Source: Candidatus Binatia bacterium
Lineage (GTDB): Bacteria > Desulfobacterota > Binatia > Bin18
Assembly (NCBI GenBank): GCA_022824615.1
Contig: JAJDZM010000099.1
Coordinates: 1-57,768 of the forward strand
Length of the DNA stretch: 57,768 nucleotides
Direction: 5' to 3'
Under the pieces are notes generated by a model. It saw only the letters and a program-made list of their open reading frames with translations. It was not told the origin of the DNA and did no database searches. Shown one piece after another: positions 1-57,768 of the stretch (the first letter of the stretch is position 1; every line of letters starts with the position of its first letter). The translations under genes and the position numbers were made by a program.

Positions 1-2
1 GT

Positions 3-2720
3 CAGATGCTGGAGGGCAAGCGGCCGCGCGCGCTGCCGACGACGAAACGGAGTGTGGTCTCCGGGCTCGAACCCCTGGTGATCGACGAAGACAAACGCCC
101 GATGCTGGTCGGTGAGCGCACAAACGTGATTGGCTCACGCAAATTCAAGCGGCTCATCCGCAACGGCGCGTTTGAAGAAGGTGCGGAAATCGGCCGTCGG
201 CAGGTGCGGGGCGGCGCTCATATCGTGGATGTGTGTCTGGCCGACCCGGACCGTGAAGAACTCGGCGACATGACCACCTTCCTGGATATTCTGGTGCGGA
301 AGATCAAAGTGCCTCTGATGATCGACTCGACTGACACTCGGGTCATTGAAGCCGCGCTCGAACGCTCTCAGGGCAAGGCGGTTATCAACTCCATCAACCT
401 GGAAGACGGCGAGGAGCGCTTTGCCCAGGTCGTGCCGCTCATCAAACGCTACGGCGCGGCGGTGGTGGTGGGCTGTATCGATGAAGACCCGGAACAGGGC
501 ATGGCGGTCACCCGGCAGCGGAAATTCGCCGTGGCCAAACGGAGCTGTGATCTGCTCATCCATAAATACGGTCTGGCCGCCGAAGATATTATTTTCGATC
601 CGCTGGTGTTTCCCCTTGGCACCGGTGACCGCAACTATATTGGCGCTGGCGAAGAGACGATTGAAGGCGTCCGGCTGATTAAACAAGCGCTACCGGCCTG
701 CAAGACCATCCTGGGTATCAGCAATGTGTCCTTTGGTCTCCCGCCGGCCGGTCGTGAGGTGTTGAACTCCGTGTTCCTCTACCACTGCGTCAAGGCAGGT
801 CTCGACCTGGCGATTGTGAACACGGAAAAGCTGGAACGCTACGCCTCGATTGCCGAAGAAGAAAAACGGCTCGCCAATGATCTGATTTACTGGCGCGGTG
901 AAAAGAGGGAACGCGCCCTCCAAACAGATAAAGCTGGGCACGTTTCCTCTTTGGACCCGGTCGCCGCCTTTGCCGCCCACTTCCGACAGAGAAAAGAAAG
1001 CACAATTCAGGATACGCGCGCCGACCTGCCGCTGGATGAACGGCTGGCACGGTATATCATAGAGGGCTCCAAAGACGGGCTGATCGACGACCTCAACACC
1101 GCCCTCGACGAGCGACCACCCCTGGACATTATCAACGGACCGCTCATGGCCGGCATGGATGAGGTCGGCCGCCTGTTTAATAACAACGAACTCATTGTGG
1201 CCGAGGTCCTGCAAAGCGCAGAGGCCATGAAGGCGGCCGTCGGTCATCTCGAACCCTTTATGGAGAAAAAGAGGCAACGTGTCCTCCAACAACATGAAAA
1301 TGCTGGACACGTTTCCTCTTTAACGGACGGTGGGCTCAAAGGCACGGTCATCCTGGCCACCGTCAAGGGCGATGTGCATGACATCGGCAAAAACCTGGTG
1401 GAGATCATCCTGTCAAACAACGGCTACCGGGTGATAAACCTCGGTATTAAAGTCGCGCCGGAAACCTTGATAGAAGCCGTACGTGAATATCAACCCGACC
1501 TAGTGGGCCTGTCCGGTCTGTTGGTTAAATCGGCCCAACAGATGGTGGTGACGGCCCAGGACCTCACAACGGCCCAGGTGAGCTGTCCCCTACTGGTTGG
1601 CGGGGCCGCGCTGACCCCGCGTTTTACTGCCAATAAAATTGCACCCGAGTACGGTGGTCTGGTCTGTTACGCGAACGATGCCATGCGCGGTCTGGACCTG
1701 GCCAACCAGATTATGGATGAAGACAAGCAGGCGGCGCTTCTTGTAGACCTTGAGAAAGAGCGAGAACGCTTGGCTCAACAGGAGCGGGCGCCAAAACAAG
1801 AAACAGCCGAAGCGCAGCGCGTCCAACCGGCCACGCTCCCACACGACCAGCCAGCTCCCCATCCGCCCGACCTGCGGCTGCATACGCTCGACGATTATGA
1901 CCTGGACGCGGTCTTCGCCTATCTCAACCCGACCATGCTGTACGGCAAGCACCTCGGGCTGAGAGGGAATCTTGAGACCTTATTAGCGCAGGGCAACGAA
2001 AAAGCGCTCGAGTTACACCGTCAGGTCGAAGCCGTGATGGATGAGGTGATTGCAAAAAAATTACTGCGCGCCCAGGCGGTGTATCAATTCTTTCCAGCCC
2101 GGGCCGAGGGCGATAGCCTGCGGCTGTATCGTGCCAACGGCAAAGATATTGCCGCAACGTTTCTCTTTCCCCGCCAGCAGCATGGCGAGGGCCTGTGTCT
2201 GAGTGACTTTGTGGCTCCGACGGGCAGCGGCAAGCAGGACTATATCGCGCTGTTCGCCGTGACCTGTGGCCACGGGGTCCGAGCACTCGCCGAACAGTAC
2301 CGCCAGACAGGCCGCTATCTCCAGTCCCATATCCTGCAAGCCCTGGCCATTGAGGGCGCGGAGGCATTTGCCGAGCTGCTCCATCAACGTCTGCGAGAGA
2401 TGTGGGGCTTTGCCGACCCGCCGGAGCTAACCATGCGGGATCGCTTCAAAGCCCGATACCGCGGTGTCCGGGTGAGTTTTGGCTATCCGGCCTGTCCACG
2501 CCTCGAAGACCAGGAACGCTTGTTTCAGCTGCTGCCCATCACCGCCTCAATCGGCGTCACGCTGACCGAAGGCTATATGATGGAGCCGGAAGCCTCGGTC
2601 TCGGCCCTCGTCTTCCATCACCCCCAAGCCAAATACTTCAACATTCTGGACGATGAGCTGGCCGCTTTCGAGCGGCGGCTGGCCGGGCGCGCAAACGATC
2701 TCAGCGCGGCGGCGCTGTAG
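3..2720 (+). CDS. metH: Cobalamin-dependent methionine synthase (5' end outside window)
   Basis: Transfers the methyl group of methyltetrahydrofolate through cobalamin to homocysteine, in the cytoplasm. The frame is open to the window edge, so the homocysteine-binding domain probably lies upstream; full enzymes are about 1200 residues. Counting from the first visible Met: pterin-binding domain about 30-290 (VGERTNVIGSRKF), B12 cap domain about 340-430, cobalamin domain about 450-590 with the B12-ligand motif DVHDIGKN and the GLSGLL/VGGAAL segments, and a C-terminal AdoMet reactivation domain about 640-890 ending in SVSALVFHHPQAKYF. Odd feature: the linkers before the cap domain and between the cap and B12 domains each contain an extra peptide of the type KR-R-LQ-AGHVSSL, encoded by two copies of a palindromic repeat (902-952 and 1268-1321). 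Both copies keep the frame and fall in inter-domain linkers, so the enzyme is probably active. Confidence 0.95.
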   Translation, partial: QMLEGKRPRALPTTKRSVVSGLEPLVIDEDKRPMLVGERTNVIGSRKFKRLIRNGAFEEGAEIGRRQVRGGAHIVDVCLADPDREELGDMTTFLDILVRKIKVPLMIDSTDTRVIEAALERSQGKAVINSINLEDGEERFAQVVPLIKRYGAAVVVGCIDEDPEQGMAVTRQRKFAVAKRSCDLLIHKYGLAAEDIIFDPLVFPLGTGDRNYIGAGEETIEGVRLIKQALPACKTILGISNVSFGLPPAGREVLNSVFLYHCVKAGLDLAIVNTEKLERYASIAEEEKRLANDLIYWRGEKRERALQTDKAGHVSSLDPVAAFAAHFRQRKESTIQDTRADLPLDERLARYIIEGSKDGLIDDLNTALDERPPLDIINGPLMAGMDEVGRLFNNNELIVAEVLQSAEAMKAAVGHLEPFMEKKRQRVLQQHENAGHVSSLTDGGLKGTVILATVKGDVHDIGKNLVEIILSNNGYRVINLGIKVAPETLIEAVREYQPDLVGLSGLLVKSAQQMVVTAQDLTTAQVSCPLLVGGAALTPRFTANKIAPEYGGLVCYANDAMRGLDLANQIMDEDKQAALLVDLEKERERLAQQERAPKQETAEAQRVQPATLPHDQPAPHPPDLRLHTLDDYDLDAVFAYLNPTMLYGKHLGLRGNLETLLAQGNEKALELHRQVEAVMDEVIAKKLLRAQAVYQFFPARAEGDSLRLYRANGKDIAATFLFPRQQHGEGLCLSDFVAPTGSGKQDYIALFAVTCGHGVRALAEQYRQTGRYLQSHILQALAIEGAEAFAELLHQRLREMWGFADPPELTMRDRFKARYRGVRVSFGYPACPRLEDQERLFQLLPITASIGVTLTEGYMMEPEASVSALVFHHPQAKYFNILDDELAAFERRLAGRANDLSAAAL
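902..952. repeat. Palindromic element A, copy 1, in frame in metH
   Basis: A 51-bp inverted repeat. The left arm at 902-918 pairs with the right arm at 936-952 over 17 positions with two mismatches, both compatible with G-U pairing; the spacer is 17 nt. Its length is a multiple of three and it is read as KRERALQTDKAGHVSSL within metH. The right arm (GGGCACGTTTCCTCTTT) is nearly identical to that of copy 2. Confidence 0.85.
1268..1321. repeat. Palindromic element A, copy 2, in frame in metH
   Basis: A 54-bp inverted repeat with 17-nt arms at 1268-1284 and 1305-1321 (one mismatch) and a 20-nt spacer. Read in the same phase as copy 1, it gives KRQRVLQQHENAGHVSSL, a second related peptide in the same protein, in the linker between the B12 cap and the cobalamin-binding domain. 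The frame and domain boundaries are undisturbed. Confidence 0.87.
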
Positions 2721-2808
2721 CTGGCTCCTCCAGGCTCGGTCGGGCCGGTAGTATCTCAGGGATGAAGTGCTGACTCAGCACGCTGAGAAAGGAAACTCGG
2801 GAATCATT

Positions 2809-3714
2809 ATGTCGGAACAGAACCGTCCAGTCTTTCAATCGGTCGAGACCGTCCAGGCAGCATTTGCCCGGCAGAATTATATTGCCGACCGGGCGCTCGC
2901 CCTGACCGTCAAGCTTGCCGCCGATCTGGAAAAGCCGCTGTTGCTCGAAGGGGAAGCCGGCGTGGGCAAGACAGAAGTTGCCAAAGTGCTGGCCAGCGTG
3001 CTCGATACGCCGCTGATCCGCTTGCAGTGCTACGAGGGGCTGGACGCGCAGACGACGCTGTACGAATGGAACTATGCCCGGCAAATCCTGCATATTCGCA
3101 TGGCCGAACAACAGCCGCAGGAGCGTCCGCTGCTGGAGCGCACCATCTTCAGTGACGAATTTCTGCTGAATCGTCCTTTGCTTGAAGCCATTCGTCACCC
3201 GGGTCCCCGGCCGGTCGTCCTTCTGATTGATGAGGTCGATCGCGCGGATGAAGAGTTTGAGGCCTTTCTCCTGGAAATCCTGTCCGACTTTCAGGTCAGC
3301 GTACCCGAGATCGGGACTTTTATCGCCAAGCAGCCGCCCTATGTTGTCCTGACCTCAAACCGGACCCGGGAACTGCACGAGGCCCTCAAACGGCGATGTC
3401 TCTACCTGTGGATCGACTACCCGGCGCCGGACAAAGAGCGTGAGATCATCCTGCGCCGGGTGCCGAGGATTCGGACGGTGTTGGCTGAGCGCATTGTCGC
3501 CGTGATGCAAACGTTGCGTCAGATAGACTTTTACAAACGCCCCGGTGTTGCCGAGAGTGTGGACTGGAGCCGAGCCCTACTCGGACTTGGGGTTGACGAG
3601 CTCCAAGCTGAAACCCTGGAGGACACTGCCGGGGTGATTCTGAAATATCATGACGATATTGAGCGACTACAGACCGTTGGGGCGGAGACCATCCTGAGGG
3701 GCGGTACGGAGTGA
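2809..3714 (+). CDS. MoxR-family AAA+ ATPase
   Basis: A 301-residue cytoplasmic ATPase of the MoxR/CoxD type. The Walker A loop is GEAGVGKTEVAK, Walker B is LLIDEVDRAD, and the sensor region is VLTSNRTRELHEALKRRC followed by a C-terminal lid. The start is the ATG of MSEQNRPVF, where homology begins; an upstream in-frame ATG at 2767 would add 14 unlikely residues. The stop overlaps the GTG start of the VWA gene by 4 nt, so the pair is translationally coupled. MoxR ATPases with a VWA partner usually act as chaperones that insert metal cofactors or activate enzyme complexes. CoxD/CoxE of carbon monoxide dehydrogenase is the closest pattern, but no molybdenum hydroxylase gene is in view, so the client is unknown. 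Confidence 0.88.
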   Translation: MSEQNRPVFQSVETVQAAFARQNYIADRALALTVKLAADLEKPLLLEGEAGVGKTEVAKVLASVLDTPLIRLQCYEGLDAQTTLYEWNYARQILHIRMAEQQPQERPLLERTIFSDEFLLNRPLLEAIRHPGPRPVVLLIDEVDRADEEFEAFLLEILSDFQVSVPEIGTFIAKQPPYVVLTSNRTRELHEALKRRCLYLWIDYPAPDKEREIILRRVPRIRTVLAERIVAVMQTLRQIDFYKRPGVAESVDWSRALLGLGVDELQAETLEDTAGVILKYHDDIERLQTVGAETILRGGTE

Positions 3715-4886
3715 GTAACAGTGGTCAGTGGTCAGTGGGGGACAGGCTGGTGGAAGACTCGCCTAACGCAGGAGCCTCGGCTGTGAGCACGCTGCCCGAG
3801 ACGCTGCTCGCGCGCACGCTTGAACTGTGTCGATTGGCCAAGGAGGCCGGGCTCGGTGTGACCCCGGGCCGGGTCATTGATGTCGTCCGTTCCCTGCGCA
3901 GCATTCAGGTTGTCCATGAGGACGAGTTCCGTCTCGCCTTGCGGACGAATCTGGCCAGTAGTCGAGCGGAAGAACGGCGATTTGAGCGGGTGTTCAACGC
4001 CTACTGGTACGGAGCAGCAGAGAACGAAGGCTACCGCCTGGGAGTACAGACCGAGTTACTCCGCGGCAACTTTGATCAGGGTCTCCAGGAGGCACACCAG
4101 GATATTATCGGCCAACTTGAAGACAGCAGCGCGCAGGAGACCCACCGAGACCTGAACCTGACGGCGCGCTGGGACGAGGAAGCACCACCCATCGCACAGA
4201 CCGTCCGTGCCCTGGCCAAGCGTCTCGCCACGCGCCCCAGCCGGCGTCTCAAACCGTCCCCACGCGGCCAGCGGATAGACCTGCGCCGCTCACTCCGGCG
4301 TAATATGCGGCACGGCATGGATATGCTGGAACTCGCCCGTGTCCACCGCCGCGTCCGCAAGACCCGCCTCGTCCTGCTGTGCGACGTGAGTGGGTCCATG
4401 GATGCGTTTAACCCATTTCTTTTGCAGCTCATGCTGAGGATTCAGAAGGAACTCAAGAATGCGCGCACAGTGGTTTTCAGCACGGCCGTCACCGAAATCA
4501 CGTCTGTATTGCGGCGGCGCTCTGTACAACACACCTTGCAGCAGGTTGGTGAGACGGTCCGCCACTGGTCCGGCGGCACGGATATCGGCGGGGCACTCAC
4601 CAGGCTGAACCGGAGCGTGCTGCGTGAAGGCTCGGCTCACTCAACGGTGGCCATCATTATCAGTGATGGGTACGACAGCGGCCGCACTGATATCATTGAG
4701 CGCGAGATGCGTACTCTGCGGCGACGCGTGCGCACCGTGGTCTGGATCAACCCCATGTACGGAGCCTCAAGCTTTGAACCGCGCGCCCAAGGCATGAAGG
4801 CCGCCCTGCCCTATATCGACCATTTTTTGCCGGCGTATAACGCCCAATCGTTGCAGGTGTTGGTGCGCGAACTGGCGCATGTCTGA
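3711..4886 (+). CDS. VWA-domain protein, CoxE-like
   Basis: A 391-residue partner of the upstream MoxR ATPase. The C-terminal half is a von Willebrand A domain with the MIDAS motif DVSGSM (about residue 224), a conserved SGGTDIGGAL threonine loop and IISDGYDSG. The N-terminal half is the helical, arginine-rich CoxE-type region. The start is a GTG overlapping the TGA of the ATPase gene. The first 23 or so codons carry a short GGTCAGT tandem (SGQWS) that looks inserted, and a second GTG at 3783 (VSTLPETLL) could be the original start. Likely role: metal-ion-dependent adaptor in enzyme maturation with the ATPase; the target is not shown by the context. Confidence 0.85.
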   Translation: MSNSGQWSVGDRLVEDSPNAGASAVSTLPETLLARTLELCRLAKEAGLGVTPGRVIDVVRSLRSIQVVHEDEFRLALRTNLASSRAEERRFERVFNAYWYGAAENEGYRLGVQTELLRGNFDQGLQEAHQDIIGQLEDSSAQETHRDLNLTARWDEEAPPIAQTVRALAKRLATRPSRRLKPSPRGQRIDLRRSLRRNMRHGMDMLELARVHRRVRKTRLVLLCDVSGSMDAFNPFLLQLMLRIQKELKNARTVVFSTAVTEITSVLRRRSVQHTLQQVGETVRHWSGGTDIGGALTRLNRSVLREGSAHSTVAIIISDGYDSGRTDIIEREMRTLRRRVRTVVWINPMYGASSFEPRAQGMKAALPYIDHFLPAYNAQSLQVLVRELAHV

Positions 4887-4997
4887 GGGGGCGAAGACTA
4901 TCGTATCGAGTAGCCAGTTCTCCCCGCCCGAGTAGATTCACTGTGGACAAGGCGTGAAAAAGGGAGTGCCATTTCTATCGCGGTGAGGAGTCTCTGC

Positions 4998-5162
4998 ATG
5001 TCGTCACGTCTCATCATTCCAGTGTCCGCAGTGCTCCTCTTATCCATCTTCGCACCTCGTGTCTGGGCGAGGCAAGCGCTGGAGAACCCGCAGCCAGACT
5101 CCTTCCAGAGCGGTATCGGGGTCATCTCCGGCTGGGCGTGTGACAAAGTTGCGGAGGGTTGA
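4998..5162 (+). pseudogene. Truncated secreted protein (signal peptide plus start of a conserved domain)
   Basis: A 54-codon reading frame preceded by a good ribosome site (GTGAGGAG, about 8 nt upstream). It begins with a Sec signal peptide (SAVLLLSIFAPRVWA) followed by ALENPQPDSFQSGIGVISGW and CDK, then a stop. I recall the motif LENP-P-SFQSGIG-ISGW-C as the start of a longer extracellular domain in proteins of uncultured deltaproteobacterial-type bacteria, so this is read as the 5' remnant of a bigger gene cut off after the first Cys. It could also be a genuine tiny secreted peptide. The rest of the 4887-5235 gap shows nothing else I can support. Confidence 0.5.
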
Positions 5163-5235
5163 GGCCGACAGGCGCGGCCCCGCCTGGCTAAGGTGATAGC
5201 CCGAGCCAATCTCGGAGACTGTCCTTTGCGAGAGG

Positions 5236-5643
5236 CTATTCAGAAGTGAGGGATTCTATCCGCAGACCCTCAATACGTCCGAAGTGATTGCTATTATTGG
5301 TGAGCATGGTCAGGCCGTGCCGGAGCGCCGTTGCCCCGATAAGCAAATCCATATCTCCAGGGAGACTGCCCGCCTGTCGCAGGCGGCTCCGTTCTTTCCC
5401 AAACAATCGACAGGTTTCCTCATCGAATCCAAGCACCGTGACCCATTGGAGGAAATCCTGAAGGTCTGCCTCTCTTTTCCTCGGGTCGCGTGACCCATAC
5501 AAGCCGTCATAGAGTTCGGCCAGCGTCACCACGGAAATCGCCAAGCTCTCGTTTTCAAGCGCATCAAGGCGTTTGACAATAGCTTGGCGCCCCCTGAAAT
5601 AATGGACTACCCAGTCTGTATCAATGAGATATTTGAGACTCAC
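5236..5643 (-). CDS. PIN-domain ribonuclease toxin (VapC-like)
   Basis: A 135-residue PIN domain. The acidic metal-binding residues are visible: YLIDTDWVV near the N terminus, TLAELYDGL (Glu), and GDMDLLIGATALRHG (Asp) towards the C terminus, followed by LTNNSNHF. Such proteins are endoribonucleases, often cutting tRNA or rRNA, held inactive by a cognate antitoxin. The start overlaps the stop of the upstream gene 5640-5924 by 4 nt, the usual antitoxin-then-toxin order. It is the first module of a toxin-antitoxin island that reaches 7507. Confidence 0.88.
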   Translation of the reverse strand: MSLKYLIDTDWVVHYFRGRQAIVKRLDALENESLAISVVTLAELYDGLYGSRDPRKREADLQDFLQWVTVLGFDEETCRLFGKERSRLRQAGSLPGDMDLLIGATALRHGLTMLTNNSNHFGRIEGLRIESLTSE

Positions 5644-5924
5644 AATTCCGGGGCCGGGCGGGAGGGACGCAAGCGCAGGGCGTACATTTCCTCAAGCATG
5701 GTGTCTGTATCCATGTCTTTCCACGCTCCGGCAGCGCGCCGAAACGCTTCTTTGCGCCCTTGTACGGATTCATGCTGGCCATTCGCTTCGGACGAGCGTT
5801 GCAGATAGACATCCACGGCTTCACGGAGCGCTGTAGAGAACTCCTTGCCGCTCTCAGCGGCGAGTGTATTCAACACTGCGAGGTCAGCCTCACTCAAACG
5901 AATACCGTGCGGGTCAACTGCCAT
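5640..5924 (-). CDS. VapB-type antitoxin
   Basis: A 94-residue partner of the PIN toxin, immediately upstream with a 4-nt overlap. The N-terminal part (GIRLSEADLAVLNTLAAESG, then KEFSTALREAVDVYLQR) fits a ribbon-helix-helix-like DNA-binding antitoxin. The C-terminal part is charged and likely wraps the toxin. Family assignment rests mainly on size and position; the sequence alone is only weakly diagnostic. Such antitoxins usually repress their own promoter, which would lie just upstream of 5924. Confidence 0.75.
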   Translation of the reverse strand: MAVDPHGIRLSEADLAVLNTLAAESGKEFSTALREAVDVYLQRSSEANGQHESVQGRKEAFRRAAGAWKDMDTDTMLEEMYALRLRPSRPAPEL

Positions 5925-6019
5925 ACTGTTTCCTTTATTCCGTCACTGTACCGTCAATCCCGACAGGCAGCAATATGCGCTACGTACCACCCGAGTTTTG
6001 GATAATACTCTCTCTGCTA

Positions 6020-6219
6020 TGTGAAGCGGTAGACGATTATCTCCAGACCTGTGAGAGGCTGAACCGTTCGCCCCAAGCACCGTTTTACGGTGATCTCCTT
6101 TTACACATCCCGCCGGAAATCCACGCCCGAATTGCCCAGGCGCTGAGGGGAGCGGCAAGAGCATCAGCGAGTGGGCGACGGAGACTTTCGTCCAAGCACT
6201 CCAGACGCAGTTGTCCTGA
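6020..6219 (+). pseudogene. HicB-family antitoxin remnant, frameshifted
   Basis: In one frame this reads CEAVDDYLQTCERLNRSP and then LLLHIPPEIHARIAQALRG. In the next frame it continues SGKSISEWATETFVQALQ and stops at 6217-6219. Joined, this is the C-terminal half of an HicB antitoxin: the linker EAVDDYL followed by the helix-turn-helix/RHH segment IPPE-HARIA...GKS-S-W. The shift sits at the G run around 6146-6151. The N-terminal HicB half and any HicA toxin are missing, so the gene is a remnant. A sequencing error at the G run could explain the shift but not the missing half. Confidence 0.65.
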
Positions 6220-6233
6220 GTAAAGACGCGGTA

Positions 6234-6272
6234 CAGCAGATGAGCCGGGCCCCTACTCTGAGGCTGTTCGGA
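6234..6272 (+). pseudogene. Remnant of a DUF433 antitoxin tail
   Basis: This stretch nearly repeats the 3' end of the intact DUF433 gene at about 7110-7147. Both encode QMSR-P-LRLF, and the DNA match covers about 36 nt with a handful of differences. It points to an older copy of the DUF433/DUF5615 module that was lost, or to recombination between two copies in this island. Confidence 0.5.
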
Positions 6273-6315
6273 GATACACCCTCCCTGCTATAAATGTACC
6301 TCAACCGTTAATGTC

Positions 6316-6660
6316 TCAATATCCAACCCGAGGCGCTTTTTTTCGACTAACCCCACTCTCCATTTCGACGAGTCCCAATGAGACGAGAAGGCTCAGGTCA
6401 TCAGCCACGTTCTTCACATTGCGCCCTGCTACTGTTGCCAGCGCTCGGATCGAGTCGGGCCGCTGGTCATGGATCGTCTTCAGTAGTTCTAAGCGTCTCG
6501 GGGTGAGCACCTTTCCCATTTCCTGTACGTCGGGGAAATATAACCACTCACTTTGAGCGCGTACCTGCTTGCCTGACTCTAGCTGCTGGAGAACTTCGGT
6601 AGCCTCATCGAAAATTGTTCCCGGCGGACGGACACCAATTTTGACGCGCTTGACTTTCAT
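6316..6660 (-). CDS. Winged-helix regulator, COG4190-like (orphan antitoxin)
   Basis: A 114-residue DNA-binding protein. The C-terminal half has a winged-helix pattern: LTPRRLELLKTIHDQRPDSI, ALATVAGRNVKNVADDLSLL and LGLVEME. The family is usually the second gene of a pair with a small toxin of the TumE/DUF6516 type. No such partner is visible upstream in the 186-nt gap 6661-6846, where I see no gene. It is therefore either a free-standing regulator or an antitoxin that has lost its toxin, which fits the decayed modules around it. Confidence 0.72.
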   Translation of the reverse strand: MKVKRVKIGVRPPGTIFDEATEVLQQLESGKQVRAQSEWLYFPDVQEMGKVLTPRRLELLKTIHDQRPDSIRALATVAGRNVKNVADDLSLLVSLGLVEMESGVSRKKAPRVGY

Positions 6661-6846
6661 ACCTCCCCCTTCATTTTTATTCCTTGTTTTTGTAGAGTAT
6701 CATTCCTTTATCCAGGTATCGCGGGGTCAGGTGAGTTTCGGGTATCCGATCCTGGCTACGTCTTGATAAACGGTAAGAGTTGGCTAGGATAGCGCTTGAG
6801 GAAAGACCGGGAAAGACCAACACGAAGGGGACGTTGAAACCTCACC

Positions 6847-7179
6847 ATGCCAGCGACAAGAAAAAAATCTACTTCACACTCCTACATAGAACGGAAAAAA
6901 GGGATATGCGGCGGTCGCCCTGTGATTAAGGGGACACGTTTTCCGGTGAGTTCAATTGCGATTCAGTATCAGCGTGGACTCTCGGCTGAAGATATTCTTC
7001 GTGACTATCCCCAGTTGTCTCCACCTCAAGTCTACGGAGCACTTGCCTACTATTTCGATCATCAAGCGGAAGTTGAGGCCGAAGTGACCCACATCCGGCA
7101 TAGAGAGCGGCAGATGAGCCGAGACCCTGCTCTGAGGCTGTTCAGGAATGACAAAACCCACTCTGTATCTGGACCATGA
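6847..7179 (+). CDS. DUF433 antitoxin
   Basis: A 110-residue protein with the DUF433 core: GGRPVIKGTRFPVSSIAIQY, GLSAEDILRDYPQLSPPQVY and ALAYYFDH. This is a helix-turn-helix-like DNA-binding domain typical of antitoxins paired with DUF5615 PIN-like toxins. The downstream gene overlaps it by 32 nt in another frame, indicating coupled expression. The last 12 or so residues after LRLFRN are encoded by the overlap and may not matter to function. Likely an autorepressor of the pair. Confidence 0.85.
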   Translation: MPATRKKSTSHSYIERKKGICGGRPVIKGTRFPVSSIAIQYQRGLSAEDILRDYPQLSPPQVYGALAYYFDHQAEVEAEVTHIRHRERQMSRDPALRLFRNDKTHSVSGP

Positions 7180-7507
7180 TGTCCATCTCTACTTCGCCGC
7201 TGCTCTTGAACGGCATGGGTATGAGGCACATAGCACCCAAGAGTTCAGCAACCAGTCCCTACCCGACGACGCACAGTTAGCTTTTGCCACAGAGCGGAAC
7301 TGGGCCTTATTGAGTTACAATACGAGCGACTTCTTCGAGATTCATCACAATTGGGTCCGGCAGGACAAAGCCCACGCGGGTATTATTCTCGCCTCCCAAT
7401 TCAATCCGAAGCGAACGTTCCGCCGTCTGCTCAATCTTCTTTTTCTTTCTACGCCCGATGACTTACGAAATCAGGTCGTTTTCCTCGGAGCGTGGCTTGA
7501 CATGTGA
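7148..7507 (+). CDS. DUF5615 PIN-like toxin
   Basis: A 119-residue PIN-like protein. Visible family marks are LYLDHDVHLYFAAALERHGY at the N terminus (acidic pair), DDAQLAFATERNWALLSYNT (Asp then LLSYNTSDF) and HAGIILASQ. DUF5615 proteins are predicted RNases of type II toxin-antitoxin systems and almost always follow a DUF433 gene, as here. The start lies inside the DUF433 gene. Function is inferred from family and neighbour. Confidence 0.85.
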   Translation: MTKPTLYLDHDVHLYFAAALERHGYEAHSTQEFSNQSLPDDAQLAFATERNWALLSYNTSDFFEIHHNWVRQDKAHAGIILASQFNPKRTFRRLLNLLFLSTPDDLRNQVVFLGAWLDM

Positions 7508-7596
7508 ACTCTGTCGGCATTCCTCTCTCGTCTCACCCTTGACAAACTCGACCCTGCCCGATTAGTCAAGTGGCAGTTTTTCCGAAGCGAGGGGAT

Positions 7597-8394
7597 ATGC
7601 CAACCAAGTATGTTGATGTTGACGGCTATGCGGTGCATTACTTTCACACTGGCCAGACAACGCTGCCACCGGTTGTGCCTGATGTCAGCAAGGGCCAGCT
7701 CTTTTTATACGTCCACGGGGCGGGCAGTAACGGCCACTTCGCCCATAAGATGCTGGATATGCTCTCGGCCGCCCACAGCCCGCTCGCCTTCGACTTTCCG
7801 GGCCACGGGCGTTCGAGCGGAACGGAAAGCCTCAAAAGCGTGGCCGCCTATAGCGACTTCACCTATAGTCTGTGGCAGGCCCTAGGTGTGCGTCCGGTGG
7901 TTATTATCGGCCATTCCATGGGCGGCGCCATTGCCATGGACTTGGCCCTGCGCCATGCGGATATGGTTGAGGGCGTTGCCCTGACTTGCACGGCGGCGCA
8001 GTTCAACATCTCGGATGAGCTTCTCGGCACCTGGCAGGCGGTGATGAAAGGCCGCCAGGGACAGCCTTTCACCAAGGTATCGTGCTCACCTCAGACGCCC
8101 CAGGAGATCGTTCAAGAAGGCTGGATGGAACAGATCAAGACCGACCCGCGCGTCCGCTACTTTGATTTGCTGGCCTGCCAGCAGGTTGACCTGAGGGCGC
8201 AGCTAGAACAGATCGACCGACCCACGCTGGTGCTGGCCGGAGCGGACGACGCCACCACGCCAGTTGCTCAGGCAGAAGAGTTGCGGGACCATATTCCGAA
8301 TGCACAACTGGCTGTCATTCCTGAGGCCGGACACTGGTTGCCACTCGAAAAACCGCAGGCCGCCTGCGATGCCATTCAGGCGTTCTTCAACTAG
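7597..8394 (+). CDS. Alpha/beta hydrolase
   Basis: A 265-residue hydrolase beginning at MPTKYVDVDG, chosen because GCGAGGGG sits just upstream; a GTG at 7570 would add nine residues. The oxyanion segment is YVHGAGSNG, the nucleophile elbow GHSMGGAIAM, the acid LAGADDATTP and the histidine EAGHWLPLEKP, so the full Ser-Asp-His triad is present. It opens a co-directional run of CoA-type genes (thiolase, DUF35, PHP, two dehydratases) with only 11 nt before the thiolase. A role in hydrolysing an ester or ring-cleavage product in the same pathway is plausible but not shown. Confidence 0.88.
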   Translation: MPTKYVDVDGYAVHYFHTGQTTLPPVVPDVSKGQLFLYVHGAGSNGHFAHKMLDMLSAAHSPLAFDFPGHGRSSGTESLKSVAAYSDFTYSLWQALGVRPVVIIGHSMGGAIAMDLALRHADMVEGVALTCTAAQFNISDELLGTWQAVMKGRQGQPFTKVSCSPQTPQEIVQEGWMEQIKTDPRVRYFDLLACQQVDLRAQLEQIDRPTLVLAGADDATTPVAQAEELRDHIPNAQLAVIPEAGHWLPLEKPQAACDAIQAFFN

Positions 8395-8405
8395 AGAGGA
8401 ATAGC

Positions 8406-9554
8406 ATGAGTATCAGTCGAAAAGCCGCGCTGGCCGGTGTCTACGAGCACCCGCTCCGTTGGGCTCCGCATAAAACCCAATACCAGATCATGGCCGAAAG
8501 CGCCCGAGGCGCTCTGGACGATGCCGGGCTGAGCATAAAAGACGTCAACGGCCTGTTTACCTCGGGTGTGGGCGGGATGGGGATTATCGCTCTGGCCGAG
8601 CACCTGAATCTCAACCCGGACTTCCTGGACTCCAACTCGATTGGGGGCTCGTCCTTTGTTTCGCATACAGCCCATGCCGCGGCGGCGATTGCCGCCGGCT
8701 ACTGCGATGTGGCCCTGATTCTGTACGGCAGCAAATGGTCCTCAGACCGTTTTGCCGTTGGCACCGGAGGCGGCGGGAGTGGCGACCCGCCTGAACAGTT
8801 TGAAGGCTGTTACGGCCCGACAACCGTTGGCGACTATGCCCTGGCCGCGCAGCGGCATATGTACGAATTCGGCACAACCAGCGAGCAACTGGCCGAGATT
8901 GCCGTGACTACGCGCAAACATGCCTCGCTGAATCCGCACGCAAAGTTCCGTGACCTGATTAGCGTTGACGACGTCCTGGCTTCACGCGAGGTGTCTTCAC
9001 CGCTGCACCTTCTGGACTGCTGCATGATCTCCGATGGCGGTGGCGCCCTGGTTGTCACCTCTGCCGAACGGGCACGTGATCTCAGAAAGAAGCCTGTCTA
9101 TCTCCTGAGTGCGGCAGAGTCCTGCGCCCATACCAGCGCCGGGGTGCGCGATATTACTGACGCGGCAGCCAAGCAGTCCGGCCCGAAGGCCATGGCACGA
9201 GCCGGGGTGAGTCAGAGCGACTTTGACATGGCCATGATCTACGACTCCTTCACCATTACCGTATGCATCACCCTTGAAAGCCTGGGGTTTTGTCAAAAAG
9301 GAGAAGGCGGGTCGTATGTCCAGAACGGTCGGATTGGTCTGGGCGGTGAACTCCCGATCAATACCGACGGCGGCGGGTTGTCCTCCAACCATCCCGGTAT
9401 GCGCGGAATTTTTTTGGTGATCGAGGCGGTCAAGCAGTTGCGGGGCGAGTGTGGAGAGCGCCAGGTCAAGGATTGTGCACTCGCCTTTTGTCATGGAACA
9501 GGCGGAACGCTCGGGCTCCGGCACAGCGGAGCCTCTCTGGTCCTCGGCGTATAG
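8406..9554 (+). CDS. Thiolase-fold acetyltransferase, SCP-x/Ltp2-like
   Basis: A 382-residue non-canonical thiolase of the lipid-transfer type. The core contains GIIALAEHLNLNP, GGSSFVSHTAHAAAAIAAGY, GDYALAAQRHMYEFG, the NTDGGGLSSNHPGMRG motif and a final CHGTGG. A Ser (GGSSF) stands where classical thiolases have the reactive Cys, as in SCP-x/Ltp2 and archaeal acetyl-CoA C-acetyltransferases. It is followed after 27 nt by a DUF35 zinc-ribbon protein, the obligate partner in known complexes, where the pair performs (retro-)Claisen or aldol chemistry on acyl-CoAs such as steroid side chains. Ribosome site AGAGAGGAAT precedes the ATG. Confidence 0.9.
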   Translation: MSISRKAALAGVYEHPLRWAPHKTQYQIMAESARGALDDAGLSIKDVNGLFTSGVGGMGIIALAEHLNLNPDFLDSNSIGGSSFVSHTAHAAAAIAAGYCDVALILYGSKWSSDRFAVGTGGGGSGDPPEQFEGCYGPTTVGDYALAAQRHMYEFGTTSEQLAEIAVTTRKHASLNPHAKFRDLISVDDVLASREVSSPLHLLDCCMISDGGGALVVTSAERARDLRKKPVYLLSAAESCAHTSAGVRDITDAAAKQSGPKAMARAGVSQSDFDMAMIYDSFTITVCITLESLGFCQKGEGGSYVQNGRIGLGGELPINTDGGGLSSNHPGMRGIFLVIEAVKQLRGECGERQVKDCALAFCHGTGGTLGLRHSGASLVLGV

Positions 9555-9581
9555 CCGCGGTCCAGTAATGAGGGAGTGATT

Positions 9582-10004
9582 ATGGCTGATGGGAAAAAGA
9601 AACCGAACCGCCCGGTCCCACGGGTAGATGAAGAGTCGCGACCGTTCTGGGAAGCCTGCGCCCGGCACGAACTGTACGTTCAGAAATGTCGGGCGTGTGG
9701 AACGGTCTTTTACTATCCGCGCGCCTTTTGCCCGGAAAACCTGTCGCAGGACTTTGAGTGGCTGCGCTGTAGCGGCAAAGGGACTGTCTATACCTTTACC
9801 ATTACCCGCCAGAATCAAAGTTCGGGCTTTCGCAATAAAGTGCCTTATGTCATGGCCTATGTCGAACTGGAAGAAGGGGTGCGGATGCTGACCAATATCG
9901 TAGGCTGTGACCCGGAGAGCGTCACCATCGGCATGCCGGTCGAAGTCACCTTCGAGGACGTGACGCCGGATGTCTCGGTGCCGCTGTTCAAGCCTGCCTC
10001 GTAG
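9582..10004 (+). CDS. DUF35 zinc-ribbon/OB-fold acyl-CoA partner protein
   Basis: A 140-residue protein: N-terminal helix (EESRPFWEACARHELYVQ), a rubredoxin-like zinc ribbon (KCRACGTVFYYPRAFCP, then LRCSGKG), and an OB fold ending in VEVTFEDVTPDVSVPLF. DUF35 proteins form complexes with thiolase-family enzymes and channel CoA intermediates; the gene directly follows such a thiolase. The start is the ATG at 9582, which has GAGGGAGTG upstream; a GTG two codons earlier is possible. A palindromic repeat begins right after the stop. Confidence 0.9.
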   Translation: MADGKKKPNRPVPRVDEESRPFWEACARHELYVQKCRACGTVFYYPRAFCPENLSQDFEWLRCSGKGTVYTFTITRQNQSSGFRNKVPYVMAYVELEEGVRMLTNIVGCDPESVTIGMPVEVTFEDVTPDVSVPLFKPAS

Positions 10005-10088
10005 TCGGTTGGGTCCCAGGGTCGATTGAGTCCATGGAGTCAAACCCAACCGACCCAATAAACTCAATTGACCCAATTGACTCAAATC
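10005..10088. repeat. GACCCAAT-type repeat, copy a (element B)
   Basis: The stretch consists of variants of the decamer (C)GACCCAAT/TGACTCAAT and their complements. The outermost arms, 10005-10014 and 10044-10053, are perfect 10-bp complements (TCGGTTGGGT). Further copies follow to 10088. It starts directly after the DUF35 stop and lies 100 nt before the PHP gene, so it would form a hairpin in an operon mRNA. Related stretches are at 16119, 33379 and 34341. Confidence 0.75.
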
Positions 10089-10186
10089 GTTCGCTTCTGG
10101 CACTATAAAAGATTGGCAGCCAGAAAAACTGCTTCGACAAAAGGAGGGAGAAAAGCCGACTTCGCTCGCCGGTTCTCAGACTACCC

Positions 10187-10864
10187 ATGGCACGAGTAAT
10201 TGATCTCCACCTGCACTCTGAAGCCTCGGACGACAGCCGTGCGCCGGTTGAGGCTTACCTCAAGTGGCTGGCCCGTAAACGCGACGAACGGCCGCTGGAC
10301 GGTATCGTGCTGACCGAGCACCGCCAGTTCGACACCCGGAGCGACTACCGGGCGCTTGAGGACAAGTATGGCATGCTGATCCTCAAAGCCTCTGAGGTCG
10401 AAACCGAGTACGGGCACGTGCTTGTGTATGGGGTCAATGACGCAATGCTGCAACGCTTCGACTTCTCTAATGTCCGACTGCGAGCACAAGAGCTGATTGA
10501 CGAAGTAACACGTATGGGCGGGGTGGCCATGCCGTGTCACCCGGGTCGGCCTACCATTGGGCTGATTGAGCACTATGAAAACCGCCCTCCGCTTGAGGGG
10601 GTTGTTGGCGTCGAAGCCCTGAACGGCGGCAGCAAAAAAGGTGAGAACGAACGCGTGGCTGAGTTGATCGATACGTATGGCTACCACGCGTTTGGGGGGA
10701 GCGATGCCCATCTGGTGAGCTTTGTCGGGATTTGCGCCACAGAGTTTGAGAAAGATATTACGAATACGGAAGAGTTGGTTGAGGCGCTGCGAACGGGCGG
10801 CTACCGACCGGTTGATTTTCGTGTCCGGCGCGCCCCGGCCCAGCCGGCATCCAGTCGCACCTAG
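10187..10864 (+). CDS. PHP-domain metal-dependent phosphoesterase
   Basis: A 225-residue PHP domain. Metal-binding motifs appear in order: HLHSEASDD, VLTEHRQF, LKASEVETEYGH (Glu), MPCHPGRPT and FGGSDAH. These usually coordinate three metal ions for phosphate-ester hydrolysis. It has no polymerase or histidinol-phosphatase extension and is a stand-alone enzyme. An AAGGAGGGAG lies at 10141, about 36 nt before the ATG, too far for normal use, and no closer in-frame start was found. Its place between the thiolase pair and the hot-dog dehydratases suggests a shared operon but the substrate is unknown. Confidence 0.85.
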   Translation: MARVIDLHLHSEASDDSRAPVEAYLKWLARKRDERPLDGIVLTEHRQFDTRSDYRALEDKYGMLILKASEVETEYGHVLVYGVNDAMLQRFDFSNVRLRAQELIDEVTRMGGVAMPCHPGRPTIGLIEHYENRPPLEGVVGVEALNGGSKKGENERVAELIDTYGYHAFGGSDAHLVSFVGICATEFEKDITNTEELVEALRTGGYRPVDFRVRRAPAQPASSRT

Positions 10865-10875
10865 GAGAGACGCGC

Positions 10876-11319
10876 ATGGCGCTTGAATTTGACCGGTCCA
10901 TTTTAGGCCAGGTATTTGACGAAACGGACTTTCCGCCGGTTGAGAAAACCGACCTCTTACGATTTGCGGACGCGCTGGGAGAGACCAACCCGCTCTACAC
11001 CGACGAAGAAGCGGCGATGCATGGACCCTATGGCGGCTTGGTGGCGGCTCCGACCTATGTGACACGGCTCCGACCCAAAAAAATGACACCCGAGCATATG
11101 CCACGCTTCGGCAAGGTCGGCTTTGACGGCGGACGTGATGTTGAGATTTTTGCCCCGGTCCGGCCGGGTGACAGGCTGAAAATGGTCAGCACCATACATG
11201 ATATTTACGAGAAAACCGGGCGCAGTGGCTCGATGTATTTCATCGTTCTGCGGAATGAGATCACGAACCAGGACGGCCAGAAGGTTGCCATTGTTGACCA
11301 TAGGATTATGCAGCGATGA
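10876..11319 (+). CDS. FAS1-type (MaoC N-domain) dehydratase
   Basis: A 147-residue hot-dog protein of the MaoC_dehydrat_N class: LLRFADALGETNPLYTDEEA, GGLVAAPTYVTR, and the strand AIVDHRIM. It overlaps the next, MaoC-like gene by 4 nt. Such pairs form heterodimeric enoyl-CoA or 3-hydroxyacyl-CoA (de)hydratases, the catalytic Asp/His usually being on the second subunit. Good ribosome site AGGAGAGA. Together with the thiolase pair this supports an operon for beta-oxidation-like processing of an unknown acyl-CoA. Confidence 0.85.
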   Translation: MALEFDRSILGQVFDETDFPPVEKTDLLRFADALGETNPLYTDEEAAMHGPYGGLVAAPTYVTRLRPKKMTPEHMPRFGKVGFDGGRDVEIFAPVRPGDRLKMVSTIHDIYEKTGRSGSMYFIVLRNEITNQDGQKVAIVDHRIMQR

Positions 11320-11738
11320 AAACACTCTATTTTGAAGAGGTTGAAGAAGGCGATGAGTTGCCCCCTATCGACCTGCTCCTGACCAAGGACTTTGTCCGCA
11401 CATACGCCAAGACGGCCGGCATGGATTTCCCACGTTTCACAGATGATGAAGGGGCGCGTCAGGAGGGCCTGCCGGGCATGATCGCGCCGGGGGTCTTAAG
11501 TATGGGGCTGCTGGCTCGACTGATCGGCGAGTGGAATCAAGCGGCGCAGATTACCCGGATCGGCACGACGTTTCGCAGTCCGGTCCTGCCTGACTGTCAT
11601 ATTCACCTGCTGGGCTTTGTCACCCAAAAGGATGCAGAACAGCATACGGCGGAGTGCGATATCTGGATGGAGAACGATGATGGAGAACGCTGGGTCATTG
11701 GAACGGCGACCGTTCTGCTGCCAACCCGGAACTCCTAG
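11316..11738 (+). CDS. MaoC-like hot-dog dehydratase subunit
   Basis: A 140-residue hot-dog protein beginning MKTLYFEEVEEGDELPPIDL. The hydratase-2-like segment KDFVRTYAKTAGMDFPRFTD is followed by GMIAPGVLSMGLLARLIGEW. The usual N-x-x-H of (R)-hydratases appears as DFPRFTD, so the catalytic His is missing at the expected place. It may be a binding or structural partner, or work with the paired subunit at 10876. The 4-nt overlap with that gene indicates a complex. Followed after 18 nt by mlaA. Confidence 0.8.
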   Translation: MKTLYFEEVEEGDELPPIDLLLTKDFVRTYAKTAGMDFPRFTDDEGARQEGLPGMIAPGVLSMGLLARLIGEWNQAAQITRIGTTFRSPVLPDCHIHLLGFVTQKDAEQHTAECDIWMENDDGERWVIGTATVLLPTRNS

Positions 11739-11756
11739 TATGCAGAGAGTGGAACA

Positions 11757-12524
11757 ATGCAAAAACAACGACTTGGCTACATTATGGTTCTCTGTTTGGT
11801 CAGTGTCCTCGGGCTTGGCCCGCATACGCCAATAGCTTTTGCTCAGAATGGAGCAATGCAGCCGGGGCTGGATGACCCACTGGACATGCTTGACAGCCCC
11901 GCCCCGGCCTACGAACCGTCTGTTTTTGAACCCTTTAATGAGAAGATGTTCTCCTTCAACATCTGGATGGACGAACATATCCTCCGACCGGTTGCCCGTT
12001 CCTATGCCGGGGCTGTACCGGAGCCTGCGCGGCTCGGCGTGCGCCGTTTTTTTCATAATATCGGGGTTGTGCCGCGCTTCGCCAATAGCCTCTTTCAGCT
12101 TAAGCTGGACGGTGCGGCGCGGGAAGCCGGACGCTTTATGATTAACACGACGATCGGCGGTCTCGGCTTTTTCGATGTAGCCAAAAACAAGTTCGGGCTC
12201 GAAACCAGCGAAGAAGACTTTGGTCAAACGCTCGGGAAATATGGCGTGGGTTCGGGTCCGTATCTGGTGCTGCCCTTTATCGGACCTTCCACGGTGCGGG
12301 ATGCCATTGGTCGGGTCGCGGATGGAGCCATGGACCCGAAGACCTATTTTTTATCCACGGTCGAAGTGACGGCGACGGATGCGGGTACAATGGTCACCAA
12401 TGCGGTCAACGAACGCTCCCTCAATCTTGAGCTCTTCGAGAGTGTGGATCGCTACTCTCTTGATATGTATAGCGCGGTGCAAGACTTCTATATGCAAAAT
12501 CGGGAGAGGCAGATCGCAGAATAA
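11757..12524 (+). CDS. mlaA: MlaA/VacJ-family outer-membrane lipid protein
   Basis: A 255-residue MlaA homologue. Family blocks: FEPFNEKMFSFNIWMDEHIL, VRRFFHNIGVVPRFANSL, GRFMINTTIGGLGFFDVA, EDFGQTLGKYGVGSGPYLVLPFIGPS (read as consecutive blocks), and DRYSLDMYSAVQDFY. MlaA removes phospholipids from the outer leaflet of the outer membrane and hands them to MlaC. The signal peptide ends AFA-QN with no lipobox Cys at the cleavage site; most MlaA proteins are lipoproteins, so this one may be periplasmic or anchored differently. It heads the run mlaA, mlaC/hpnM-like, hpnN. Other mla genes (MlaFEDB) are not in view. Confidence 0.93.
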   Translation: MQKQRLGYIMVLCLVSVLGLGPHTPIAFAQNGAMQPGLDDPLDMLDSPAPAYEPSVFEPFNEKMFSFNIWMDEHILRPVARSYAGAVPEPARLGVRRFFHNIGVVPRFANSLFQLKLDGAAREAGRFMINTTIGGLGFFDVAKNKFGLETSEEDFGQTLGKYGVGSGPYLVLPFIGPSTVRDAIGRVADGAMDPKTYFLSTVEVTATDAGTMVTNAVNERSLNLELFESVDRYSLDMYSAVQDFYMQNRERQIAE

Positions 12525-12583
12525 GCCTCTGGCCTCTTGCAAACACCAGGAAAACAGCGACTGGCGTATCGAGGGGTGTGATC

Positions 12584-13174
12584 GTGGTCAAAACTCTCCT
12601 TTTGGTGACAGGTCTCCTTTTTCCTCAGCTCGGTTGGGCCGACTCTCCGGCGGAGGTAACCAAACGGCTGATTTCTACCATGCAGTCGTGTGGGCAAGAC
12701 TTTGGTTTGCCCTCCGCTCCCTCGCAGTGCACCAATGAAGAGATCGAAAAAAACCTGGCCATTGCTCAACTGTCGCGCTGGCTGATGGGGCCGCACTGGG
12801 ACACCCTCGGCCAAGAGAAGCAGGCTGATTTCATTAACCTCCTGACACGCTTGCTGCGCGAGCTGGCCTATCCCAGAGCGTCGGAATTTCTGGCTGACAC
12901 GCAGTTCGAATACGGCGACACGCAGCAGCAAGGGAATGAGGCCCTGACCGAGGTCTCGGTCATCAATCCTGACGAAGGGCGGGTGACCATCGGTTTTCGG
13001 CTCAATCAGTCGGAGGGTGTATGGAAGATCTGGGACGTCCGGCTCGACGGGGTCAGTATGGCCAGCAACCTGCGCAAACAGGTGCAATCGCTCATGTCCA
13101 AACAGTCCTACGAAGAGTTGGTGGAGCGGATGCAGCAGACAATTGCGAACGCCAAGACCGACGAGGCCGGATAA
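12584..13174 (+). CDS. hpnM: MlaC/Ttg2D-family periplasmic protein, HpnM-like
   Basis: A 196-residue secreted protein: signal peptide to GWA-DS, then the MlaC/toluene-tolerance fold (LSRWLMGPHWDTL, FINLLTRLLRELAYPRA, VWKIWDVRLDGVSMASNLR). MlaC proteins carry lipids across the periplasm; HpnM is the member encoded beside hpnN in hopanoid loci. The start is the GTG at 12584, since GAGGGG lies 8 nt upstream; a GTG at 12578 is too close to it. Next to hpnN, this is the probable shuttle for hopanoids or related lipids. HpnM rather than general MlaC is inferred from the neighbours. Confidence 0.85.
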   Translation: MVKTLLLVTGLLFPQLGWADSPAEVTKRLISTMQSCGQDFGLPSAPSQCTNEEIEKNLAIAQLSRWLMGPHWDTLGQEKQADFINLLTRLLRELAYPRASEFLADTQFEYGDTQQQGNEALTEVSVINPDEGRVTIGFRLNQSEGVWKIWDVRLDGVSMASNLRKQVQSLMSKQSYEELVERMQQTIANAKTDEAG

Positions 13175-13365
13175 CAGCGGACCGCTCAGACTCTCTCCCA
13201 CGCTTGAGTAACCGCCATGGCTAGGATAGGCTGCCCGACTCAACCGAGGACTGGCAAGACCTGTGCCGGGTGGGGGGAATTTGACTATGACGTTAGCAGA
13301 TATCGTGCCCCATCCTCCTGGCATCCATACGTTCTTCGTCCTGTCCGTTCCCGCGTGCTTTGTAA

Positions 13366-16200
13366 GTGGAGACACCAGCCGTGCAGGCGACCCCTCCGTC
13401 CTTTAAACAACGCCTCGTTGCCCTGGAAAAACGGGTCCTGCGGGCTTGCGCTCGGGGCATCGTTTCGTACGCAAAGACGGCCCTGGCCGTCTGTTTGCTG
13501 CTGACTGTTGCGGCGTCACTCTACACCGCACAGCACCTCGAACTCGTCACCGGCCGCAATGATCTGATCTCGACCGAAAAGCGCTACCTGCAACTCGATG
13601 AGGAATATTCCGAAGAGTTTGTTGGCGTGGACCAGGTGGCCGTGGTCGTTGAACCGCAAGACATCCCGCAGGGCAAAGCCTTTGTGACACGGCTGGGTGA
13701 ACGACTCGCTCGGGAGCAGGAACATATTGCTGAGATTTTTTACCAGGTGGATGTCTCCTCCCTGGAAGGCAAAAAGCTGCTCTACCTGCCGGCTGAGGAT
13801 TTGCGCGATTTGCGGCGGAGTCTTGAAGACTCGCAAGAGATTATTCACGAACTGCTGACAAACCCCGGCTTGAATACGCTGTTCGAGGCGATCAACACCC
13901 AAGTCAGCAGTGCCGTGGTTTCGCACCTGGTTGACGACATCCTTGGGCTGGGAGTCCCGCTGGATGAAGATTCCGGCGAGTTCTCCGACTCTCAGTTGTC
14001 CTTCCTCACCGCGTTGTTACAAGAGATCGCGCGGGAGCTGTACGGACAAGACTCCCGCTACCGGTCTCCCTGGGCTGAGTTTTTTAGTGGGACGGCCCAG
14101 CTCGATGACGACGGCTTCCTCATTGCCGAGAACCGCGCATACATGTTCCTCATGGTCGAGGCGAAAGAAGACGCCGCTGCGGGTTTCAACGACCTCCAGG
14201 ATTCGATAGCGACCATTCGGCGGGCAATTGCCGACCTGAAGACGGAGTTTCCGGGTCTGGAGGCTGGCGTCACCGGCACGAAGGCGCTGGGCAATGATGA
14301 AATGCTCAGTGCTCAGCACGATACGGCCGTAGCAACGGTGATAGCCCTGTCGGGTATTGCCCTCCTCTACTTGATCTTTTTCCGACGTATTCGACATCCG
14401 CTTTTCATCGTCTCATCGCTCATGATCGGCCTGAGCTGGACGCTGGGTTTTGTCACCCTCTCAGTCGGTCATCTGACGATTATTACCGTTTTCATCGCGC
14501 CGATGCTGCTCGGCTTGGCCGACGACTTCGGCGTCCATTTCATGACCCGCTACGAGGAAGAACGGGGCAAGGGAAAAAACCAGGCCGAAGCTATTACCAT
14601 CGTGTTTGAACAGACCGTTCCCAGTATTATCGCAGGGGCGTTGACCACCTCGCTCGCCTTTTTTGCGGTCATCCTGGCAGACTTTCGCGGGGTTCAGGAA
14701 CTCGGCATCATCTCGGGCGGAGGCATCCTGCTGTCCGTTCTCGCGATCCTGACTTTCCTGCCAGCTTTGATCGTAGGGCTGGACTCGGTCTGGCCCTGGC
14801 GTGTTCCCGTGGGCCAGCAGACGGTCTTGCAGGCAACGTTTTCCGGTCTGGGTAAATATGTCGAACAAAAGAGAAGCCTCCTTTTCGGCATCGCCGGGCT
14901 GGGAACGGCGGCGGGCCTTCTGGCACTGCCGTGGGTCTCTTTTGACTATAATTTGCTGAACCTCCAGGCACACGGCACAGAGTCGGTGGAGTGGGAAAAG
15001 CGCATTATCGAAAACTCCGAACGCTCGTCCTGGAATGCCCTGGCAACAGCACCGACGCCGGAAGCGGCACGCCAAAAGGCACAAGCGTTTGCGGCACTGC
15101 CCAGCGTAGAAACCGTCGAGAGCGTCGCCTCGCTGATTCCGGACGGACAGCCGGAACGCCTTCACCTCCTGGCGCTCATCCGTCCACTGCTCAGCGAACT
15201 CCCACCGCTCCGCAATGATCCCCAGGCAGTGGAGGTCGAGCAGCTCGAACAGACTCTGGATAAGCTCCGCCTCAAAATCCGCGATCAGGAAAACGGCAGT
15301 GCCACCCTCCTGCACGAGGCGCGCCGACACCTGCTGGCCGTTTTTGAAGCACTCCGAACGCTGCCCAAAGCGGCCGTCCAACAGCGCCTTGACCTTTTTC
15401 AGGACGCGCTGTTTCTTGACTTTCAGGATAAATGGTCTCTGCTCAGGAATAACCTGTCGCCGGCCGGCCCGATTACCTTTGCCGATGTCCCGCCGCAGTT
15501 GCGCAGCCGCTTTGTCAACCGGGACGGCCAGCGGTATCTGATACAGATATACCCCAAGGAAAATATCTGGGAGCGCGAGCCCCTGACGGAGTTCGTTCGG
15601 CAGTTACGCACGGTTGACCCGGATGTCACCGGCTCCCCGATTATTGGCTACGAGTCTATTGGGGCGATGCAGGCTGGCTATATTGAGGCGGCCTGGTATG
15701 CCTTCCTCGCTATCCTGGTCGTCACTTTTTTGGCGCTCCGACGTGTCACGGATGCCCTGCTGGCCGTCCTGCCGCTCGGGCTGGGTATGATCTGGACCGC
15801 GGGCCTGATGTGGCTGGGGGACGTGCAGTTTAATCTGGCCAATATGGTTGCCGCCCCCCTGATTATCGGTATCGGCGTGGAGAATGGCATCCATCTCGTC
15901 CATCGTTTCCGGGTAGGCCGTGACGTCTCGGTCGTCAGCCTGATTGCCGGCAGTACCGGCCAGGCGGTTGTGCTGTTCTCGCTGACGACCATGGTCGGGT
16001 TTGGCAGTCTCATGGTCGCCCAGTACTACGGCATTTTCAGTATGGGCCTCCTGCTGACCCTGGCAGTCGGGAGTGTCTTGCTCGCCTCTATTGTGATCCT
16101 CCCGCTGCTTTTATATGAGTCTATTGGGTTTATTGGGTCCTTTGCGTCTGACCCAATGGACCCAATAAACCCAATAGACCCAACGGACTCTCATGGTTAG
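13366..16200 (+). CDS. hpnN: Hopanoid-type RND transporter HpnN
   Basis: A 944-residue MMPL/RND permease. One transmembrane helix near residue 40, a large periplasmic loop to about 310, five helices with the sterol-sensing-like motif GLADDFGVHFMTRYEEE, a second periplasmic loop from about 500 to 760, and five further helices with IGIGVENGIHLVHRFR. HpnN moves hopanoids from the inner to the outer membrane. The start is a GTG (METPAV). The last 28 or so residues (YESIGFIGSFASDP, then DPINPIDPTDS) are encoded by a perfect 22-bp inverted repeat, unlike a normal RND tail. Its stop lies 8 nt inside the next gene (16193), so expression is coupled to the decarboxylase cassette. No gene is evident in 13175-13365. 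Confidence 0.92.
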   Translation: METPAVQATPPSFKQRLVALEKRVLRACARGIVSYAKTALAVCLLLTVAASLYTAQHLELVTGRNDLISTEKRYLQLDEEYSEEFVGVDQVAVVVEPQDIPQGKAFVTRLGERLAREQEHIAEIFYQVDVSSLEGKKLLYLPAEDLRDLRRSLEDSQEIIHELLTNPGLNTLFEAINTQVSSAVVSHLVDDILGLGVPLDEDSGEFSDSQLSFLTALLQEIARELYGQDSRYRSPWAEFFSGTAQLDDDGFLIAENRAYMFLMVEAKEDAAAGFNDLQDSIATIRRAIADLKTEFPGLEAGVTGTKALGNDEMLSAQHDTAVATVIALSGIALLYLIFFRRIRHPLFIVSSLMIGLSWTLGFVTLSVGHLTIITVFIAPMLLGLADDFGVHFMTRYEEERGKGKNQAEAITIVFEQTVPSIIAGALTTSLAFFAVILADFRGVQELGIISGGGILLSVLAILTFLPALIVGLDSVWPWRVPVGQQTVLQATFSGLGKYVEQKRSLLFGIAGLGTAAGLLALPWVSFDYNLLNLQAHGTESVEWEKRIIENSERSSWNALATAPTPEAARQKAQAFAALPSVETVESVASLIPDGQPERLHLLALIRPLLSELPPLRNDPQAVEVEQLEQTLDKLRLKIRDQENGSATLLHEARRHLLAVFEALRTLPKAAVQQRLDLFQDALFLDFQDKWSLLRNNLSPAGPITFADVPPQLRSRFVNRDGQRYLIQIYPKENIWEREPLTEFVRQLRTVDPDVTGSPIIGYESIGAMQAGYIEAAWYAFLAILVVTFLALRRVTDALLAVLPLGLGMIWTAGLMWLGDVQFNLANMVAAPLIIGIGVENGIHLVHRFRVGRDVSVVSLIAGSTGQAVVLFSLTTMVGFGSLMVAQYYGIFSMGLLLTLAVGSVLLASIVILPLLLYESIGFIGSFASDPMDPINPIDPTDSHG
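16119..16179. repeat. Perfect 22-bp inverted repeat (element B, copy b) at hpnN 3' end
   Basis: The left arm 16119-16140 is the exact reverse complement of 16158-16179 over 22 bp, with a 17-nt loop that contains one more repeat unit. The units are of the form TATTGGGTYY. It lies within the last codons of hpnN and ends 13 nt before the start of the next gene. It would form a very stable mRNA hairpin while being translated. Confidence 0.9.
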
Positions 16201-16678
16201 CGGACCCCAGTTTGTGCAACACCTCAGGAATGCCGGCTTCGACTTTTTCACCGGGGTGCCCTGCTCTTTGGTCAAAGGGGTGATTGCCACGCTTGAAGAA
16301 CGAGGTGGTTATATTGCCGAGACGCGGGAAGACGCGGCGGTGGGCCTGGCGGCCGGAGCCTATATGGCCGGCAAACAACCCGTTATCATTATGCAGAACT
16401 CGGGCCTGGGAGTCTGCCTGAACGCGCTGTCTTCTCTCAGTTTGATCTATGCCTTGCCCTGCCTGCTGCTGATTACGTGGCGCGGCTATCAGGGCAAAGA
16501 CGCACCGGAGCATATCATTATGGGCGATATCCTGCCCGACCTGTTATCCACCCTGAAAATTCCGTATCGGGTGCTTGAAGAACAGACCCTGGAGGACGCG
16601 ATTGGCTGGGCCACCTCGACCCTGAAGCAGACGAGTCGCCCGACGGCGCTGGTCCTTCCACCTGGAGTTACCGCATGA
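16193..16678 (+). CDS. Phosphono-/sulfopyruvate decarboxylase, alpha subunit
   Basis: A 161-residue TPP-binding N-terminal half-enzyme: FFTGVPCSLVKGVI, ETREDAAVGLAAGAYMAG (catalytic Glu of the TPP fold), IIMQNSGLGVCLNALSSL, WRGYQGKDAPEH and MGDILP. It closely follows the pattern of AepY/Fom2 phosphonopyruvate decarboxylase and of ComD sulfopyruvate decarboxylase. The split into two genes is the usual state for ComDE, while phosphonopyruvate enzymes are more often fused, so the substrate is not settled. The start lies inside hpnN and the stop overlaps the beta subunit by 4 nt, giving tight coupling to the hopanoid transporter. Confidence 0.85.
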   Translation: MVSGPQFVQHLRNAGFDFFTGVPCSLVKGVIATLEERGGYIAETREDAAVGLAAGAYMAGKQPVIIMQNSGLGVCLNALSSLSLIYALPCLLLITWRGYQGKDAPEHIIMGDILPDLLSTLKIPYRVLEEQTLEDAIGWATSTLKQTSRPTALVLPPGVTA

Positions 16679-17244
16679 ATCTGGCCCAGGCCCTGAGCGT
16701 AGTTATCCCTGCCCTACAGGACGCCTTGGTTGTCCATGCGAATGGGTTTATTTCACGGGAGTCCTTCAATCTTGAGGACCGCTTGGGCAATTTCTATATG
16801 ATCGGCTCCATGGGCCTGGCCTCGTCTATTGCGCTCGGCGTGGCCCTGAGTAAACCCGAGCGGCGCGTGGTCGTCTTTGACGGCGATGGCAATGTCCTCA
16901 TGAATATGGGCTCACTGGCCCTGATTGGTGTGCAGCGGCCACGCAATCTGGTCCACCTTGTTTTTGATAACGAAGTCTACGGCTCGACCGGAAACCAGCC
17001 GACGATCTCCAGTCGCGTAGCACTCGATGCAGTGGCGCGCGCGAGCGGTTATGTTGATGTGCGCCGCGTTGAAGAGGCCGACCAACTACGCGCCGCGACG
17101 CAGGAGTTGCTGGCAAAAGACGGACCGTCCTTTCTGTTGGTTAAAATTGAGCCGGACCGGGAAGAGCGACATATTGGTCGGATTACACACGAGCCGCAGC
17201 ACATCGTCCGGCGCTTTATGGAGGCCATTAATCAGGACCTATAG
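16675..17244 (+). CDS. Phosphono-/sulfopyruvate decarboxylase, beta subunit
   Basis: A 189-residue C-terminal TPP half. The TPP-Mg motif is FDGDGNVLMNMGSLALIG followed by LVFDNEVYGSTGNQPT. The N-terminal part has SRESFNLEDRLGNFYMIGSMG, matching the phosphonopyruvate/sulfopyruvate decarboxylase family. With the alpha subunit it should decarboxylate the 3-phospho(no)- or 3-sulfopyruvate to the acetaldehyde. The aminotransferase gene starts 25 nt later. No PEP mutase or phosphosulfolactate synthase gene, which would supply the substrate, is in this window. Confidence 0.86.
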   Translation: MNLAQALSVVIPALQDALVVHANGFISRESFNLEDRLGNFYMIGSMGLASSIALGVALSKPERRVVVFDGDGNVLMNMGSLALIGVQRPRNLVHLVFDNEVYGSTGNQPTISSRVALDAVARASGYVDVRRVEEADQLRAATQELLAKDGPSFLLVKIEPDREERHIGRITHEPQHIVRRFMEAINQDL

Positions 17245-17269
17245 GCCCCATGTCCCTCACAATTCCACG

Positions 17270-18358
17270 ATGCCACAATACATTCTTCTGAATCCCGGCC
17301 CAGTTAATGTTTCTCCGCGTGTTCGGCAGGCCCTCCTGCGTGGAGACCTATGCCACCGGGAAGCGGAGTTTTCCGACCTGCTGGCCGCGGTTCGCGCCAA
17401 GCTGCTACAGGCGTTCGCCCCGGAGGGCTATACCGCAGTGGTGGTGAGCGGCTCGGGCACCCTGGCGGTTGAAGCCATGGTCTCCTCGGCCCTGGCCGAA
17501 GGGGAGAAACTCCTCGTGATTAACAACGGCGTCTATGGCGATCGGATGCGCCAGATGGCCGAAGCCCACCGTATCCCGACCGTAGAACTGACCTATGCCT
17601 GGACCGAAGCGCCAAGCCCGGAACAGATTGAATCCACCCTGAAAGATGACCCCGCTATCGCGGCGGTGGCCCTGGTCCAACATGAAACCACAACCGGCCT
17701 GCTCAACCCGGTGACTGAAATTAGCAGAGTTGTGCGTCAGCAGGGTCGGGTGTTTCTGCTTGACGCGGTGAGCGGGCTGGGCGGCGAAGACCTTGATGTC
17801 GTGCGCGATAGCGTGGACCTGTGTGCCTGTACGGCGAACAAATGCATCCAGGGCCAGCCGGGTGTGGCCTTTGTGTTGGTTCGGAACGAAGTCATGACGG
17901 CCATGCAGGGCTATCCCCGTCGCTCGTTATACCTCCACCTGCCGCTGCACTGGGAGGCGCAGGAACGACGGAGCATTCCATTTACTCCGGCCATCCCAGC
18001 CTGGTATGCGCTGGATGCCGCCCTTGATGAACTCCTGGAGGAAACACCCGCGGGACGGGTCGAACGTTATCGTCGGGCCGCCCGGTTTCTGCGCGCCGGC
18101 TTTACGGAACTCGGATTCGCCTTTCTCCTTCCCCCGGAATTACGATCCAGTTCCCTGACCTCTCTGGCCCTGCCCCAGGGCATTTCGTATCCAGACTTGC
18201 ATGACGGTCTCAAACACCGCGGCTTTGTCATTTACGAGGGACAGGGGGAACTCCGCACCGATATTTTCCGAGTGGCTAATATGGGCCATCTGACTTTGGA
18301 CGATTTTCAGCGTTTTCTTGACGCCCTTAAAGACGTGTTATCAGGTGGGAAGTTATGA
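17270..18358 (+). CDS. 2-Aminoethylphosphonate transaminase-like aminotransferase (class V)
   Basis: A 362-residue PLP enzyme starting at MPQYILLNPGPVNVSPRVRQ. Hallmarks are LLNPGPVNVS, CHREAEFSDL, VVSGSGTLAVEAM, and the lysine loop CACTANKCIQGQPG with Lys191 as the likely Schiff base; ANKCIQG-PG is the form seen in AEP transaminases (PhnW). In a biosynthetic cassette it would turn phosphonoacetaldehyde into 2-aminoethylphosphonate; with sulfoacetaldehyde the product would be taurine. The frame is open upstream to 17027, but homology begins at 17270. It overlaps the nucleotidyltransferase by 4 nt (ATGA). Confidence 0.85.
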   Translation: MPQYILLNPGPVNVSPRVRQALLRGDLCHREAEFSDLLAAVRAKLLQAFAPEGYTAVVVSGSGTLAVEAMVSSALAEGEKLLVINNGVYGDRMRQMAEAHRIPTVELTYAWTEAPSPEQIESTLKDDPAIAAVALVQHETTTGLLNPVTEISRVVRQQGRVFLLDAVSGLGGEDLDVVRDSVDLCACTANKCIQGQPGVAFVLVRNEVMTAMQGYPRRSLYLHLPLHWEAQERRSIPFTPAIPAWYALDAALDELLEETPAGRVERYRRAARFLRAGFTELGFAFLLPPELRSSSLTSLALPQGISYPDLHDGLKHRGFVIYEGQGELRTDIFRVANMGHLTLDDFQRFLDALKDVLSGGKL

Positions 18359-19104
18359 AAGCGATTATCCTCGCGGCTGGTGTTGGAAAACGCCTTCAGA
18401 CCGTCACCGACCAGCGGCCCAAATGTATGATTCGGGTCGGTGGCAAAACCTTGCTCGAACGTAGCCTTACGGCTCTAGGCGCTGCTGGGGTCACAGAGGC
18501 GGTCATCGTGATCGGCTATCGTGGAGATATGATTGTCGAAGAAATCGGCGAGCGGTGCGGCACGGTGGCCGTTCGTTATATCCGGAACGAGCAGTACGAA
18601 AAGGGAGCAATCCTGTCGCTCTGGAGCGCGCGTAACGAGTTTGATACCGCCCTGCTGATCATGGATGCCGACGTATTGTTCCCGGTTCGTTTGCTGCAAC
18701 GCTTAGTGCAGTCCAGACACACAAGCTGTTTTTTGCTTGACGCGAGTTCCGAGAATACCGGTGAGGAACAAATGCTGCTCACCCGGGCCGGGCGGGTGCT
18801 GACGATTATCCGGGGCGGTACGGGCGACTACGATCTGGTAGGCGAGTCGGTCGGTTTTCTCAAAGTCGCCCAAGACGCCGCACCACTCCTCCGTTCTATT
18901 CTCGACGATTGTGTGGCTCAGGGCCGAGACATGATCGAACACGAAGAAGCCTTCCCGGTGTTTCTGGTCCAGCACCATGTCGGCTTTGAGCAGGTTGACG
19001 ACCTGCCCTGGACGGAAATCGATTTTCCGCACGACCTCGAACACGCCGAACGTGACATCCTGCCCGATATCGAACGGCTTGACGCGGATGAGGAGGGAGA
19101 TTAG
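18355..19104 (+). CDS. LicC/PntC-like nucleotidyltransferase
   Basis: A 249-residue sugar-nucleotidyltransferase-fold enzyme. The nucleotide-binding signature is ILAAGVGKRL with the later RPKCMIRVGGKTLL lysine; the metal Asp is in LIMDADVLF and a second in WTEIDFPHDLEHAE. Size and the IDFP-DLE-AE motif match choline-phosphate and AEP cytidylyltransferases (LicC, PntC) rather than sugar enzymes. It would make a CMP-activated head group ready for transfer to a lipid or glycan. The 4-nt overlap with the aminotransferase supports one pathway. The transferase that uses the product is not identified in the window. Confidence 0.83.
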   Translation: MKAIILAAGVGKRLQTVTDQRPKCMIRVGGKTLLERSLTALGAAGVTEAVIVIGYRGDMIVEEIGERCGTVAVRYIRNEQYEKGAILSLWSARNEFDTALLIMDADVLFPVRLLQRLVQSRHTSCFLLDASSENTGEEQMLLTRAGRVLTIIRGGTGDYDLVGESVGFLKVAQDAAPLLRSILDDCVAQGRDMIEHEEAFPVFLVQHHVGFEQVDDLPWTEIDFPHDLEHAERDILPDIERLDADEEGD

Positions 19105-19155
19105 GGGTTAGGGGGTAGGGGTTGGGGGTTAGGGGTTAGGGGTTGGGGATTGGGA
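19105..19155. repeat. Degenerate GGGGTTA/GGGGTTG tandem repeat
   Basis: Seven or so 7-nt units of the type TAGGGGT/TTGGGGG follow directly after the nucleotidyltransferase stop codon. It resembles telomere repeats but lies inside a chromosome-like operon. A similar run (GGGAGTTGGGGGTTGG) is inside the double CaiB gene near 50000. Confidence 0.75.
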
Positions 19156-19165
19156 GACGGAGGCC

Positions 19166-19238
19166 GGGCAACCACAGGGGGTTGCCCCTACGATTTGCAC
19201 TCCCTCTCCCCTGGAGGGAGAGGGCTAGGGTGAGGGGG
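19166..19238. repeat. Composite hairpin repeat C1
   Basis: Two hairpins in a row: GGGCAACC/GGTTGCCC (19166-19173 with 19180-19187) and CCCTCTCCC/GGGAGAGGG (19202-19210 with 19216-19224), followed by the tail CTAGGGTGAGGGGG. The same composite, in the same order and with nearly the same tail, is at 43993-44065. The GAGGGGG of the tail lies 5-6 nt before the GTG start of hpnK and is its only evident ribosome site. Confidence 0.85.
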
Positions 19239-19243
19239 CTTCT

Positions 19244-20137
19244 GTGCCGTTAGAGGACAGGGAGGGACTGGCTGCTCGCTATCTCATTGTCAACGGGGAC
19301 GACTTCGGCCTGTCCGCTCAGGTCAACGCTGGCATACTGCACGCCCGTCGGCACGGCATTCTGACCAATACCAGCCTCATGGTCACGGCTCCGGCCTGGG
19401 AGGAAGCGGTCGAGCTTGCCCGCTCGACACCGAGCCTCGGGGTTGGACTGCATGTGACCTTAGTCCAGGGACGGGCCGTTCTCTCCAAGCAGCACCTCCG
19501 CGCGATCATCGACAGCGAAGGGAATTTTGCCCACGACCCAACCCAGGTCGGATTACAGTATTATTTCTCCCGGCGGGCGCGGGAGGAAGTTCGGGTCGAG
19601 TGTCGGGCTCAGCTTGAGCGTTTTCTGGAAACGGGATTACCTCTGTCTCATATTGATGGACATCTCAATATCCATATGCACCCGGTCGTTATGGACGCCC
19701 TCCTGGCGCTCGCACAGGAATACTCCATTCCGGCCATGCGCCTGACCCGAGAAGACCTGGCGACCAGCCTGACGCTCGACCCGCGCCATGCCTTGAGGAA
19801 ACGCTGGGAGTCCGCTGTCTTTACATCTCTCGCCCGGACGACGGAAAAAAAGCTGCGTCACGCCCGTATTCCCTACCCGGATCATCTGTTTGGCCTACAT
19901 CAAAGTGGGGCATTGGATGAATCCTGTTTGCTTGGTCTGCTTCCGCGACTCCAAGCCGGCGTAACGGAGCTGTACTGCCATCCGACCCGCCGGCCGTGTG
20001 CCGAGGTCGAACGGCGGACACCAACCTATCACAGAGATGTTGAGCTTGCGGCGCTCACAAGTCCAACGGTACGGGCGGCGACCGCGGAAGAGAATATTCG
20101 GCTCGTGAATTACCACGCGCTCCCTGACGTTAAGTGA
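19244..20137 (+). CDS. hpnK: Hopanoid-associated deacetylase HpnK
   Basis: A 297-residue YdjC/ChbG-type carbohydrate deacetylase: LIVNGDDFGLSAQVNAGILH (Asp metal ligands), HGILTNTSLMV, VGLHVTLVQGRAVL and the histidine cluster SHIDGHLNIHMHPVV, then TELYCHPTRR. HpnK removes the acetyl group from the N-acetylglucosaminyl head group that HpnI adds to bacteriohopanetetrol. The GTG start at 19244 is preceded by GTGAGGGGG, contributed by a palindromic repeat. It lies downstream of the nucleotidyltransferase and faces hpnI, with 12 nt between the stops. Confidence 0.92.
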   Translation: MPLEDREGLAARYLIVNGDDFGLSAQVNAGILHARRHGILTNTSLMVTAPAWEEAVELARSTPSLGVGLHVTLVQGRAVLSKQHLRAIIDSEGNFAHDPTQVGLQYYFSRRAREEVRVECRAQLERFLETGLPLSHIDGHLNIHMHPVVMDALLALAQEYSIPAMRLTREDLATSLTLDPRHALRKRWESAVFTSLARTTEKKLRHARIPYPDHLFGLHQSGALDESCLLGLLPRLQAGVTELYCHPTRRPCAEVERRTPTYHRDVELAALTSPTVRAATAEENIRLVNYHALPDVK

Positions 20138-20149
20138 AGGAACAGGCGG

Positions 20150-21304
20150 TTAGCCGACGCGCACCATGCGTCCGTCTTTTTGAAGCCGGAAGGTATACTC
20201 CCGCCAGCGGACCGTGTTGCCCCACAAGCTGGCACACCAGACAACAAAAGAGAGAAGGTCCGTGAGAAGAGTCAGCAGAATAGCGAGACGCGGCAGCCTC
20301 GATTGCAGAAAGATGGTGTTCATCAGAGCGGCGGTCAGGAGGCGTACCCCGATGACACTAAGGGCGAGAACAGTCATCTCTACGGACGACCAAAAACAGA
20401 GCAGGCTCACACAGGCCCAGACCGTGCCAAACGTCACAACCGTACTGATATACCCGCCGGGACGACAGTTTCGTTGCGTTCGCGCCCAGCGCAACTGATG
20501 GTAAAACAGCCCGCGTAGCGAGCCCGCATCGGGACGGGTTTCCACGACCGTGGGCAGGACTCGCAACCGATACCCGGCCTGGCTGATGAGATACCCGAGG
20601 TGATAGTCATCCGCCAGATAATCAGACAGCCTGGCAAATCCCCCAATCGCGTCGAGGCAGGTACGCTTGAGCGCCATGGTTGCGCCGAAGGCGTACGAGG
20701 GCTGTTCTATCTGGCTGGCGACCACGACCTGGGTGGTAAAAGTCGTATTGACCATGAGCGATTCCAACAGGGCCGGCAGGGGTTGTGCGGAACCGCCACG
20801 ATACACGCAGGTGACCAGGCCTGTTTCCGTCTGGGTTAAGGGCGGGATAATCGTCTGCAAGTAATCGGACTCAACACAGACATCACTATCGGTAATGACG
20901 AGATAGTCATACTTCATCTGCGGTGTCAGATGGTGCAGGGTGCTGACCTTGTAATTGGTCCCGATCACAGAGGGCGCAACAACCAGAGTAATATCACACT
21001 GGGGAAAGTCCCGCTGCACTTTGGTGACAATAGCCGCCGCCGGATCATCGGGGTCACGGACGCCGCAGAGTATTTGAAAGGTCGGGTAATCGATCCGACA
21101 AAAGCTCGCCAGACTGTCGTACAGATCGGGCGGGGCGCCTTTGAGCGGCTTGAGAATAGTGACCGGCGGAAGCGCCGTACGAGGAGTCGAACCCGGCCGG
21201 AAAAAACGCCAAGCCGCATAGATACTAAAGAGATAATAGACCAGGGCAATACACAACAGGCCTGCCAGGGACCAGAAAACAAGCAGGGACGGGGCCTCAG
21301 ACAC
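20150..21304 (-). CDS. hpnI: Hopanoid glycosyltransferase HpnI
   Basis: A 384-residue membrane glycosyltransferase of family 2. An N-terminal helix, then the GT-A domain with VTILKPLKG, VITDSDVCVESDYL (metal-binding DSD), YAFGATMALKR, YLADDYHLGYLI and the acceptor motif YHQLRWARTQR, followed by about three C-terminal transmembrane helices. HpnI transfers N-acetylglucosamine to bacteriohopanetetrol at the cytoplasmic membrane. It runs opposite to hpnK and in the same direction as hpnJ, separated from it by a 265-nt repeat-filled gap. Confidence 0.92.
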   Translation of the reverse strand: MSEAPSLLVFWSLAGLLCIALVYYLFSIYAAWRFFRPGSTPRTALPPVTILKPLKGAPPDLYDSLASFCRIDYPTFQILCGVRDPDDPAAAIVTKVQRDFPQCDITLVVAPSVIGTNYKVSTLHHLTPQMKYDYLVITDSDVCVESDYLQTIIPPLTQTETGLVTCVYRGGSAQPLPALLESLMVNTTFTTQVVVASQIEQPSYAFGATMALKRTCLDAIGGFARLSDYLADDYHLGYLISQAGYRLRVLPTVVETRPDAGSLRGLFYHQLRWARTQRNCRPGGYISTVVTFGTVWACVSLLCFWSSVEMTVLALSVIGVRLLTAALMNTIFLQSRLPRLAILLTLLTDLLSFVVWCASLWGNTVRWREYTFRLQKDGRMVRVG

Positions 21305-21357
21305 AGTTTCCCCCGGTCAGGTGTGATGCAGATTGCGTTCTCCGGCCGCTGGGGGCC

Positions 21358-21449
21358 AACCCACCCCGCCGCTACGCGGCACCCCTCCCAAGAGGGGAGT
21401 CTTTCTATCCCCTCCCCGGAGGGGTGGCCCGTAGGGCCGGGGTGGGTTT
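21358..21449. repeat. Nested palindromic repeat between hpnJ and hpnI
   Basis: The outer arms AACCCACCCC (21358-21367) and GGGGTGGGTT (21439-21448) are perfect complements. Inside are GCCGC/GCGGC, CCCCTCCC/GAGGGGAG and CCCCTCCCC/GGAGGGGTG hairpins. The whole 21305-21569 gap holds only this and low-complexity sequence; no gene is seen. It is related in style to the CCCTCTCCC family. Confidence 0.75.
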
Positions 21450-21569
21450 AATGGCTGATCGCGCCGGGCATCCACCCCAGTCCCCTTCGACTCAGCTCAG
21501 GGGAGGCTTCGACACGCCCAAGGGCGACGCATGCGTCGCCTCTACCCTTTCCTCACCCACCACTAATCA

Positions 21570-23015
21570 CTACCCACTCACCGCAGCAGACGTGGTGCTC
21601 ATCTCCCGCCGCTTCCGCATGGTGCGGAAAAAATCTTTGCCTTCCTGCCACATCCGTTTTCGCTCCTCCGGGTCACGCGCCATCTTTTTCACAGCCTTGA
21701 AGATGTAGCGCGGGCGCAGGTAATACGAGCGGTAAAATTTCTCAACCGTTTCAAAAATTTCTTCCCCGGACAGGTTGGGGTAGTTAATCACGCACTGCTG
21801 ATAGCCCGATTCACCCACCATGTCCTCGGCCTTGATATAGCCGTTGTCGAGGGCGAAATCGTAAAAGGCGGTGCCAGGATAGGGGGAAGCCAAAGAGACC
21901 TGAATGGTTTCCGGATTCATCTCCCGAGCGAAACGCATGGTCTCCTGCATGGTCTCACGGGTTTCCCCCGGCAGGCCCAAAATAAAGGTGCCGTGGATCA
22001 GGATGCCCAGCTTGTGGCAGTCTCGGGTGAAACGCCGTGAGGTTTCGAGGGCCACGCCTTTTTTAATATTCTTGAGAATGGCCGCGTTCCCCGACTCATA
22101 ACCGACCACAAACAGCCGCAGCCCGCCGTCTTTCAAAACCTTGAGGGTCTCGTAGTCAACATTCCCGCGCGCATTGGTAGACCAGCACAGGCCCATAGCG
22201 CCCATCTTCTTTGCGATTTCGCGTGCACGTTTCGGGTCGGCCGTAAACGTATCGTCATCAAAAAAGACCTCTTTCATACCCGGAAAGAGGCGCTTCATTT
22301 CCTGCACTTCTTCAATGACATTGCCCACGGAGCGGGTACGGTAGGAGTGGCCGGTGGTCACCTGCGGCCACAGACAAAACGTGCAGCGCGCCGGACACCC
22401 CCGTCCGGTGTACAACGACACATAGGGATACTGGCAATACGGACTGTTATACTTGCGGAAGTCCAAATCCCGGTCGTAAATCTGAGTGACAAAGGGTAAC
22501 TGGTCGAGTTCCTCATCGGTGAGCGTCGGACGTTCAAGATTATGATGGATCTGTCCGTCCTAGCGATAGCTGATACCGCGGATGTCCTGCCAGTCCCATC
22601 CCTCGGCAACCTCTTTCATGGAGTAGTCAAACTCTTTCCGCGCAACAATATCGATAGCTTCAGAAATCTGTAAGGTCTTCTCCGGCTCGGCCGTGGCCTG
22701 ACCGCCTACAAACGCGATACGACAGTCCGGATTTTTCTCTTTGATCAACTCGGCGGTCTGCGCGTCCAATTTCACCGACGGCGTACTGGTGTGCAACACA
22801 ACAAAATCGTACTCCTTGGCGACCTCAACGGTCTGCGCCTGATTCAGTCCTTCGGGCGGCGCATCCAGAACGCGACTGTTCTCGATCATGCCGGCCGGAT
22901 AACACAGCCAGGTCGGATACCAGAACGACCAGACCTCGCGCGTCGCCTGATAACGTGAGCCTGCCCCTCCATCGAAATTTTCATATGCAGGCGGATTCAA
23001 AAACAACGTACGCAT
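21570..23015 (-). pseudogene. hpnJ: Radical SAM cyclitol-ether enzyme HpnJ, interrupted by an in-frame amber codon
   Basis: The product would be 481 residues. Codons 1-151 give the B12-binding-like N domain (MRTLFLNPPAYENFDGGAGS, FWYPTWLCYPAGM). Codon 152 is TAG (22560-22562), after which the same frame continues DGQIHHNLERPTLTDEELDQ, then the radical SAM cluster loop GRGCPARCTFCLWPQ (CxxxCxxC) and the family C terminus. HpnJ converts the glucosamine head group of bacteriohopanetetrol to the cyclitol ether. Nothing else is damaged, which suggests a recent nonsense change, a sequencing error or readthrough. Ribosome site AAGGAGAG precedes the ATG. If inactive, the pathway would stop at BHT glucosamine. 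Confidence 0.88.
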
Positions 23016-23306
23016 GCGTGCTGCTCTCCTTCCCCGCCGCGACCTTCATGAGTGCGTCGGTTCTGCCGAAAGCATGGTATTATACACAGGAAAAGAAGGA
23101 AAGCGAGTAGTGCTTGACCTAGCACCTTTACTCTGATTTGGGATAGAGGATAATAGGTCCGGTAGGCCAAGACACCTGAGAGTAAGATGGCAAGCCGAAG
23201 TCCCTGCGTCTTGGCTCTTCTCGGACGTATTTATTCGGTGTATAGTCTGATCTTATACATCTTGTACATATAGAAAGATGGAGAGAAATTCTGAAGGAGG
23301 AGTCGT
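23016..23306. other. Intergenic region before the TonB receptor genes
   Basis: A 291-nt gap between the divergent hpnJ and first receptor genes, so both promoters should be here. AT-rich sequence at 23228-23276 is a candidate core promoter for the receptor, but no convincing -35/-10 pair can be named. AAGGAGGAG just before 23307 is a strong ribosome site. No gene or repeat was seen. Confidence 0.4.
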
Positions 23307-25979
23307 ATGAGCAAGCTGAAGTGGTGGCAGCCCTCTCTTCTCGTAAGTGTATTCACCTTGACCGGCGCATTTGCAGTCGGAGCGCAAGAAGCGGAGCCGC
23401 AAGAGCCGGCTGGAGGGCAAGACATCGAGCAGGTCATAGACCTCGGAGACCTCAGGGTGGTCGGCTCCCGCGTGGCGGGTCGTTCGGCCCAGGATTCGCC
23501 GGTGCCGGTCGACGTCATTCAAGGGGAAGACTTGCAGACCTACGGTATTCGGGACATGGACTCACTGCTGTCCGCCACCGTCCCCTCCTATAACGTGAGC
23601 CAGGAGCCCATCAGCGACGAGGCCACCTTCGTCCGGCCGGCCACGCTACGCGGTCTGCCGCCGGACTCCACACTGGTACTGGTCAACGGCAAACGTCGCC
23701 ACCGTGGGTCGGTGATCAATTTCCTGGGTTCTCCGAACTCCAGAGGATCACAGGGGGCCGATATCTCCAACATCCCGTCCATTGCCTTGGAGAGCGTCGA
23801 GGTGCTACGCGATGGAGCGGCTGCCCAGTACGGATCGGACGCGATTGCCGGCGTGCTGAATTTCAAACTCAGGGAAGACACCGAGGGCCTGACGGTACAA
23901 ACCAGCTATGGTCAGAACTACCACGGCGACGGCGACAAGGTGAACGTGGCCGCCAACCTGGGCGTACCGCTGACCGAGAATGGCTTTGCCAACCTCAGCT
24001 TCGAGTTCAACAACGTGGACGAAACCAGCCGTAGCGTACAGCGCAGCGATGCCCGAGGCTTGATTGAGGCCGGCAACATGGATGTGCGTCGGCCCGCGGC
24101 GCAGATCTGGGGAGCGCCCGAGATTCAGTACGACTACAAATTCTTCGGCAACCTGGGCTTGGACCTGGAGGAGATCAACAGCCGCATCTATGCCTTCGGT
24201 AACTATGCGGAGCGCAAGGTCGAGGGCGGTTTCTACTTCCGTAATCCCAATACGCGCAACGGGGTGTTCCGCGGTCCCGGCGACCTTCACAAAATTATCG
24301 ACATCGGAGACGGTTTCGACCCGAGGCCCATCTCGGAGGGCGGAGATTTGCTCGAAAACGGATTATCCAGCCGCTGCCCTGAAGTGCCGAAGCACCCGGC
24401 GGCCGATTACTCGAACGTGTCGCTGCCCGACCATTGCGCCATGTTCAACACCCAGTTTCCGGGCGGCTTCACTCCGCGCTTCGGCGGCTATGTGCGCGAC
24501 TGGAGCATCGCCTTTGGCTTGCGCGGGACGCTGGAGGATCTGGAGGGCGCCTATGCGCTGCTCGACGGCTGGTCCTACGACGTCAGCGCCTACTTCGGCG
24601 AGAACAGTGTTGACTATTTCATGCTCAACACGATCAACCCGCAACTCCTGGCGGTCAACCGGGTCGTTCCGACGGAATACCGGCCCGGCGGTGTGAGCCA
24701 GACTGAGAAGACGTTCAACCTGGACATTTCCAAGCCATTTGATGTCGGTCTCTTCTACTCCGACCTGAATATGGCCTTTGGCTTCGAGTACCACATCGAA
24801 GAGTACGAAGTGGAACTCGGCGGGGAAACCTCTTGGTACGTGGCCCCCGGAAACCGGCTGACGGCGCAGGGCCTCGGCGTCGGCTCGAACGGGTTCACCG
24901 GATTCGGCCCCAACATCATCGGCGATCATCAGCGGAATAACTATGCCCTCTACATGGACCTGGAAGCTGAGGTGATTAAAAATGTGACCCTTGGCGTGGC
25001 CGGACGGTATGAGAACTTTGACAAGCCGATCGGCGAGTCCGTCAACGGGAAGGTGTCAGCCAGATGGCAACTCCTGGAAATGCTGGCCATGCGCGGTGCG
25101 GTCAGCTCGGGTTTTCGCGCCCCAACACCCGGCCAGGCCAATGTGAACAAAATCACCACGTCCTTTGACGCCGAGCTTGGCGGGCTGATAGACGACGCCA
25201 CCTTTCCTGCCCACCACCCGGCTTCGGCTTTCTTCGGCGCCAGCGATTTGACCCCGGAAAAATCCGTCAACTACTCGGCGGGCATTGTCTTCAACGTGGC
25301 CGATGTCGATGTCACCGTCGACTACTACCGTATCAAGATGCAGGACCGCATCGTCCGCAGCAGCCGATTTAATGTTGCGGAAGAACTCGCCAAGCGGGGC
25401 ATCACCCGGGCGGAATTCGACGCCGCGGTCGGGCCGAATCAGATCTCGGTGCTCCGCTTCTATACCAACGACTTCGACACCACCACCCAGGGCGTTGATG
25501 TGGTAGCGACCTATCCGTTGCAATCGGTTGCCGGCTTCACCCAATTCACGCTTGTTGCGAACTGGAACAAGACCGAGGTGGACAGCCGGACTCCGGAGTT
25601 CATCAGTGATAAGCTGGTACGACAAATCGAAGAGGGCCTGCCGCAGTTCCGCTTCTCGCTGACGGCCGATCACAACTGGGGGCCGTGGCGCTTCCTGTCC
25701 CGTCTGTACTACTACGACCGCTTCCGCGACTACCCGACCGATAGCAGCTTCGGCTTTAATGCTGGCGAGCGCTTTCTGATGGATATGGAACTCTCGTACA
25801 CCTTCCTGAACCTGCCGTTCATGGAGGCGGCCACCTTTGCGGTCGGCGCGGAAAACATATTTGATCAGTATCCACGCAGGAACCCGAAAGCGACTGACGC
25901 CGGCCTGAAATACCCGGAAACCTCGCCCTACGGCTTCAACGGCGGGTTCTACTACCTGCGGGCCGGGTTCGAGTTCTAG
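23307..25979 (+). CDS. TonB-dependent outer-membrane receptor, paralogue 1
   Basis: An 890-residue receptor: signal peptide to GAQEAEP, TonB-box-like DLRVVGSR, plug domain about 55-190 (VPVDVIQGEDLQTYGIRDMD, LRGLPPDSTLVLVNGKRRHR, LRDGAAAQYGSDAIAGVLNF) and a 22-strand barrel ending in LRAGFEF with a terminal Phe. A cysteine pair (SSRCPEVP ... LPDHCAMF), conserved in all three paralogues, may form an extracellular disulfide. Compared with the other two it has an insert of about 15 residues before the first Cys. The substrate is unknown; the position inside a hopanoid locus does not by itself identify it. Confidence 0.93.
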   Translation: MSKLKWWQPSLLVSVFTLTGAFAVGAQEAEPQEPAGGQDIEQVIDLGDLRVVGSRVAGRSAQDSPVPVDVIQGEDLQTYGIRDMDSLLSATVPSYNVSQEPISDEATFVRPATLRGLPPDSTLVLVNGKRRHRGSVINFLGSPNSRGSQGADISNIPSIALESVEVLRDGAAAQYGSDAIAGVLNFKLREDTEGLTVQTSYGQNYHGDGDKVNVAANLGVPLTENGFANLSFEFNNVDETSRSVQRSDARGLIEAGNMDVRRPAAQIWGAPEIQYDYKFFGNLGLDLEEINSRIYAFGNYAERKVEGGFYFRNPNTRNGVFRGPGDLHKIIDIGDGFDPRPISEGGDLLENGLSSRCPEVPKHPAADYSNVSLPDHCAMFNTQFPGGFTPRFGGYVRDWSIAFGLRGTLEDLEGAYALLDGWSYDVSAYFGENSVDYFMLNTINPQLLAVNRVVPTEYRPGGVSQTEKTFNLDISKPFDVGLFYSDLNMAFGFEYHIEEYEVELGGETSWYVAPGNRLTAQGLGVGSNGFTGFGPNIIGDHQRNNYALYMDLEAEVIKNVTLGVAGRYENFDKPIGESVNGKVSARWQLLEMLAMRGAVSSGFRAPTPGQANVNKITTSFDAELGGLIDDATFPAHHPASAFFGASDLTPEKSVNYSAGIVFNVADVDVTVDYYRIKMQDRIVRSSRFNVAEELAKRGITRAEFDAAVGPNQISVLRFYTNDFDTTTQGVDVVATYPLQSVAGFTQFTLVANWNKTEVDSRTPEFISDKLVRQIEEGLPQFRFSLTADHNWGPWRFLSRLYYYDRFRDYPTDSSFGFNAGERFLMDMELSYTFLNLPFMEAATFAVGAENIFDQYPRRNPKATDAGLKYPETSPYGFNGGFYYLRAGFEF

Positions 25980-26064
25980 GGCGTGTGAGGCATTCCGGTA
26001 CATGGCCACTACCATCTCAACTCTGACTGCAATTCCGAGAGCCGACACCTACTCTGGAGGACAT

Positions 26065-26739
26065 ATGGCCGTGACCCGTCTCACAAAGGCCGAACAATCG
26101 GTAAAAACCCGCCGGGCCCTGCTGGACGCGGCGCGGGCCTCCCTTACCGTCAAGGGCTATGCGGAGACCTCGACTGAGGAGGTTGTGCGCCGGTCCAGGA
26201 GGACGCGCGGGGCGCTGTATTATCACTTCCGCGATAAGTCGGCCTTGTTTGAAGCGGTTTATGATGAAGTCCGGGGCGAGTATCTGGCAGCGCTCCGGGC
26301 CGATGTGGAGACAGCGCAGGGCGACGCCTGGCAGCGGCTGATGACGGGGGTTGAACAGTTTCTGGACCGGCTGTTGGACCCGAGTGTGCGGCGCATTGTC
26401 TATATCGATGGCCCGGCCGTGCTGGATTTGTCCAGCGAGCAACGCCGGGCGCCGGCCATCGCCTTGTTACGGGGGATATTTGAGCCGTTGATGGAGGCGG
26501 GTGTTATTGAGCGGCTACCGCTTGACGCGCTGCTGCGACAACTCTGGGCGCTGTTCTTTCAGGCGGCGGTGGATATCGCCCATGCAGAGGAGGGCGGTTT
26601 GGACCTGCACGATCGGCTCGTCGTCCTGCGGCGCATCCTGCACGGATTGCGGCCGGCGGGCGCTGATGGGGCAGGACCGCGGGATAAGCGTGTGCCGCCA
26701 AAGAGACCTGGCAAGGGCGGGCGAGAGGCTGACTTTTAG
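26065..26739 (+). CDS. TetR-family transcriptional regulator
   Basis: A 224-residue repressor-type protein. The N-terminal helix-turn-helix is typical: RRALLDAARASLTVKGYAET, STEEVVRRSRRTRGALYYHF and RDKSALFEAVYDEV. The ligand domain is helical and not diagnostic. The start at 26065 follows TCTGGAGGACAT; a longer frame from 26002 has no ribosome site. It sits between receptor genes 1 and 2 in the same orientation, so it probably controls these receptors, the hopanoid genes, or both. The C-terminal tail is basic (PPKRPGKGGREADF). Its stop overlaps the 3' end of a small gene on the other strand. Confidence 0.9.
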   Translation: MAVTRLTKAEQSVKTRRALLDAARASLTVKGYAETSTEEVVRRSRRTRGALYYHFRDKSALFEAVYDEVRGEYLAALRADVETAQGDAWQRLMTGVEQFLDRLLDPSVRRIVYIDGPAVLDLSSEQRRAPAIALLRGIFEPLMEAGVIERLPLDALLRQLWALFFQAAVDIAHAEEGGLDLHDRLVVLRRILHGLRPAGADGAGPRDKRVPPKRPGKGGREADF

Positions 26740-26915
26740 ACCGAGTGTTCTAAGAGGCATTCAATCCCCGCGCCCATCCGGTCCAGGGCTTGCCCTAGCA
26801 GGGTCATCTGTGTTGTTCGGCCATCATTGCTCTTGCGCCTCTCGTTAATACCCCAGAGAATCGTACCAAGCAGGGCTCCGTATATCGCAATAGACAGCCA
26901 TTCAAAGAGCATCAT
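26736..26915 (-). CDS. Small single-span membrane protein (59 aa)
   Basis: A 59-residue frame in the tetR-receptor 2 gap, on the opposite strand to both. It starts MMLFEWLSIAIYGALLGTIL (one transmembrane helix), then a charged segment NERRKSNDGRTTQ and an amphipathic end LGQALDRMGAGIECLLEHSV. GAGGAG lies about 11 nt before the first ATG. The composition looks like a real membrane peptide rather than chance, but I recognise no family. The two genes are convergent and their stops overlap. Confidence 0.55.
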   Translation of the reverse strand: MMLFEWLSIAIYGALLGTILWGINERRKSNDGRTTQMTLLGQALDRMGAGIECLLEHSV

Positions 26916-27027
26916 ACGCCCGTTACTCCTCTGTGCCGGACTGCGTAAACGAGCGGAGCCGGTGGACCCCTGTCAACTCTCGTCTTTTCTCGGGACGAGC
27001 AAGCATCCGTTATCGGAAAGAGCAGTG

Positions 27028-29616
27028 ATGAAGAAATCGAGGACGTGGACACACTGCCTGCTGATTGTTCTGTTCCTCGGCCTGGGAGTTCCACCGGTTG
27101 GAGCCCAGAGCGGAGAGGCTCCACAGGAGGCACAGGCAGGGGTCGTCGCATTAGAAGGCGTCAAGGTGCTGGGCTCCCGTCATACCGCACGCTCAGCCCG
27201 AGACTCACTGGTGCCGGTAGACGTGATCCGGGGAGAAGACTTGCAGACCTACGGCATCCGGAACATGGACACGCTGCTGGCGGCGAGCGTACCGTCCTAC
27301 AACGTCAACCGACGGGCCGGAGACGCGGCCATGCTGGTCCGCCCGGCCAATCTGCGCGGGCTGCCGCCCGACTCCACGTTGGTGCTGGTCAACGGCAAGC
27401 GTCGGCACCGCGCCGCAGTGATTACCTTCCTGGGTAACGGCATTTCGGACGGCGCGCAGGGGGCGGACATTTCGGTGATTCCGGCTATCGCGCTCAAGCG
27501 GCTGGAAGTGTTGCGTGACGGTGCTTCGTCTCAGTACGGTTCCGACGCCATTGCCGGGGCGTTGAATTTCGTGCTGCGCGACGACTCCGAAGGGGCCATG
27601 CTGGAAACCCGCTGGGGCCAGAACTACCACGGCGATGGCGACAAGGTGAGTGTTGCCGGCAACCTCGGTTTGCCATTAACCTCGGCTGGCTTTGCCAACT
27701 TCAGCTTCGAGTTCATGAACGTTGACGAGACCGGTCGCAGCGTGCAGCGCAACGACGCGCGGGGGCTGATTGCTGCCGGCAACAATCAAGTCCGGCGGCC
27801 GGCGGCACAAATTTTCAGCACCCCGGAGGTGCAATACAACTATAAATTCTTCGGTAACCTGGGTCTCGACCTGAGTGATAGGCACAGTCTCTATGCGTTC
27901 GGGAACTATGCCGAACGCAAGGCCGAAGGCAACTTCTTTTTCCGCAACCCCAACACCCGGAGCGGGGTGTTCCGGGGCGACCCGCTTGAAGACGGCACGC
28001 CGACGATCCGGGTGGCCGACCTGTCCGACGATCTCAAAGGTTGTCCGGTGGTACCAGCCAACCCGGCCGCAGACTACACCAATGTGAATCTGCCGGCCCA
28101 CTGCTTTATTTTCAATCAGCGCTTTCCGGGTGGTTTTGCGCCGCGGTTCGGTGGCTCCATGCAGGACTGGAGCATCACCTTCGGCCAGCGCGGGGAACCG
28201 TCCGGCATGCTGGACGGCTGGCACTATGATATGAGTGCCAGTTTCGGTCGAAACAGCATTGATTTCTTCATGCACAACACCATCAACCCCCAACTCGCCC
28301 ACCGGCAAACCGCCATTCCGACCTCGTACAAACCCGGCAGTTATAGCGAGTTCGACAAGGTGTTCAATTTTGATATCTCCCGGCCGTTCGACCTGAGCCT
28401 CTTCTCTTCCGCGCTGAATTTCGCCTTTGGGCTGGAGTATCGCGAGGAAGAATTTTCAGCAAACGCCGGTGAGCCGAACTCCTGGAAAATCGAAGAAAAC
28501 CTAGCCCGCCAGGGTTTTGGCATCGGCTCCAACGGCTTTCCCGGCCTCAGCCCCACACATGCCGGTACGTTCAGTCGGGGCAGTTATGCCGGCTATCTCG
28601 ACCTGGAAGCCGAGGTGATCAAAAACCTGACCGTCGGCCTGGCCGGGCGGTACGAAACGTATGAAGGAATCGCGGATACCCTGGACGGCAAGGTCTCGGC
28701 CCGCTGGACCCCCCCCCTGTCAGGGGGGGGATGGGGGGGGTTGGCCGTGCGTGGCTCGGTCGGTTCCGGCTTTCGCGCCCCGACCGTAGGTCAAGCGAAC
28801 GTGCGCAATGTGACAACGTCGCTCATCAACGGCAGACTGGCGGATGAAGCCACCCTCTCCCCAACCGACCCGATTGCGCGCCAGAAGGGCGGCAAGGAGC
28901 TGGAGCCGGAAAAATCCATCAACTATTCCGTGGGCACGGTCTTCAGTCTGGGCAAGCTGGACGTCACCCTCGACTATTACCGCATCAAGATGCAGAATCG
29001 TATCGGGTTGACGAAGACGCTGACACTGACCGAATCGGATATCGCGGCACTCCTGGCCCGAGGAGTCGCGGACGCGAGCAGTTTTACCGGGGTGCGCTAT
29101 TTTACCAACGACTTCGATACCACCACACAGGGTGTCGATCTCGTGGCGACCTATCCGCTGGAGACGTTCGCCGGCAGCACGCTGTTCACCTTTGTGGGAA
29201 ACTGGAACAATACCAAGGTTGACAGCCGCAATCCGGCCATTATTGACGATGGGCGCGTGCGGCAGTTGGAAGACAATCTGCCGGAGTTCCGTTTTTCACT
29301 CACCAGTGACCATACCTATGGGCCGTGGCGGCTCCTGACCCGGCTGCATTTCTACGACGGATTTTATGCGGCCCATCTGGGGGACTTGCCCATACAGGCG
29401 GGCGAACGCTGGCTCGTGGATACGGAACTCTCGTACACCTTCAGGAACCTGCCGGTCATGGGGGTGCTGACCCTCGCGTTCGGCGCCGAGAACCTGTTCG
29501 ATCAGTACCCGGTCAGAAATCCGTACGCACGCCTCGCCGGCGCCAAATATCCGGCATCGTCGCCTTACGGATTCAACGGCGGCTTCTATTATCTGCGGGC
29601 CGGCTTCGAGTTTTAA
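27028..29616 (+). CDS. TonB-dependent outer-membrane receptor, paralogue 2
   Basis: An 863-residue receptor from the same family as its two neighbours: signal peptide to VGAQSGE, TonB-box-like GVKVLGSR, plug (VPVDVIRGEDLQTYGIRNMD, LRGLPPDSTLVLVNGKRRHR, SQYGSDAIAGALNF), and a barrel ending LRAGFEF. The start at MKKSRTW is chosen because the signal peptide begins there, although the frame is open from 26827. A run of C and G bases at 28709-28740 adds TPPLSGGGWGG where the paralogues have QLLEMLA or QLLDALA, an in-frame insertion in the barrel. Loops differ strongly from paralogues 1 and 3, suggesting a different ligand. Confidence 0.92.
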   Translation: MKKSRTWTHCLLIVLFLGLGVPPVGAQSGEAPQEAQAGVVALEGVKVLGSRHTARSARDSLVPVDVIRGEDLQTYGIRNMDTLLAASVPSYNVNRRAGDAAMLVRPANLRGLPPDSTLVLVNGKRRHRAAVITFLGNGISDGAQGADISVIPAIALKRLEVLRDGASSQYGSDAIAGALNFVLRDDSEGAMLETRWGQNYHGDGDKVSVAGNLGLPLTSAGFANFSFEFMNVDETGRSVQRNDARGLIAAGNNQVRRPAAQIFSTPEVQYNYKFFGNLGLDLSDRHSLYAFGNYAERKAEGNFFFRNPNTRSGVFRGDPLEDGTPTIRVADLSDDLKGCPVVPANPAADYTNVNLPAHCFIFNQRFPGGFAPRFGGSMQDWSITFGQRGEPSGMLDGWHYDMSASFGRNSIDFFMHNTINPQLAHRQTAIPTSYKPGSYSEFDKVFNFDISRPFDLSLFSSALNFAFGLEYREEEFSANAGEPNSWKIEENLARQGFGIGSNGFPGLSPTHAGTFSRGSYAGYLDLEAEVIKNLTVGLAGRYETYEGIADTLDGKVSARWTPPLSGGGWGGLAVRGSVGSGFRAPTVGQANVRNVTTSLINGRLADEATLSPTDPIARQKGGKELEPEKSINYSVGTVFSLGKLDVTLDYYRIKMQNRIGLTKTLTLTESDIAALLARGVADASSFTGVRYFTNDFDTTTQGVDLVATYPLETFAGSTLFTFVGNWNNTKVDSRNPAIIDDGRVRQLEDNLPEFRFSLTSDHTYGPWRLLTRLHFYDGFYAAHLGDLPIQAGERWLVDTELSYTFRNLPVMGVLTLAFGAENLFDQYPVRNPYARLAGAKYPASSPYGFNGGFYYLRAGFEF
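28709..28730. repeat. C-run/G-run hairpin inserted in receptor 2
   Basis: Nine C, TGTCA, eight G, then AT and eight more G (to 28740). It forms an 8-bp G-C stem with a five-base loop and translates as PPLSGGGWGG. The two paralogues lack it at the aligned site, so it is an insertion that kept the frame. Confidence 0.8.
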
Positions 29617-29705
29617 GGATGGGGACGGGGGCTTTTTCTGGAAAAAAAGACAGCAATTTGTCAGGCTGGAGGGGCTGATTCAAACACACCGAGAGGAGGC
29701 CGGAG

Positions 29706-32324
29706 ATGCCGGGGATGAAGATCAAGCGGTGGAGATGCGGGATATTGGCAGGGCTCCTGGTCCTGATGAGCGCACTGACGGTCGTAGCTCAAGAGGCCAG
29801 CCAGCCAGAGCCAGCCGCCGCCCAAGATACCGAACCACAGGAGTCGGTCGTAGGGCTCGACGAGATCCAGGTGATCGGCTCCCGCGTGGCGGACCGCTCA
29901 GCCCAGGACTCGCCAGTGCCGGTGGACATCATTCAGGGCGAGGATTTGCAGACCTACGGCATCCGGGACATGGACGCATTGCTGTCCGCCACTGTGCCGT
30001 CCTATAACGTCAACCAGCATCCCATCAGCGGCGACGCTACCTTCGTGCGACCGGCCAATCTGCGCGGGATGCCGCCCGACTCCACGCTGGTGCTCATCAA
30101 CGGCAAACGTCGCCACCGTGCTGCGGTCATTGCCTTCTCCGCGGACGGCAGCAATCGCGGGACGCAGGGCGCCGACCTGTCCGTCATCCCGACCATCGCG
30201 CTGGAGCGGGTCGAAGTCCTGCGCGACGGCGCCGCAGCCCAGTACGGCTCGGACGCCATCGCCGGGATTCTGAACTTCAAGCTGAAGGAGGCGTCCGAGG
30301 GCCTGTCGCTCCACACCAGTTGGGGCCAGACCTACCACGGGGACGGGGACAAGGTGCAGGTGGCCGCCAACCTGGGCCTGCCGCTGACCGACAACGGTTT
30401 TGCCAACTTCAGCTTCGAGTTTCTGAACGCCGACGAAACCAGCCGCAGCGTACAGCGCAGGGATGCACAAGGACTGATTGAGGCCGGCAATGCGCAGGTG
30501 CGCCGCCCTGCGGCCCAGGTCTGGGGGGCGCCTGAAATCCAGTACGACTACAAGTTCTTCGGTAACCTCGGCCTGGACCTGGAGGCGCTCAATGCCCGGC
30601 TGTACGCCTTTGGCAACTATGCGGAGCGTAAGGTGGAGGGCGGCTTCTTTTTCCGTAACCCCAACACGCGTGGGGGTATCTTCAGAGGCGACCCGCTTGA
30701 AGATGGCACGCCTACAGTCCGGGCAGCCGACCTGTCCGGCACCGGCCTCGGCTGTCCTGCTGTGCCCACCAACCCGGCAGCCGACTACACCAGCATGCAT
30801 CTGCCCGATCACTGCTTCCTCTTCAATGAGCGTTTTCCGGGCGGTTTCACGCCTCGTTTTGGCGGGTACCTCCAGGACTGGAGCATCGCCTTTGGCATGC
30901 GCGGGGAGATGGCGAGTGCCTCGGTCCTGCTCGACGGCTGGTCGTACGACGCCAGCGCCAGCTTCGGCTACAACAGCGTGGATTTCTTCATACACAACAC
31001 CATCAACCCGCAGTTGGCCGCCCTGCGCACCGCCATCCCCACGAAATACCGACCCGGTGGAAACGCGCAGTTTGAGCGGACCTTCAACCTGGATATTGCC
31101 AGGCCCCTGGATATCGGCCTCTTCCACTCTCCGCTGAACGTGGCCTTCGGATTTGAGCATCACATGGAGGAGTTCGAACAGAAAGTTGGGGAAGCGCAGG
31201 CCTGGTTCATCGATAAAAACCTGAGAAATCAGGGCTTCAGCATCGGCTCCAACGGGTTTGCGGGCTACCCGCCGCAGTCGGCCGGCGTGTTCGAACGCAA
31301 CAACTATGCGCTGTATCTGGACCTGGAAGCTGAAGTCATACAGTCTCTCAGCCTCGGCCTGGCCGGACGGTATGAAAACTTCGACAGCGCAATAGGAGAA
31401 TCGCTCAACGGCAAGGCTTCGGTCCGCTGGCAACTGCTGGACGCTCTAGCCCTGCGCGGTTCGGTCGGTTCGGGCTTCCGCGCCCCAACACCGGGACAGG
31501 CGAACATTCGGAAAATCAACTCGCAGTTTACCACCGCAGGTCTGGTCGACCAAGGCATTTTCCCCTCGCGTCACCCGGTCGCGGCCTTCTTCGGAGGCCG
31601 GCCATTAAAGTCGGAAAAATCAGTCAACTATTCCGTCGGCAGCGTGTTCAACGCAGGCGACTTCAGCCTGACCGTCGACTATTATCGGATCAAAATTCAG
31701 GACCGCATCGGACTGACCCAGGATTTCAGAGTCACGGCCGCGCAGCGGGCGGCCTTCAACCGCCTCGCTCCCGACGCGAGTACCCTCACCTCGGTGCGCT
31801 ACTTCACCAATGCGTTTGACACAACCGCGCAAGGGCTCGACATTGTGGCGACCTATCCGCTGGAGACGTGGGCTGGCAATACCGTGTTCACCTTCGTCGG
31901 CAACTGGAACAACTTGCACCTGGACAGCCGCGAGCTGCACGTCATCAATGACAAGCAGGTACGTCAGATGGAGGATGGTTTGCCGGAATTCCGTTTTTCG
32001 CTGACCGCCGATCACGTCTCCGGGCCGTGGCGGTTCCTGACCCGCGTGTATTTCTACGACGAATTTTTTGAAGCCCACGCCAACACGGACACTCGCTTCC
32101 TGACCGCGGGTGAGCGCTGGCTGATGGATGTCGAAGCCTCGTACACCCTGCTGACGCTGCCCTTCACCCAGGCAGTGATTCTTGCGGTGGGTGCGGAAAA
32201 CGTGTTCGACACCTACCCGCGCAGAAATCCGTACGCGCGTGACCTGGGCGCGAAGTACCCGGAATCCTCACCCTATGGCTTCAACGGCGGTTTCTACTAT
32301 GCGCGTGCCGGCTTTGAGTTCTAG
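29706..32324 (+). CDS. TonB-dependent outer-membrane receptor, paralogue 3
   Basis: An 872-residue receptor: signal peptide to VVAQEAS, TonB-box-like EIQVIGSR, plug (VPVDIIQGEDLQTYGIRDMD, LRGMPPDSTLVLINGKRRHR, AAQYGSDAIAGILNF) and a barrel ending ARAGFEF. It keeps the conserved Cys pair (GLGCPAVP ... LPDHCFLF). It looks nearer to paralogue 1 in the plug and in much of the barrel (ALYLDLEAEVIQ, RYENFD) and to paralogue 2 around FRGDPLEDGTPT, which may reflect gene conversion. GAGGAGGCCGGAG precedes the ATG. The stop overlaps the convergent hpnL stop by 4 nt. Confidence 0.92.
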   Translation: MPGMKIKRWRCGILAGLLVLMSALTVVAQEASQPEPAAAQDTEPQESVVGLDEIQVIGSRVADRSAQDSPVPVDIIQGEDLQTYGIRDMDALLSATVPSYNVNQHPISGDATFVRPANLRGMPPDSTLVLINGKRRHRAAVIAFSADGSNRGTQGADLSVIPTIALERVEVLRDGAAAQYGSDAIAGILNFKLKEASEGLSLHTSWGQTYHGDGDKVQVAANLGLPLTDNGFANFSFEFLNADETSRSVQRRDAQGLIEAGNAQVRRPAAQVWGAPEIQYDYKFFGNLGLDLEALNARLYAFGNYAERKVEGGFFFRNPNTRGGIFRGDPLEDGTPTVRAADLSGTGLGCPAVPTNPAADYTSMHLPDHCFLFNERFPGGFTPRFGGYLQDWSIAFGMRGEMASASVLLDGWSYDASASFGYNSVDFFIHNTINPQLAALRTAIPTKYRPGGNAQFERTFNLDIARPLDIGLFHSPLNVAFGFEHHMEEFEQKVGEAQAWFIDKNLRNQGFSIGSNGFAGYPPQSAGVFERNNYALYLDLEAEVIQSLSLGLAGRYENFDSAIGESLNGKASVRWQLLDALALRGSVGSGFRAPTPGQANIRKINSQFTTAGLVDQGIFPSRHPVAAFFGGRPLKSEKSVNYSVGSVFNAGDFSLTVDYYRIKIQDRIGLTQDFRVTAAQRAAFNRLAPDASTLTSVRYFTNAFDTTAQGLDIVATYPLETWAGNTVFTFVGNWNNLHLDSRELHVINDKQVRQMEDGLPEFRFSLTADHVSGPWRFLTRVYFYDEFFEAHANTDTRFLTAGERWLMDVEASYTLLTLPFTQAVILAVGAENVFDTYPRRNPYARDLGAKYPESSPYGFNGGFYYARAGFEF

Positions 32325-33367
32325 CCCGGCCGACGGGTCGGCTGCGGATCAGGCCGGGAGGGGGTCTCTGGGAAAAAAGCGTAACCGGCGCGGGTCAGGA
32401 CGAGCAGACCGACCGAGTTATAGACGGCCTCGCGCGCACGTTTGAGGAGCATGAGCGTCAGACCGGCGCTCTCCTCAATACCGAGTAGACGGCAGAGAAA
32501 TACCCCACCCGCTTCACGTACCCCCAACGCGCCCGGGATGATCAACGCCGCGGCTGTAACGGGTTGAATCATGGTCTCAATAATGAGGGCGTCCATCCAA
32601 CTGACCGGTGTGCCGATCAGAATCAAAAACACATAGACTTCCACCGCCCCAACCGCCCAGCCCAGAAAGTGGTACAGGCTGGCCGCAATGAAATCCTTGG
32701 CATCTCCGTCGTACAAATGAAAGAGATGCGCATCGATGTGTTGGGCCCGCTCCTGCCAGTGCTCCAGGCGGCTCCAGCCTGGGAATCGGCGTCGCAGCCA
32801 GCCGACGCATTTTTCAACAAGACCCCGCTGCTGCCAGCGTACAATACCCATCACAAACCCGTACGCCATGACGAAAACGGCACCGAATATCCACCAGGCA
32901 TGGAAGCCGATATCCAGGCGATACAGAAAAAACGGTAAGCCCAGCACGATAAAGGCAACCTGAGAGACAGTCAGAGCTGTCTTGGCCGCGACAACCGAGG
33001 CCGTGCCAACATCGGAGGTCACGCCATATTGTCGCAAAAGGTAGACCTTGACGGCCTCACCGCCGACATTCGCCGTTGGGGTCAGATTATTGATGGCCTC
33101 ACCGGCCAGTCGAGTGAGCGAGAGCTGAAGCAGGGAGAGCTGCCTGGCGGCCGCCGAGCCGCCCATGGTATAGCCCCAGCCCTTGGCGTCAAACAGCGCC
33201 ACAAAGCTCTGCGGGATCAGGACCAGAGGGGCGAGCCAGCCAATATGGTAGAGATGCTGGGCGACCTCAGCAATACCGACCTTCCAGAAAAGAATCCCCA
33301 ACAAGCTGAGGCCGAGCAGAGCTGCGCCAAGCTGGAGGACTCGGCTCTTTTTCTGCTCGGCGGTCAT
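32321..33367 (-). CDS. hpnL: HpnL-like integral membrane protein (LPG-synthase/flippase fold)
   Basis: A 348-residue protein with about eight transmembrane helices of the lysylphosphatidylglycerol synthase membrane-domain family: LSLTRLAGEAINNLTPTANV, GGEAVKVYLL, VVAAKTALTVSQVAF and IIPGALGVREAGGVFL. HpnL is the member found in hopanoid clusters, with a proposed role in moving hopanoid or lipid intermediates. That name rests on the surrounding hpn genes. The start MTAEQKK is preferred; 18 upstream in-frame codons are made of repeat B. It is convergent with receptor 3 and follows an HIBADH-like gene. Confidence 0.82.
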   Translation of the reverse strand: MTAEQKKSRVLQLGAALLGLSLLGILFWKVGIAEVAQHLYHIGWLAPLVLIPQSFVALFDAKGWGYTMGGSAAARQLSLLQLSLTRLAGEAINNLTPTANVGGEAVKVYLLRQYGVTSDVGTASVVAAKTALTVSQVAFIVLGLPFFLYRLDIGFHAWWIFGAVFVMAYGFVMGIVRWQQRGLVEKCVGWLRRRFPGWSRLEHWQERAQHIDAHLFHLYDGDAKDFIAASLYHFLGWAVGAVEVYVFLILIGTPVSWMDALIIETMIQPVTAAALIIPGALGVREAGGVFLCRLLGIEESAGLTLMLLKRAREAVYNSVGLLVLTRAGYAFFPETPSRPDPQPTRRPG

Positions 33368-33378
33368 ACCTGGGGTTG

Positions 33379-33413
33379 GTTGGGTTTCTGGGGTCGGACC
33401 CAAAGGGCCCAAC
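33379..33413. repeat. GACCCAAT-type repeat, copy c (element B)
   Basis: An imperfect hairpin of the units GTTGGGTTT-CTGGGGTC and GACCCAAAGGGCCCAAC, placed between the HIBADH-like stop and the hpnL start. Same units and the same inter-gene position as copies a, b and d. Confidence 0.65.
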
Positions 33414-33430
33414 CGACTCAACGGTGGCGG

Positions 33431-34330
33431 CTACTCAGGGGCTCCGGACGGGAGGCCGGCCATCTCTCGAACAACAGTCGCCAGCGCGCCCCAGTCGAGG
33501 TCACCCCGCCCTCTGGCAAAGGCGGCCCGCAAATGGTTATCAGCCAAGTCGGCCAGCGGCAGGGGCGCGGCAACGTCTTTGGCCAGCTTTTGCATCAGCC
33601 CGACATCTTTCAGACCCAACGCCAGCGCGAAGCCCGCGGGAACGAACTCCTGCTTGGCAATTCGGCTGCCATAGCCCTGGAACAAGGGCACGGGCAGCAA
33701 TGCTCGGATCAACTCCAGAACGGTCTCGTTTTGCAAGCCGCCCTTCTCGGCCAAGGTCAGCGCCTCGCTGATAGTCTCGATACCGGCAATCACAAAGAAG
33801 TTCCCCACCAGCTTGAGGACATTGGCGAGGTGGGGCTCTTCTCCCACCACGATGACCCCCTGCCCCATGACCTCGAACGCAGGTCGGCAACGATCAATGG
33901 CCGCGGCTGAACCAGCCGGACAGATCCACAGTTTTGCCGCGGCTGCGGCCTCTGGGCGTCCAAAGACCGGCGAGGCCACAAAATGCGCCCCTCGGTCGAG
34001 ATACAGCGGCGCCAGTTCTTTGGTTACATCGGGCGAGACGGTGCTCATATCAACGTGAATCCCGTCCGGTTTGAGGCCGGCCAGAATGCCGTCCTCACCC
34101 AGCGCAATCGCCCGAAGTGCGGCATCGTCAGCAATAATGCTGATCACAATATCGGATTGCGCGGCCAACTCGCGGGGGGAATCGGCCCACCGCGCTCCGT
34201 TTTGGCGCAAAGCGTCGGCCCGTGAGGCCGTGCGATTAAAAACCGTCAGTGAAAAATCGGCGTCGAGCAGATGCTGCGCCATGGGCAGGCCCATCCGGCC
34301 CAGTCCGATAAAGCCAATCGAGGGTGTCAT
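33431..34330 (-). CDS. NAD(P)-dependent beta-hydroxyacid dehydrogenase (HIBADH/6PGDH family)
   Basis: A 299-residue enzyme. The N-terminal Rossmann motif is IGFIGLGRMGLPMAQHLLD with FNRTASRAD after beta 2. The substrate signature appears as HFVASPVFGRPEAA; the catalytic-lysine segment is LKLVGNFFVIAGIETISEAL with the expected Lys-Asn pair; the C-terminal KDVGLM is also typical. Such enzymes oxidise 3-hydroxyisobutyrate, tartronate semialdehyde, succinic semialdehyde (glyoxylate reductase) or similar. The substrate cannot be told from sequence. It lies between apaG and hpnL, with repeat B elements on both sides. Confidence 0.88.
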   Translation of the reverse strand: MTPSIGFIGLGRMGLPMAQHLLDADFSLTVFNRTASRADALRQNGARWADSPRELAAQSDIVISIIADDAALRAIALGEDGILAGLKPDGIHVDMSTVSPDVTKELAPLYLDRGAHFVASPVFGRPEAAAAAKLWICPAGSAAAIDRCRPAFEVMGQGVIVVGEEPHLANVLKLVGNFFVIAGIETISEALTLAEKGGLQNETVLELIRALLPVPLFQGYGSRIAKQEFVPAGFALALGLKDVGLMQKLAKDVAAPLPLADLADNHLRAAFARGRGDLDWGALATVVREMAGLPSGAPE

Positions 34331-34340
34331 ATCTGCTTTG

Positions 34341-34437
34341 TCCTTTGGGTCCTTGGGTCTATGGGGTCCTTTGGGTCTATGGGGTCCTTTGAGTCCGACC
34401 CAACAGACCCAACAGACTCAATAGACTCAACAGACCT
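34341..34437. repeat. GACCCAAT-type repeat, copy d (element B)
   Basis: The longest member. It includes two perfect tandem copies of the 18-mer GGGTCTATGGGGTCCTTT (34355-34372 and 34373-34390), followed by the complementary units GACCCAACA/GACTCAATA. The two halves can pair into a long hairpin. It fills the gap between apaG and the HIBADH-like gene. Confidence 0.8.
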
Positions 34438-34441
34438 AATC

Positions 34442-34831
34442 TCAGTGCATGGCATGTGGTTCGCGCAGAATAAATTCGGCGATTTCCGCATCAAACTGCT
34501 CGCCGTCGGCCGTGGTCATCTGATAGCTGCCACGCATGGAGCCAAAGGGTGTGGTCAGCGGACAGCCCGAGGTGTACTCAAAGGATTGGCCCTGCGCCAG
34601 GACGGGCTGCTCGCCCACCACACCGGGTCCTTTGACTTCTTCCACATGGCCGGTCGCGTCGGTAATAATCCAATGGCGGGTCATGAGCTGGGCGGTGACC
34701 GGTCCTTCGTTGGTGATGCGGATGGTATACAGGAAAAACCACTGGCTTTGCTGAGGAGAAGAGCGGGTCGGATCGTATTGGGTTTCCACGCTGATGCGAA
34801 TCCCTCGGGTGACTGTTTCAGAGGCTGGCAC
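34442..34831 (-). CDS. apaG: ApaG-domain protein
   Basis: A 129-residue ApaG, the normal size: FFLYTIRITNEGPVTAQLMT, RHWIITDATG, VEEVKGPGVVGEQPVLAQG, FEYTSGCPLTTPFGSMRGSY. ApaG is a fibronectin-like single-domain protein of uncertain role, linked to magnesium/cobalt resistance and diadenosine tetraphosphate metabolism in other bacteria. The GTG at 34831 is chosen because AGGAGG lies 7 nt before it; an ATG at 34855 would add eight residues. Confidence 0.9.
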   Translation of the reverse strand: MPASETVTRGIRISVETQYDPTRSSPQQSQWFFLYTIRITNEGPVTAQLMTRHWIITDATGHVEEVKGPGVVGEQPVLAQGQSFEYTSGCPLTTPFGSMRGSYQMTTADGEQFDAEIAEFILREPHAMH

Positions 34832-34914
34832 GCTGTCTCCTCCTCTTTCTCTCATTGACAGGCATGTCGGGAGTGTATGACCGCCCTGCCAGCGCGTCAA
34901 CCAAGGAGGGCACC

Positions 34915-35346
34915 TTACTCTTCTGCCAGGGCCGCTGCGATATCGACCGCCAGCCGCTGGCCCGCTTCATTGTCCAGCGTGCCTGCCGGCCATTCAATGC
35001 CGAGCCCCGCACCCTCGGTCGAATCCGGGAATCTGGGAATAATATGGAAATGGATGTGCATCACGGCCTGATGCGCGCTAGCGCCATTATTTTGCAGGAT
35101 GTTGAACGCCGTGGCTCCAGTGGCTTTGAGAACGGCCCGACTCAGCCGGGGCAACACCCGGCCAAGGGCCGCCGCGGATTTGTCCGAAAGCTGGTCGAGC
35201 GTTTCTGCCGGCTCTTTTGGGATGAGCAGGGTATGGCCGCTGCTCAGCGGGCCAATATCGAGAAAGGCGAAGACCTGGTCGTCTTCATAGACTTTGTGAC
35301 ACGGAATCTCACCGGCAATGATTTTCAGAAAGATCGTTTCTGCCAT
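34915..35346 (-). CDS. HIT-family nucleotide hydrolase
   Basis: A 143-residue HIT protein: FLKIIAGEIPCHKVYEDDQV, FAFLDIGPLSSGHTLLIPK, NILQNNGASAHQAV and the triad MHIHFHIIPRF. HIT proteins of this HINT-like type hydrolyse nucleoside phosphoramidates or dinucleoside polyphosphates. The start is placed at MAETIFLK; a longer frame begins at 35427 but overlaps the next gene. Common housekeeping gene; no special context. Confidence 0.92.
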   Translation of the reverse strand: MAETIFLKIIAGEIPCHKVYEDDQVFAFLDIGPLSSGHTLLIPKEPAETLDQLSDKSAAALGRVLPRLSRAVLKATGATAFNILQNNGASAHQAVMHIHFHIIPRFPDSTEGAGLGIEWPAGTLDNEAGQRLAVDIAAALAEE

Positions 35347-35396
35347 GCCCCGAGAGTAGCGTATGATAGGACAGGCGGCTAGGGTTCTCCTATCAG

Positions 35397-36029
35397 CTAC
35401 GGAAGAGCCTTCTGACAGTCGAGGCAATAGGCCTTCCCGCTGAAACGCCCCTTATTTTGAAAGCAAAACACCGCCACCTTTTTCGATATACTCTTCTTAC
35501 ATGTGGCGCAGAAGTAGGAACTAGACCCTCGGCTCCGTTGGAGTTTTATAGTGCGTTCTGTTGAAGTGCCCTCAGCGCTAGATGTGTTGTTCGATATTCC
35601 CTCAGCCTGAATTGTGAACTTCTTCCGGTAGTCAGCACTGGCAGGCCGATGCTGCGGAGAAGGAATGGCCTGAGCACTCCCGTTAAAGAAAAACGAAAAT
35701 TCGCCCGACTCGGATATTTTGAGACCGGTACGATAATGCTTTGATTCAAGAACGAACATCTCCAAATGACGACTGATGAGTAAGTGATCGATTTGGGCAA
35801 CCTGTCCACGGTGTTCCAGCCGCAGATCGTGTAAGACCGCCCAATTTTTCGAGTCGCGCCACTGAAAATCGATGTAATAGGCGGAATCCTTTTCACCTTT
35901 TGCGCCTGCACGTAATATTTTCAACTCTTTTTCGACCAGAATGCGTTTGTTCGCCGGAAGGTCAAGGTCCAGCAGTGCTTTCAACTCGTCTATCTGGGGT
36001 TGTAGCGAATCTTTTTCCTTCACGAGCAT
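35397..36029 (-). CDS. NERD-domain protein with zinc-ribbon tail
   Basis: A 210-residue protein. The middle is a NERD (nuclease-related) domain: LRAGAKGEKDSAYYID, WAVLHDLRLEHRGQVAQIDH, LLISRHLEMFVLESKHY. The QIDH and ESKHY motifs match the nuclease core. The C terminus has a four-Cys ribbon, FCATCKKS ... YCLDCQKA, which may bind DNA. The start is MLVKEKDS with GGAGGAAAGG upstream; the longer frame to 36140 is made of the antisense of a duplicated enoyl-CoA hydratase fragment. Possibly a DNA-processing or defence-related nuclease; the partner is unknown. Confidence 0.8.
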   Translation of the reverse strand: MLVKEKDSLQPQIDELKALLDLDLPANKRILVEKELKILRAGAKGEKDSAYYIDFQWRDSKNWAVLHDLRLEHRGQVAQIDHLLISRHLEMFVLESKHYRTGLKISESGEFSFFFNGSAQAIPSPQHRPASADYRKKFTIQAEGISNNTSSAEGTSTERTIKLQRSRGSSSYFCATCKKSISKKVAVFCFQNKGRFSGKAYCLDCQKALP

Positions 36030-36063
36030 TTTGGGGACCTTTCCTCCCTCTACGGCCTTCCTG

Positions 36064-36199
36064 CTACCGTCCCCGCAAGACCGGTCGTCGCTTGTCCATA
36101 AACGCGTTGACGCCTTCTTGATGATCTTCCGTTTGGCCACAGCGCAGATGCGTTTCCGCCTCCCGGTCGAGCATGGTGCGAAAATCTACCGCACCCGAG
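36064..36199 (-). pseudogene. 3' fragment of a second enoyl-CoA hydratase gene
   Basis: Nearly repeats the end of the intact gene at 37105-37902. It is read on the minus strand as VDFRTMLDREAETHLRCGQ, then NAFMDKRRPVLRGR and a stop, against DKRQPVFRGR in the intact copy. About 120 nt are conserved with few changes. The two copies flank the SMP-30 gene, so the fragment is probably what is left of a duplication or recombination event. Confidence 0.85.
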
Positions 36200-36231
36200 G
36201 CAGAGCAAGTGCCCTCTTTTTAGACTTCGGC

Positions 36232-37086
36232 TTAGGGTAATCCGGCGCCCGGCACCTCAACCTGGACCGTTTCGATAGCAGCGGCGGACTTCCCCTGGGC
36301 CAACTCCTCAACGGTTGTCGCCGCGGTCAACATGAAGAGCGTCTGCCGCCCTTCCCCGCCCAACATGCAGGCAACGGCCCGTTTGTCCGGGACAGGAACG
36401 CGATGCGTGACCTCTCCGCCGTCTTTGACCCGAATAAATTCACCACTTCCAAACGAACTTACCCACACTGCCCCTTCGGCATCCAAACAAATCCCGTCAG
36501 GGGTCGCCTCCCCCAGTTGGGCGAACACACGCCGGTCCGACAGCGAACCATCGCCGGCAATACTGAAGGCGGTTAAACAATTCGCAAACGTTTCGGCAAC
36601 AATGAAGGTGCTCCCGTCCGGACTGATCACGCTACCGTTCGGAAAGCCCAGACCGTCCGCGACCACGCGGGTCTGTCCGTCCGGCGTGACCATGACGATG
36701 TTCGCCGGCTTGGCTTCTTCACCACCCATCAGGTCGTAGCCAAAGCTCCCGATATAGGACCGGCCCTGGGCATCAACAACCATATCGTTGATATCGCCCC
36801 GGACGAGCGCCGAGACATCTGCGACTTCCGCGAGGCCGTTTGGGTCCTGCCGGAGCAGTTTCTTATCGTGCATGGAAACGATGAGCAGGCGTCCATCCGG
36901 CAGAAAGCCCAGTCCCGACGGACGCTGCGGAACCGTTGCGACTAACTCGGTGTTGCCCTGCGCATCCACGGTGAGTACTTTCTCGGCAAACATGTCGGAA
37001 ACCCAGAGTTTGCCGTCGTGCCAACGCGGGCCTTCAAGAAAGATAAATCCATCTGCAAGGATCTGCGGAGTGAGTTGAGCAGCCAT
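36232..37086 (-). CDS. SMP-30/gluconolactonase-family protein
   Basis: A 284-residue six-bladed beta-propeller: FIFLEGPRWHDGKLWVSDMF (metal Glu), GDINDMVVDAQGRSYIGSFG (Asn/Asp ligands), FPNGSVISPDGSTFIVAET and ATPDGICLDAEGAVWVSSF. Members hydrolyse lactones using a divalent metal. The C-terminal extension VEELAQGKSAAAIETVQVEV is common in the subfamily found near CoA-pathway genes. It is co-directional with the enoyl-CoA hydratase 18 nt upstream, suggesting an operon. Ribosome site AAAGGGGG. The substrate is unknown. Confidence 0.88.
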   Translation of the reverse strand: MAAQLTPQILADGFIFLEGPRWHDGKLWVSDMFAEKVLTVDAQGNTELVATVPQRPSGLGFLPDGRLLIVSMHDKKLLRQDPNGLAEVADVSALVRGDINDMVVDAQGRSYIGSFGYDLMGGEEAKPANIVMVTPDGQTRVVADGLGFPNGSVISPDGSTFIVAETFANCLTAFSIAGDGSLSDRRVFAQLGEATPDGICLDAEGAVWVSSFGSGEFIRVKDGGEVTHRVPVPDKRAVACMLGGEGRQTLFMLTAATTVEELAQGKSAAAIETVQVEVPGAGLP

Positions 37087-37104
37087 GCTGTCCCCCTTTC
37101 ATGC

Positions 37105-37902
37105 TTAGCGGCCCCGGAAGACCGGTTGCCGTTTGTCCATAAACGCGTTGACGCCTTCTTGATGATCTTCCGTCTGGCCACAGCGCAGATGCGTTTCCGC
37201 CTCCCGGTCGAGCATGGTGCGAAAATCTACCCCACCCGACGCATTGACGTTGGCTTTCATATAGCGGTAGCTGACCAAAGGGCCGGCGGCGATCCGTTCT
37301 GCCAGTTCCAGGGCTTCGTTCATGAGCTGATCGTGGGCGAAGACCCGGTTGACCAAGCCGATCCGCAGGGCTTCATCCGCGTTAATCATGTCCGGCAAAA
37401 AAAATAATTCCTTGGCCTTGGCCTGGCCAACCAAACGGCTGAGCTGCCAGGTCGTGCCGTAGTCGCCGCCGTAGCCCACCCGCGCGTAGGCCGTCCCGAG
37501 CCGGGCCCGGTCGGAGGCAAAGCGCAGGTCGCACGACAGGGCGATGCCCAGGCCGGCGCCGGCGGCCGGCCCGTTAATGACCGCAATCGTGACCTTGGGC
37601 ATGTGGTGCAGCAGCCAGGGCCAGGTATGGCCGTCGCGGAGTTCGTCGACCTGCTGCTCAAGGGTGGAATCCCGGGTGCCGATTTCCTCGCCCTTTTGCA
37701 TGGCTGACACATCGCCCCCCGCGCAAAAGCCCCGGCCCGCGCCTGTCAGCACAACAGCGCCAACCTCGGGGTTTTCCGACATCTCACGCAGCGCCGCAAC
37801 CGCCGCCTGGTTCATGTCTCTGGTGAGCGCGTTGAGCTTATCCGGACGATTCATGGTCAGAATACCGACCCGGTTTGTGATTTCGATATTGAGATCCGCC
37901 AT
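37105..37902 (-). CDS. Enoyl-CoA hydratase/isomerase-family protein
   Basis: A 265-residue crotonase-fold enzyme. The oxyanion-hole segments are RGFCAGGDVSAM and NGPAAGAGLGIALSCDLRFA. In the second, the Glu positions of classical hydratases are replaced (GYGGDYGTTWQLSRLVG), so the reaction may be isomerisation, hydrolysis or decarboxylation rather than hydration. AAGGAGG precedes the ATG. Its 3' end is duplicated at 36064-36199. In operon with the SMP-30 gene. Confidence 0.88.
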   Translation of the reverse strand: MADLNIEITNRVGILTMNRPDKLNALTRDMNQAAVAALREMSENPEVGAVVLTGAGRGFCAGGDVSAMQKGEEIGTRDSTLEQQVDELRDGHTWPWLLHHMPKVTIAVINGPAAGAGLGIALSCDLRFASDRARLGTAYARVGYGGDYGTTWQLSRLVGQAKAKELFFLPDMINADEALRIGLVNRVFAHDQLMNEALELAERIAAGPLVSYRYMKANVNASGGVDFRTMLDREAETHLRCGQTEDHQEGVNAFMDKRQPVFRGR

Positions 37903-38001
37903 CTGTCTGCCTCCTTAGCTCCGTGTGGATGAAGCTTGCACTTTATCGCGTTTTGCGTAGAAAGGAAGGGACAGCTCAGGAATGGAAAAGGAGATGGAAC
38001 T

Positions 38002-38631
38002 ATGACGGCAACCGCAGACCCGCATCAAATTACGAGCGTGGAACAGCTTCGTGAACGCATTGGATCACCAAGCGAGCTCGTTCCGCACAAGCTCTGGACC
38101 GAGTTGGACGAGTCGTGCATGGACTTCATCCGACGCTCGCCGTTTCTCCTGCTCGCCACGGCAGACGCCGAAGGGAATCAGGATGTTTCGCCCAAAGGGG
38201 ACGGGCCGGGGTTTGTCTGTATTGAGGATACACACACGCTGCTCATCCCGGACCGGGCCGGCAACAAGCTGGTCTTCGGGCTGACCAATATCATTGAAAA
38301 CCCCCACATTGGTCTGATTTTCCTTTTGCCGGGAACGCCGGAAACCATGCGGGTCAATGGTACGGCTGAGCTCACGGCCGACCCGGAAATCCTGGAACGT
38401 CTGTCCGCGCGTGGGAAACCCGCGGTGGTGGCCATCCGGGTCCATATCAAAGAGGTGTTCTACCACTGTGCCAAGGCGTTTATCCGGTCACAACTCTGGA
38501 AGCCCGATACGTGGGAGGAACGATTAAGGATCTCGTTCGGCAAGATTCTGGCTGCCAAGATGGGCGGCGATGCCGGCATGGCCAACAAGATTGACGAATT
38601 TGTCGAACAGGACTATCGGACCAATCTGTAG
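38002..38631 (+). CDS. Pyridoxamine 5'-phosphate oxidase-like flavin protein
   Basis: A 209-residue split-barrel flavoprotein of the MSMEG_1061/FMN-binding type: FIRRSPFLLLATADAEGNQD, VSPKGDGPGF, LLIPDRAGNKLVFGLTNI and HIGLIFLLPGTPETMRVNG. Members bind FMN, F420 or similar cofactors and reduce small molecules; the exact role is unknown. The start is MTATADPH with AAGGAGA upstream; the frame is open from 37936. A CCCTCTCCC hairpin follows the stop. Confidence 0.88.
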   Translation: MTATADPHQITSVEQLRERIGSPSELVPHKLWTELDESCMDFIRRSPFLLLATADAEGNQDVSPKGDGPGFVCIEDTHTLLIPDRAGNKLVFGLTNIIENPHIGLIFLLPGTPETMRVNGTAELTADPEILERLSARGKPAVVAIRVHIKEVFYHCAKAFIRSQLWKPDTWEERLRISFGKILAAKMGGDAGMANKIDEFVEQDYRTNL

Positions 38632-38647
38632 GTTTCCGCCTTGAATT

Positions 38648-38670
38648 CCCTCTCCCCCGGAGGGAGAGGG
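38648..38670. repeat. CCCTCTCCC hairpin repeat C3
   Basis: Arms CCCTCTCCC (38648-38656) and GGGAGAGGG (38662-38670) with loop CCCGG, then the tail CCCGGGTGAAGG. Same family as C1, C2, C4, C5 and C6, here without the GGGCAACC part. Confidence 0.85.
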
Positions 38671-38714
38671 CCCGGGTGAAGGATTTTCTCATAGGACGCT
38701 GGGTTAAGGGAGAA

Positions 38715-38900
38715 ATGCGACTGAGCGAAAAACAACAAGAGTCGGTTGCCAAATATCTATATGACGTGAGTAAAGGCTTCCTATTAGCAGGTGTAGTTGG
38801 GGTATTGACGAATAAGGTTAGTACCTTGGCCTTTATCGGCCACCTCGTTGTTGCCAGCTATGCTTTCGTAACCGCCCTAACATTGGAGAGAGAACCGTGA
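38715..38900 (+). CDS. Small two-helix membrane protein
   Basis: A 61-residue protein beginning MRLSEKQQESVAKYLYDVSK with two hydrophobic helices, GFLLAGVVGVL and LAFIGHLVVASYAFVTALTL. AAGGGAGAA is just before the ATG; a frame from 38676 is longer but starts within a repeat tail. It resembles small DUF6722-like membrane proteins, but that match is tentative. Its stop overlaps a second tiny gene. Confidence 0.65.
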   Translation: MRLSEKQQESVAKYLYDVSKGFLLAGVVGVLTNKVSTLAFIGHLVVASYAFVTALTLEREP

Positions 38901-38998
38901 GCAATTATGAGTCCGTTTTCTGGATAGTCTTCGTTGTTGCTACTGTGGCCTTTCTTGCCTTCATCATCTCCCAGTGGAGACAGAGTCAGAAGCACTGA
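38897..38998 (+). CDS. 33-residue single-span membrane peptide
   Basis: The GTG start overlaps the TGA of the preceding small gene (GTGA). The product is MSNYESVFWIVFVVATVAFL followed by AFIISQWRQSQKH: one transmembrane helix with a polar start and a basic tail. Overlap and composition suggest the two are translated together and may interact. No homologue is known to me. Confidence 0.5.
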   Translation: MSNYESVFWIVFVVATVAFLAFIISQWRQSQKH

Positions 38999-39038
38999 CT
39001 TGTCAGTGTGTTACTGCATCTTCCAGGGCGTGTTTTTC

Positions 39039-39965
39039 TTACCGTAATGCCAACCCTCTCCGTTCCCATTCCATCGCCACAATCCGGCCCAAGCCGGATT
39101 CCGTAATATATAAGGTCTTCGCATCAACACCGCCAAAGGCGATATTCGTGACCGCTCGGTCTTCACTCGGAATCCGACCGACCTGCTGCCCGTGCGGATC
39201 AAAGACAATAATGCCCCCTCCCAGCACACCGCAGACCAGGACATAGCCTGCTTCATCCAGACAAAAGCCATCGGGATAATGGCTGGCCGGCAGTTGACAG
39301 AATGGCCGCCGCGGGCCGAGTTCGCCGGGTGCAAGAATAGGAAAGGCGCACAGGGAGGCGGCAAAGGTTTCCGCTACGAGCAGGGTTTTACCGTCCGGGG
39401 TAAGGCCGATGCCGTTTGGATGTTGCAGGTTGGTGGCAACACGCCGAATCCGTGTTCCATCCGGACTGGTGTAATAGACGCTGCCCTGGCGCCGCGTGGG
39501 CGCATTCATGGGTTCAGGGTGCGTGGGATCACGCTGGAGCGGATCGGTAAAATAGCAATTTCCTTCAGCGTCAAATACCAAATCGTTTGGCGCGCTGAGT
39601 TGCGCGTCGTCACATGAGGTGTATAACCGTTCGACCTTGCCCTCGGCGTCAATCCGCTCAAGACGTCCGGCCTCGTAGTCCGGAGCCGGTCCGATGGGCA
39701 GCCCCTTGCGCCAGCGAAAGCCACCGTTGTTCGTGACGTATAAGGCTCCGTCCGGCCCCCGGGCGGCCCCGTTCGGACCACCGCCCGGAGTGGCGAAGGT
39801 GGAGAGGTTTCCGTCGGGCTGCATCCTCCGAACGCAGCCCCCACGGATTTCTACCCAATACACACTCCCGTCCGGGTCACACACAGGGCCTTCCGGGAAT
39901 GCCAAACCGGTGGCAATAACGGTATGAGGCATACGGTCGAGCGCACCTGACGTGCGCTCAAACAT
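39039..39965 (-). CDS. SMP-30/gluconolactonase-family protein
   Basis: A 308-residue beta-propeller: ATGLAFPEGPVCDPDGSVYW (metal Glu), CVRRMQPDGN, LSAPNDLVFDAEGNCYFTDP (Asn/Asp), HPNGIGLTPDGKTLLVAETF and PDGFCLDEAGYVLVC. Likely a metal-dependent lactonase. The ATG at 39965 directly follows the TGA stop of the selenoprotein gene, so it may be translated by termination-reinitiation; an internal ATG (MPHTVIATGL, 39932) is an alternative start. It forms a run with the selenoprotein and its partner, 40526-41614. Confidence 0.87.
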   Translation of the reverse strand: MFERTSGALDRMPHTVIATGLAFPEGPVCDPDGSVYWVEIRGGCVRRMQPDGNLSTFATPGGGPNGAARGPDGALYVTNNGGFRWRKGLPIGPAPDYEAGRLERIDAEGKVERLYTSCDDAQLSAPNDLVFDAEGNCYFTDPLQRDPTHPEPMNAPTRRQGSVYYTSPDGTRIRRVATNLQHPNGIGLTPDGKTLLVAETFAASLCAFPILAPGELGPRRPFCQLPASHYPDGFCLDEAGYVLVCGVLGGGIIVFDPHGQQVGRIPSEDRAVTNIAFGGVDAKTLYITESGLGRIVAMEWERRGLALR

Positions 39966-40511
39966 TCAGGCCGCCTGTTGCTCTTTGTGTTTCAGCAACT
40001 TACCGGCAATCTGGTCCATCACTTGGTCCGCTAACACCCGGACCTCAGCTTCGAGCTTGGGCTGAATAGGATGCGGGACCAGAATGGGCTCATACTGAGG
40101 CATGCCAAGGGCTGCACATTGGGCGTGGGCGGCGCTCAGAAACTCCGTTGTCGTGATATTTGCAGTCGGAACCCCGCTCTCTTCCAGCGCGATGACATCG
40201 TGCGAACTGCACGATATGCAGCCGCCTCAATCGCTGAGCGCTTCAATGACCGCGTCGCACTTTTCTTGCAACTCCCGCTGAATAGCTTCAGCCGCAGGCC
40301 GACCTGGAGTCAGTTTCGTCCGCCGCAACACCTCCTTGACGCCGTACTGCTCACGAAGGATTTCCTCCAGGCGGTCCAGGAAGAATACGCCTTTTGCCTT
40401 GTTAATATCCAATAGACCAATCGTTATACCGGACAGTGTGTCCAGCCGGGTCGCAAAGGCTTTGGGCGATTGGTCCGCCCGCGAGGTCGGGTCTAGTAAT
40501 ACGGTTCCCAT
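39966..40511 (-). CDS. UGSC-family selenoprotein (TGA at codon 95 read as selenocysteine)
   Basis: A 181-residue protein in one frame with an internal TGA at 40227-40229. Before it: MGTVLLDPTSRA, IGLLDINKAKGVFFLDRLEE, CDAVIEALSD. After it: GGCISCSSHDVIALEESGVP, TTTEFLSAAHAQCAALGMPQ and a C terminus LLKHKEQQAA. The arrangement D-U-G-G-C followed by SSHDVIALE-GVPT matches the UGSC family, in which U or C occupies this place. A hairpin with bacterial SECIS features starts 11 nt after the TGA. The biochemical function of the family is unknown; the UxxC arrangement suggests redox or metal chemistry. The upstream gene is the usual partner. Confidence 0.85.
40197..40215 (-). promoter_or_regulatory. 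Predicted bacterial SECIS element
   Basis: On the mRNA strand the sequence ATCGTGC-AGTTC-GCACGAT forms a perfect 7-bp stem with a five-base loop. The stem begins 11 nt after the TGA and the loop 18 nt after it, with G as the second loop base. Published bacterial SECIS rules ask for a G in the first two loop bases and about 16-37 nt from UGA to loop; both are met. Confidence 0.75.
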
Positions 40512-40525
40512 ACACTTCTCCTTTC

Positions 40526-41614
40526 TTATGAATGAATCTCTTTCGTGGTAATGGTACTCCCGGAGCTTCCCCGGACCAAGCCTGGAACAGCCGCAGAAAA
40601 ACGGCCCGCCGTTCCACCCGCGACAACAATAAGAATACTCTCCGGTGCGGGAAACTTCGGATAGAGCGTGTCATCAGTCGGCGGCTCGGCCTGGGCGTTG
40701 ACGCCAGCCAACATACTCACTCCAGCGCCCTCTCCGCCGTTGACCCCAGGCCGCAGTTCACGCAGAGGGCGACGGATGTGTTCAAATAAAAATTGACGGA
40801 GATCATTTTTAGACCACCCATCCTGGGCAAAGGTCTTGGCATGCTCCGGTCCGACAATCAGCGCCGTATCCGAGAACACCGGAAAATTCTTGTGATTCCA
40901 GACCGAGGCCATAGTCCAGCCAAGCGAGAGAGCCAACTGCTCTGCACTGCGACTGGCATGGTCATTTATCTGAAGCGGGGAGTGACCACCAAACAGGGTG
41001 ACGGTACTCTGTTCCGGACGAAAACCTTTCTCTACGTGCAGCGGCTCCCACGGACTCTCCTCCTCGGCCTCGCCAATACAAAACGTGAATTGGGCTGGAT
41101 GGCCCAGGGTTGCTTTGCAAATCTCTTGGGGCTTTGCTCCGCCAATGTTGAGAATAATCAGGCGCAGCGCCCGCCCGATCGTGGCATTCGCTCGAAATCC
41201 ATGACCCAGGGCATTATGTCCGCAATTTATCCCAATGGCATGGCGGATGGGACCGTTAATAATCGTCAGGGGGGTTGCCGAGAATGTAGTGACATTAATA
41301 GCGTGGGCCGCAAACTGTTCCTCACACAAGGCTTCCACCGCGGCAACGACAACCGGGAAATACGACGCCTGACACCCCGCCATCACCGCATTAATCGCCA
41401 CTTTTTCAAGACTGGCCGGTCCGTAGTTGGGTCCCACCGTCCCCAAGACTTCTTGCGGGTCACGGTCCACTGCGGCGAGCAGCGCCATCACGCGCTCGGC
41501 GGTTGGCGGAACAACCGGCAGCCCATCGGTGAGCCCACTTGAAAAGAGGGATTCAAAAGGGTCGTTCTCCTGGATATCGATGGGTTGTGAATGGAATGCG
41601 GCAGCGTCCGCCAT
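40526..41614 (-). CDS. Conserved partner of UGSC selenoproteins, function unknown
   Basis: A 362-residue protein starting MADAAAFHSQ (GGAGGGG just upstream; a frame from 41668 is less likely). Conserved-looking blocks are SLFSSGLTDGLPVVPPTAER, RDPQEVLGTVGPNYGPASLE, KVAINAVMAGCQASYFPVVV, IINGPIRHAIGINCGHNALG, NATIGRALRLIILNIGGA and EEESPWEPLHVEKGF. I recall this protein type next to, or fused with, UGSC proteins in uncultured deltaproteobacterial-type genomes. It contains conserved Cys (AGCQ, NCGHN) but no known catalytic motif. It ends 14 nt before the selenoprotein gene, so the two are co-transcribed and may form one enzyme. Confidence 0.78.
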   Translation of the reverse strand: MADAAAFHSQPIDIQENDPFESLFSSGLTDGLPVVPPTAERVMALLAAVDRDPQEVLGTVGPNYGPASLEKVAINAVMAGCQASYFPVVVAAVEALCEEQFAAHAINVTTFSATPLTIINGPIRHAIGINCGHNALGHGFRANATIGRALRLIILNIGGAKPQEICKATLGHPAQFTFCIGEAEEESPWEPLHVEKGFRPEQSTVTLFGGHSPLQINDHASRSAEQLALSLGWTMASVWNHKNFPVFSDTALIVGPEHAKTFAQDGWSKNDLRQFLFEHIRRPLRELRPGVNGGEGAGVSMLAGVNAQAEPPTDDTLYPKFPAPESILIVVAGGTAGRFSAAVPGLVRGSSGSTITTKEIHS

Positions 41615-41683
41615 GTCTCCCCTCCGAGTATTCTCACCCTTGCATTCCTGGCATACAGCTGTCAACATTATGTGCCAACCGGC

Positions 41684-42238
41684 TCAGTCGAGCGGTTTTT
41701 CTTCGCACACATCGTCCGCACTATACTGCGCCTGAAACGCCTGAAGTGCACGATTGAAGGCCGGGTCTTCTTCCGTATCGGGCAGCGCGCCCGCCACGGG
41801 CAGACCGAGCCGCGCCACAGCCGCTTGCCAGCGCTCCAATTGCGGCGGGGACAGGGGAACAGACACGGTGTAGTGCAATTCGGTATCTTCACTGAGCAGA
41901 ATAACCGTCAGCTTATCCTGCCGAACGAGCTTCTGCAGAAGAGCGGCGTCGCTCGCCTGTCTCGGATTGAGGTAGAACACGCCGCCTTTGCTCCCCCCAA
42001 ACGTCGGATGCAGTTGGTAGCCGACGGCCACCACCCATATTTGCTCGGGGCTCTGCCACGTAGACAGGCTCAGGGTAAGTGGCAGGGGGGCTTCGATAAA
42101 CCAGTCCAGGTCTTCGACCCGGCTGACCACGGCCAGCTCTTGGGTGCCTTCACGGTCAATAAACCGGACAGAATACAGGGGTTCTTCCCTTAAGAGTAGC
42201 CAGCTCTCTCGGTTAATCACCACACCGGTCGGTTGCAT
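41684..42238 (-). CDS. Hypothetical protein
   Basis: A 184-residue protein starting MQPTGVVINRES, with CAGGAGGG 7 nt upstream. It is soluble and rich in beta-type segments (YSVRFIDREGTQELAVVSRV, LPLTLSLSTWQ, IWVVAVGYQLHPTFGGSKGG) with a helical C terminus (PPQLERWQAAVARLGLPVAG). No family was recognised. It is divergent from the MFS transporter gene, with 119 nt between the starts. Confidence 0.65.
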   Translation of the reverse strand: MQPTGVVINRESWLLLREEPLYSVRFIDREGTQELAVVSRVEDLDWFIEAPLPLTLSLSTWQSPEQIWVVAVGYQLHPTFGGSKGGVFYLNPRQASDAALLQKLVRQDKLTVILLSEDTELHYTVSVPLSPPQLERWQAAVARLGLPVAGALPDTEEDPAFNRALQAFQAQYSADDVCEEKPLD

Positions 42239-42357
42239 TGGGTGCCCTCCTGGCAGTACGCGCTTGACCCACGGGCATGCATCTATCATACATGGCACTC
42301 GCATGGCAGGTTCGACCGTACGGGGCGCAGACACCGGTCATCACACAAGGAGGGACC

Positions 42358-43644
42358 ATGGCGAGACCGGTCAGGTATAAGATCGTTGGATTGCTGTTCT
42401 CCGGAACAATCATTAACTACATCGACCGGGTGAATATCTCTGTTGCCGCGCCGGTTATCATGGCCGATTCCGGCTGGAGTAAGAGTGAGTTCGGGATGGT
42501 CTTTTCCGCCTTCCTGGTTGGCTACGCCGTACTCCAGTTGCCGGGCGGCCTGGTGGCCGACCGCTGGAGCGCACGGAAAGTACTGGCCCTCGCCTTTTGT
42601 GGCTTCTCGCTTTTCACAGCCCTGACCCCACCGGCCATTTCCGCCTTTTGGCTGCTGCTCAGCGCGCGTTTTCTGGTCGGCATGTTTGAGTCCGTTACTA
42701 TTCCGGCGCTCACTTCCGTCAATGCCCGCTGGATTCCGCGGGCCGAGTTTGGCCGCGCGCAGACCCTGAGCGTGTCCGGCGTGACGGTCGGCCAGATGAT
42801 TGCCTATCCACTCACTACCTGGATTATTCTCCACTTCTCCTGGCAGCTCGTCTTCTATTTTAACGCCCTGCTCGGCTTTGTCTGGGCGGCGGTGTGGTTG
42901 TGGTCTTCCACGGACACGCCCGGTGAGCATCCGAAGATTGATGCAGCGGAACGCGCCTATATTGAGTCAAACCTGCCCCCCCGTCCGACTGCTCCGCTGC
43001 CGTTGTGGACCGTTTTTTCCAGCGCCTCGCTGCTGACCGTGACCCTGGCCTTTATGTGTTATGCCTACGTGCTGTGGACGTTCCTGTTCTGGTTTCCGAC
43101 CTATTTGGTCGAGGCGCGCGGCATGTCTCTGGGGGTCATGGGCACGGTCGGCATTTTTATGCACGGCGCGTCGTTTCTCGGTGTTGTCGGTGCCGGGATG
43201 CTGTCAGACTGGCTGCTGCGTAACGGCTGGAGTGCGCAGTTCGCCCGCGTGCGCTTTGGTGCTTTTGGCCTCACCCTGGCCCTGCCCTGCCTGGTTCTGG
43301 CGGCTCAGACCGCCTCGCCGCTGATCTGTACCGTTTTTCTGGTGCTTTTTTACGGGCTGTTCAGTATGGGCATAGCGGTGTTTACCACGGTTGCCCTGGA
43401 GTTTAATCCGCACCAGGCCGGCGCTATCTTCGGCATGATGAATACGCTCGGGACCTTCGCCGGGGTTCTGGGTCCCTGGTCTGCCGGGCAGATGATTGAG
43501 TACAGCGGAGGAGATTGGACCATCCCGCTGTTTGTCGCGACTGGAGTTGGAGCGGTCAGTGCCCTCATCTTATTTGTGGTCAAGATTAGGAAGATCGAGA
43601 TAGACGAGGTTGCGCTGGTAGAACCAGCGGAGATCGGTTCGTGA
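42358..43644 (+). CDS. MFS transporter, anion:cation symporter (ACS) type
   Basis: A 428-residue permease with about 12 helices. Family marks: INYIDRVNISVAAPVIM near the start, the loop 2-3 motif GGLVADRWSARKVL and the TM4 motif ARFLVGMFES, followed by NARWIPRAEFGRAQTLSVSG. These are typical of the glucarate/hexuronate/phthalate family of H+-coupled organic anion importers. AAGGAGGGACC precedes the ATG; a longer frame from 42277 is unlikely. The substrate is probably a carboxylate, in keeping with the catabolic genes nearby. Confidence 0.88.
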   Translation: MARPVRYKIVGLLFSGTIINYIDRVNISVAAPVIMADSGWSKSEFGMVFSAFLVGYAVLQLPGGLVADRWSARKVLALAFCGFSLFTALTPPAISAFWLLLSARFLVGMFESVTIPALTSVNARWIPRAEFGRAQTLSVSGVTVGQMIAYPLTTWIILHFSWQLVFYFNALLGFVWAAVWLWSSTDTPGEHPKIDAAERAYIESNLPPRPTAPLPLWTVFSSASLLTVTLAFMCYAYVLWTFLFWFPTYLVEARGMSLGVMGTVGIFMHGASFLGVVGAGMLSDWLLRNGWSAQFARVRFGAFGLTLALPCLVLAAQTASPLICTVFLVLFYGLFSMGIAVFTTVALEFNPHQAGAIFGMMNTLGTFAGVLGPWSAGQMIEYSGGDWTIPLFVATGVGAVSALILFVVKIRKIEIDEVALVEPAEIGS

Positions 43645-43684
43645 GTATTTACGGAAAGAGAACGGTGACAGAGAGGAGGACCCT

Positions 43685-43981
43685 ATGGCAGACCGACAGA
43701 AACTTTCGGATGCGGACATTCAGGCCAGACTGGGCAGTATGCCGGGCTGGAGCGTGGTCGACGGGAAGTTGCACCGGGAGTATAAATTCCAGGACTTTGT
43801 CCACGCCTTTGGTTTTATGACCAGCGCGGCCCTGGTGGCAGAGTCCATGAACCACCATCCCGAGTGGTTCAACGTCTACAGCACGGTGAACGTTGACCTG
43901 GCAACCCACGACGCCGGAGGCATCACCGAGCTGGACTTTACCCTGGCCGGCAAGATGGAAGACATCGCCGGCGCAGACTGA
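43685..43981 (+). CDS. phhB: 4a-Hydroxytetrahydrobiopterin dehydratase (PCD/DCoH)
   Basis: A 98-residue protein of the pterin-4a-carbinolamine dehydratase family. The active-site motif is visible: MNHHPEWFNVYSTVNVDLAT, followed by HDAGGITELD, with the expected His-His, Trp and later His. It recycles the pterin cofactor of aromatic amino acid hydroxylases; no such hydroxylase is in the window. AGAGAGGAGG precedes the ATG. Confidence 0.95.
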   Translation: MADRQKLSDADIQARLGSMPGWSVVDGKLHREYKFQDFVHAFGFMTSAALVAESMNHHPEWFNVYSTVNVDLATHDAGGITELDFTLAGKMEDIAGAD

Positions 43982-43992
43982 AAAATCAGGGC

Positions 43993-44065
43993 GGGCAACC
44001 ACAGGGGGTTGCCCCTACAATACACATTCCCTCTCCCCTGGAGGGAGAGGGCTAGGGTGAGGGGG
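43993..44065. repeat. Composite hairpin repeat C2
   Basis: Same two-hairpin composite as C1: GGGCAACC/GGTTGCCC (43993-44000 with 44007-44014), then CCCTCTCCC/GGGAGAGGG (44029-44037 with 44043-44051) and the tail CTAGGGTGAGGGGG. It lies between the convergent phhB and CaiB genes. Confidence 0.88.
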
Positions 44066-44100
44066 TTCCTAACGGTGAACACGGCGGTACGGCTCTCGGG

Positions 44101-45297
44101 TCAGATAACGCCCGCTTGTTCCAGCTTTTGCAGCCTTTCTGCGGAGAGACCCAGCAGACCCTGGTAAACCTCGCCATTGTGCTGACCGAGCAGCGGGGCC
44201 GGGGTGACTTCGACCGGGGAGTCGTCGAGTTGAACCGCACAACCGGGCATGGTGATGCTGCCTCGGGTCGGATGTTCAACAGTGGCGACCATGCCACGTT
44301 CACGCAGCTGTGGGTGGGTGAAAATATCGTGTGAGTCAAAAACCGCCCCACACGGCACGCCGGCCTCTCCGAACCGCTCCATGACCTCGAACTTGGTGTA
44401 CCGCGTGGTCCAGGCCCGAATGATGTCATACACCTCGTCAAAGCGGGTATTACGCTCGGACGTGGCCGTATAGCGCGGGTCGTCAATCAAATCTTCACGC
44501 TCAATCGTGTGCAGCAAACTCTCCCACATCCGCGGCGTCGTGGACATGAGATAGACATAGTCGTTGGGTCCGCCCGGCGCGCAGGGATAGGTGTCCGTGG
44601 GGGCGGCATGGCTAAGGCGGTTGCCGCTGCGCTGCACCACGGCATCGGCCTGAAGATGGTGGCGCAGGGGCACCCGCACATAATTGACCACCGCATCCTG
44701 CATGGACACTTCCACGTGCTGCCCCTGACCCGTTTTACCCCGTTGCAACAGGGCCGCCAGAATACCCACGGCGCAGTGGATACCCGTGCCGGTATCCCCA
44801 ATAGTCGGACCGGGTTTGAGCGGCGGCGAGTCGGGCAGGCCGGTAATGCTCAGGGCTCCGCCGGTTGACAGGGCAATCGAGTTAAAGCTCTTATACCCGC
44901 TCCACGGGCCGGACGTGCCAAAGCCCTTGATCGTGGCATAGATCAGCCGTGGGTCGAGCTGCTGCAGGTCTGTATAGCCGAGCCCCAACCGTTCCATGGT
45001 GCCCGGAGAAAAATTCTCCAACACGACATCAACCTGAGGTACCAGGGAACGGAAGAGGTCACGCCCCTGCTCGGTCTTGAGATTGAGAGTGATGCTGCGT
45101 TTGTTGGCATTCAGCAGAATAAAAAAATGCGAATCGAGTCCCGGCTCGTTTGTCAGAAAGTTCCGCCCCGACTCGCCGGTGCGGGGCGGTTCGACCTTAA
45201 TCACATCCGCACCCAGGAAGGCCAACAGCTCCGTACACGACGGACCGGCCTCAAAATGCGACAAATCGAGAATACGCACATGGTCGAGAGCGAGCAT
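44101..45297 (-). CDS. CaiB/BaiF-family (class III) CoA transferase
   Basis: A 398-residue formyl-CoA-transferase-type enzyme: LDLSHFEAGPSCTELLAFLG, ADVIKVEPPRTGESGRNF, NANKRSITLNLKTEQGRDLF, GYKSFNSIALSTGGALSITG, and the catalytic Asp in PTIGDTGTGIHC. It moves CoA between carboxylic acids through a mixed anhydride at that Asp. AAAAAGGAGAAA precedes the ATG. One of two CaiB loci here. It is divergent from the VOC gene at 45427. Confidence 0.93.
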   Translation of the reverse strand: MLALDHVRILDLSHFEAGPSCTELLAFLGADVIKVEPPRTGESGRNFLTNEPGLDSHFFILLNANKRSITLNLKTEQGRDLFRSLVPQVDVVLENFSPGTMERLGLGYTDLQQLDPRLIYATIKGFGTSGPWSGYKSFNSIALSTGGALSITGLPDSPPLKPGPTIGDTGTGIHCAVGILAALLQRGKTGQGQHVEVSMQDAVVNYVRVPLRHHLQADAVVQRSGNRLSHAAPTDTYPCAPGGPNDYVYLMSTTPRMWESLLHTIEREDLIDDPRYTATSERNTRFDEVYDIIRAWTTRYTKFEVMERFGEAGVPCGAVFDSHDIFTHPQLRERGMVATVEHPTRGSITMPGCAVQLDDSPVEVTPAPLLGQHNGEVYQGLLGLSAERLQKLEQAGVI

Positions 45298-45426
45298 CGA
45301 TTTTCTCCTTTTTTCTCAGCGCCTGCTAGCCTACCATCTGGGTCGCGTCTCTGCCAAGCTTGTCAAATGGAGAACGGCAGGAGATAATCAGAACCCAGAC
45401 TTTCAATCAGGGAGGGACGGCAGGCT

Positions 45427-46293
45427 ATGCAAAACAAGAAAACATACGATCGTGCCACGCAGGATATCGGTAATATCATTGGCATGGAGCATGTGAATGT
45501 CACCGTGCCGGACCAGGCGATTGCTTCGACCTTTTATATCTCCGGCCTCGGCTTGACCCGCGACCCGTATATGATGGTCGGGCCGGGCAATATGTGGGTG
45601 AACGTCGGCCAGCAGCAGTTTCATCTCCCGGCGAGCGACCCGCAGGTGTTCAGAGGCCACATCGGGCTGGTTGTGCCGGACTTGAATACCTTGCAGACGC
45701 GGCTTGAGCGGGTCCAAAAACGCCTCGCCGATACGGCCTTTCGCTGGTCGGCCAAAAAAAGCTATGTCGCGGTGACGTGTCCGTGGGGAAATCAGTTGCG
45801 CTGTCACGCGCCGGGTCCGCAGTTCGGCAGCATGACGCTGGGCCTGCCCTATGTTGAGATGCCGGTCGCACCCCGCACGGCTCGCGGGATCTGCCAATTC
45901 TATCAGGAGGTGATGAACACCCCGGCGAGAGTCATCCAGGAGCGCGGCAGCGCAGTCGCCCAGGTTCAGGTCGGGCGTTCCCAGGTCCTCCGTTTTCGGG
46001 AAACCTCGAAAGCGACCCCCGCCTATGACGGCCATCATATCGCCGTCTACGTTGCCAACTTCTCCGCTCCGCATACCTTTCTGAAACGTCACAAATTGAT
46101 TACCCAGGAGAGCGACGATCATCAGTATCGTTTTCAGGCCATCGTCAACCCCAAAACCGGCAAGCTGTTATGCGAACTTGAGCACGAGGTTCGCAGCCTG
46201 TTTCATCCCATGTACGAACGGGAATTAGTCAACCGCAACGCCGACCAGAGCATTTTTGCCTATCAGAAGGGGCAGGACGCGTTTGCCGCCTGA
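45427..46293 (+). CDS. VOC-family protein (glyoxalase/dioxygenase fold)
   Basis: A 288-residue protein built of two vicinal-oxygen-chelate modules: the first around MEHVNVTVPDQAIASTFYIS and NMWVNVGQQQFHLPASDPQV, then GHIGLVVPDLNTLQTRLERV; the second around GLPYVEMPVAPRTARGICQF, YQEVMNTPARV and YDGHHIAVYVANFS. Possible metal ligands are His in NVGQQQFHL and GHHIAVY. It could be an extradiol-type dioxygenase or an isomerase; the exact reaction is not clear. It lies beside CoA transferases and a hydroxyacid dehydrogenase. Confidence 0.78.
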   Translation: MQNKKTYDRATQDIGNIIGMEHVNVTVPDQAIASTFYISGLGLTRDPYMMVGPGNMWVNVGQQQFHLPASDPQVFRGHIGLVVPDLNTLQTRLERVQKRLADTAFRWSAKKSYVAVTCPWGNQLRCHAPGPQFGSMTLGLPYVEMPVAPRTARGICQFYQEVMNTPARVIQERGSAVAQVQVGRSQVLRFRETSKATPAYDGHHIAVYVANFSAPHTFLKRHKLITQESDDHQYRFQAIVNPKTGKLLCELEHEVRSLFHPMYERELVNRNADQSIFAYQKGQDAFAA

Positions 46294-46378
46294 GCGGTTT
46301 GCAGACTTGGCGAACAACTCCACACCTGTCTCGATCTGACACAGACGAGGCGTCACCAGACGACGGGTGCTTGCGCTT

Positions 46379-46672
46379 CTAGGATTGGTGGAGTTCAAGC
46401 TCAAGACGCATCCCGACAGCGGCCGCAGCGCGTTTCAATGTATGTAGCGTCACGCCTTCGTTCTCCGGGTCGAGCAACCGGTCGAGTTGAGAGCGGCTGG
46501 TTTCCATGCGCTCGGCCATCCGTGCCTTGGAGAGGTTCTGCGCCTTCATCGCTTCCTCTAGCTTGTAGGCAAGGACAGACTTGATCGTCTGGTTCTTCAC
46601 CTCTGCATAGGTGCCGTCTTCCCGGAGCAAGCTTTCAAGCGTTGAGCCGAGATGCGGGTTTTTCTTAGCCAT
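46379..46672 (-). CDS. HigA-like XRE antitoxin
   Basis: A 97-residue helix-turn-helix protein: KSVLAYKLEEAMKAQNLSKA, RMAERMETSRSQLDRLLDPE and GVTLHTLKRAAAAVGMRLEL. It overlaps the toxin gene by 8 nt, downstream of it, the toxin-first order typical of HigBA. It should neutralise the toxin and repress the operon through the dyad upstream of the toxin. Confidence 0.87.
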   Translation of the reverse strand: MAKKNPHLGSTLESLLREDGTYAEVKNQTIKSVLAYKLEEAMKAQNLSKARMAERMETSRSQLDRLLDPENEGVTLHTLKRAAAAVGMRLELELHQS

Positions 46673-47054
46673 ATCGACCGTACTCCTTCATTCGACGTTC
46701 CGCGAGCTTCAACTCCTTCACAGGGGTCGCCTGGGTTTTCTTAATGAAAGCGTGTAGGAGCACCATATTCCTCCTCGATACGATGAAGAATACCCTGGCG
46801 ATGCGCCGGCCTGTCAGGTTGCTGCGTACCTCGTGTAAGCCGGGATAACCCGTGAGCGATATGCAAAGAGGCGGGCCGCACGGCCAGCTAAACTCGGCCT
46901 TCATGAGGTCACGACCAATCAACCTTCGGTCCTCCGCAGGCAGCTTCCCAAGCCATTCGCGCACCGGCTCTCGACCGCTTATCAGCCGGTAGAATCGAGC
47001 GATAATAATCTTCTCGGGCGCTCTCACCACATCCGTGTACCATATGTGGTACAT
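46665..47054 (-). CDS. HigB/RelE-like (phage Gp49) toxin
   Basis: A protein of about 129 residues with the Gp49-like pattern IIIARFYRLISGREPVREWL, LPAEDRRLIGRDLMKAEFSW, GYPGLHEVRSNLTGRRIARV and FFIVSRRNMVLLHAFIKKTQ. Such toxins cleave mRNA at the ribosome. The start is uncertain: an ATG at 47054 overlaps a dyad that may be the operator, and no good ribosome site precedes it; a GTG at 47030 would put the dyad in the promoter. The antitoxin gene follows with an 8-nt overlap. Confidence 0.82.
   Translation of the reverse strand: MYHIWYTDVVRAPEKIIIARFYRLISGREPVREWLGKLPAEDRRLIGRDLMKAEFSWPCGPPLCISLTGYPGLHEVRSNLTGRRIARVFFIVSRRNMVLLHAFIKKTQATPVKELKLAERRMKEYGRYG
47036..47053. promoter_or_regulatory. 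Candidate HigBA operator (dyad)
   Basis: TGTACCATATGTGGTACA has perfect 6-bp arms (TGTACC/GGTACA) around a 6-nt centre. It lies at the 5' edge of the toxin gene, where the antitoxin of such systems usually binds to repress. Proposed on symmetry and position only. Confidence 0.4.
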
Positions 47055-47105
47055 CCTGCTATGACTGTACCGCCGAGAATCGCTTCCCGTGAGCAAACGC
47101 CCGTC

Positions 47106-48101
47106 CTAATACCCGCCGCGTTTGTCCACGACATTATCCATGGACTCGCCGCGTAAATACTGGCCGAGAATCGGTTGGAACAACGCCACCGCGTGCTCCC
47201 AGTAGTGAGAGCGAATGCCGGAATAATGCGGGGTGAGAATGACGTTCGGCAGGTGGAATAATTCGCTGTCGGCCTCCGGTGGCTCGGGATCGGTGACGTC
47301 CAGTCCGGCGCCGCCGAGACGGTCTTCTTTGAGGGCCTGGATTAAGGCCGCTTCCTGAATGATCGCGCCGCGGCCGACATTCAAAATAAAAGCCCCTGGC
47401 TTCATCAGCCGCAGTTCATGATCTCCGATCAGGCCCCTGGTTTCCGGCGTCAGCGGGGCGGCCACCACCACATAGTCCGACTGGGCCAGGAGCTGGGGCA
47501 GGTCGTTTTGCCCGAGCAATTCATCCACGCAGGCCGGCTTGTCGCCCCCCCGGCGTTTATTGGCGACCACCCGCATGCCGAAGGCCTGACAGCGTTCGGC
47601 CACGGCCAAGCCAATACTGCCCAGCCCGATAATGCCAACGGTCCGGCCGTGCAACTCGGCAATCAGCGAAAACCGGCTGAGCATTTCCTGACGCGCCCAC
47701 TTGCCCTCTCCCTGGAGGCGGTACGCCTCGTGCAGGCGGCGCGCAAACATGAGCATCATGCCCAGCACGTGCTCGGCAATCGGAACGCCGTAGAGACCGC
47801 GCGAGTTGGTGACAATGACCTCGCTCTCGATCAACTCCGGGAACAGGACGTGCGTAGCCCCGGCCGAGGTGAGGTGGAGCCATTTGAGCTGGGTGGCGAC
47901 CGACAGGTCCTTTTTGCTGAATCGGACGGCGCACAGCACCTCCGTATCGGCCAGTTCGGTCAACCGCCGGTCCGGGTCCTGAATCAGGTTGATGTGGGCC
48001 TGCGGAAACTCGTCTTGCAGTTGCCGGACGAGCGTGAGGGGAAAATCCGGCCAGCCGGCCAGCCCGGCCGCACCGGCAAACGAAATGCTCACCTTGGTCA
48101 T
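47106..48101 (-). CDS. D-2-hydroxyacid dehydrogenase
   Basis: A 331-residue NAD-dependent dehydrogenase. The NAD-binding motif is VGIIGLGSIGLAVAERCQAF; active-site residues appear as NVGRGAIIQEAAL (Arg), LDVTDPEPPEADSEL (Glu) and LTPHYSGIRSHYW (His). N-terminal substrate domain as in the phosphoglycerate dehydrogenase-like group. The start MTKVSISFAG is preceded by AAGAGGAC; the longer open frame upstream overlaps the VOC gene. The substrate is unknown; 19 nt separate it from the VOC gene. Confidence 0.92.
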   Translation of the reverse strand: MTKVSISFAGAAGLAGWPDFPLTLVRQLQDEFPQAHINLIQDPDRRLTELADTEVLCAVRFSKKDLSVATQLKWLHLTSAGATHVLFPELIESEVIVTNSRGLYGVPIAEHVLGMMLMFARRLHEAYRLQGEGKWARQEMLSRFSLIAELHGRTVGIIGLGSIGLAVAERCQAFGMRVVANKRRGGDKPACVDELLGQNDLPQLLAQSDYVVVAAPLTPETRGLIGDHELRLMKPGAFILNVGRGAIIQEAALIQALKEDRLGGAGLDVTDPEPPEADSELFHLPNVILTPHYSGIRSHYWEHAVALFQPILGQYLRGESMDNVVDKRGGY

Positions 48102-48120
48102 GATCGTCCTCTTGACGGGC

Positions 48121-48657
48121 CTATTCGCTGCCTTCCATTTGCGCGTCTCGCCAATAGCTCCACGGCACAGGATAGTGCACCAGCTCCAATTTGATGCCGT
48201 CCGGGTCGGCAAAGAACACGGCATAATAATGCGGGCCGTACTCGGGATAGTCCGCCGGCGGGTCGAGGACGGTGATGCCCTCTGCCAACAGAAAATCGTG
48301 GAAGCGGTCCACATCGGCCTTGTGCCTGACCTTGAGGGCCAGATGGTGCAGGCCGGCGCGAAAGCGATTATGGCCGAGAGCTTTTTCCTCGGCCGCGGCT
48401 TCCTTGATACCGATAATCAGGTGGGCGTTGTGGAAGCCGTTATAATGCGGATGGACGAGCTTGCGAAATCCGAGCGCACCCAGAATTTTTTCATAAAAGG
48501 GCAGCGAGCGGCTCAAATCCGTGACCGTCAGGTCAAGATGATCAACGCCCAGGACCTCAAAGGTCTCGAAGTCAGGAGGAATCGTTTCCAGCGGAATCGA
48601 GCCCGGAATGACCGCGCTTTTCAGATGATCGGCGTGAAAGAGTTCGGATGGAGACAT
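48121..48657 (-). CDS. VOC-family (glyoxalase/bleomycin-resistance fold) protein
   Basis: A 178-residue single-module VOC protein: FEVLGVDHLDLTVTDLSRSL, PFYEKILGALGFRKL, GLHHLALKVRHKADVDRFHD and the C-terminal metal-ligand strand FFADPDGIKLELVHYPVPW. Potential ligands are His in VDHLDL and LHHLAL and Glu in LELVH. AAAGGAGGATT precedes the ATG. It sits just upstream of the hydroxyacid dehydrogenase, so the pair may work on the same small acid or aldehyde. Confidence 0.88.
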   Translation of the reverse strand: MSPSELFHADHLKSAVIPGSIPLETIPPDFETFEVLGVDHLDLTVTDLSRSLPFYEKILGALGFRKLVHPHYNGFHNAHLIIGIKEAAAEEKALGHNRFRAGLHHLALKVRHKADVDRFHDFLLAEGITVLDPPADYPEYGPHYYAVFFADPDGIKLELVHYPVPWSYWRDAQMEGSE

Positions 48658-48783
48658 CGCAATCCTCCTTTGCCTGAACAGACCGCGTGAAGACGTCCCC
48701 AGGCCCGGGAGCGTTCACCCGGTGTCGTCCCGTATATGGGAGCGGCAGCCTGGGTGAGCGCTCTCGTAGCCCTGAGAGGGCTC

Positions 48784-51186
48784 CTAATCCAGCACCTTCT
48801 CTTCTTTGAGCCGCGCAATCTCTTCCGGCGCATAACCCAGCACGTCCCGCATGACCTCGTCCGTATGCTGGCCGAGCAGCGGCGCGGGCGCGCGAACGCC
48901 GTTGGGCGATTCGGCCAGTAACCAAGGGATGCCCATATGCAGCCGGGAGCCGACTTCCGGATGCAGCAGGCGCGCAAACGCCCCGCGCGCCTCCAACTGT
49001 TTATCCTCTGCCAGGTCGGACGCACTCAGCGCCGGAAAGGCGGCCACACCCGCCTCCTGGAGCACCTGCGTGACTGCCCAGCGGTCGCGCTGGCTAGTCC
49101 ACGCGGTCAGCAGCTTTTCCAGCTCGTCTTCGTTCGCTTTCCGGTCGGAAGCGGTATCAAAGCGTGGGTCACGGGCGAGTTGAGGCTCGCCCATAGCCTG
49201 ACACAGGGCCTGCCATTCTTCGTCCGAGCCACACGCGATCGAGACCCAGGCGTCTTCTCCCGCGCAACGAAAACAGTTATGCGGGGCCATGACGGGGTCG
49301 TGGTTGCCGTCGCGTTCGGGCTGGGTGCCGTTCATGACGTAATCCATCCAGCCCTCGGACACCAGGGCCGCCACCGCGTCAAACAGCGACACGTCAATAT
49401 ACTGGCCCTGGCCGGTGCGTTTTCGGGCGACCAGCGCAGCGCAGACTGCCGCGGCGGCGTGAATGCCGCTGTTCGGGTCGCCATACGAAATCCCGACCTC
49501 TTGCGGCGAGCCGTCCCGATAGCCGGTCAGGGAAGACAACCCGCTGACCGGAGCCATAGCCGGGCCATAGCCCATATATTTCTTCTGCGGGCCGGAATGG
49601 CCGAAGCCCGAGATCGAAGCCACAATGATATCCGGCTTGATCTGCTTGAGCTCGTCATAACTGAGCCCCAGGTTGTCCATCACGCCGGTCGCGAAATTAT
49701 CCACCACCACATCGCTCTGCCTGATGAGTTCTTTGATAATCTCCATCCCCTGCGGTTTGGCGACGTTGAGGAGCAGACTTTTCTTGCCCATGCTCCACTC
49801 GTTGAAAATACCGGAGCGATTCACCCCGGCTTCCATACCCTTCGGGTAGATCGGCAGCCGACGGGTAATATCCACCCGCGCGTTGGATTCGACCTTGATC
49901 ACCTCGGCCCCCAGATGGGCCAGATGCATGGTGCCAAACGGCCCGGCCCAGACCCAGGTAAAATCCGTCACCCGCACACCTGCCAGGGGCAGACGGGAGT
50001 TGGGAGTTGGGGGTTGGGGGTTGGAGGGACGTGACTGGCTTGGCAGTTCGGCGAAGACCTCAGCAGTGTGCTCTCCCTGTTGTGGGGCGGGGCGACGAAT
50101 CTGCCACCACGGTTCGCGCAGTCGGTAGGGTGCGCCGAGATGGGTCAGCTTACCCGCTTTGGGATGTTCCACATCCACGAAAAACCCGCGCGTGCGGATA
50201 TGCTCGTCTTCGGCGAGCTGGGCCATGGTCTGCACCGGAGCAAAACAGATCCTCCGCTCCTGTCCCATCCGAAACAGTTCATGCACCTTCTGCTGCTGGA
50301 ACCACTCATCCAGATACATCTTGAGCACGTCCTGGTTCTTGGCCCGCTCTATCCCGCCCTGAAAGATCTCCCAGCTCCCCCACTCGGGATTCCCCATGAG
50401 GTCAACCAGGCGTTCCCACTGGTCTTCTTCCGCAACGACCAGAAAGATCAGGCCATCCTGACACTCATAAATACCCCAGGGATACAACAGCCGCTTGCCC
50501 AGGCGCGAGGCGACCCGCTCGCTATACGTATAATGGACAAAGCTCTGTTCCATAAAGGAGGACACATAGGCTTGAGTGCTGAGATCAATATGTTCTCCAC
50601 GCCCGGTTTCCAACGCCCGATAATAGGCGCCAAGCGTTGCGACCGTGGCGGCCAGCCCGCCCTGGAATCCCGTCTGCTGGCCATACGCCTTGAGGGGCGG
50701 CAGGTCCGGATAGTCTGACGCCCCAGGGCTCAACCAGGCCCAGCCGCCAGCATTGGCGACGGTGATGTCGTACGCCTTGTAGTCTTTATATGGCCCAGTC
50801 AGACCAAACGGCGTAATCGAACACATCACCAGGCGTGGGTTGAGTGCCCGAAAGGCCGGATAATCGATGCCCAACTCCGCCATACGTGGCGGGGCATAAT
50901 CGTGGACCAGGATGTCGGCCCACTGCACAAGTTGAGAGAGGCGGTCTTGCTCCTGCGTCACATCAAGCGTGACGCTACGCTTATTGGTATTGAGGGCTAA
51001 AAAGAGTCCGCTCTGTTCCGGGTCTGCTTTACCACCAGGAAAAGGCCCGCGCCAACGGGACTGGTCGCCATCCGGTTCTTCGGCTTTGACGACATTCGCG
51101 CCAAGGTCAGCCATGAGTTTTGTGGCGTAGGCTGCCGGAGCAAGATGGCCGAGTTCCAGTACTTTGACACCTTCGAGACCCTGCAT
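48784..51186 (-). CDS. Double-domain CaiB/BaiF CoA transferase (fused)
   Basis: An 800-residue protein made of two class III CoA-transferase domains, about 1-385 (VLELGHLAPAAYATKLMADL, NTNKRSVTLDV) and about 405-800 (VTDFTWVWAGPFGTMHLAHL, ISYGDPNSGIHAAAAV with the likely catalytic Asp). The first domain has no clear catalytic Asp at the matching place (AYGQQTGFQGGLAA), so only the second may be active. Natural class III enzymes are interlocked dimers, so a fused pseudo-dimer is reasonable. The linker SQSRPSNPQPPTPNSRLP is encoded by a GGGAGTTGGGGGTTGG low-complexity run that looks inserted. AAAGGAGGGA precedes the ATG. Confidence 0.92.
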   Translation of the reverse strand: MQGLEGVKVLELGHLAPAAYATKLMADLGANVVKAEEPDGDQSRWRGPFPGGKADPEQSGLFLALNTNKRSVTLDVTQEQDRLSQLVQWADILVHDYAPPRMAELGIDYPAFRALNPRLVMCSITPFGLTGPYKDYKAYDITVANAGGWAWLSPGASDYPDLPPLKAYGQQTGFQGGLAATVATLGAYYRALETGRGEHIDLSTQAYVSSFMEQSFVHYTYSERVASRLGKRLLYPWGIYECQDGLIFLVVAEEDQWERLVDLMGNPEWGSWEIFQGGIERAKNQDVLKMYLDEWFQQQKVHELFRMGQERRICFAPVQTMAQLAEDEHIRTRGFFVDVEHPKAGKLTHLGAPYRLREPWWQIRRPAPQQGEHTAEVFAELPSQSRPSNPQPPTPNSRLPLAGVRVTDFTWVWAGPFGTMHLAHLGAEVIKVESNARVDITRRLPIYPKGMEAGVNRSGIFNEWSMGKKSLLLNVAKPQGMEIIKELIRQSDVVVDNFATGVMDNLGLSYDELKQIKPDIIVASISGFGHSGPQKKYMGYGPAMAPVSGLSSLTGYRDGSPQEVGISYGDPNSGIHAAAAVCAALVARKRTGQGQYIDVSLFDAVAALVSEGWMDYVMNGTQPERDGNHDPVMAPHNCFRCAGEDAWVSIACGSDEEWQALCQAMGEPQLARDPRFDTASDRKANEDELEKLLTAWTSQRDRWAVTQVLQEAGVAAFPALSASDLAEDKQLEARGAFARLLHPEVGSRLHMGIPWLLAESPNGVRAPAPLLGQHTDEVMRDVLGYAPEEIARLKEEKVLD

Positions 51187-51362
51187 ACCTTCCCTCCTTT
51201 GTCAGAGCGGGTCAGACAGCTCCGACGTCTTTCTCGATATCGATCAGCGCACACGTTTCTAACATTGATCGAACGAATTTCCTAATCTTCTTCTCAACTC
51301 TAGCCTGACTCGCGATTTGATCTCTTGCCGGAACCTGGGATAGTATTCCTGTCCACGGATTG

Positions 51363-51416
51363 AAAGAGTAAACATGTTCTGCACCGATTCCAAGCTGTTG
51401 TACACGTTTACTCTTT
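51363..51416. repeat. Palindromic element A, copy 3
   Basis: A 54-bp inverted repeat: 17-nt arms at 51363-51379 and 51400-51416 (two mismatches), 20-nt spacer. It lies in the 279-nt gap between the double CaiB gene and the secreted NTF2-like gene, both of which point away from it. Read in the phase used in metH it is open on both strands. I see no gene in the rest of the gap. Confidence 0.85.
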
Positions 51417-51465
51417 GAGGTCAATCCAGCGGGAGCGCACCGAAGCAGAGAGCTGGAGAGGTTAT

Positions 51466-51933
51466 ATGCGTGGGATACGTCGTCGTCTGGTCATAGGCCT
51501 CAGTCTGTTGGGCATCAGCCTGCTGTCCGGCATTGGGGGGGAGTCTGTACGGGCAGATGATCTGGCCGACATCCAACAGGCATTTGAGGCGGATATCCGA
51601 TTGTTCAACGGGCAGGACCCCACGGCGTTCACGGCCACAGCCCATGAGCATGTCGTCTTATTTGGCCCCTTGTCTCCCTTTGCGGTCGAAGGCAAAGCGG
51701 CCATTCAGCAACTCGTGCAGGACTATTTTACGAACCACGATTACGTCAAATGGCGTTCGGTCAATGCGAAATTCCTGGTGATTGAAACGAGCGGGCTGGC
51801 CTGGGGGCATTACACCGTACGAGAGCAACCGCGGGTTGGGCCACGGCGAATACTGCACGGACGCTACACCTTCACCTATGCCAAGGAGGAGAACAAATGG
51901 CTGGTCGTTGCCTTGGACTTCTCACCGCTGTAA
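51466..51933 (+). CDS. Secreted NTF2-like (SnoaL/DUF4440-type) protein 1
   Basis: A 155-residue protein: Arg-rich signal peptide ending ESVRA-DD, then an NTF2-like fold (IQQAFEADIRLFNGQDPTAF, HEHVVLFGPLSPFAVEGKAA, WGHYTVREQ, KWLVVALDFSPL). Such periplasmic proteins bind or transform small hydrophobic molecules; no catalytic pair is obvious. It forms a tandem with the homologue at 52013. GGAGAGGTTAT precedes the ATG. Confidence 0.8.
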   Translation: MRGIRRRLVIGLSLLGISLLSGIGGESVRADDLADIQQAFEADIRLFNGQDPTAFTATAHEHVVLFGPLSPFAVEGKAAIQQLVQDYFTNHDYVKWRSVNAKFLVIETSGLAWGHYTVREQPRVGPRRILHGRYTFTYAKEENKWLVVALDFSPL

Positions 51934-51965
51934 TGAGGACAGACCGGAGCCGACAATACTTCGCC

Positions 51966-52002
51966 CCCTCTCCCCTAGAGGGAGAGGGCTGGGGTGAGGG
52001 GG
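51966..52002. repeat. CCCTCTCCC hairpin repeat C4
   Basis: Arms 51966-51974 and 51980-51988 with loop CTAGA and the tail CTGGGGTGAGGGGG. The tail ends about 10 nt before the GTG start of the second NTF2-like gene and supplies its only purine-rich ribosome site. Confidence 0.87.
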
Positions 52003-52012
52003 ATAAGACCAA

Positions 52013-52480
52013 GTGAAACACCACTCTCTGCTACGCATCTACCTGGTCTGTGCCTGGAGCCTCGTGCTGGGTGGACTGTCTCCGGCCCTCGGGCAATCGG
52101 AACGCGAGGCTCTCATTACCGCTTTCGGCACCGAGATTGAAGCTCTCAATACCGGAGACCTGAACGTGGCGGTTGCCGCTGTCCACGACCAGATCGTCCT
52201 ATATGGGCTGTACTCGCCGTTTCCCATCGAGGGCAAGGAGGCTTTTCGACAGGCGGTTCAGGACTACTTTGATGAACAGGAGCACGCCATGCTCGAAATC
52301 GTCCATCCGCAATATCGCCTGACCGGAGCAACCGGGGTGGCGTGGGGTCACTACCAGCTCACGCGAAAACTCAAGGGCGAGCCGGTCAATATCACGCCCG
52401 GCCAGTATATGCTGACCTATGTGCAGATCGATGGCGCCTGGCTGGTGATGAGCATGCACTTTGCACCCTTACCGCAGTAA
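52013..52480 (+). CDS. Secreted NTF2-like (SnoaL/DUF4440-type) protein 2
   Basis: A 155-residue paralogue of the preceding gene: signal peptide to SPALG-QS, then LITAFGTEIEALNTGDLNVA, HDQIVLYGLYSPFPIEGKEA, WGHYQLTRKLKG and AWLVMSMHFAPL. Segment order and spacing are the same as in protein 1. GTG start, with a possible ribosome site inside the repeat C4 tail. Function unknown; the pair may act together in the periplasm. Confidence 0.8.
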   Translation: MKHHSLLRIYLVCAWSLVLGGLSPALGQSEREALITAFGTEIEALNTGDLNVAVAAVHDQIVLYGLYSPFPIEGKEAFRQAVQDYFDEQEHAMLEIVHPQYRLTGATGVAWGHYQLTRKLKGEPVNITPGQYMLTYVQIDGAWLVMSMHFAPLPQ

Positions 52481-52486
52481 ACACCG

Positions 52487-53596
52487 CTAGCTCAGCCCAT
52501 AAAACTGCTTCGCACTCTCGGCTAACACCTTGTGTTTGTTCTCGTCCGAGAGCTTTTCCGCAATCATTTGAGGAGCCCCAGGAAAGAAGCCGTCCGGGTG
52601 CGGATAATCGGTCGCCCACAGAATCCTTTCCGCGCCAACATAGTCCACCAGATGGGCCAGACTGCCCTCAACCGGTTCATACGAAATCCAGCACTGGCGC
52701 TTGAAATATTCGCTCGGGAGCAGCGTGAGGGGTGAGTCCGTGAACACCCCGTGATCGTCGCAGTGGCGGTCCATGCGGTCCAGCCAGGGAGCAATCCAGC
52801 CACCGCCCGACTCCAGAAACGCAATGCGCAACTTCGGAAAACGCTCGCACACGCCGTCCCAGATAATGCTCAAACTCGCCAGCATCATTTCCACGGTATG
52901 CGAAACAATATGACGCGGGGCCAGCTCCTCAAAGCGGTCGGCCCCCGCCGCCGGCATTCCGCCCGTCCCCTCGTGAATGCCGATGGCAAAGTCGAGCTCC
53001 TGGGCTTCGGCCCAGAAGACATCGTAATCCCGATGCCCCAGCATACGATCATTGTACGGGTTCGGGCGCAGAAAGCCGCTCCGCATCCCCAGTTCATGCC
53101 GGGCGTAGCGCATTTCTTCGATCGCCAGCTCGATGGATTGCATGGGCAGCATGGCCACCCCGAACAGCCGGTCGGGATAGGGCTGACAGTAATCGGCCAG
53201 CCAGCGGTTATACGCCCGGCAGGTGGCCGCAGCGAGTTGGGGGTCTACGATCGCTCCAGAAAAAAGGCCCAGGGTGGGATACAGAAAAACGGCGTCGATA
53301 CCGTCCAGCTCCATGTCCGGCATCCGTGCGTGCGGATCAAAACCGCCCTTCCGGCCTTCGGTGTATTTAATATCGGTCGAAGCCCGGCCGTCCCGCGCGC
53401 CAATGGCACCGGCAAAGCCCAGCCCTTTTTGACCGCCCAGGACGCGGCCTTCAATCCGCAGGCGCTCTTTGCCGTCCGTATCGACAATCAGTTCGGGCAC
53501 GCGGTCCCGGTAGGCCGGATCAATATAGTCGGCCCAGAAATCGGGGGGCTCCAAGACATGGCCGTCCGAATCAATAACATTATAAATACGACTCAT
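52487..53596 (-). CDS. Amidohydrolase-2-family metal-dependent hydrolase
   Basis: A 369-residue TIM-barrel enzyme: VIDSDGHVLEPPDFWADYID (D-x-H metal site), GIDAVFLYPTLGLFSGAIVD, FAIGIHEGTGG (His), IVSHTVEMMLASLSIIWDGV, RIAFLESGGGWIAPWLDRMD and ILWATDYPHPDG (Asp). This is the aminocarboxymuconate-semialdehyde decarboxylase-like/amidohydrolase 2 group common with CoA transferases in these genomes. It would act as a decarboxylase or hydrolase on an unknown substrate. AGGGAGGG precedes MSRIYNVI; an ATG seven codons earlier is possible. Confidence 0.9.
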   Translation of the reverse strand: MSRIYNVIDSDGHVLEPPDFWADYIDPAYRDRVPELIVDTDGKERLRIEGRVLGGQKGLGFAGAIGARDGRASTDIKYTEGRKGGFDPHARMPDMELDGIDAVFLYPTLGLFSGAIVDPQLAAATCRAYNRWLADYCQPYPDRLFGVAMLPMQSIELAIEEMRYARHELGMRSGFLRPNPYNDRMLGHRDYDVFWAEAQELDFAIGIHEGTGGMPAAGADRFEELAPRHIVSHTVEMMLASLSIIWDGVCERFPKLRIAFLESGGGWIAPWLDRMDRHCDDHGVFTDSPLTLLPSEYFKRQCWISYEPVEGSLAHLVDYVGAERILWATDYPHPDGFFPGAPQMIAEKLSDENKHKVLAESAKQFYGLS

Positions 53597-53618
53597 CTGC
53601 GTTCCCTCCCTGCTCAAT

Positions 53619-53672
53619 AAAGAGTAAACGTGTCAACATTTACATATCTATTGGAGGACACGTTTACTCTTT
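53619..53672. repeat. Palindromic element A, copy 4
   Basis: A 54-bp inverted repeat with 17-nt arms 53619-53635 and 53656-53672 (one mismatch) and 20-nt spacer, in the gap between the divergent amidohydrolase and dienelactone hydrolase genes. In the metH phase the plus strand is open (KSKRVNIYISIGGHVYSF). The rest of the gap to 53821 shows no gene. Confidence 0.87.
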
Positions 53673-53821
53673 TCACAACGCGTTGCCTTGCGTCCTACCA
53701 CCTTCTCCAGAGGGGGACAAGCTTTGCCCGCCTGTGCCGGTATGCCCGTACGGCTTGAAACCTAGCGGGGCAAGACATATGCTCCCGGTAACACATCCTA
53801 TCTCTAAAGGAGGAACGACGC

Positions 53822-54562
53822 ATGAGACCACCAGAAGTTCAATCCAGCATGATGCAGTATCCCGGCCAGGGTGATACGCCGGTCAACGCCTACCTGAGCC
53901 AGCCCACCACCGACGGTCCGCATCCCGGTGTGATCGTCATCATGGAAGCCTTTGGCCTAAACGATCATATCAAAGACGTGGCCGACCGGTTTGCCCGCGA
54001 GGGTTATATTGCACTGGCGCCGGATATGTACACGCGCGAGGGCGATCCCGACCCCACCGATATCAACGATGTGATCAAAGTCATGTTCTCCGTCCCGGAC
54101 TCTCAGGCCATGACCGACTTGGACGCTGCGGCCCGGTTTATCAAGGGCCGGGATGACTCCAACGGGAAAGTGGGCGCCATCGGCTTTTGTTCCGGTGGGC
54201 GCTACACCCTGATGTTTGGCTGTACGAGTCAAAACCTGGATGCCGCGGTAGATTCGGCCGGCGGTTTTATCATTCAGGACGATTTTCCGCCGACCCGTCC
54301 GACCTCTCCGATTGATCTGGTCAAGGACCTGTCCTGCCCTTTGCTTGGCTTATTCGGAGAAGAGGACCCCAACCCCTCACCGGAACACGCCGATCGCCTC
54401 AAAGAGGAGCTCGACAAGCACGGCAAAACATATGAAATGCGCATGTATCCCAACGCCGGCCATGCCTTTTTCGCCGATTATCGGGATAGTTATCGCCCGG
54501 TGGCGGCCCAGGATATGTGGCATCGCGTGCTGCTGTTCTACGACAAGCATCTCAGCAACTAG
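53822..54562 (+). CDS. Dienelactone hydrolase-family protein
   Basis: A 246-residue alpha/beta hydrolase with the DLH triad: Cys in GAIGFCSGGRYTL, Asp in LFGEEDPNPSPEHAD and His in YPNAGHAFFADY. Other family marks are PGVIVIMEAFGLNDHIKDVA, DRFAREGYIALAPDMY and EYTR-like YTREG. DLHs open lactone rings in aromatic degradation or act on other esters. AAAGGAGGAACG precedes the ATG. Confidence 0.93.
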   Translation: MRPPEVQSSMMQYPGQGDTPVNAYLSQPTTDGPHPGVIVIMEAFGLNDHIKDVADRFAREGYIALAPDMYTREGDPDPTDINDVIKVMFSVPDSQAMTDLDAAARFIKGRDDSNGKVGAIGFCSGGRYTLMFGCTSQNLDAAVDSAGGFIIQDDFPPTRPTSPIDLVKDLSCPLLGLFGEEDPNPSPEHADRLKEELDKHGKTYEMRMYPNAGHAFFADYRDSYRPVAAQDMWHRVLLFYDKHLSN

Positions 54563-54570
54563 CCTCATCT

Positions 54571-54607
54571 CCCTCTCCCCTCGTGGGAGAGGGCCGGGGT
54601 GAGGGGG
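54571..54607. repeat. CCCTCTCCC hairpin repeat C5
   Basis: Arms 54571-54579 and 54585-54593 with loop CTCGT, then the tail CCGGGGTGAGGGGG, directly after the dienelactone hydrolase gene. Confidence 0.85.
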
Positions 54608-54657
54608 CCTCTGTCTCCTCTACCCTGCTCACGAATAATCACAAAAGGAGACAAGCT

Positions 54658-55152
54658 ATGGCAGTAGAGAAATTCCCCGTCGAGGCGAGCCATATCCTCA
54701 TGTTTGCTCGTTCCGTGGGCGACTATAACGAGATTTATGCTGACGAAGAGTATGCCCAGACCACCGAGCCTGGGTCCATTATTGCTCCACCGACCTTTGT
54801 TCAGGCGAGTGCCCAGTTTGATCCCGACTATTTCTTACGGCCCAAACCGGGCACGCCGTGGTTCGGCTCGGGCAAGGAGCCCACGAGCATAAAAAAAGAA
54901 GGTAGCGGCGGGGGTGGAGGCGGCGGGGGCGGCCTGCACGCCGAACAGCACTATGTCTACCACCGGCACCCCAAACCGGGCGATGTCCTGACCGTCACGG
55001 TAAAACCGGGCAAGAAGTGGGAGAAGCAGGGCAAGCGTTCAGGCAAGCTGCTCTTTTCCGAGACCGTGACCGAGTATCGCGACCAGACCGGCGAACTCGT
55101 CGTCACCGCCCGGAGCGTTGGTGTCCAAACCGAGCGGCCCGTCGATCAGTAG
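54658..55152 (+). CDS. FAS1-type (MaoC N-domain) dehydratase
   Basis: A 164-residue hot-dog protein: ASHILMFARSVGDYNEIYAD, SIIAPPTFVQASAQFDPDYF, the strand YVYHRHPKPGDVLTVTV and FSETVTEYRDQTGELVVTAR. The loop GSGGGGGGGGGLH contains nine glycines in a row, longer than is usual and close to the substrate side. The MaoC gene starts 10 nt after its stop; the two form the same paired arrangement as at 10876-11738 but are not close copies of them. AAAAGGAGA precedes the ATG. Confidence 0.87.
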   Translation: MAVEKFPVEASHILMFARSVGDYNEIYADEEYAQTTEPGSIIAPPTFVQASAQFDPDYFLRPKPGTPWFGSGKEPTSIKKEGSGGGGGGGGGLHAEQHYVYHRHPKPGDVLTVTVKPGKKWEKQGKRSGKLLFSETVTEYRDQTGELVVTARSVGVQTERPVDQ

Positions 55153-55162
55153 GAGGGAAAAC

Positions 55163-55585
55163 ATGGCATTATCAGCGAGCAACCTCAAAGTTGGAGATAC
55201 CCACGAAGAACAGGTGGTCGAAGACCTCAAACGCACCCAACTCGTCCAATACGCCGGAGCATCGGGCGACTATAATCCGGTTCACACGGATGAAGTTTTT
55301 GTCACCAAAGTGGCCGGCTATCCGACCGTCTTTGCCCACGGCATGCTGTCCATGGGCATGACCGGCAAGATGTTGACCAATTACGTTGGCGACGGCCGCC
55401 TCACCCAATACGGCGTGCGTTTTACCCGCCAAGTCTGGCCCGGTGACTCCTTGACCGCCAAAGCCACGGTGAAAGCCATCCGTCAAGAAGAAGGCGGTCA
55501 CATCGTTGACCTGGACGTCTCGACCGTTAATCAAGACGGGGTCGAGGTCGTCAGCGGCTACGCCTCGGCGCGGGTCGATCCGTAG
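55163..55585 (+). CDS. MaoC-like (R)-hydratase
   Basis: A 140-residue hot-dog hydratase with a full catalytic motif: LVQYAGASGDYNPVHTDEVF (Asp and His of hydratase 2) and YPTVFAHGMLSMGMTGKML, then VRFTRQVWPGDSLTAKATV. Pairs with the FAS1-type subunit 10 nt upstream to form an (R)-specific enoyl-CoA hydratase or related dehydratase. AGGAGGGAAAAC precedes the ATG. Confidence 0.9.
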   Translation: MALSASNLKVGDTHEEQVVEDLKRTQLVQYAGASGDYNPVHTDEVFVTKVAGYPTVFAHGMLSMGMTGKMLTNYVGDGRLTQYGVRFTRQVWPGDSLTAKATVKAIRQEEGGHIVDLDVSTVNQDGVEVVSGYASARVDP

Positions 55586-55610
55586 GTTTCTTCAATAAGA
55601 CCTTCTATCT

Positions 55611-55642
55611 GCCCTCTCCCGATGAGCCTGTTGGGAGAGGGC
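55611..55642. repeat. CCCTCTCCC hairpin repeat C6
   Basis: Arms GCCCTCTCCC (55611-55620) and GGGAGAGGGC (55633-55642) with a 12-nt loop. It follows the MaoC gene and may act as a terminator-like hairpin, but there is no T run after it. The tail seen in C1-C5 is missing. Confidence 0.8.
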
Positions 55643-55692
55643 GCCGGATTGTTATTCTACTTTTCCCTTACAGACCGCGCTACAAAGAAAAC

Positions 55693-55947
55693 ATGGAACA
55701 TGAAGTTCTCGGTCGTTTTCTGAGACCGTTCGCTGAATGCCTGACACCAGAAGTCGCTTAGCGAATCGTAGACCTTGAACTCGACCCGCACTCTTAATCG
55801 AGGCTTAACGAGCTTGCTGCTAAAGCCAATGAGGGACATTTGACCGACGACGAACGGCAGGAGTATGAGGAGTTTGTCGGAGGCATTGACCTCATGGGCA
55901 TTCTCAAGGCCCGAGCACGGACTGTCTTGGTGAAGTCTGCCTCATAA
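55693..55947 (+). pseudogene. Small conserved gene with two nonsense codons
   Basis: One frame reads MEHEVLGRFLRPFAECLTPE-VA, TAG, RIVDLELDPHS, TAA, SRLNELAAKANEGHLTDDER and QEYEEFVGGIDLMGILKARA, ending at 55945-55947. The last part is typical of a family of small acidic proteins (ELA-KANEG-LT-EER-EYE) often followed by HNH nucleases in other bacteria. Both internal stops could come from Gln codons (CAG, CAA), so the gene was probably intact recently. No nuclease gene follows; the next gene is a PIN toxin on the other strand. Confidence 0.7.
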
Positions 55948-55983
55948 TGAATAGATGCCGCTTCTACCTGGGCCGAAGATGTC

Positions 55984-56400
55984 TCACGCAGTCGAGGCTA
56001 CTGAGCGTGGTCTCCTTGCAATTTTCGGAAAGGCTCTTAATAACGGCTTGTCAAAGGTCGCTAGGGGACACCCTTCTCGCTCGGCAAGTTCAACAAAAAG
56101 CGCATCGTAGGCTGCTACATTTGCCGAACAGGCGCGGATGAGAGCGCCGTGCCATAAACCCTGTACTGGTACGGTGCGTATACCAAGCGTTACTGCCAAA
56201 TCGAGCTTATGGAGTGCTTCTGGAGGAGAGAGAATTTTCGTGCGCACAGCCATCCACAGAACATTGGTGAGTTCTGCTTCCCAAGAGGCCGGCGCCAAAG
56301 GCTCATCAATCGTCTTCCAGAACGTCACACACTCTTGACGGAAAGGCCGAGTCCCGAGGAGAAAGTAGGCAATAACATTCGTGTCTACAACGACTTTCAC
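55984..56400 (-). CDS. PIN-domain toxin (VapC-like)
   Basis: A 138-residue PIN protein: VVVDTNVIAYFLLGTRPFRQ, ASWEAELTNVLWMAV (Glu), and ANVAAYDALFVELAEREGCP with LATFDKPLL (Asp residues). The metal-binding set is complete. It overlaps the RHH antitoxin upstream by 4 nt. It may cleave structured RNA when freed. Second VapBC-type module of the window, unrelated in sequence to the first. Confidence 0.88.
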   Translation of the reverse strand: MKVVVDTNVIAYFLLGTRPFRQECVTFWKTIDEPLAPASWEAELTNVLWMAVRTKILSPPEALHKLDLAVTLGIRTVPVQGLWHGALIRACSANVAAYDALFVELAEREGCPLATFDKPLLRAFPKIARRPRSVASTA

Positions 56401-56624
56401 CGCCGTCCTTCTTGGATCCAGGAATCAATTTCCTGAGCAGAAGGGAGCCGACTCTGGGAATCCCACGAACGTTTGATCTGCTCGATTGCCGAAATCCTGT
56501 CTCCAACGTAGCGCTCAATCATCTCGCGGACTTCTTGCTCCATAGAACGATGATTGCGTTGTGCGAGAAGTTTTATAGATTGAATGACTTCCGGCGATAG
56601 GTTACGAATCGTTAAGGCTGCCAT
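56397..56624 (-). CDS. FitA/Arc-like ribbon-helix-helix antitoxin
   Basis: A 75-residue antitoxin: MAALTIRNLSPEVIQSIKLL with AQRNHRSMEQEVREMIERYV, the FitA-type ribbon-helix-helix, followed by a toxin-binding tail. It overlaps the PIN toxin by 4 nt. It likely represses its own promoter in the short gap before 56677, which it shares with the divergent aldolase gene. Confidence 0.88.
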   Translation of the reverse strand: MAALTIRNLSPEVIQSIKLLAQRNHRSMEQEVREMIERYVGDRISAIEQIKRSWDSQSRLPSAQEIDSWIQEGRR

Positions 56625-56676
56625 GACTGCAATATGCTAGCATTCAAGTCGGCAGCAGGCAATACGGAGGAACAAC

Positions 56677-57414
56677 ATGGATAGGAGCGACGAAGCCGTT
56701 CGGCAAGCACGTATTGATCTCACTGCCATACTGCGCTGGGCAGACCGGCTCGGCCTGAGTGAGGGCATCTGTAATCACTTCAGCCTGGTCGTTCCAGGCA
56801 CGACGGACCGGTTTCTGCTCAACCCTCAGGGCCTGCATTGGTCGGAGATGCAGACAAGCGATTTGCTCGTCGTCGACCCGGACGGAAATGTGATCGAAGG
56901 CAAGTGGCAGGTTGAGCCCACGGCCTTCTTCATTCACTCCCAGATTCACCGCGGTAACCCGTCTGCCCGGTGCGTGCTTCATACCCATATGCCGTATGCG
57001 ACCGCTCTGTGCGCAATCGATGGCGGGCGTCTCGAATGGATCAGTCAAAATGCGCTGCGCTTCTATGAGCGGGTTGCGTACGAAGAGGAATACAACGGTC
57101 TGGCCCTGGACGAGGCGGAAGGACAGCGGCTCAGGGAGAAGCTGGCCGAGGGGAAGGTCGTCTTTCTCGCCAACCACGGTGTGATCGTGACCGGGCCAGA
57201 CGTGGCAACCGCATTCGATGACCTATACTACCTGGAGCGGGCGTGTATGGTTCAGGTGCTGGCCCACTCGACCGGCCTGCCACTCAAACGTATCCCTGAC
57301 CAGGTGTGTCGTCACACCAGTGAGCAGTATGAAACGGCACGTCAACAAGCCGTCCTCCATCTGGAAGCGATCAAACGGATGCTGAAACGTGAGGCTCCCG
57401 AATTCCTGGAGTAA
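56677..57414 (+). CDS. Class II aldolase/adducin-family protein
   Basis: A 245-residue metal-dependent aldolase-fold enzyme: LSEGICNHFSLVVPGTTDRF, the zinc ligands HTHMPYATALC and FLANHGVIVTG, and WSEMQTSDLLVVDPDGNVIE. The group includes fuculose-phosphate aldolase, ribulose-phosphate epimerase and decarboxylases; the N-terminal LSEGICNHFS pattern with a non-sugar-phosphate binding loop suits the ones acting on small organic acids. GGAGGAACAAC precedes the ATG. It is convergent with the metallo-beta-lactamase gene, with a shared hairpin between them. Confidence 0.9.
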   Translation: MDRSDEAVRQARIDLTAILRWADRLGLSEGICNHFSLVVPGTTDRFLLNPQGLHWSEMQTSDLLVVDPDGNVIEGKWQVEPTAFFIHSQIHRGNPSARCVLHTHMPYATALCAIDGGRLEWISQNALRFYERVAYEEEYNGLALDEAEGQRLREKLAEGKVVFLANHGVIVTGPDVATAFDDLYYLERACMVQVLAHSTGLPLKRIPDQVCRHTSEQYETARQQAVLHLEAIKRMLKREAPEFLE

Positions 57415-57468
57415 GTTCAATACAGAAAGGTCTAAGGAGAGCCGGGCCGTGACGTGGCCCGAGAGAAA

Positions 57469-57490
57469 GGTGGGTCCTCCCGGACCCACC
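57469..57490. terminator. Hairpin between convergent genes
   Basis: GGTGGGTCC (57469-57477) and GGACCCACC (57482-57490) form a perfect 9-bp stem with a four-base loop. AAA precedes it; the T-rich GTCTTT follows at a distance of about 8 nt. It would work as a bidirectional terminator for the aldolase and the metallo-beta-lactamase genes. Confidence 0.6.
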
Positions 57491-57501
57491 CTGCGGTGTC
57501 T

Positions 57502-57768
57502 TTAGACGTCCAGACGATAGCCAGCGCCGTCTCGGACCAGCTTGCCGGCGGTCGGCCCAGCAAAGTGGGTGCCGATGATCAGCGTCGGCGTATCCGCGAA
57601 CTGCTCAAAGGTCCGCCAGCGGGTGGCCAGCGCCATAGTGTTATCCACGTCGAAGGGGGTACAGATATTCGGGTCGTGGAACTGAATCGGATGGTGAATG
57701 AAGTCCCCGGTAATCATGGCCGCCTCGCCATTGGACTCAACCACGACCGAGCAGTGGCCGGGAGTATG
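57502..57768 (-). CDS. Metallo-beta-lactamase-fold hydrolase (5' end outside window)
   Basis: The C-terminal 88 codons of an MBL-fold protein. The frame begins at the window edge with HTPGHC (metal-ligand His), then AAMITGDFIHHPIQFHDPNI (metal Asp) and the family end LIIGTHFAGPTAGKLVRDGA with the last His. The HxHxDH motif lies outside. Probably a hydrolase of the quorum-quenching lactonase/arylsulfatase-like group; no finer call is possible from this part. Confidence 0.88.
   Translation of the reverse strand, partial: HTPGHCSVVVESNGEAAMITGDFIHHPIQFHDPNICTPFDVDNTMALATRWRTFEQFADTPTLIIGTHFAGPTAGKLVRDGAGYRLDV

Follow-up and report, generated by a model that had tools for sequence, protein, structure and literature searches.

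An aminoethylphosphonate cassette beside hopanoid genes in Binatia, with a possible role in phosphonate-bearing membrane lipids

The Pnt pathway consists of PEP mutase, phosphonopyruvate decarboxylase, 2-aminoethylphosphonate (AEP) transaminase and PntC (Rice et al. 2019, PMC6697681). According to the account given in that paper, sequences without the EDKX5NS motif were removed, and the word "hopanoid" does not occur in its main text. Likewise, "phosphono" does not occur in the main text of the 2025 survey that we compared for the bacteriohopanetetrol (BHT) pathway. A hopene cyclase/PEP mutase neighbourhood has already been noticed in Roseomonas (PMC8776678), which the authors, in the part of their paper considered here, read as a possible hybrid cluster, raising both an AEP route and a terpene-phosphonate of unknown identity.

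The window, the whole stretch analyzed, comprises 57,768 nucleotides of contig JAJDZM010000099.1 from a Candidatus Binatia bacterium. Its forward strand carries an mlaA/vacJ-type lipoprotein gene (11757..12524; PF04333, 1.4e-65), an hpnM/mlaC-like gene (12578..13174; TIGR03481, 49 bits, cut-off 160) and hpnN, encoding a hopanoid-type RND transporter (13366..16200; TIGR03480, 602 bits, cut-off 752). These are followed on the same strand by PpdA, the alpha subunit of a phosphonopyruvate/sulfopyruvate decarboxylase (16193..16678; PF02776; TIGR03845, 134 bits against a curated cut-off of 148; TIGR03297, 131 bits, also below cut-off), and by PpdB, the beta subunit (16675..17244; PF02775; TIGR03846, 188 bits against 222; TIGR03297, 186 bits, also below cut-off). 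HpnM, HpnN, PpdA and PpdB are thus, by profile score, relatives of their families that fall below the curated cut-offs. An AEP aminotransferase gene, PhnW/AepZ (17270..18358, forward; TIGR03301, 364.5 bits, above 360.8), precedes the gene for a PntC-like cytidylyltransferase, hereafter NTP (18355..19104, forward), and hpnK, for a YdjC-type deacetylase (19244..20137, forward; TIGR03473, 313 bits, above 233). On the reverse strand lie hpnI, for the GlcNAc transferase of the BHT-glucosamine pathway (20150..21304; TIGR03472, 370 bits, above 310), and hpnJ, for the radical SAM enzyme of the cyclitol-ether step (21570..23015; TIGR03471, 727 bits, cut-off 578); hpnJ has a single in-frame TAG at 22562-22560 and passes its model when read as a whole. 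The coordinates bear out the junctions given in a preliminary description of this DNA: overlaps of 8 nt between hpnN and PpdA, 4 nt between PpdA and PpdB and 4 nt between transaminase and NTP, a gap of 25 nt between PpdB and transaminase, and hpnK next. The distance from NTP to hpnK is 139 nt.

The proposed search for this gene order in other genomes found it kept in relatives. The series hpnN-PpdA-PpdB-transaminase-NTP-hpnK-hpnI-hpnJ is complete in all six same-genus genomes (L036-L041), and the mlaA/vacJ-type gene lies upstream of hpnM-hpnN across the genus. The 8-nt hpnN/PpdA overlap is not conserved, being present in two of the six genus relatives, with gaps of 17 to 243 nt in the other four. 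Two genomes of another genus in the same family, G013 and G015, also have hpnN-PpdA-PpdB-transaminase-NTP, with a 4-nt hpnN/PpdA overlap; hpnK comes after intervening genes in G013 and was not found within the stretch examined in G015. Because the order is conserved in the genus and beyond it, the arrangement, judged by gene order, is not due to chance.

Other Binatia loci show further combinations. Three f8 loci (L050, L052, L053) hold PepM-NTP, PpdA, PpdB, transaminase, NTP and a CDP-alcohol phosphotransferase together, adjoining hpnJ, and hpnI is present in two of them. NTP adjoins hpnK in 7 of 11 f5 loci, and the CDP-alcohol phosphotransferase adjoins hpnJ-hpnI in G059, G065 and G080. The linkage count took in 31 of 35 cassette-bearing Binatia genomes (G027, G055, G061 and G090 were left out, and G071, of the canonical EDK type, is outside the 35); 9 of the 31 loci showed no hpn gene, but one of these is a contig of only 5 kb (L045) and another stands at the end of its contig (L049).

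The window transaminase, assigned to AEP by TIGR03301, has AEP transaminases as its best solved relatives. PpdB shares 44% identity over 178 residues with the single-chain AepY of Roseomonas, which passes TIGR03297. For the window NTP, PntC is the best match by sequence and, among the matches listed, the best structural match by model. PntC residues Arg15, Lys25, Lys153 and Glu196, whose roles we take from Rice et al. 2019 (PMC6697681), as described there, align with R13, K23, R153 and E197, which are invariant in 13 aligned NTP sequences including that of the window. The window NTP is therefore predicted to be a PntC-type cytidylyltransferase, whose substrate may be AEP or phosphocholine, since PntC Glu104 is replaced by D104, as in LicC.

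The search for a PEP mutase elsewhere in the genome found, on another contig, a PEP-mutase-like fusion to an NTP transferase (TIGR02320, 277 bits, below the cut-off of 320). Its motif is EDNIFPKRCS (EDN..KRCS) and not EDKX5NS (EDK..NS), the form present in the mutases of Roseomonas, Mycetohabitans rhizoxinica, G071 and Anammoxibacter. It keeps the other positions compared, W44, S46, D58, D85, D87, E114, K120, R159 and H190 (1m1b numbering), to which we ascribe roles in the mutase. Nine near-duplicate loci were left out of the motif alignment, as were L064-L066, copies from a single genus, and L058, because of its length; the damaged L138, which has no motif, was retained. Among the 35 cassette-bearing Binatia, 28 have a mutase fusion above 500 bits; the gene is a fragment in G003, only distant mutases (39%) occur in G038 and G070, and none was found in G013, G025, G061 or G090. 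G025 is 98% complete, and its locus holds NTP only.

The window genome encodes both a squalene-hopene cyclase (shc; G000:C254, 672 bits) and HpnH (G000:C181, 375 bits) above cut-off, the pair that marks a hopanoid producer. It also has two relatives of the cassette-linked CDP-alcohol phosphotransferases (C265, C174), both unlinked and on other contigs; among other Binatia, Nitrospirota and Proteobacteria, some have this enzyme linked to the cassette. Both shc and HpnH above cut-off are absent from 5 of the 35 cassette-bearing Binatia (G021, G031, G045, G065, G080), of which G021 is 98% and G031 97% complete, and from G052 and G094, which have partial cassettes. G090, with two cyclase fragments each below cut-off, was counted as shc-negative and kept out of the five, since HpnH is present.

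The pairing extends to other phyla. In Nitrospirota, shc at E<=1e-60 is found in 55 of 55 cassette genomes versus 34 of 143 others, although these counts, like those for Binatia, are not independent of ancestry. In a Planctomycetota locus (L171), about 3 kb separate PpdA from an shc that passes its cut-off. The plasmid of Roseomonas marmotae carries vacJ adjoining hpnN, then prenyl synthase, NTP, PepM-NTP, Ppd, an LPG_synthase_TM gene, AEP transaminase and CDP-alcohol phosphotransferase, followed by ispH, hpnH, hpnG, shc, hpnE, hpnD and hpnC. M. rhizoxinica HKI 454 has this set of phosphonate genes too, followed by dxs, hpnN, an hpnM-like gene, ispH, hpnH, hpnA, hpnB, shc and hpnD. There, scores in bits (cut-offs in brackets) are 1244 (1100) for HpnN, 758 (431) for shc, 564 (225) for HpnH, 545 (379) for HpnB and 323 (279) for HpnD, and 404 (320) for PEP mutase, 447 (312) for phosphonopyruvate decarboxylase and 370.5 (361) for AEP transaminase. 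By these assignments, a full AEP pathway adjoins hopanoid genes in two Proteobacteria. In Burkholderia stagnalis and Cupriavidus, where the core cassette is present, no hpn match lies closer to the mutase than about 12 kb.

We propose, at close to an even chance, that the cassette makes and activates AEP destined for a hopanoid-system membrane lipid, the likeliest acceptor being the side chain of a hopanoid or the aminosugar head that it bears. Gene families, linkage and co-occurrence are read from the sequences; each reaction would follow the chemistry of its family, and the acceptor is a guess. The PEP-mutase-like enzyme would supply phosphonopyruvate, PpdA/PpdB would turn this into phosphonoacetaldehyde by decarboxylation, from which the PhnW-like transaminase would make AEP, and the PntC-like enzyme would form CMP-AEP. 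The CDP-alcohol phosphotransferase may then pass AEP to a lipid alcohol, for which BHT or its HpnI/HpnK/HpnJ derivatives are our single likeliest candidate, and HpnN and the Mla-like proteins may carry the resulting phosphonohopanoid outward. Against the proposal count the cassette-bearing genomes that lack shc and HpnH, the loci in Binatia, Burkholderia stagnalis and Cupriavidus with no hpn neighbour, the unlinked mutase and phosphotransferase of the window's genome, the EDN..KRCS motif, the cassette genomes in which the mutase is a fragment, distant or not found, and the scores of HpnN, HpnM, PpdA and PpdB. Of the earlier suggestion of a phosphonate on a hopanoid, or on a co-exported lipid or glycan, the phosphonate is well supported and the acceptor stays conjectural.

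An ordinary phosphonolipid appears rather unlikely: AEP would pass to diacylglycerol or a ceramide-like lipid, and the hopanoid genes would be grouped with the cassette because the two lipids share their assembly and their transport to the outer membrane. CDP-alcohol phosphotransferases of the cassette's class commonly use diacylglycerol, which favors this explanation, as do the cassettes without hopanoid neighbours, the genomes lacking shc and HpnH, and the LPG_synthase_TM membrane protein found alongside the cassette in Nitrospirota and Proteobacteria. However, it leaves unexplained why genes that build the hopanoid head group (hpnK, joined in certain genomes by hpnI and hpnJ) remain next to the cassette or phosphotransferase in genomes lacking shc. 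In all five shc- and HpnH-negative genomes, the distance from hpnK to the cassette is at most 3 kb, and in two of them, G065 and G080, hpnI and hpnJ adjoin the phosphotransferase. These observations would suit an AEP-bearing aminosugar or cyclitol head built by HpnI/HpnK/HpnJ and the cassette on more than one lipid, the hopanoid being one aglycone and another polyol lipid serving where hopanoids were lost. We consider this improbable, since losses may be overcounted in incomplete genome bins, and no hpnI, hpnJ or hpnK is annotated in the Proteobacterial clusters that we read, their sole glycosyltransferase being HpnB.

Decoration of a surface glycan or lipid A, with shared outer-membrane biology as the only hopanoid link, is less probable still. 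An ArnT-like glycosyltransferase gene does lie between NTP and hpnK in other Binatia genera, and most published AEP clusters, as presented in PMC6697681, serve cell-surface tailoring, but LicD has no match in the window's genome and the recurrent partner is a CDP-alcohol phosphotransferase. A sulfonate route, from sulfopyruvate through sulfoacetaldehyde to taurine, is very improbable. PpdA and PpdB reach slightly higher scores with the models of sulfopyruvate decarboxylase than with those of phosphonopyruvate decarboxylase, none of them over cut-off, but the transaminase passes the AEP model and a PepM-like gene travels with the cassette in relatives. Taurine lacks the phosphate or phosphonate group on which a PntC-like cytidylyltransferase would act, and a search for the phosphosulfolactate synthase ComA gave no match in the window's genome, which is about 90% complete; for these reasons the sulfonate half of the original phosphonate-or-sulfonate proposal is not well supported. 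The phosphonate half is well supported by the predicted functions, through the conserved order, the PntC-like enzyme, the PEP-mutase-like fusion and the two Proteobacteria.

Hopanoids, the principal counterparts of sterols in bacteria, are also an important biomarker in the geological record. The recurrence of the pairing in several unrelated bacterial groups points to an undescribed kind of membrane lipid. More doubtfully, though still as a serious possibility, we suggest jointly that EDN..KRCS marks an unrecognised PEP mutase subfamily in Binatota and Nitrospirota, discarded by motif-based surveys, and that at least four phyla (Binatota, Nitrospirota, Planctomycetota and Pseudomonadota) use a CMP-AEP phosphotransferase to make phosphonohopanoids, hopanoids whose head group contains a C-P bond. 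If the EDN..KRCS group is active, motif filters undercount phosphonate producers. A C-P head group, if true, would define a new class of polar lipids among nitrite oxidisers and soil bacteria, give soils and sediments a source of phosphonates, and assign a role to orphan phosphonate cassettes. The claim is directly testable, because the cultured M. rhizoxinica HKI 454, with its sequenced cluster, and Nitrospira defluvii carry the genes.

Compared with the Pnt pathway, the predicted order of chemistry is the same and the mutase-like enzyme is fused to an NTP transferase, as in PMC6697681. The differences are the EDN..KRCS motif of the window genome's mutase in place of EDKX5NS, the split decarboxylase, the two NTP transferases and the linkage to hopanoid genes. 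The BHT cyclitol ether pathway is matched by adjacent hpnI, hpnK and hpnJ, all over cut-off (HpnJ with its in-frame TAG), but in the window the phosphonate cassette stands between hpnN and hpnK. The preliminary description knew of no described pathway joining these genes, and this agrees with the literature searched, except that the Roseomonas neighbourhood had been noticed. As far as the text of PMC8776678 considered here goes, it does not propose a nucleotidyltransferase, a phosphotransferase or a lipid head-group logic, nor does it treat Binatia, Nitrospirota or Mycetohabitans; the pairing that it describes, in Alphaproteobacteria, is the same.

On the plus strand of the window, the genes follow the order hpnM-hpnN-PpdA-PpdB-transaminase-nucleotidyltransferase-hpnK, with hpnI and hpnJ next on the minus strand; the gene coordinates and overlaps of the preliminary description all agree with the gene calls. 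The search for this order among relatives that it suggested recovered the full order in 6/6 relatives of the genus. The 8-nt hpnN/PpdA overlap is not kept across the genus. By family-model scores, HpnK, HpnI and the transaminase lie above the curated cut-offs, while HpnN, HpnM and both decarboxylase subunits fall below them and are relatives only. HpnJ exceeds its cut-off when taken whole, despite one in-frame TAG in this assembly (22562-22560, minus strand), in contrast to the intact frame of 6/6 genus relatives. An upstream block (8406-11738), which we take to contain thiolase-like, OB-fold, PHP and two dehydratase-like genes, goes with the hpn run both in relatives of the genus and in the sampled genome G015.

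The window also carries a 9-bp GACCCAATG-like repeat (16126-16190, 10019-10085 and 34340-34436), whose 14-base pattern is matched 14 times against 0.68 expected. It encodes the C-terminal tail of hpnN, and the 8-nt overlap directly follows it. A G-rich TTAGGGG-type tandem repeat (19101-19154) separates the nucleotidyltransferase gene from hpnK. Downstream of hpnJ, three similar TonB-dependent receptor genes lie in tandem (23307-32324), and a small gene resembling a regulator lies among them. Some 9 kb past hpnJ is an LPG_synthase_TM protein (PF03706; 32321-33421, minus strand); members of this family are found alongside the cassette in Nitrospirota and Proteobacteria.

Among 145 genomes of the class Binatia, the nucleotidyltransferase is matched at 170 bits or more in 36; G071, with a canonical cassette and the mutase motif EDK..NS, was set apart from the other 35. 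Loci were examined from 31 of these, and 22 have hpnN, hpnK, hpnI or hpnJ no more than 5 kb from one of the cassette genes (9/31 without). The neighborhoods vary. Three loci of group f8 place a mutase fusion, PpdA and PpdB, transaminase, nucleotidyltransferase and CDP-alcohol phosphotransferase beside hpnJ, two of the three also with hpnI. The nucleotidyltransferase adjoins hpnK in 7/11 loci of group f5, the CDP-alcohol phosphotransferase adjoins hpnJ-hpnI in G059, G065 and G080, and match coordinates place the mutase beside hpnJ in G027, G041 and G055. Therefore, the hpn head-group genes are linked with AEP genes, in differing arrangements. In other genera (loci L042, L043 and L046), an ArnT-like glycosyltransferase follows the nucleotidyltransferase; L043 and L046 have an extra gene separating this glycosyltransferase from hpnK, phospholipid-methyltransferase-like in L043. 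Locus L118, titled Klebsiella pneumoniae, is probably from a mislabelled bin, because its gene content matches a Binatia cassette locus.

The window's own genome (~5.0 Mb, 308 contigs, 90% complete) likely supports hopanoid production, as both squalene-hopene cyclase and HpnH are present. Its nucleotidyltransferase is 89-92% identical to those of three Candidatus Binatia records and one Desulfurellaceae record among the matches listed. A search for PEP mutase outside the window, suggested in the preliminary description, turned up a fusion of mutase and NTP-transferase, 559 residues long, on contig C75. Two relatives of the CDP-alcohol phosphotransferase, sharing 50% and 42% identity with the G009 enzyme, are encoded on other contigs; LicD had no match in this 90% complete genome.

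The mutase fusion exceeds 500 bits in 28/35 cassette genomes (a fragment in one, distant ones only in two, none in four). The solved structures nearest to it are the PEP mutases 5unc (277 bits) and 1m1b (211), with phosphonopyruvate hydrolase 2dua (251) between them in score. Its relatives carry EDNxFPKRCSF in place of EDKxFPKxNS, the final F being Y in some Nitrospira. The EDN type occupies 14/15 rows of one alignment and 18/21 of another, with some genomes common to both and the L058 motif taken from a neighboring column; L062, L147 and L184 have EDK..NS, and L138 lacks the motif. When the tree is drawn with midpoint rooting, the EDN type does not form one resolved clade and falls between three isocitrate-lyase-family proteins of the window's own genome, which carry EDQ (two with PKRCG), and the EDK mutases plus hydrolase, a placement that is tentative because of long branches. 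W44 and H190 (1m1b numbering), common to mutase and hydrolase, are kept in the EDN type except in damaged L138 and are absent from the three lyase-like proteins. We infer that the EDN-type protein is a PEP mutase, the least certain enzyme of the pathway. The relevant section of Rice et al. describes filtering on EDKX5NS, 22 of the proteins removed being fused (PMC6697681). A squalene-cyclase-like single-domain protein (model pLDDT 92.6), of a fold common to terpene cyclases and sugar 2-epimerases, follows the mutase in 11/12 same-family loci (e.g., L064:11479-12444) and also occurs inside the Anammoxibacter cassette (L147) and that of a Nitrospirales bin (L169).

The cassette very probably synthesizes CMP-AEP. 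With CDP-alcohol phosphotransferase (PF01066) as a recurrent partner, a lipid is the probable end product; a hopanoid acceptor is a tentative assignment, its chances slightly short of even. Neither shc nor HpnH exceeds its cut-off in cassette genomes G021, G031, G045, G065 and G080, where hpnK lies within 3 kb of the cassette, and no hpn match occurs within ~12 kb of the B. stagnalis and Cupriavidus cassettes; AEP transfer therefore cannot be tied to hopanoids everywhere. HpnJ itself may act on non-hopanoid lipids, because it exceeds its cut-off in seven Binatia genomes with no cyclase over cut-off (G021, G033, G045, G054, G065, G076 and G080) and in an eighth, G144, with a cyclase fragment.

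In the Binatia genomes sampled, the cyclase exceeds its cut-off in 29/35 cassette genomes versus 56/110 others. The cyclase also does so in 10/13 further cassette or NTP genomes outside the other counts. Among the best 80 matches in bacterial and archaeal genomes, cassette-bearing records have the titles Nitrospirae/Nitrospira, Nitrospinota, Planctomycetota and Candidatus Anammoxibacter. Among 198 genomes of the Nitrospira defluvii phylum, all 55 with the nucleotidyltransferase (E<=1e-30) fall within the 89 with squalene-hopene cyclase (E<=1e-60; Fisher p 1e-25, related genomes being non-independent). The pertinent passage of one report places shc and hpnH in newly cultured marine Nitrospirales (PMC10579370).

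The strongest evidence for the AEP-hopanoid pairing comes from clusters of Roseomonas marmotae and Mycetohabitans rhizoxinica, whose mutases both have canonical EDK..NS. On an R. marmotae plasmid, AEP genes, a CDP-alcohol phosphotransferase and an LPG_synthase_TM gene are flanked by vacJ-hpnN and ispH-hpnH-hpnG-shc-hpnE-hpnD-hpnC, with HpnN, HpnH, Shc and phosphonopyruvate decarboxylase each above a cut-off. M. rhizoxinica HKI 454 has the same AEP-cluster genes, plus a 2-oxoglutarate oxygenase and dxs, adjoining hpnN, an hpnM-like gene, ispH, hpnH, hpnA, hpnB, shc and hpnD; its family-model scan (HpnN, HpnH, HpnB, Shc, HpnD, PEP mutase, phosphonopyruvate decarboxylase and AEP transaminase above cut-offs) bore out an earlier inference from a sister species. 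Cyclase/mutase pairing in Roseomonas was noted in a 2021 survey of Acetobacteraceae, which, in the portion concerned, suggested an unknown terpene-phosphonate (PMC8776678).
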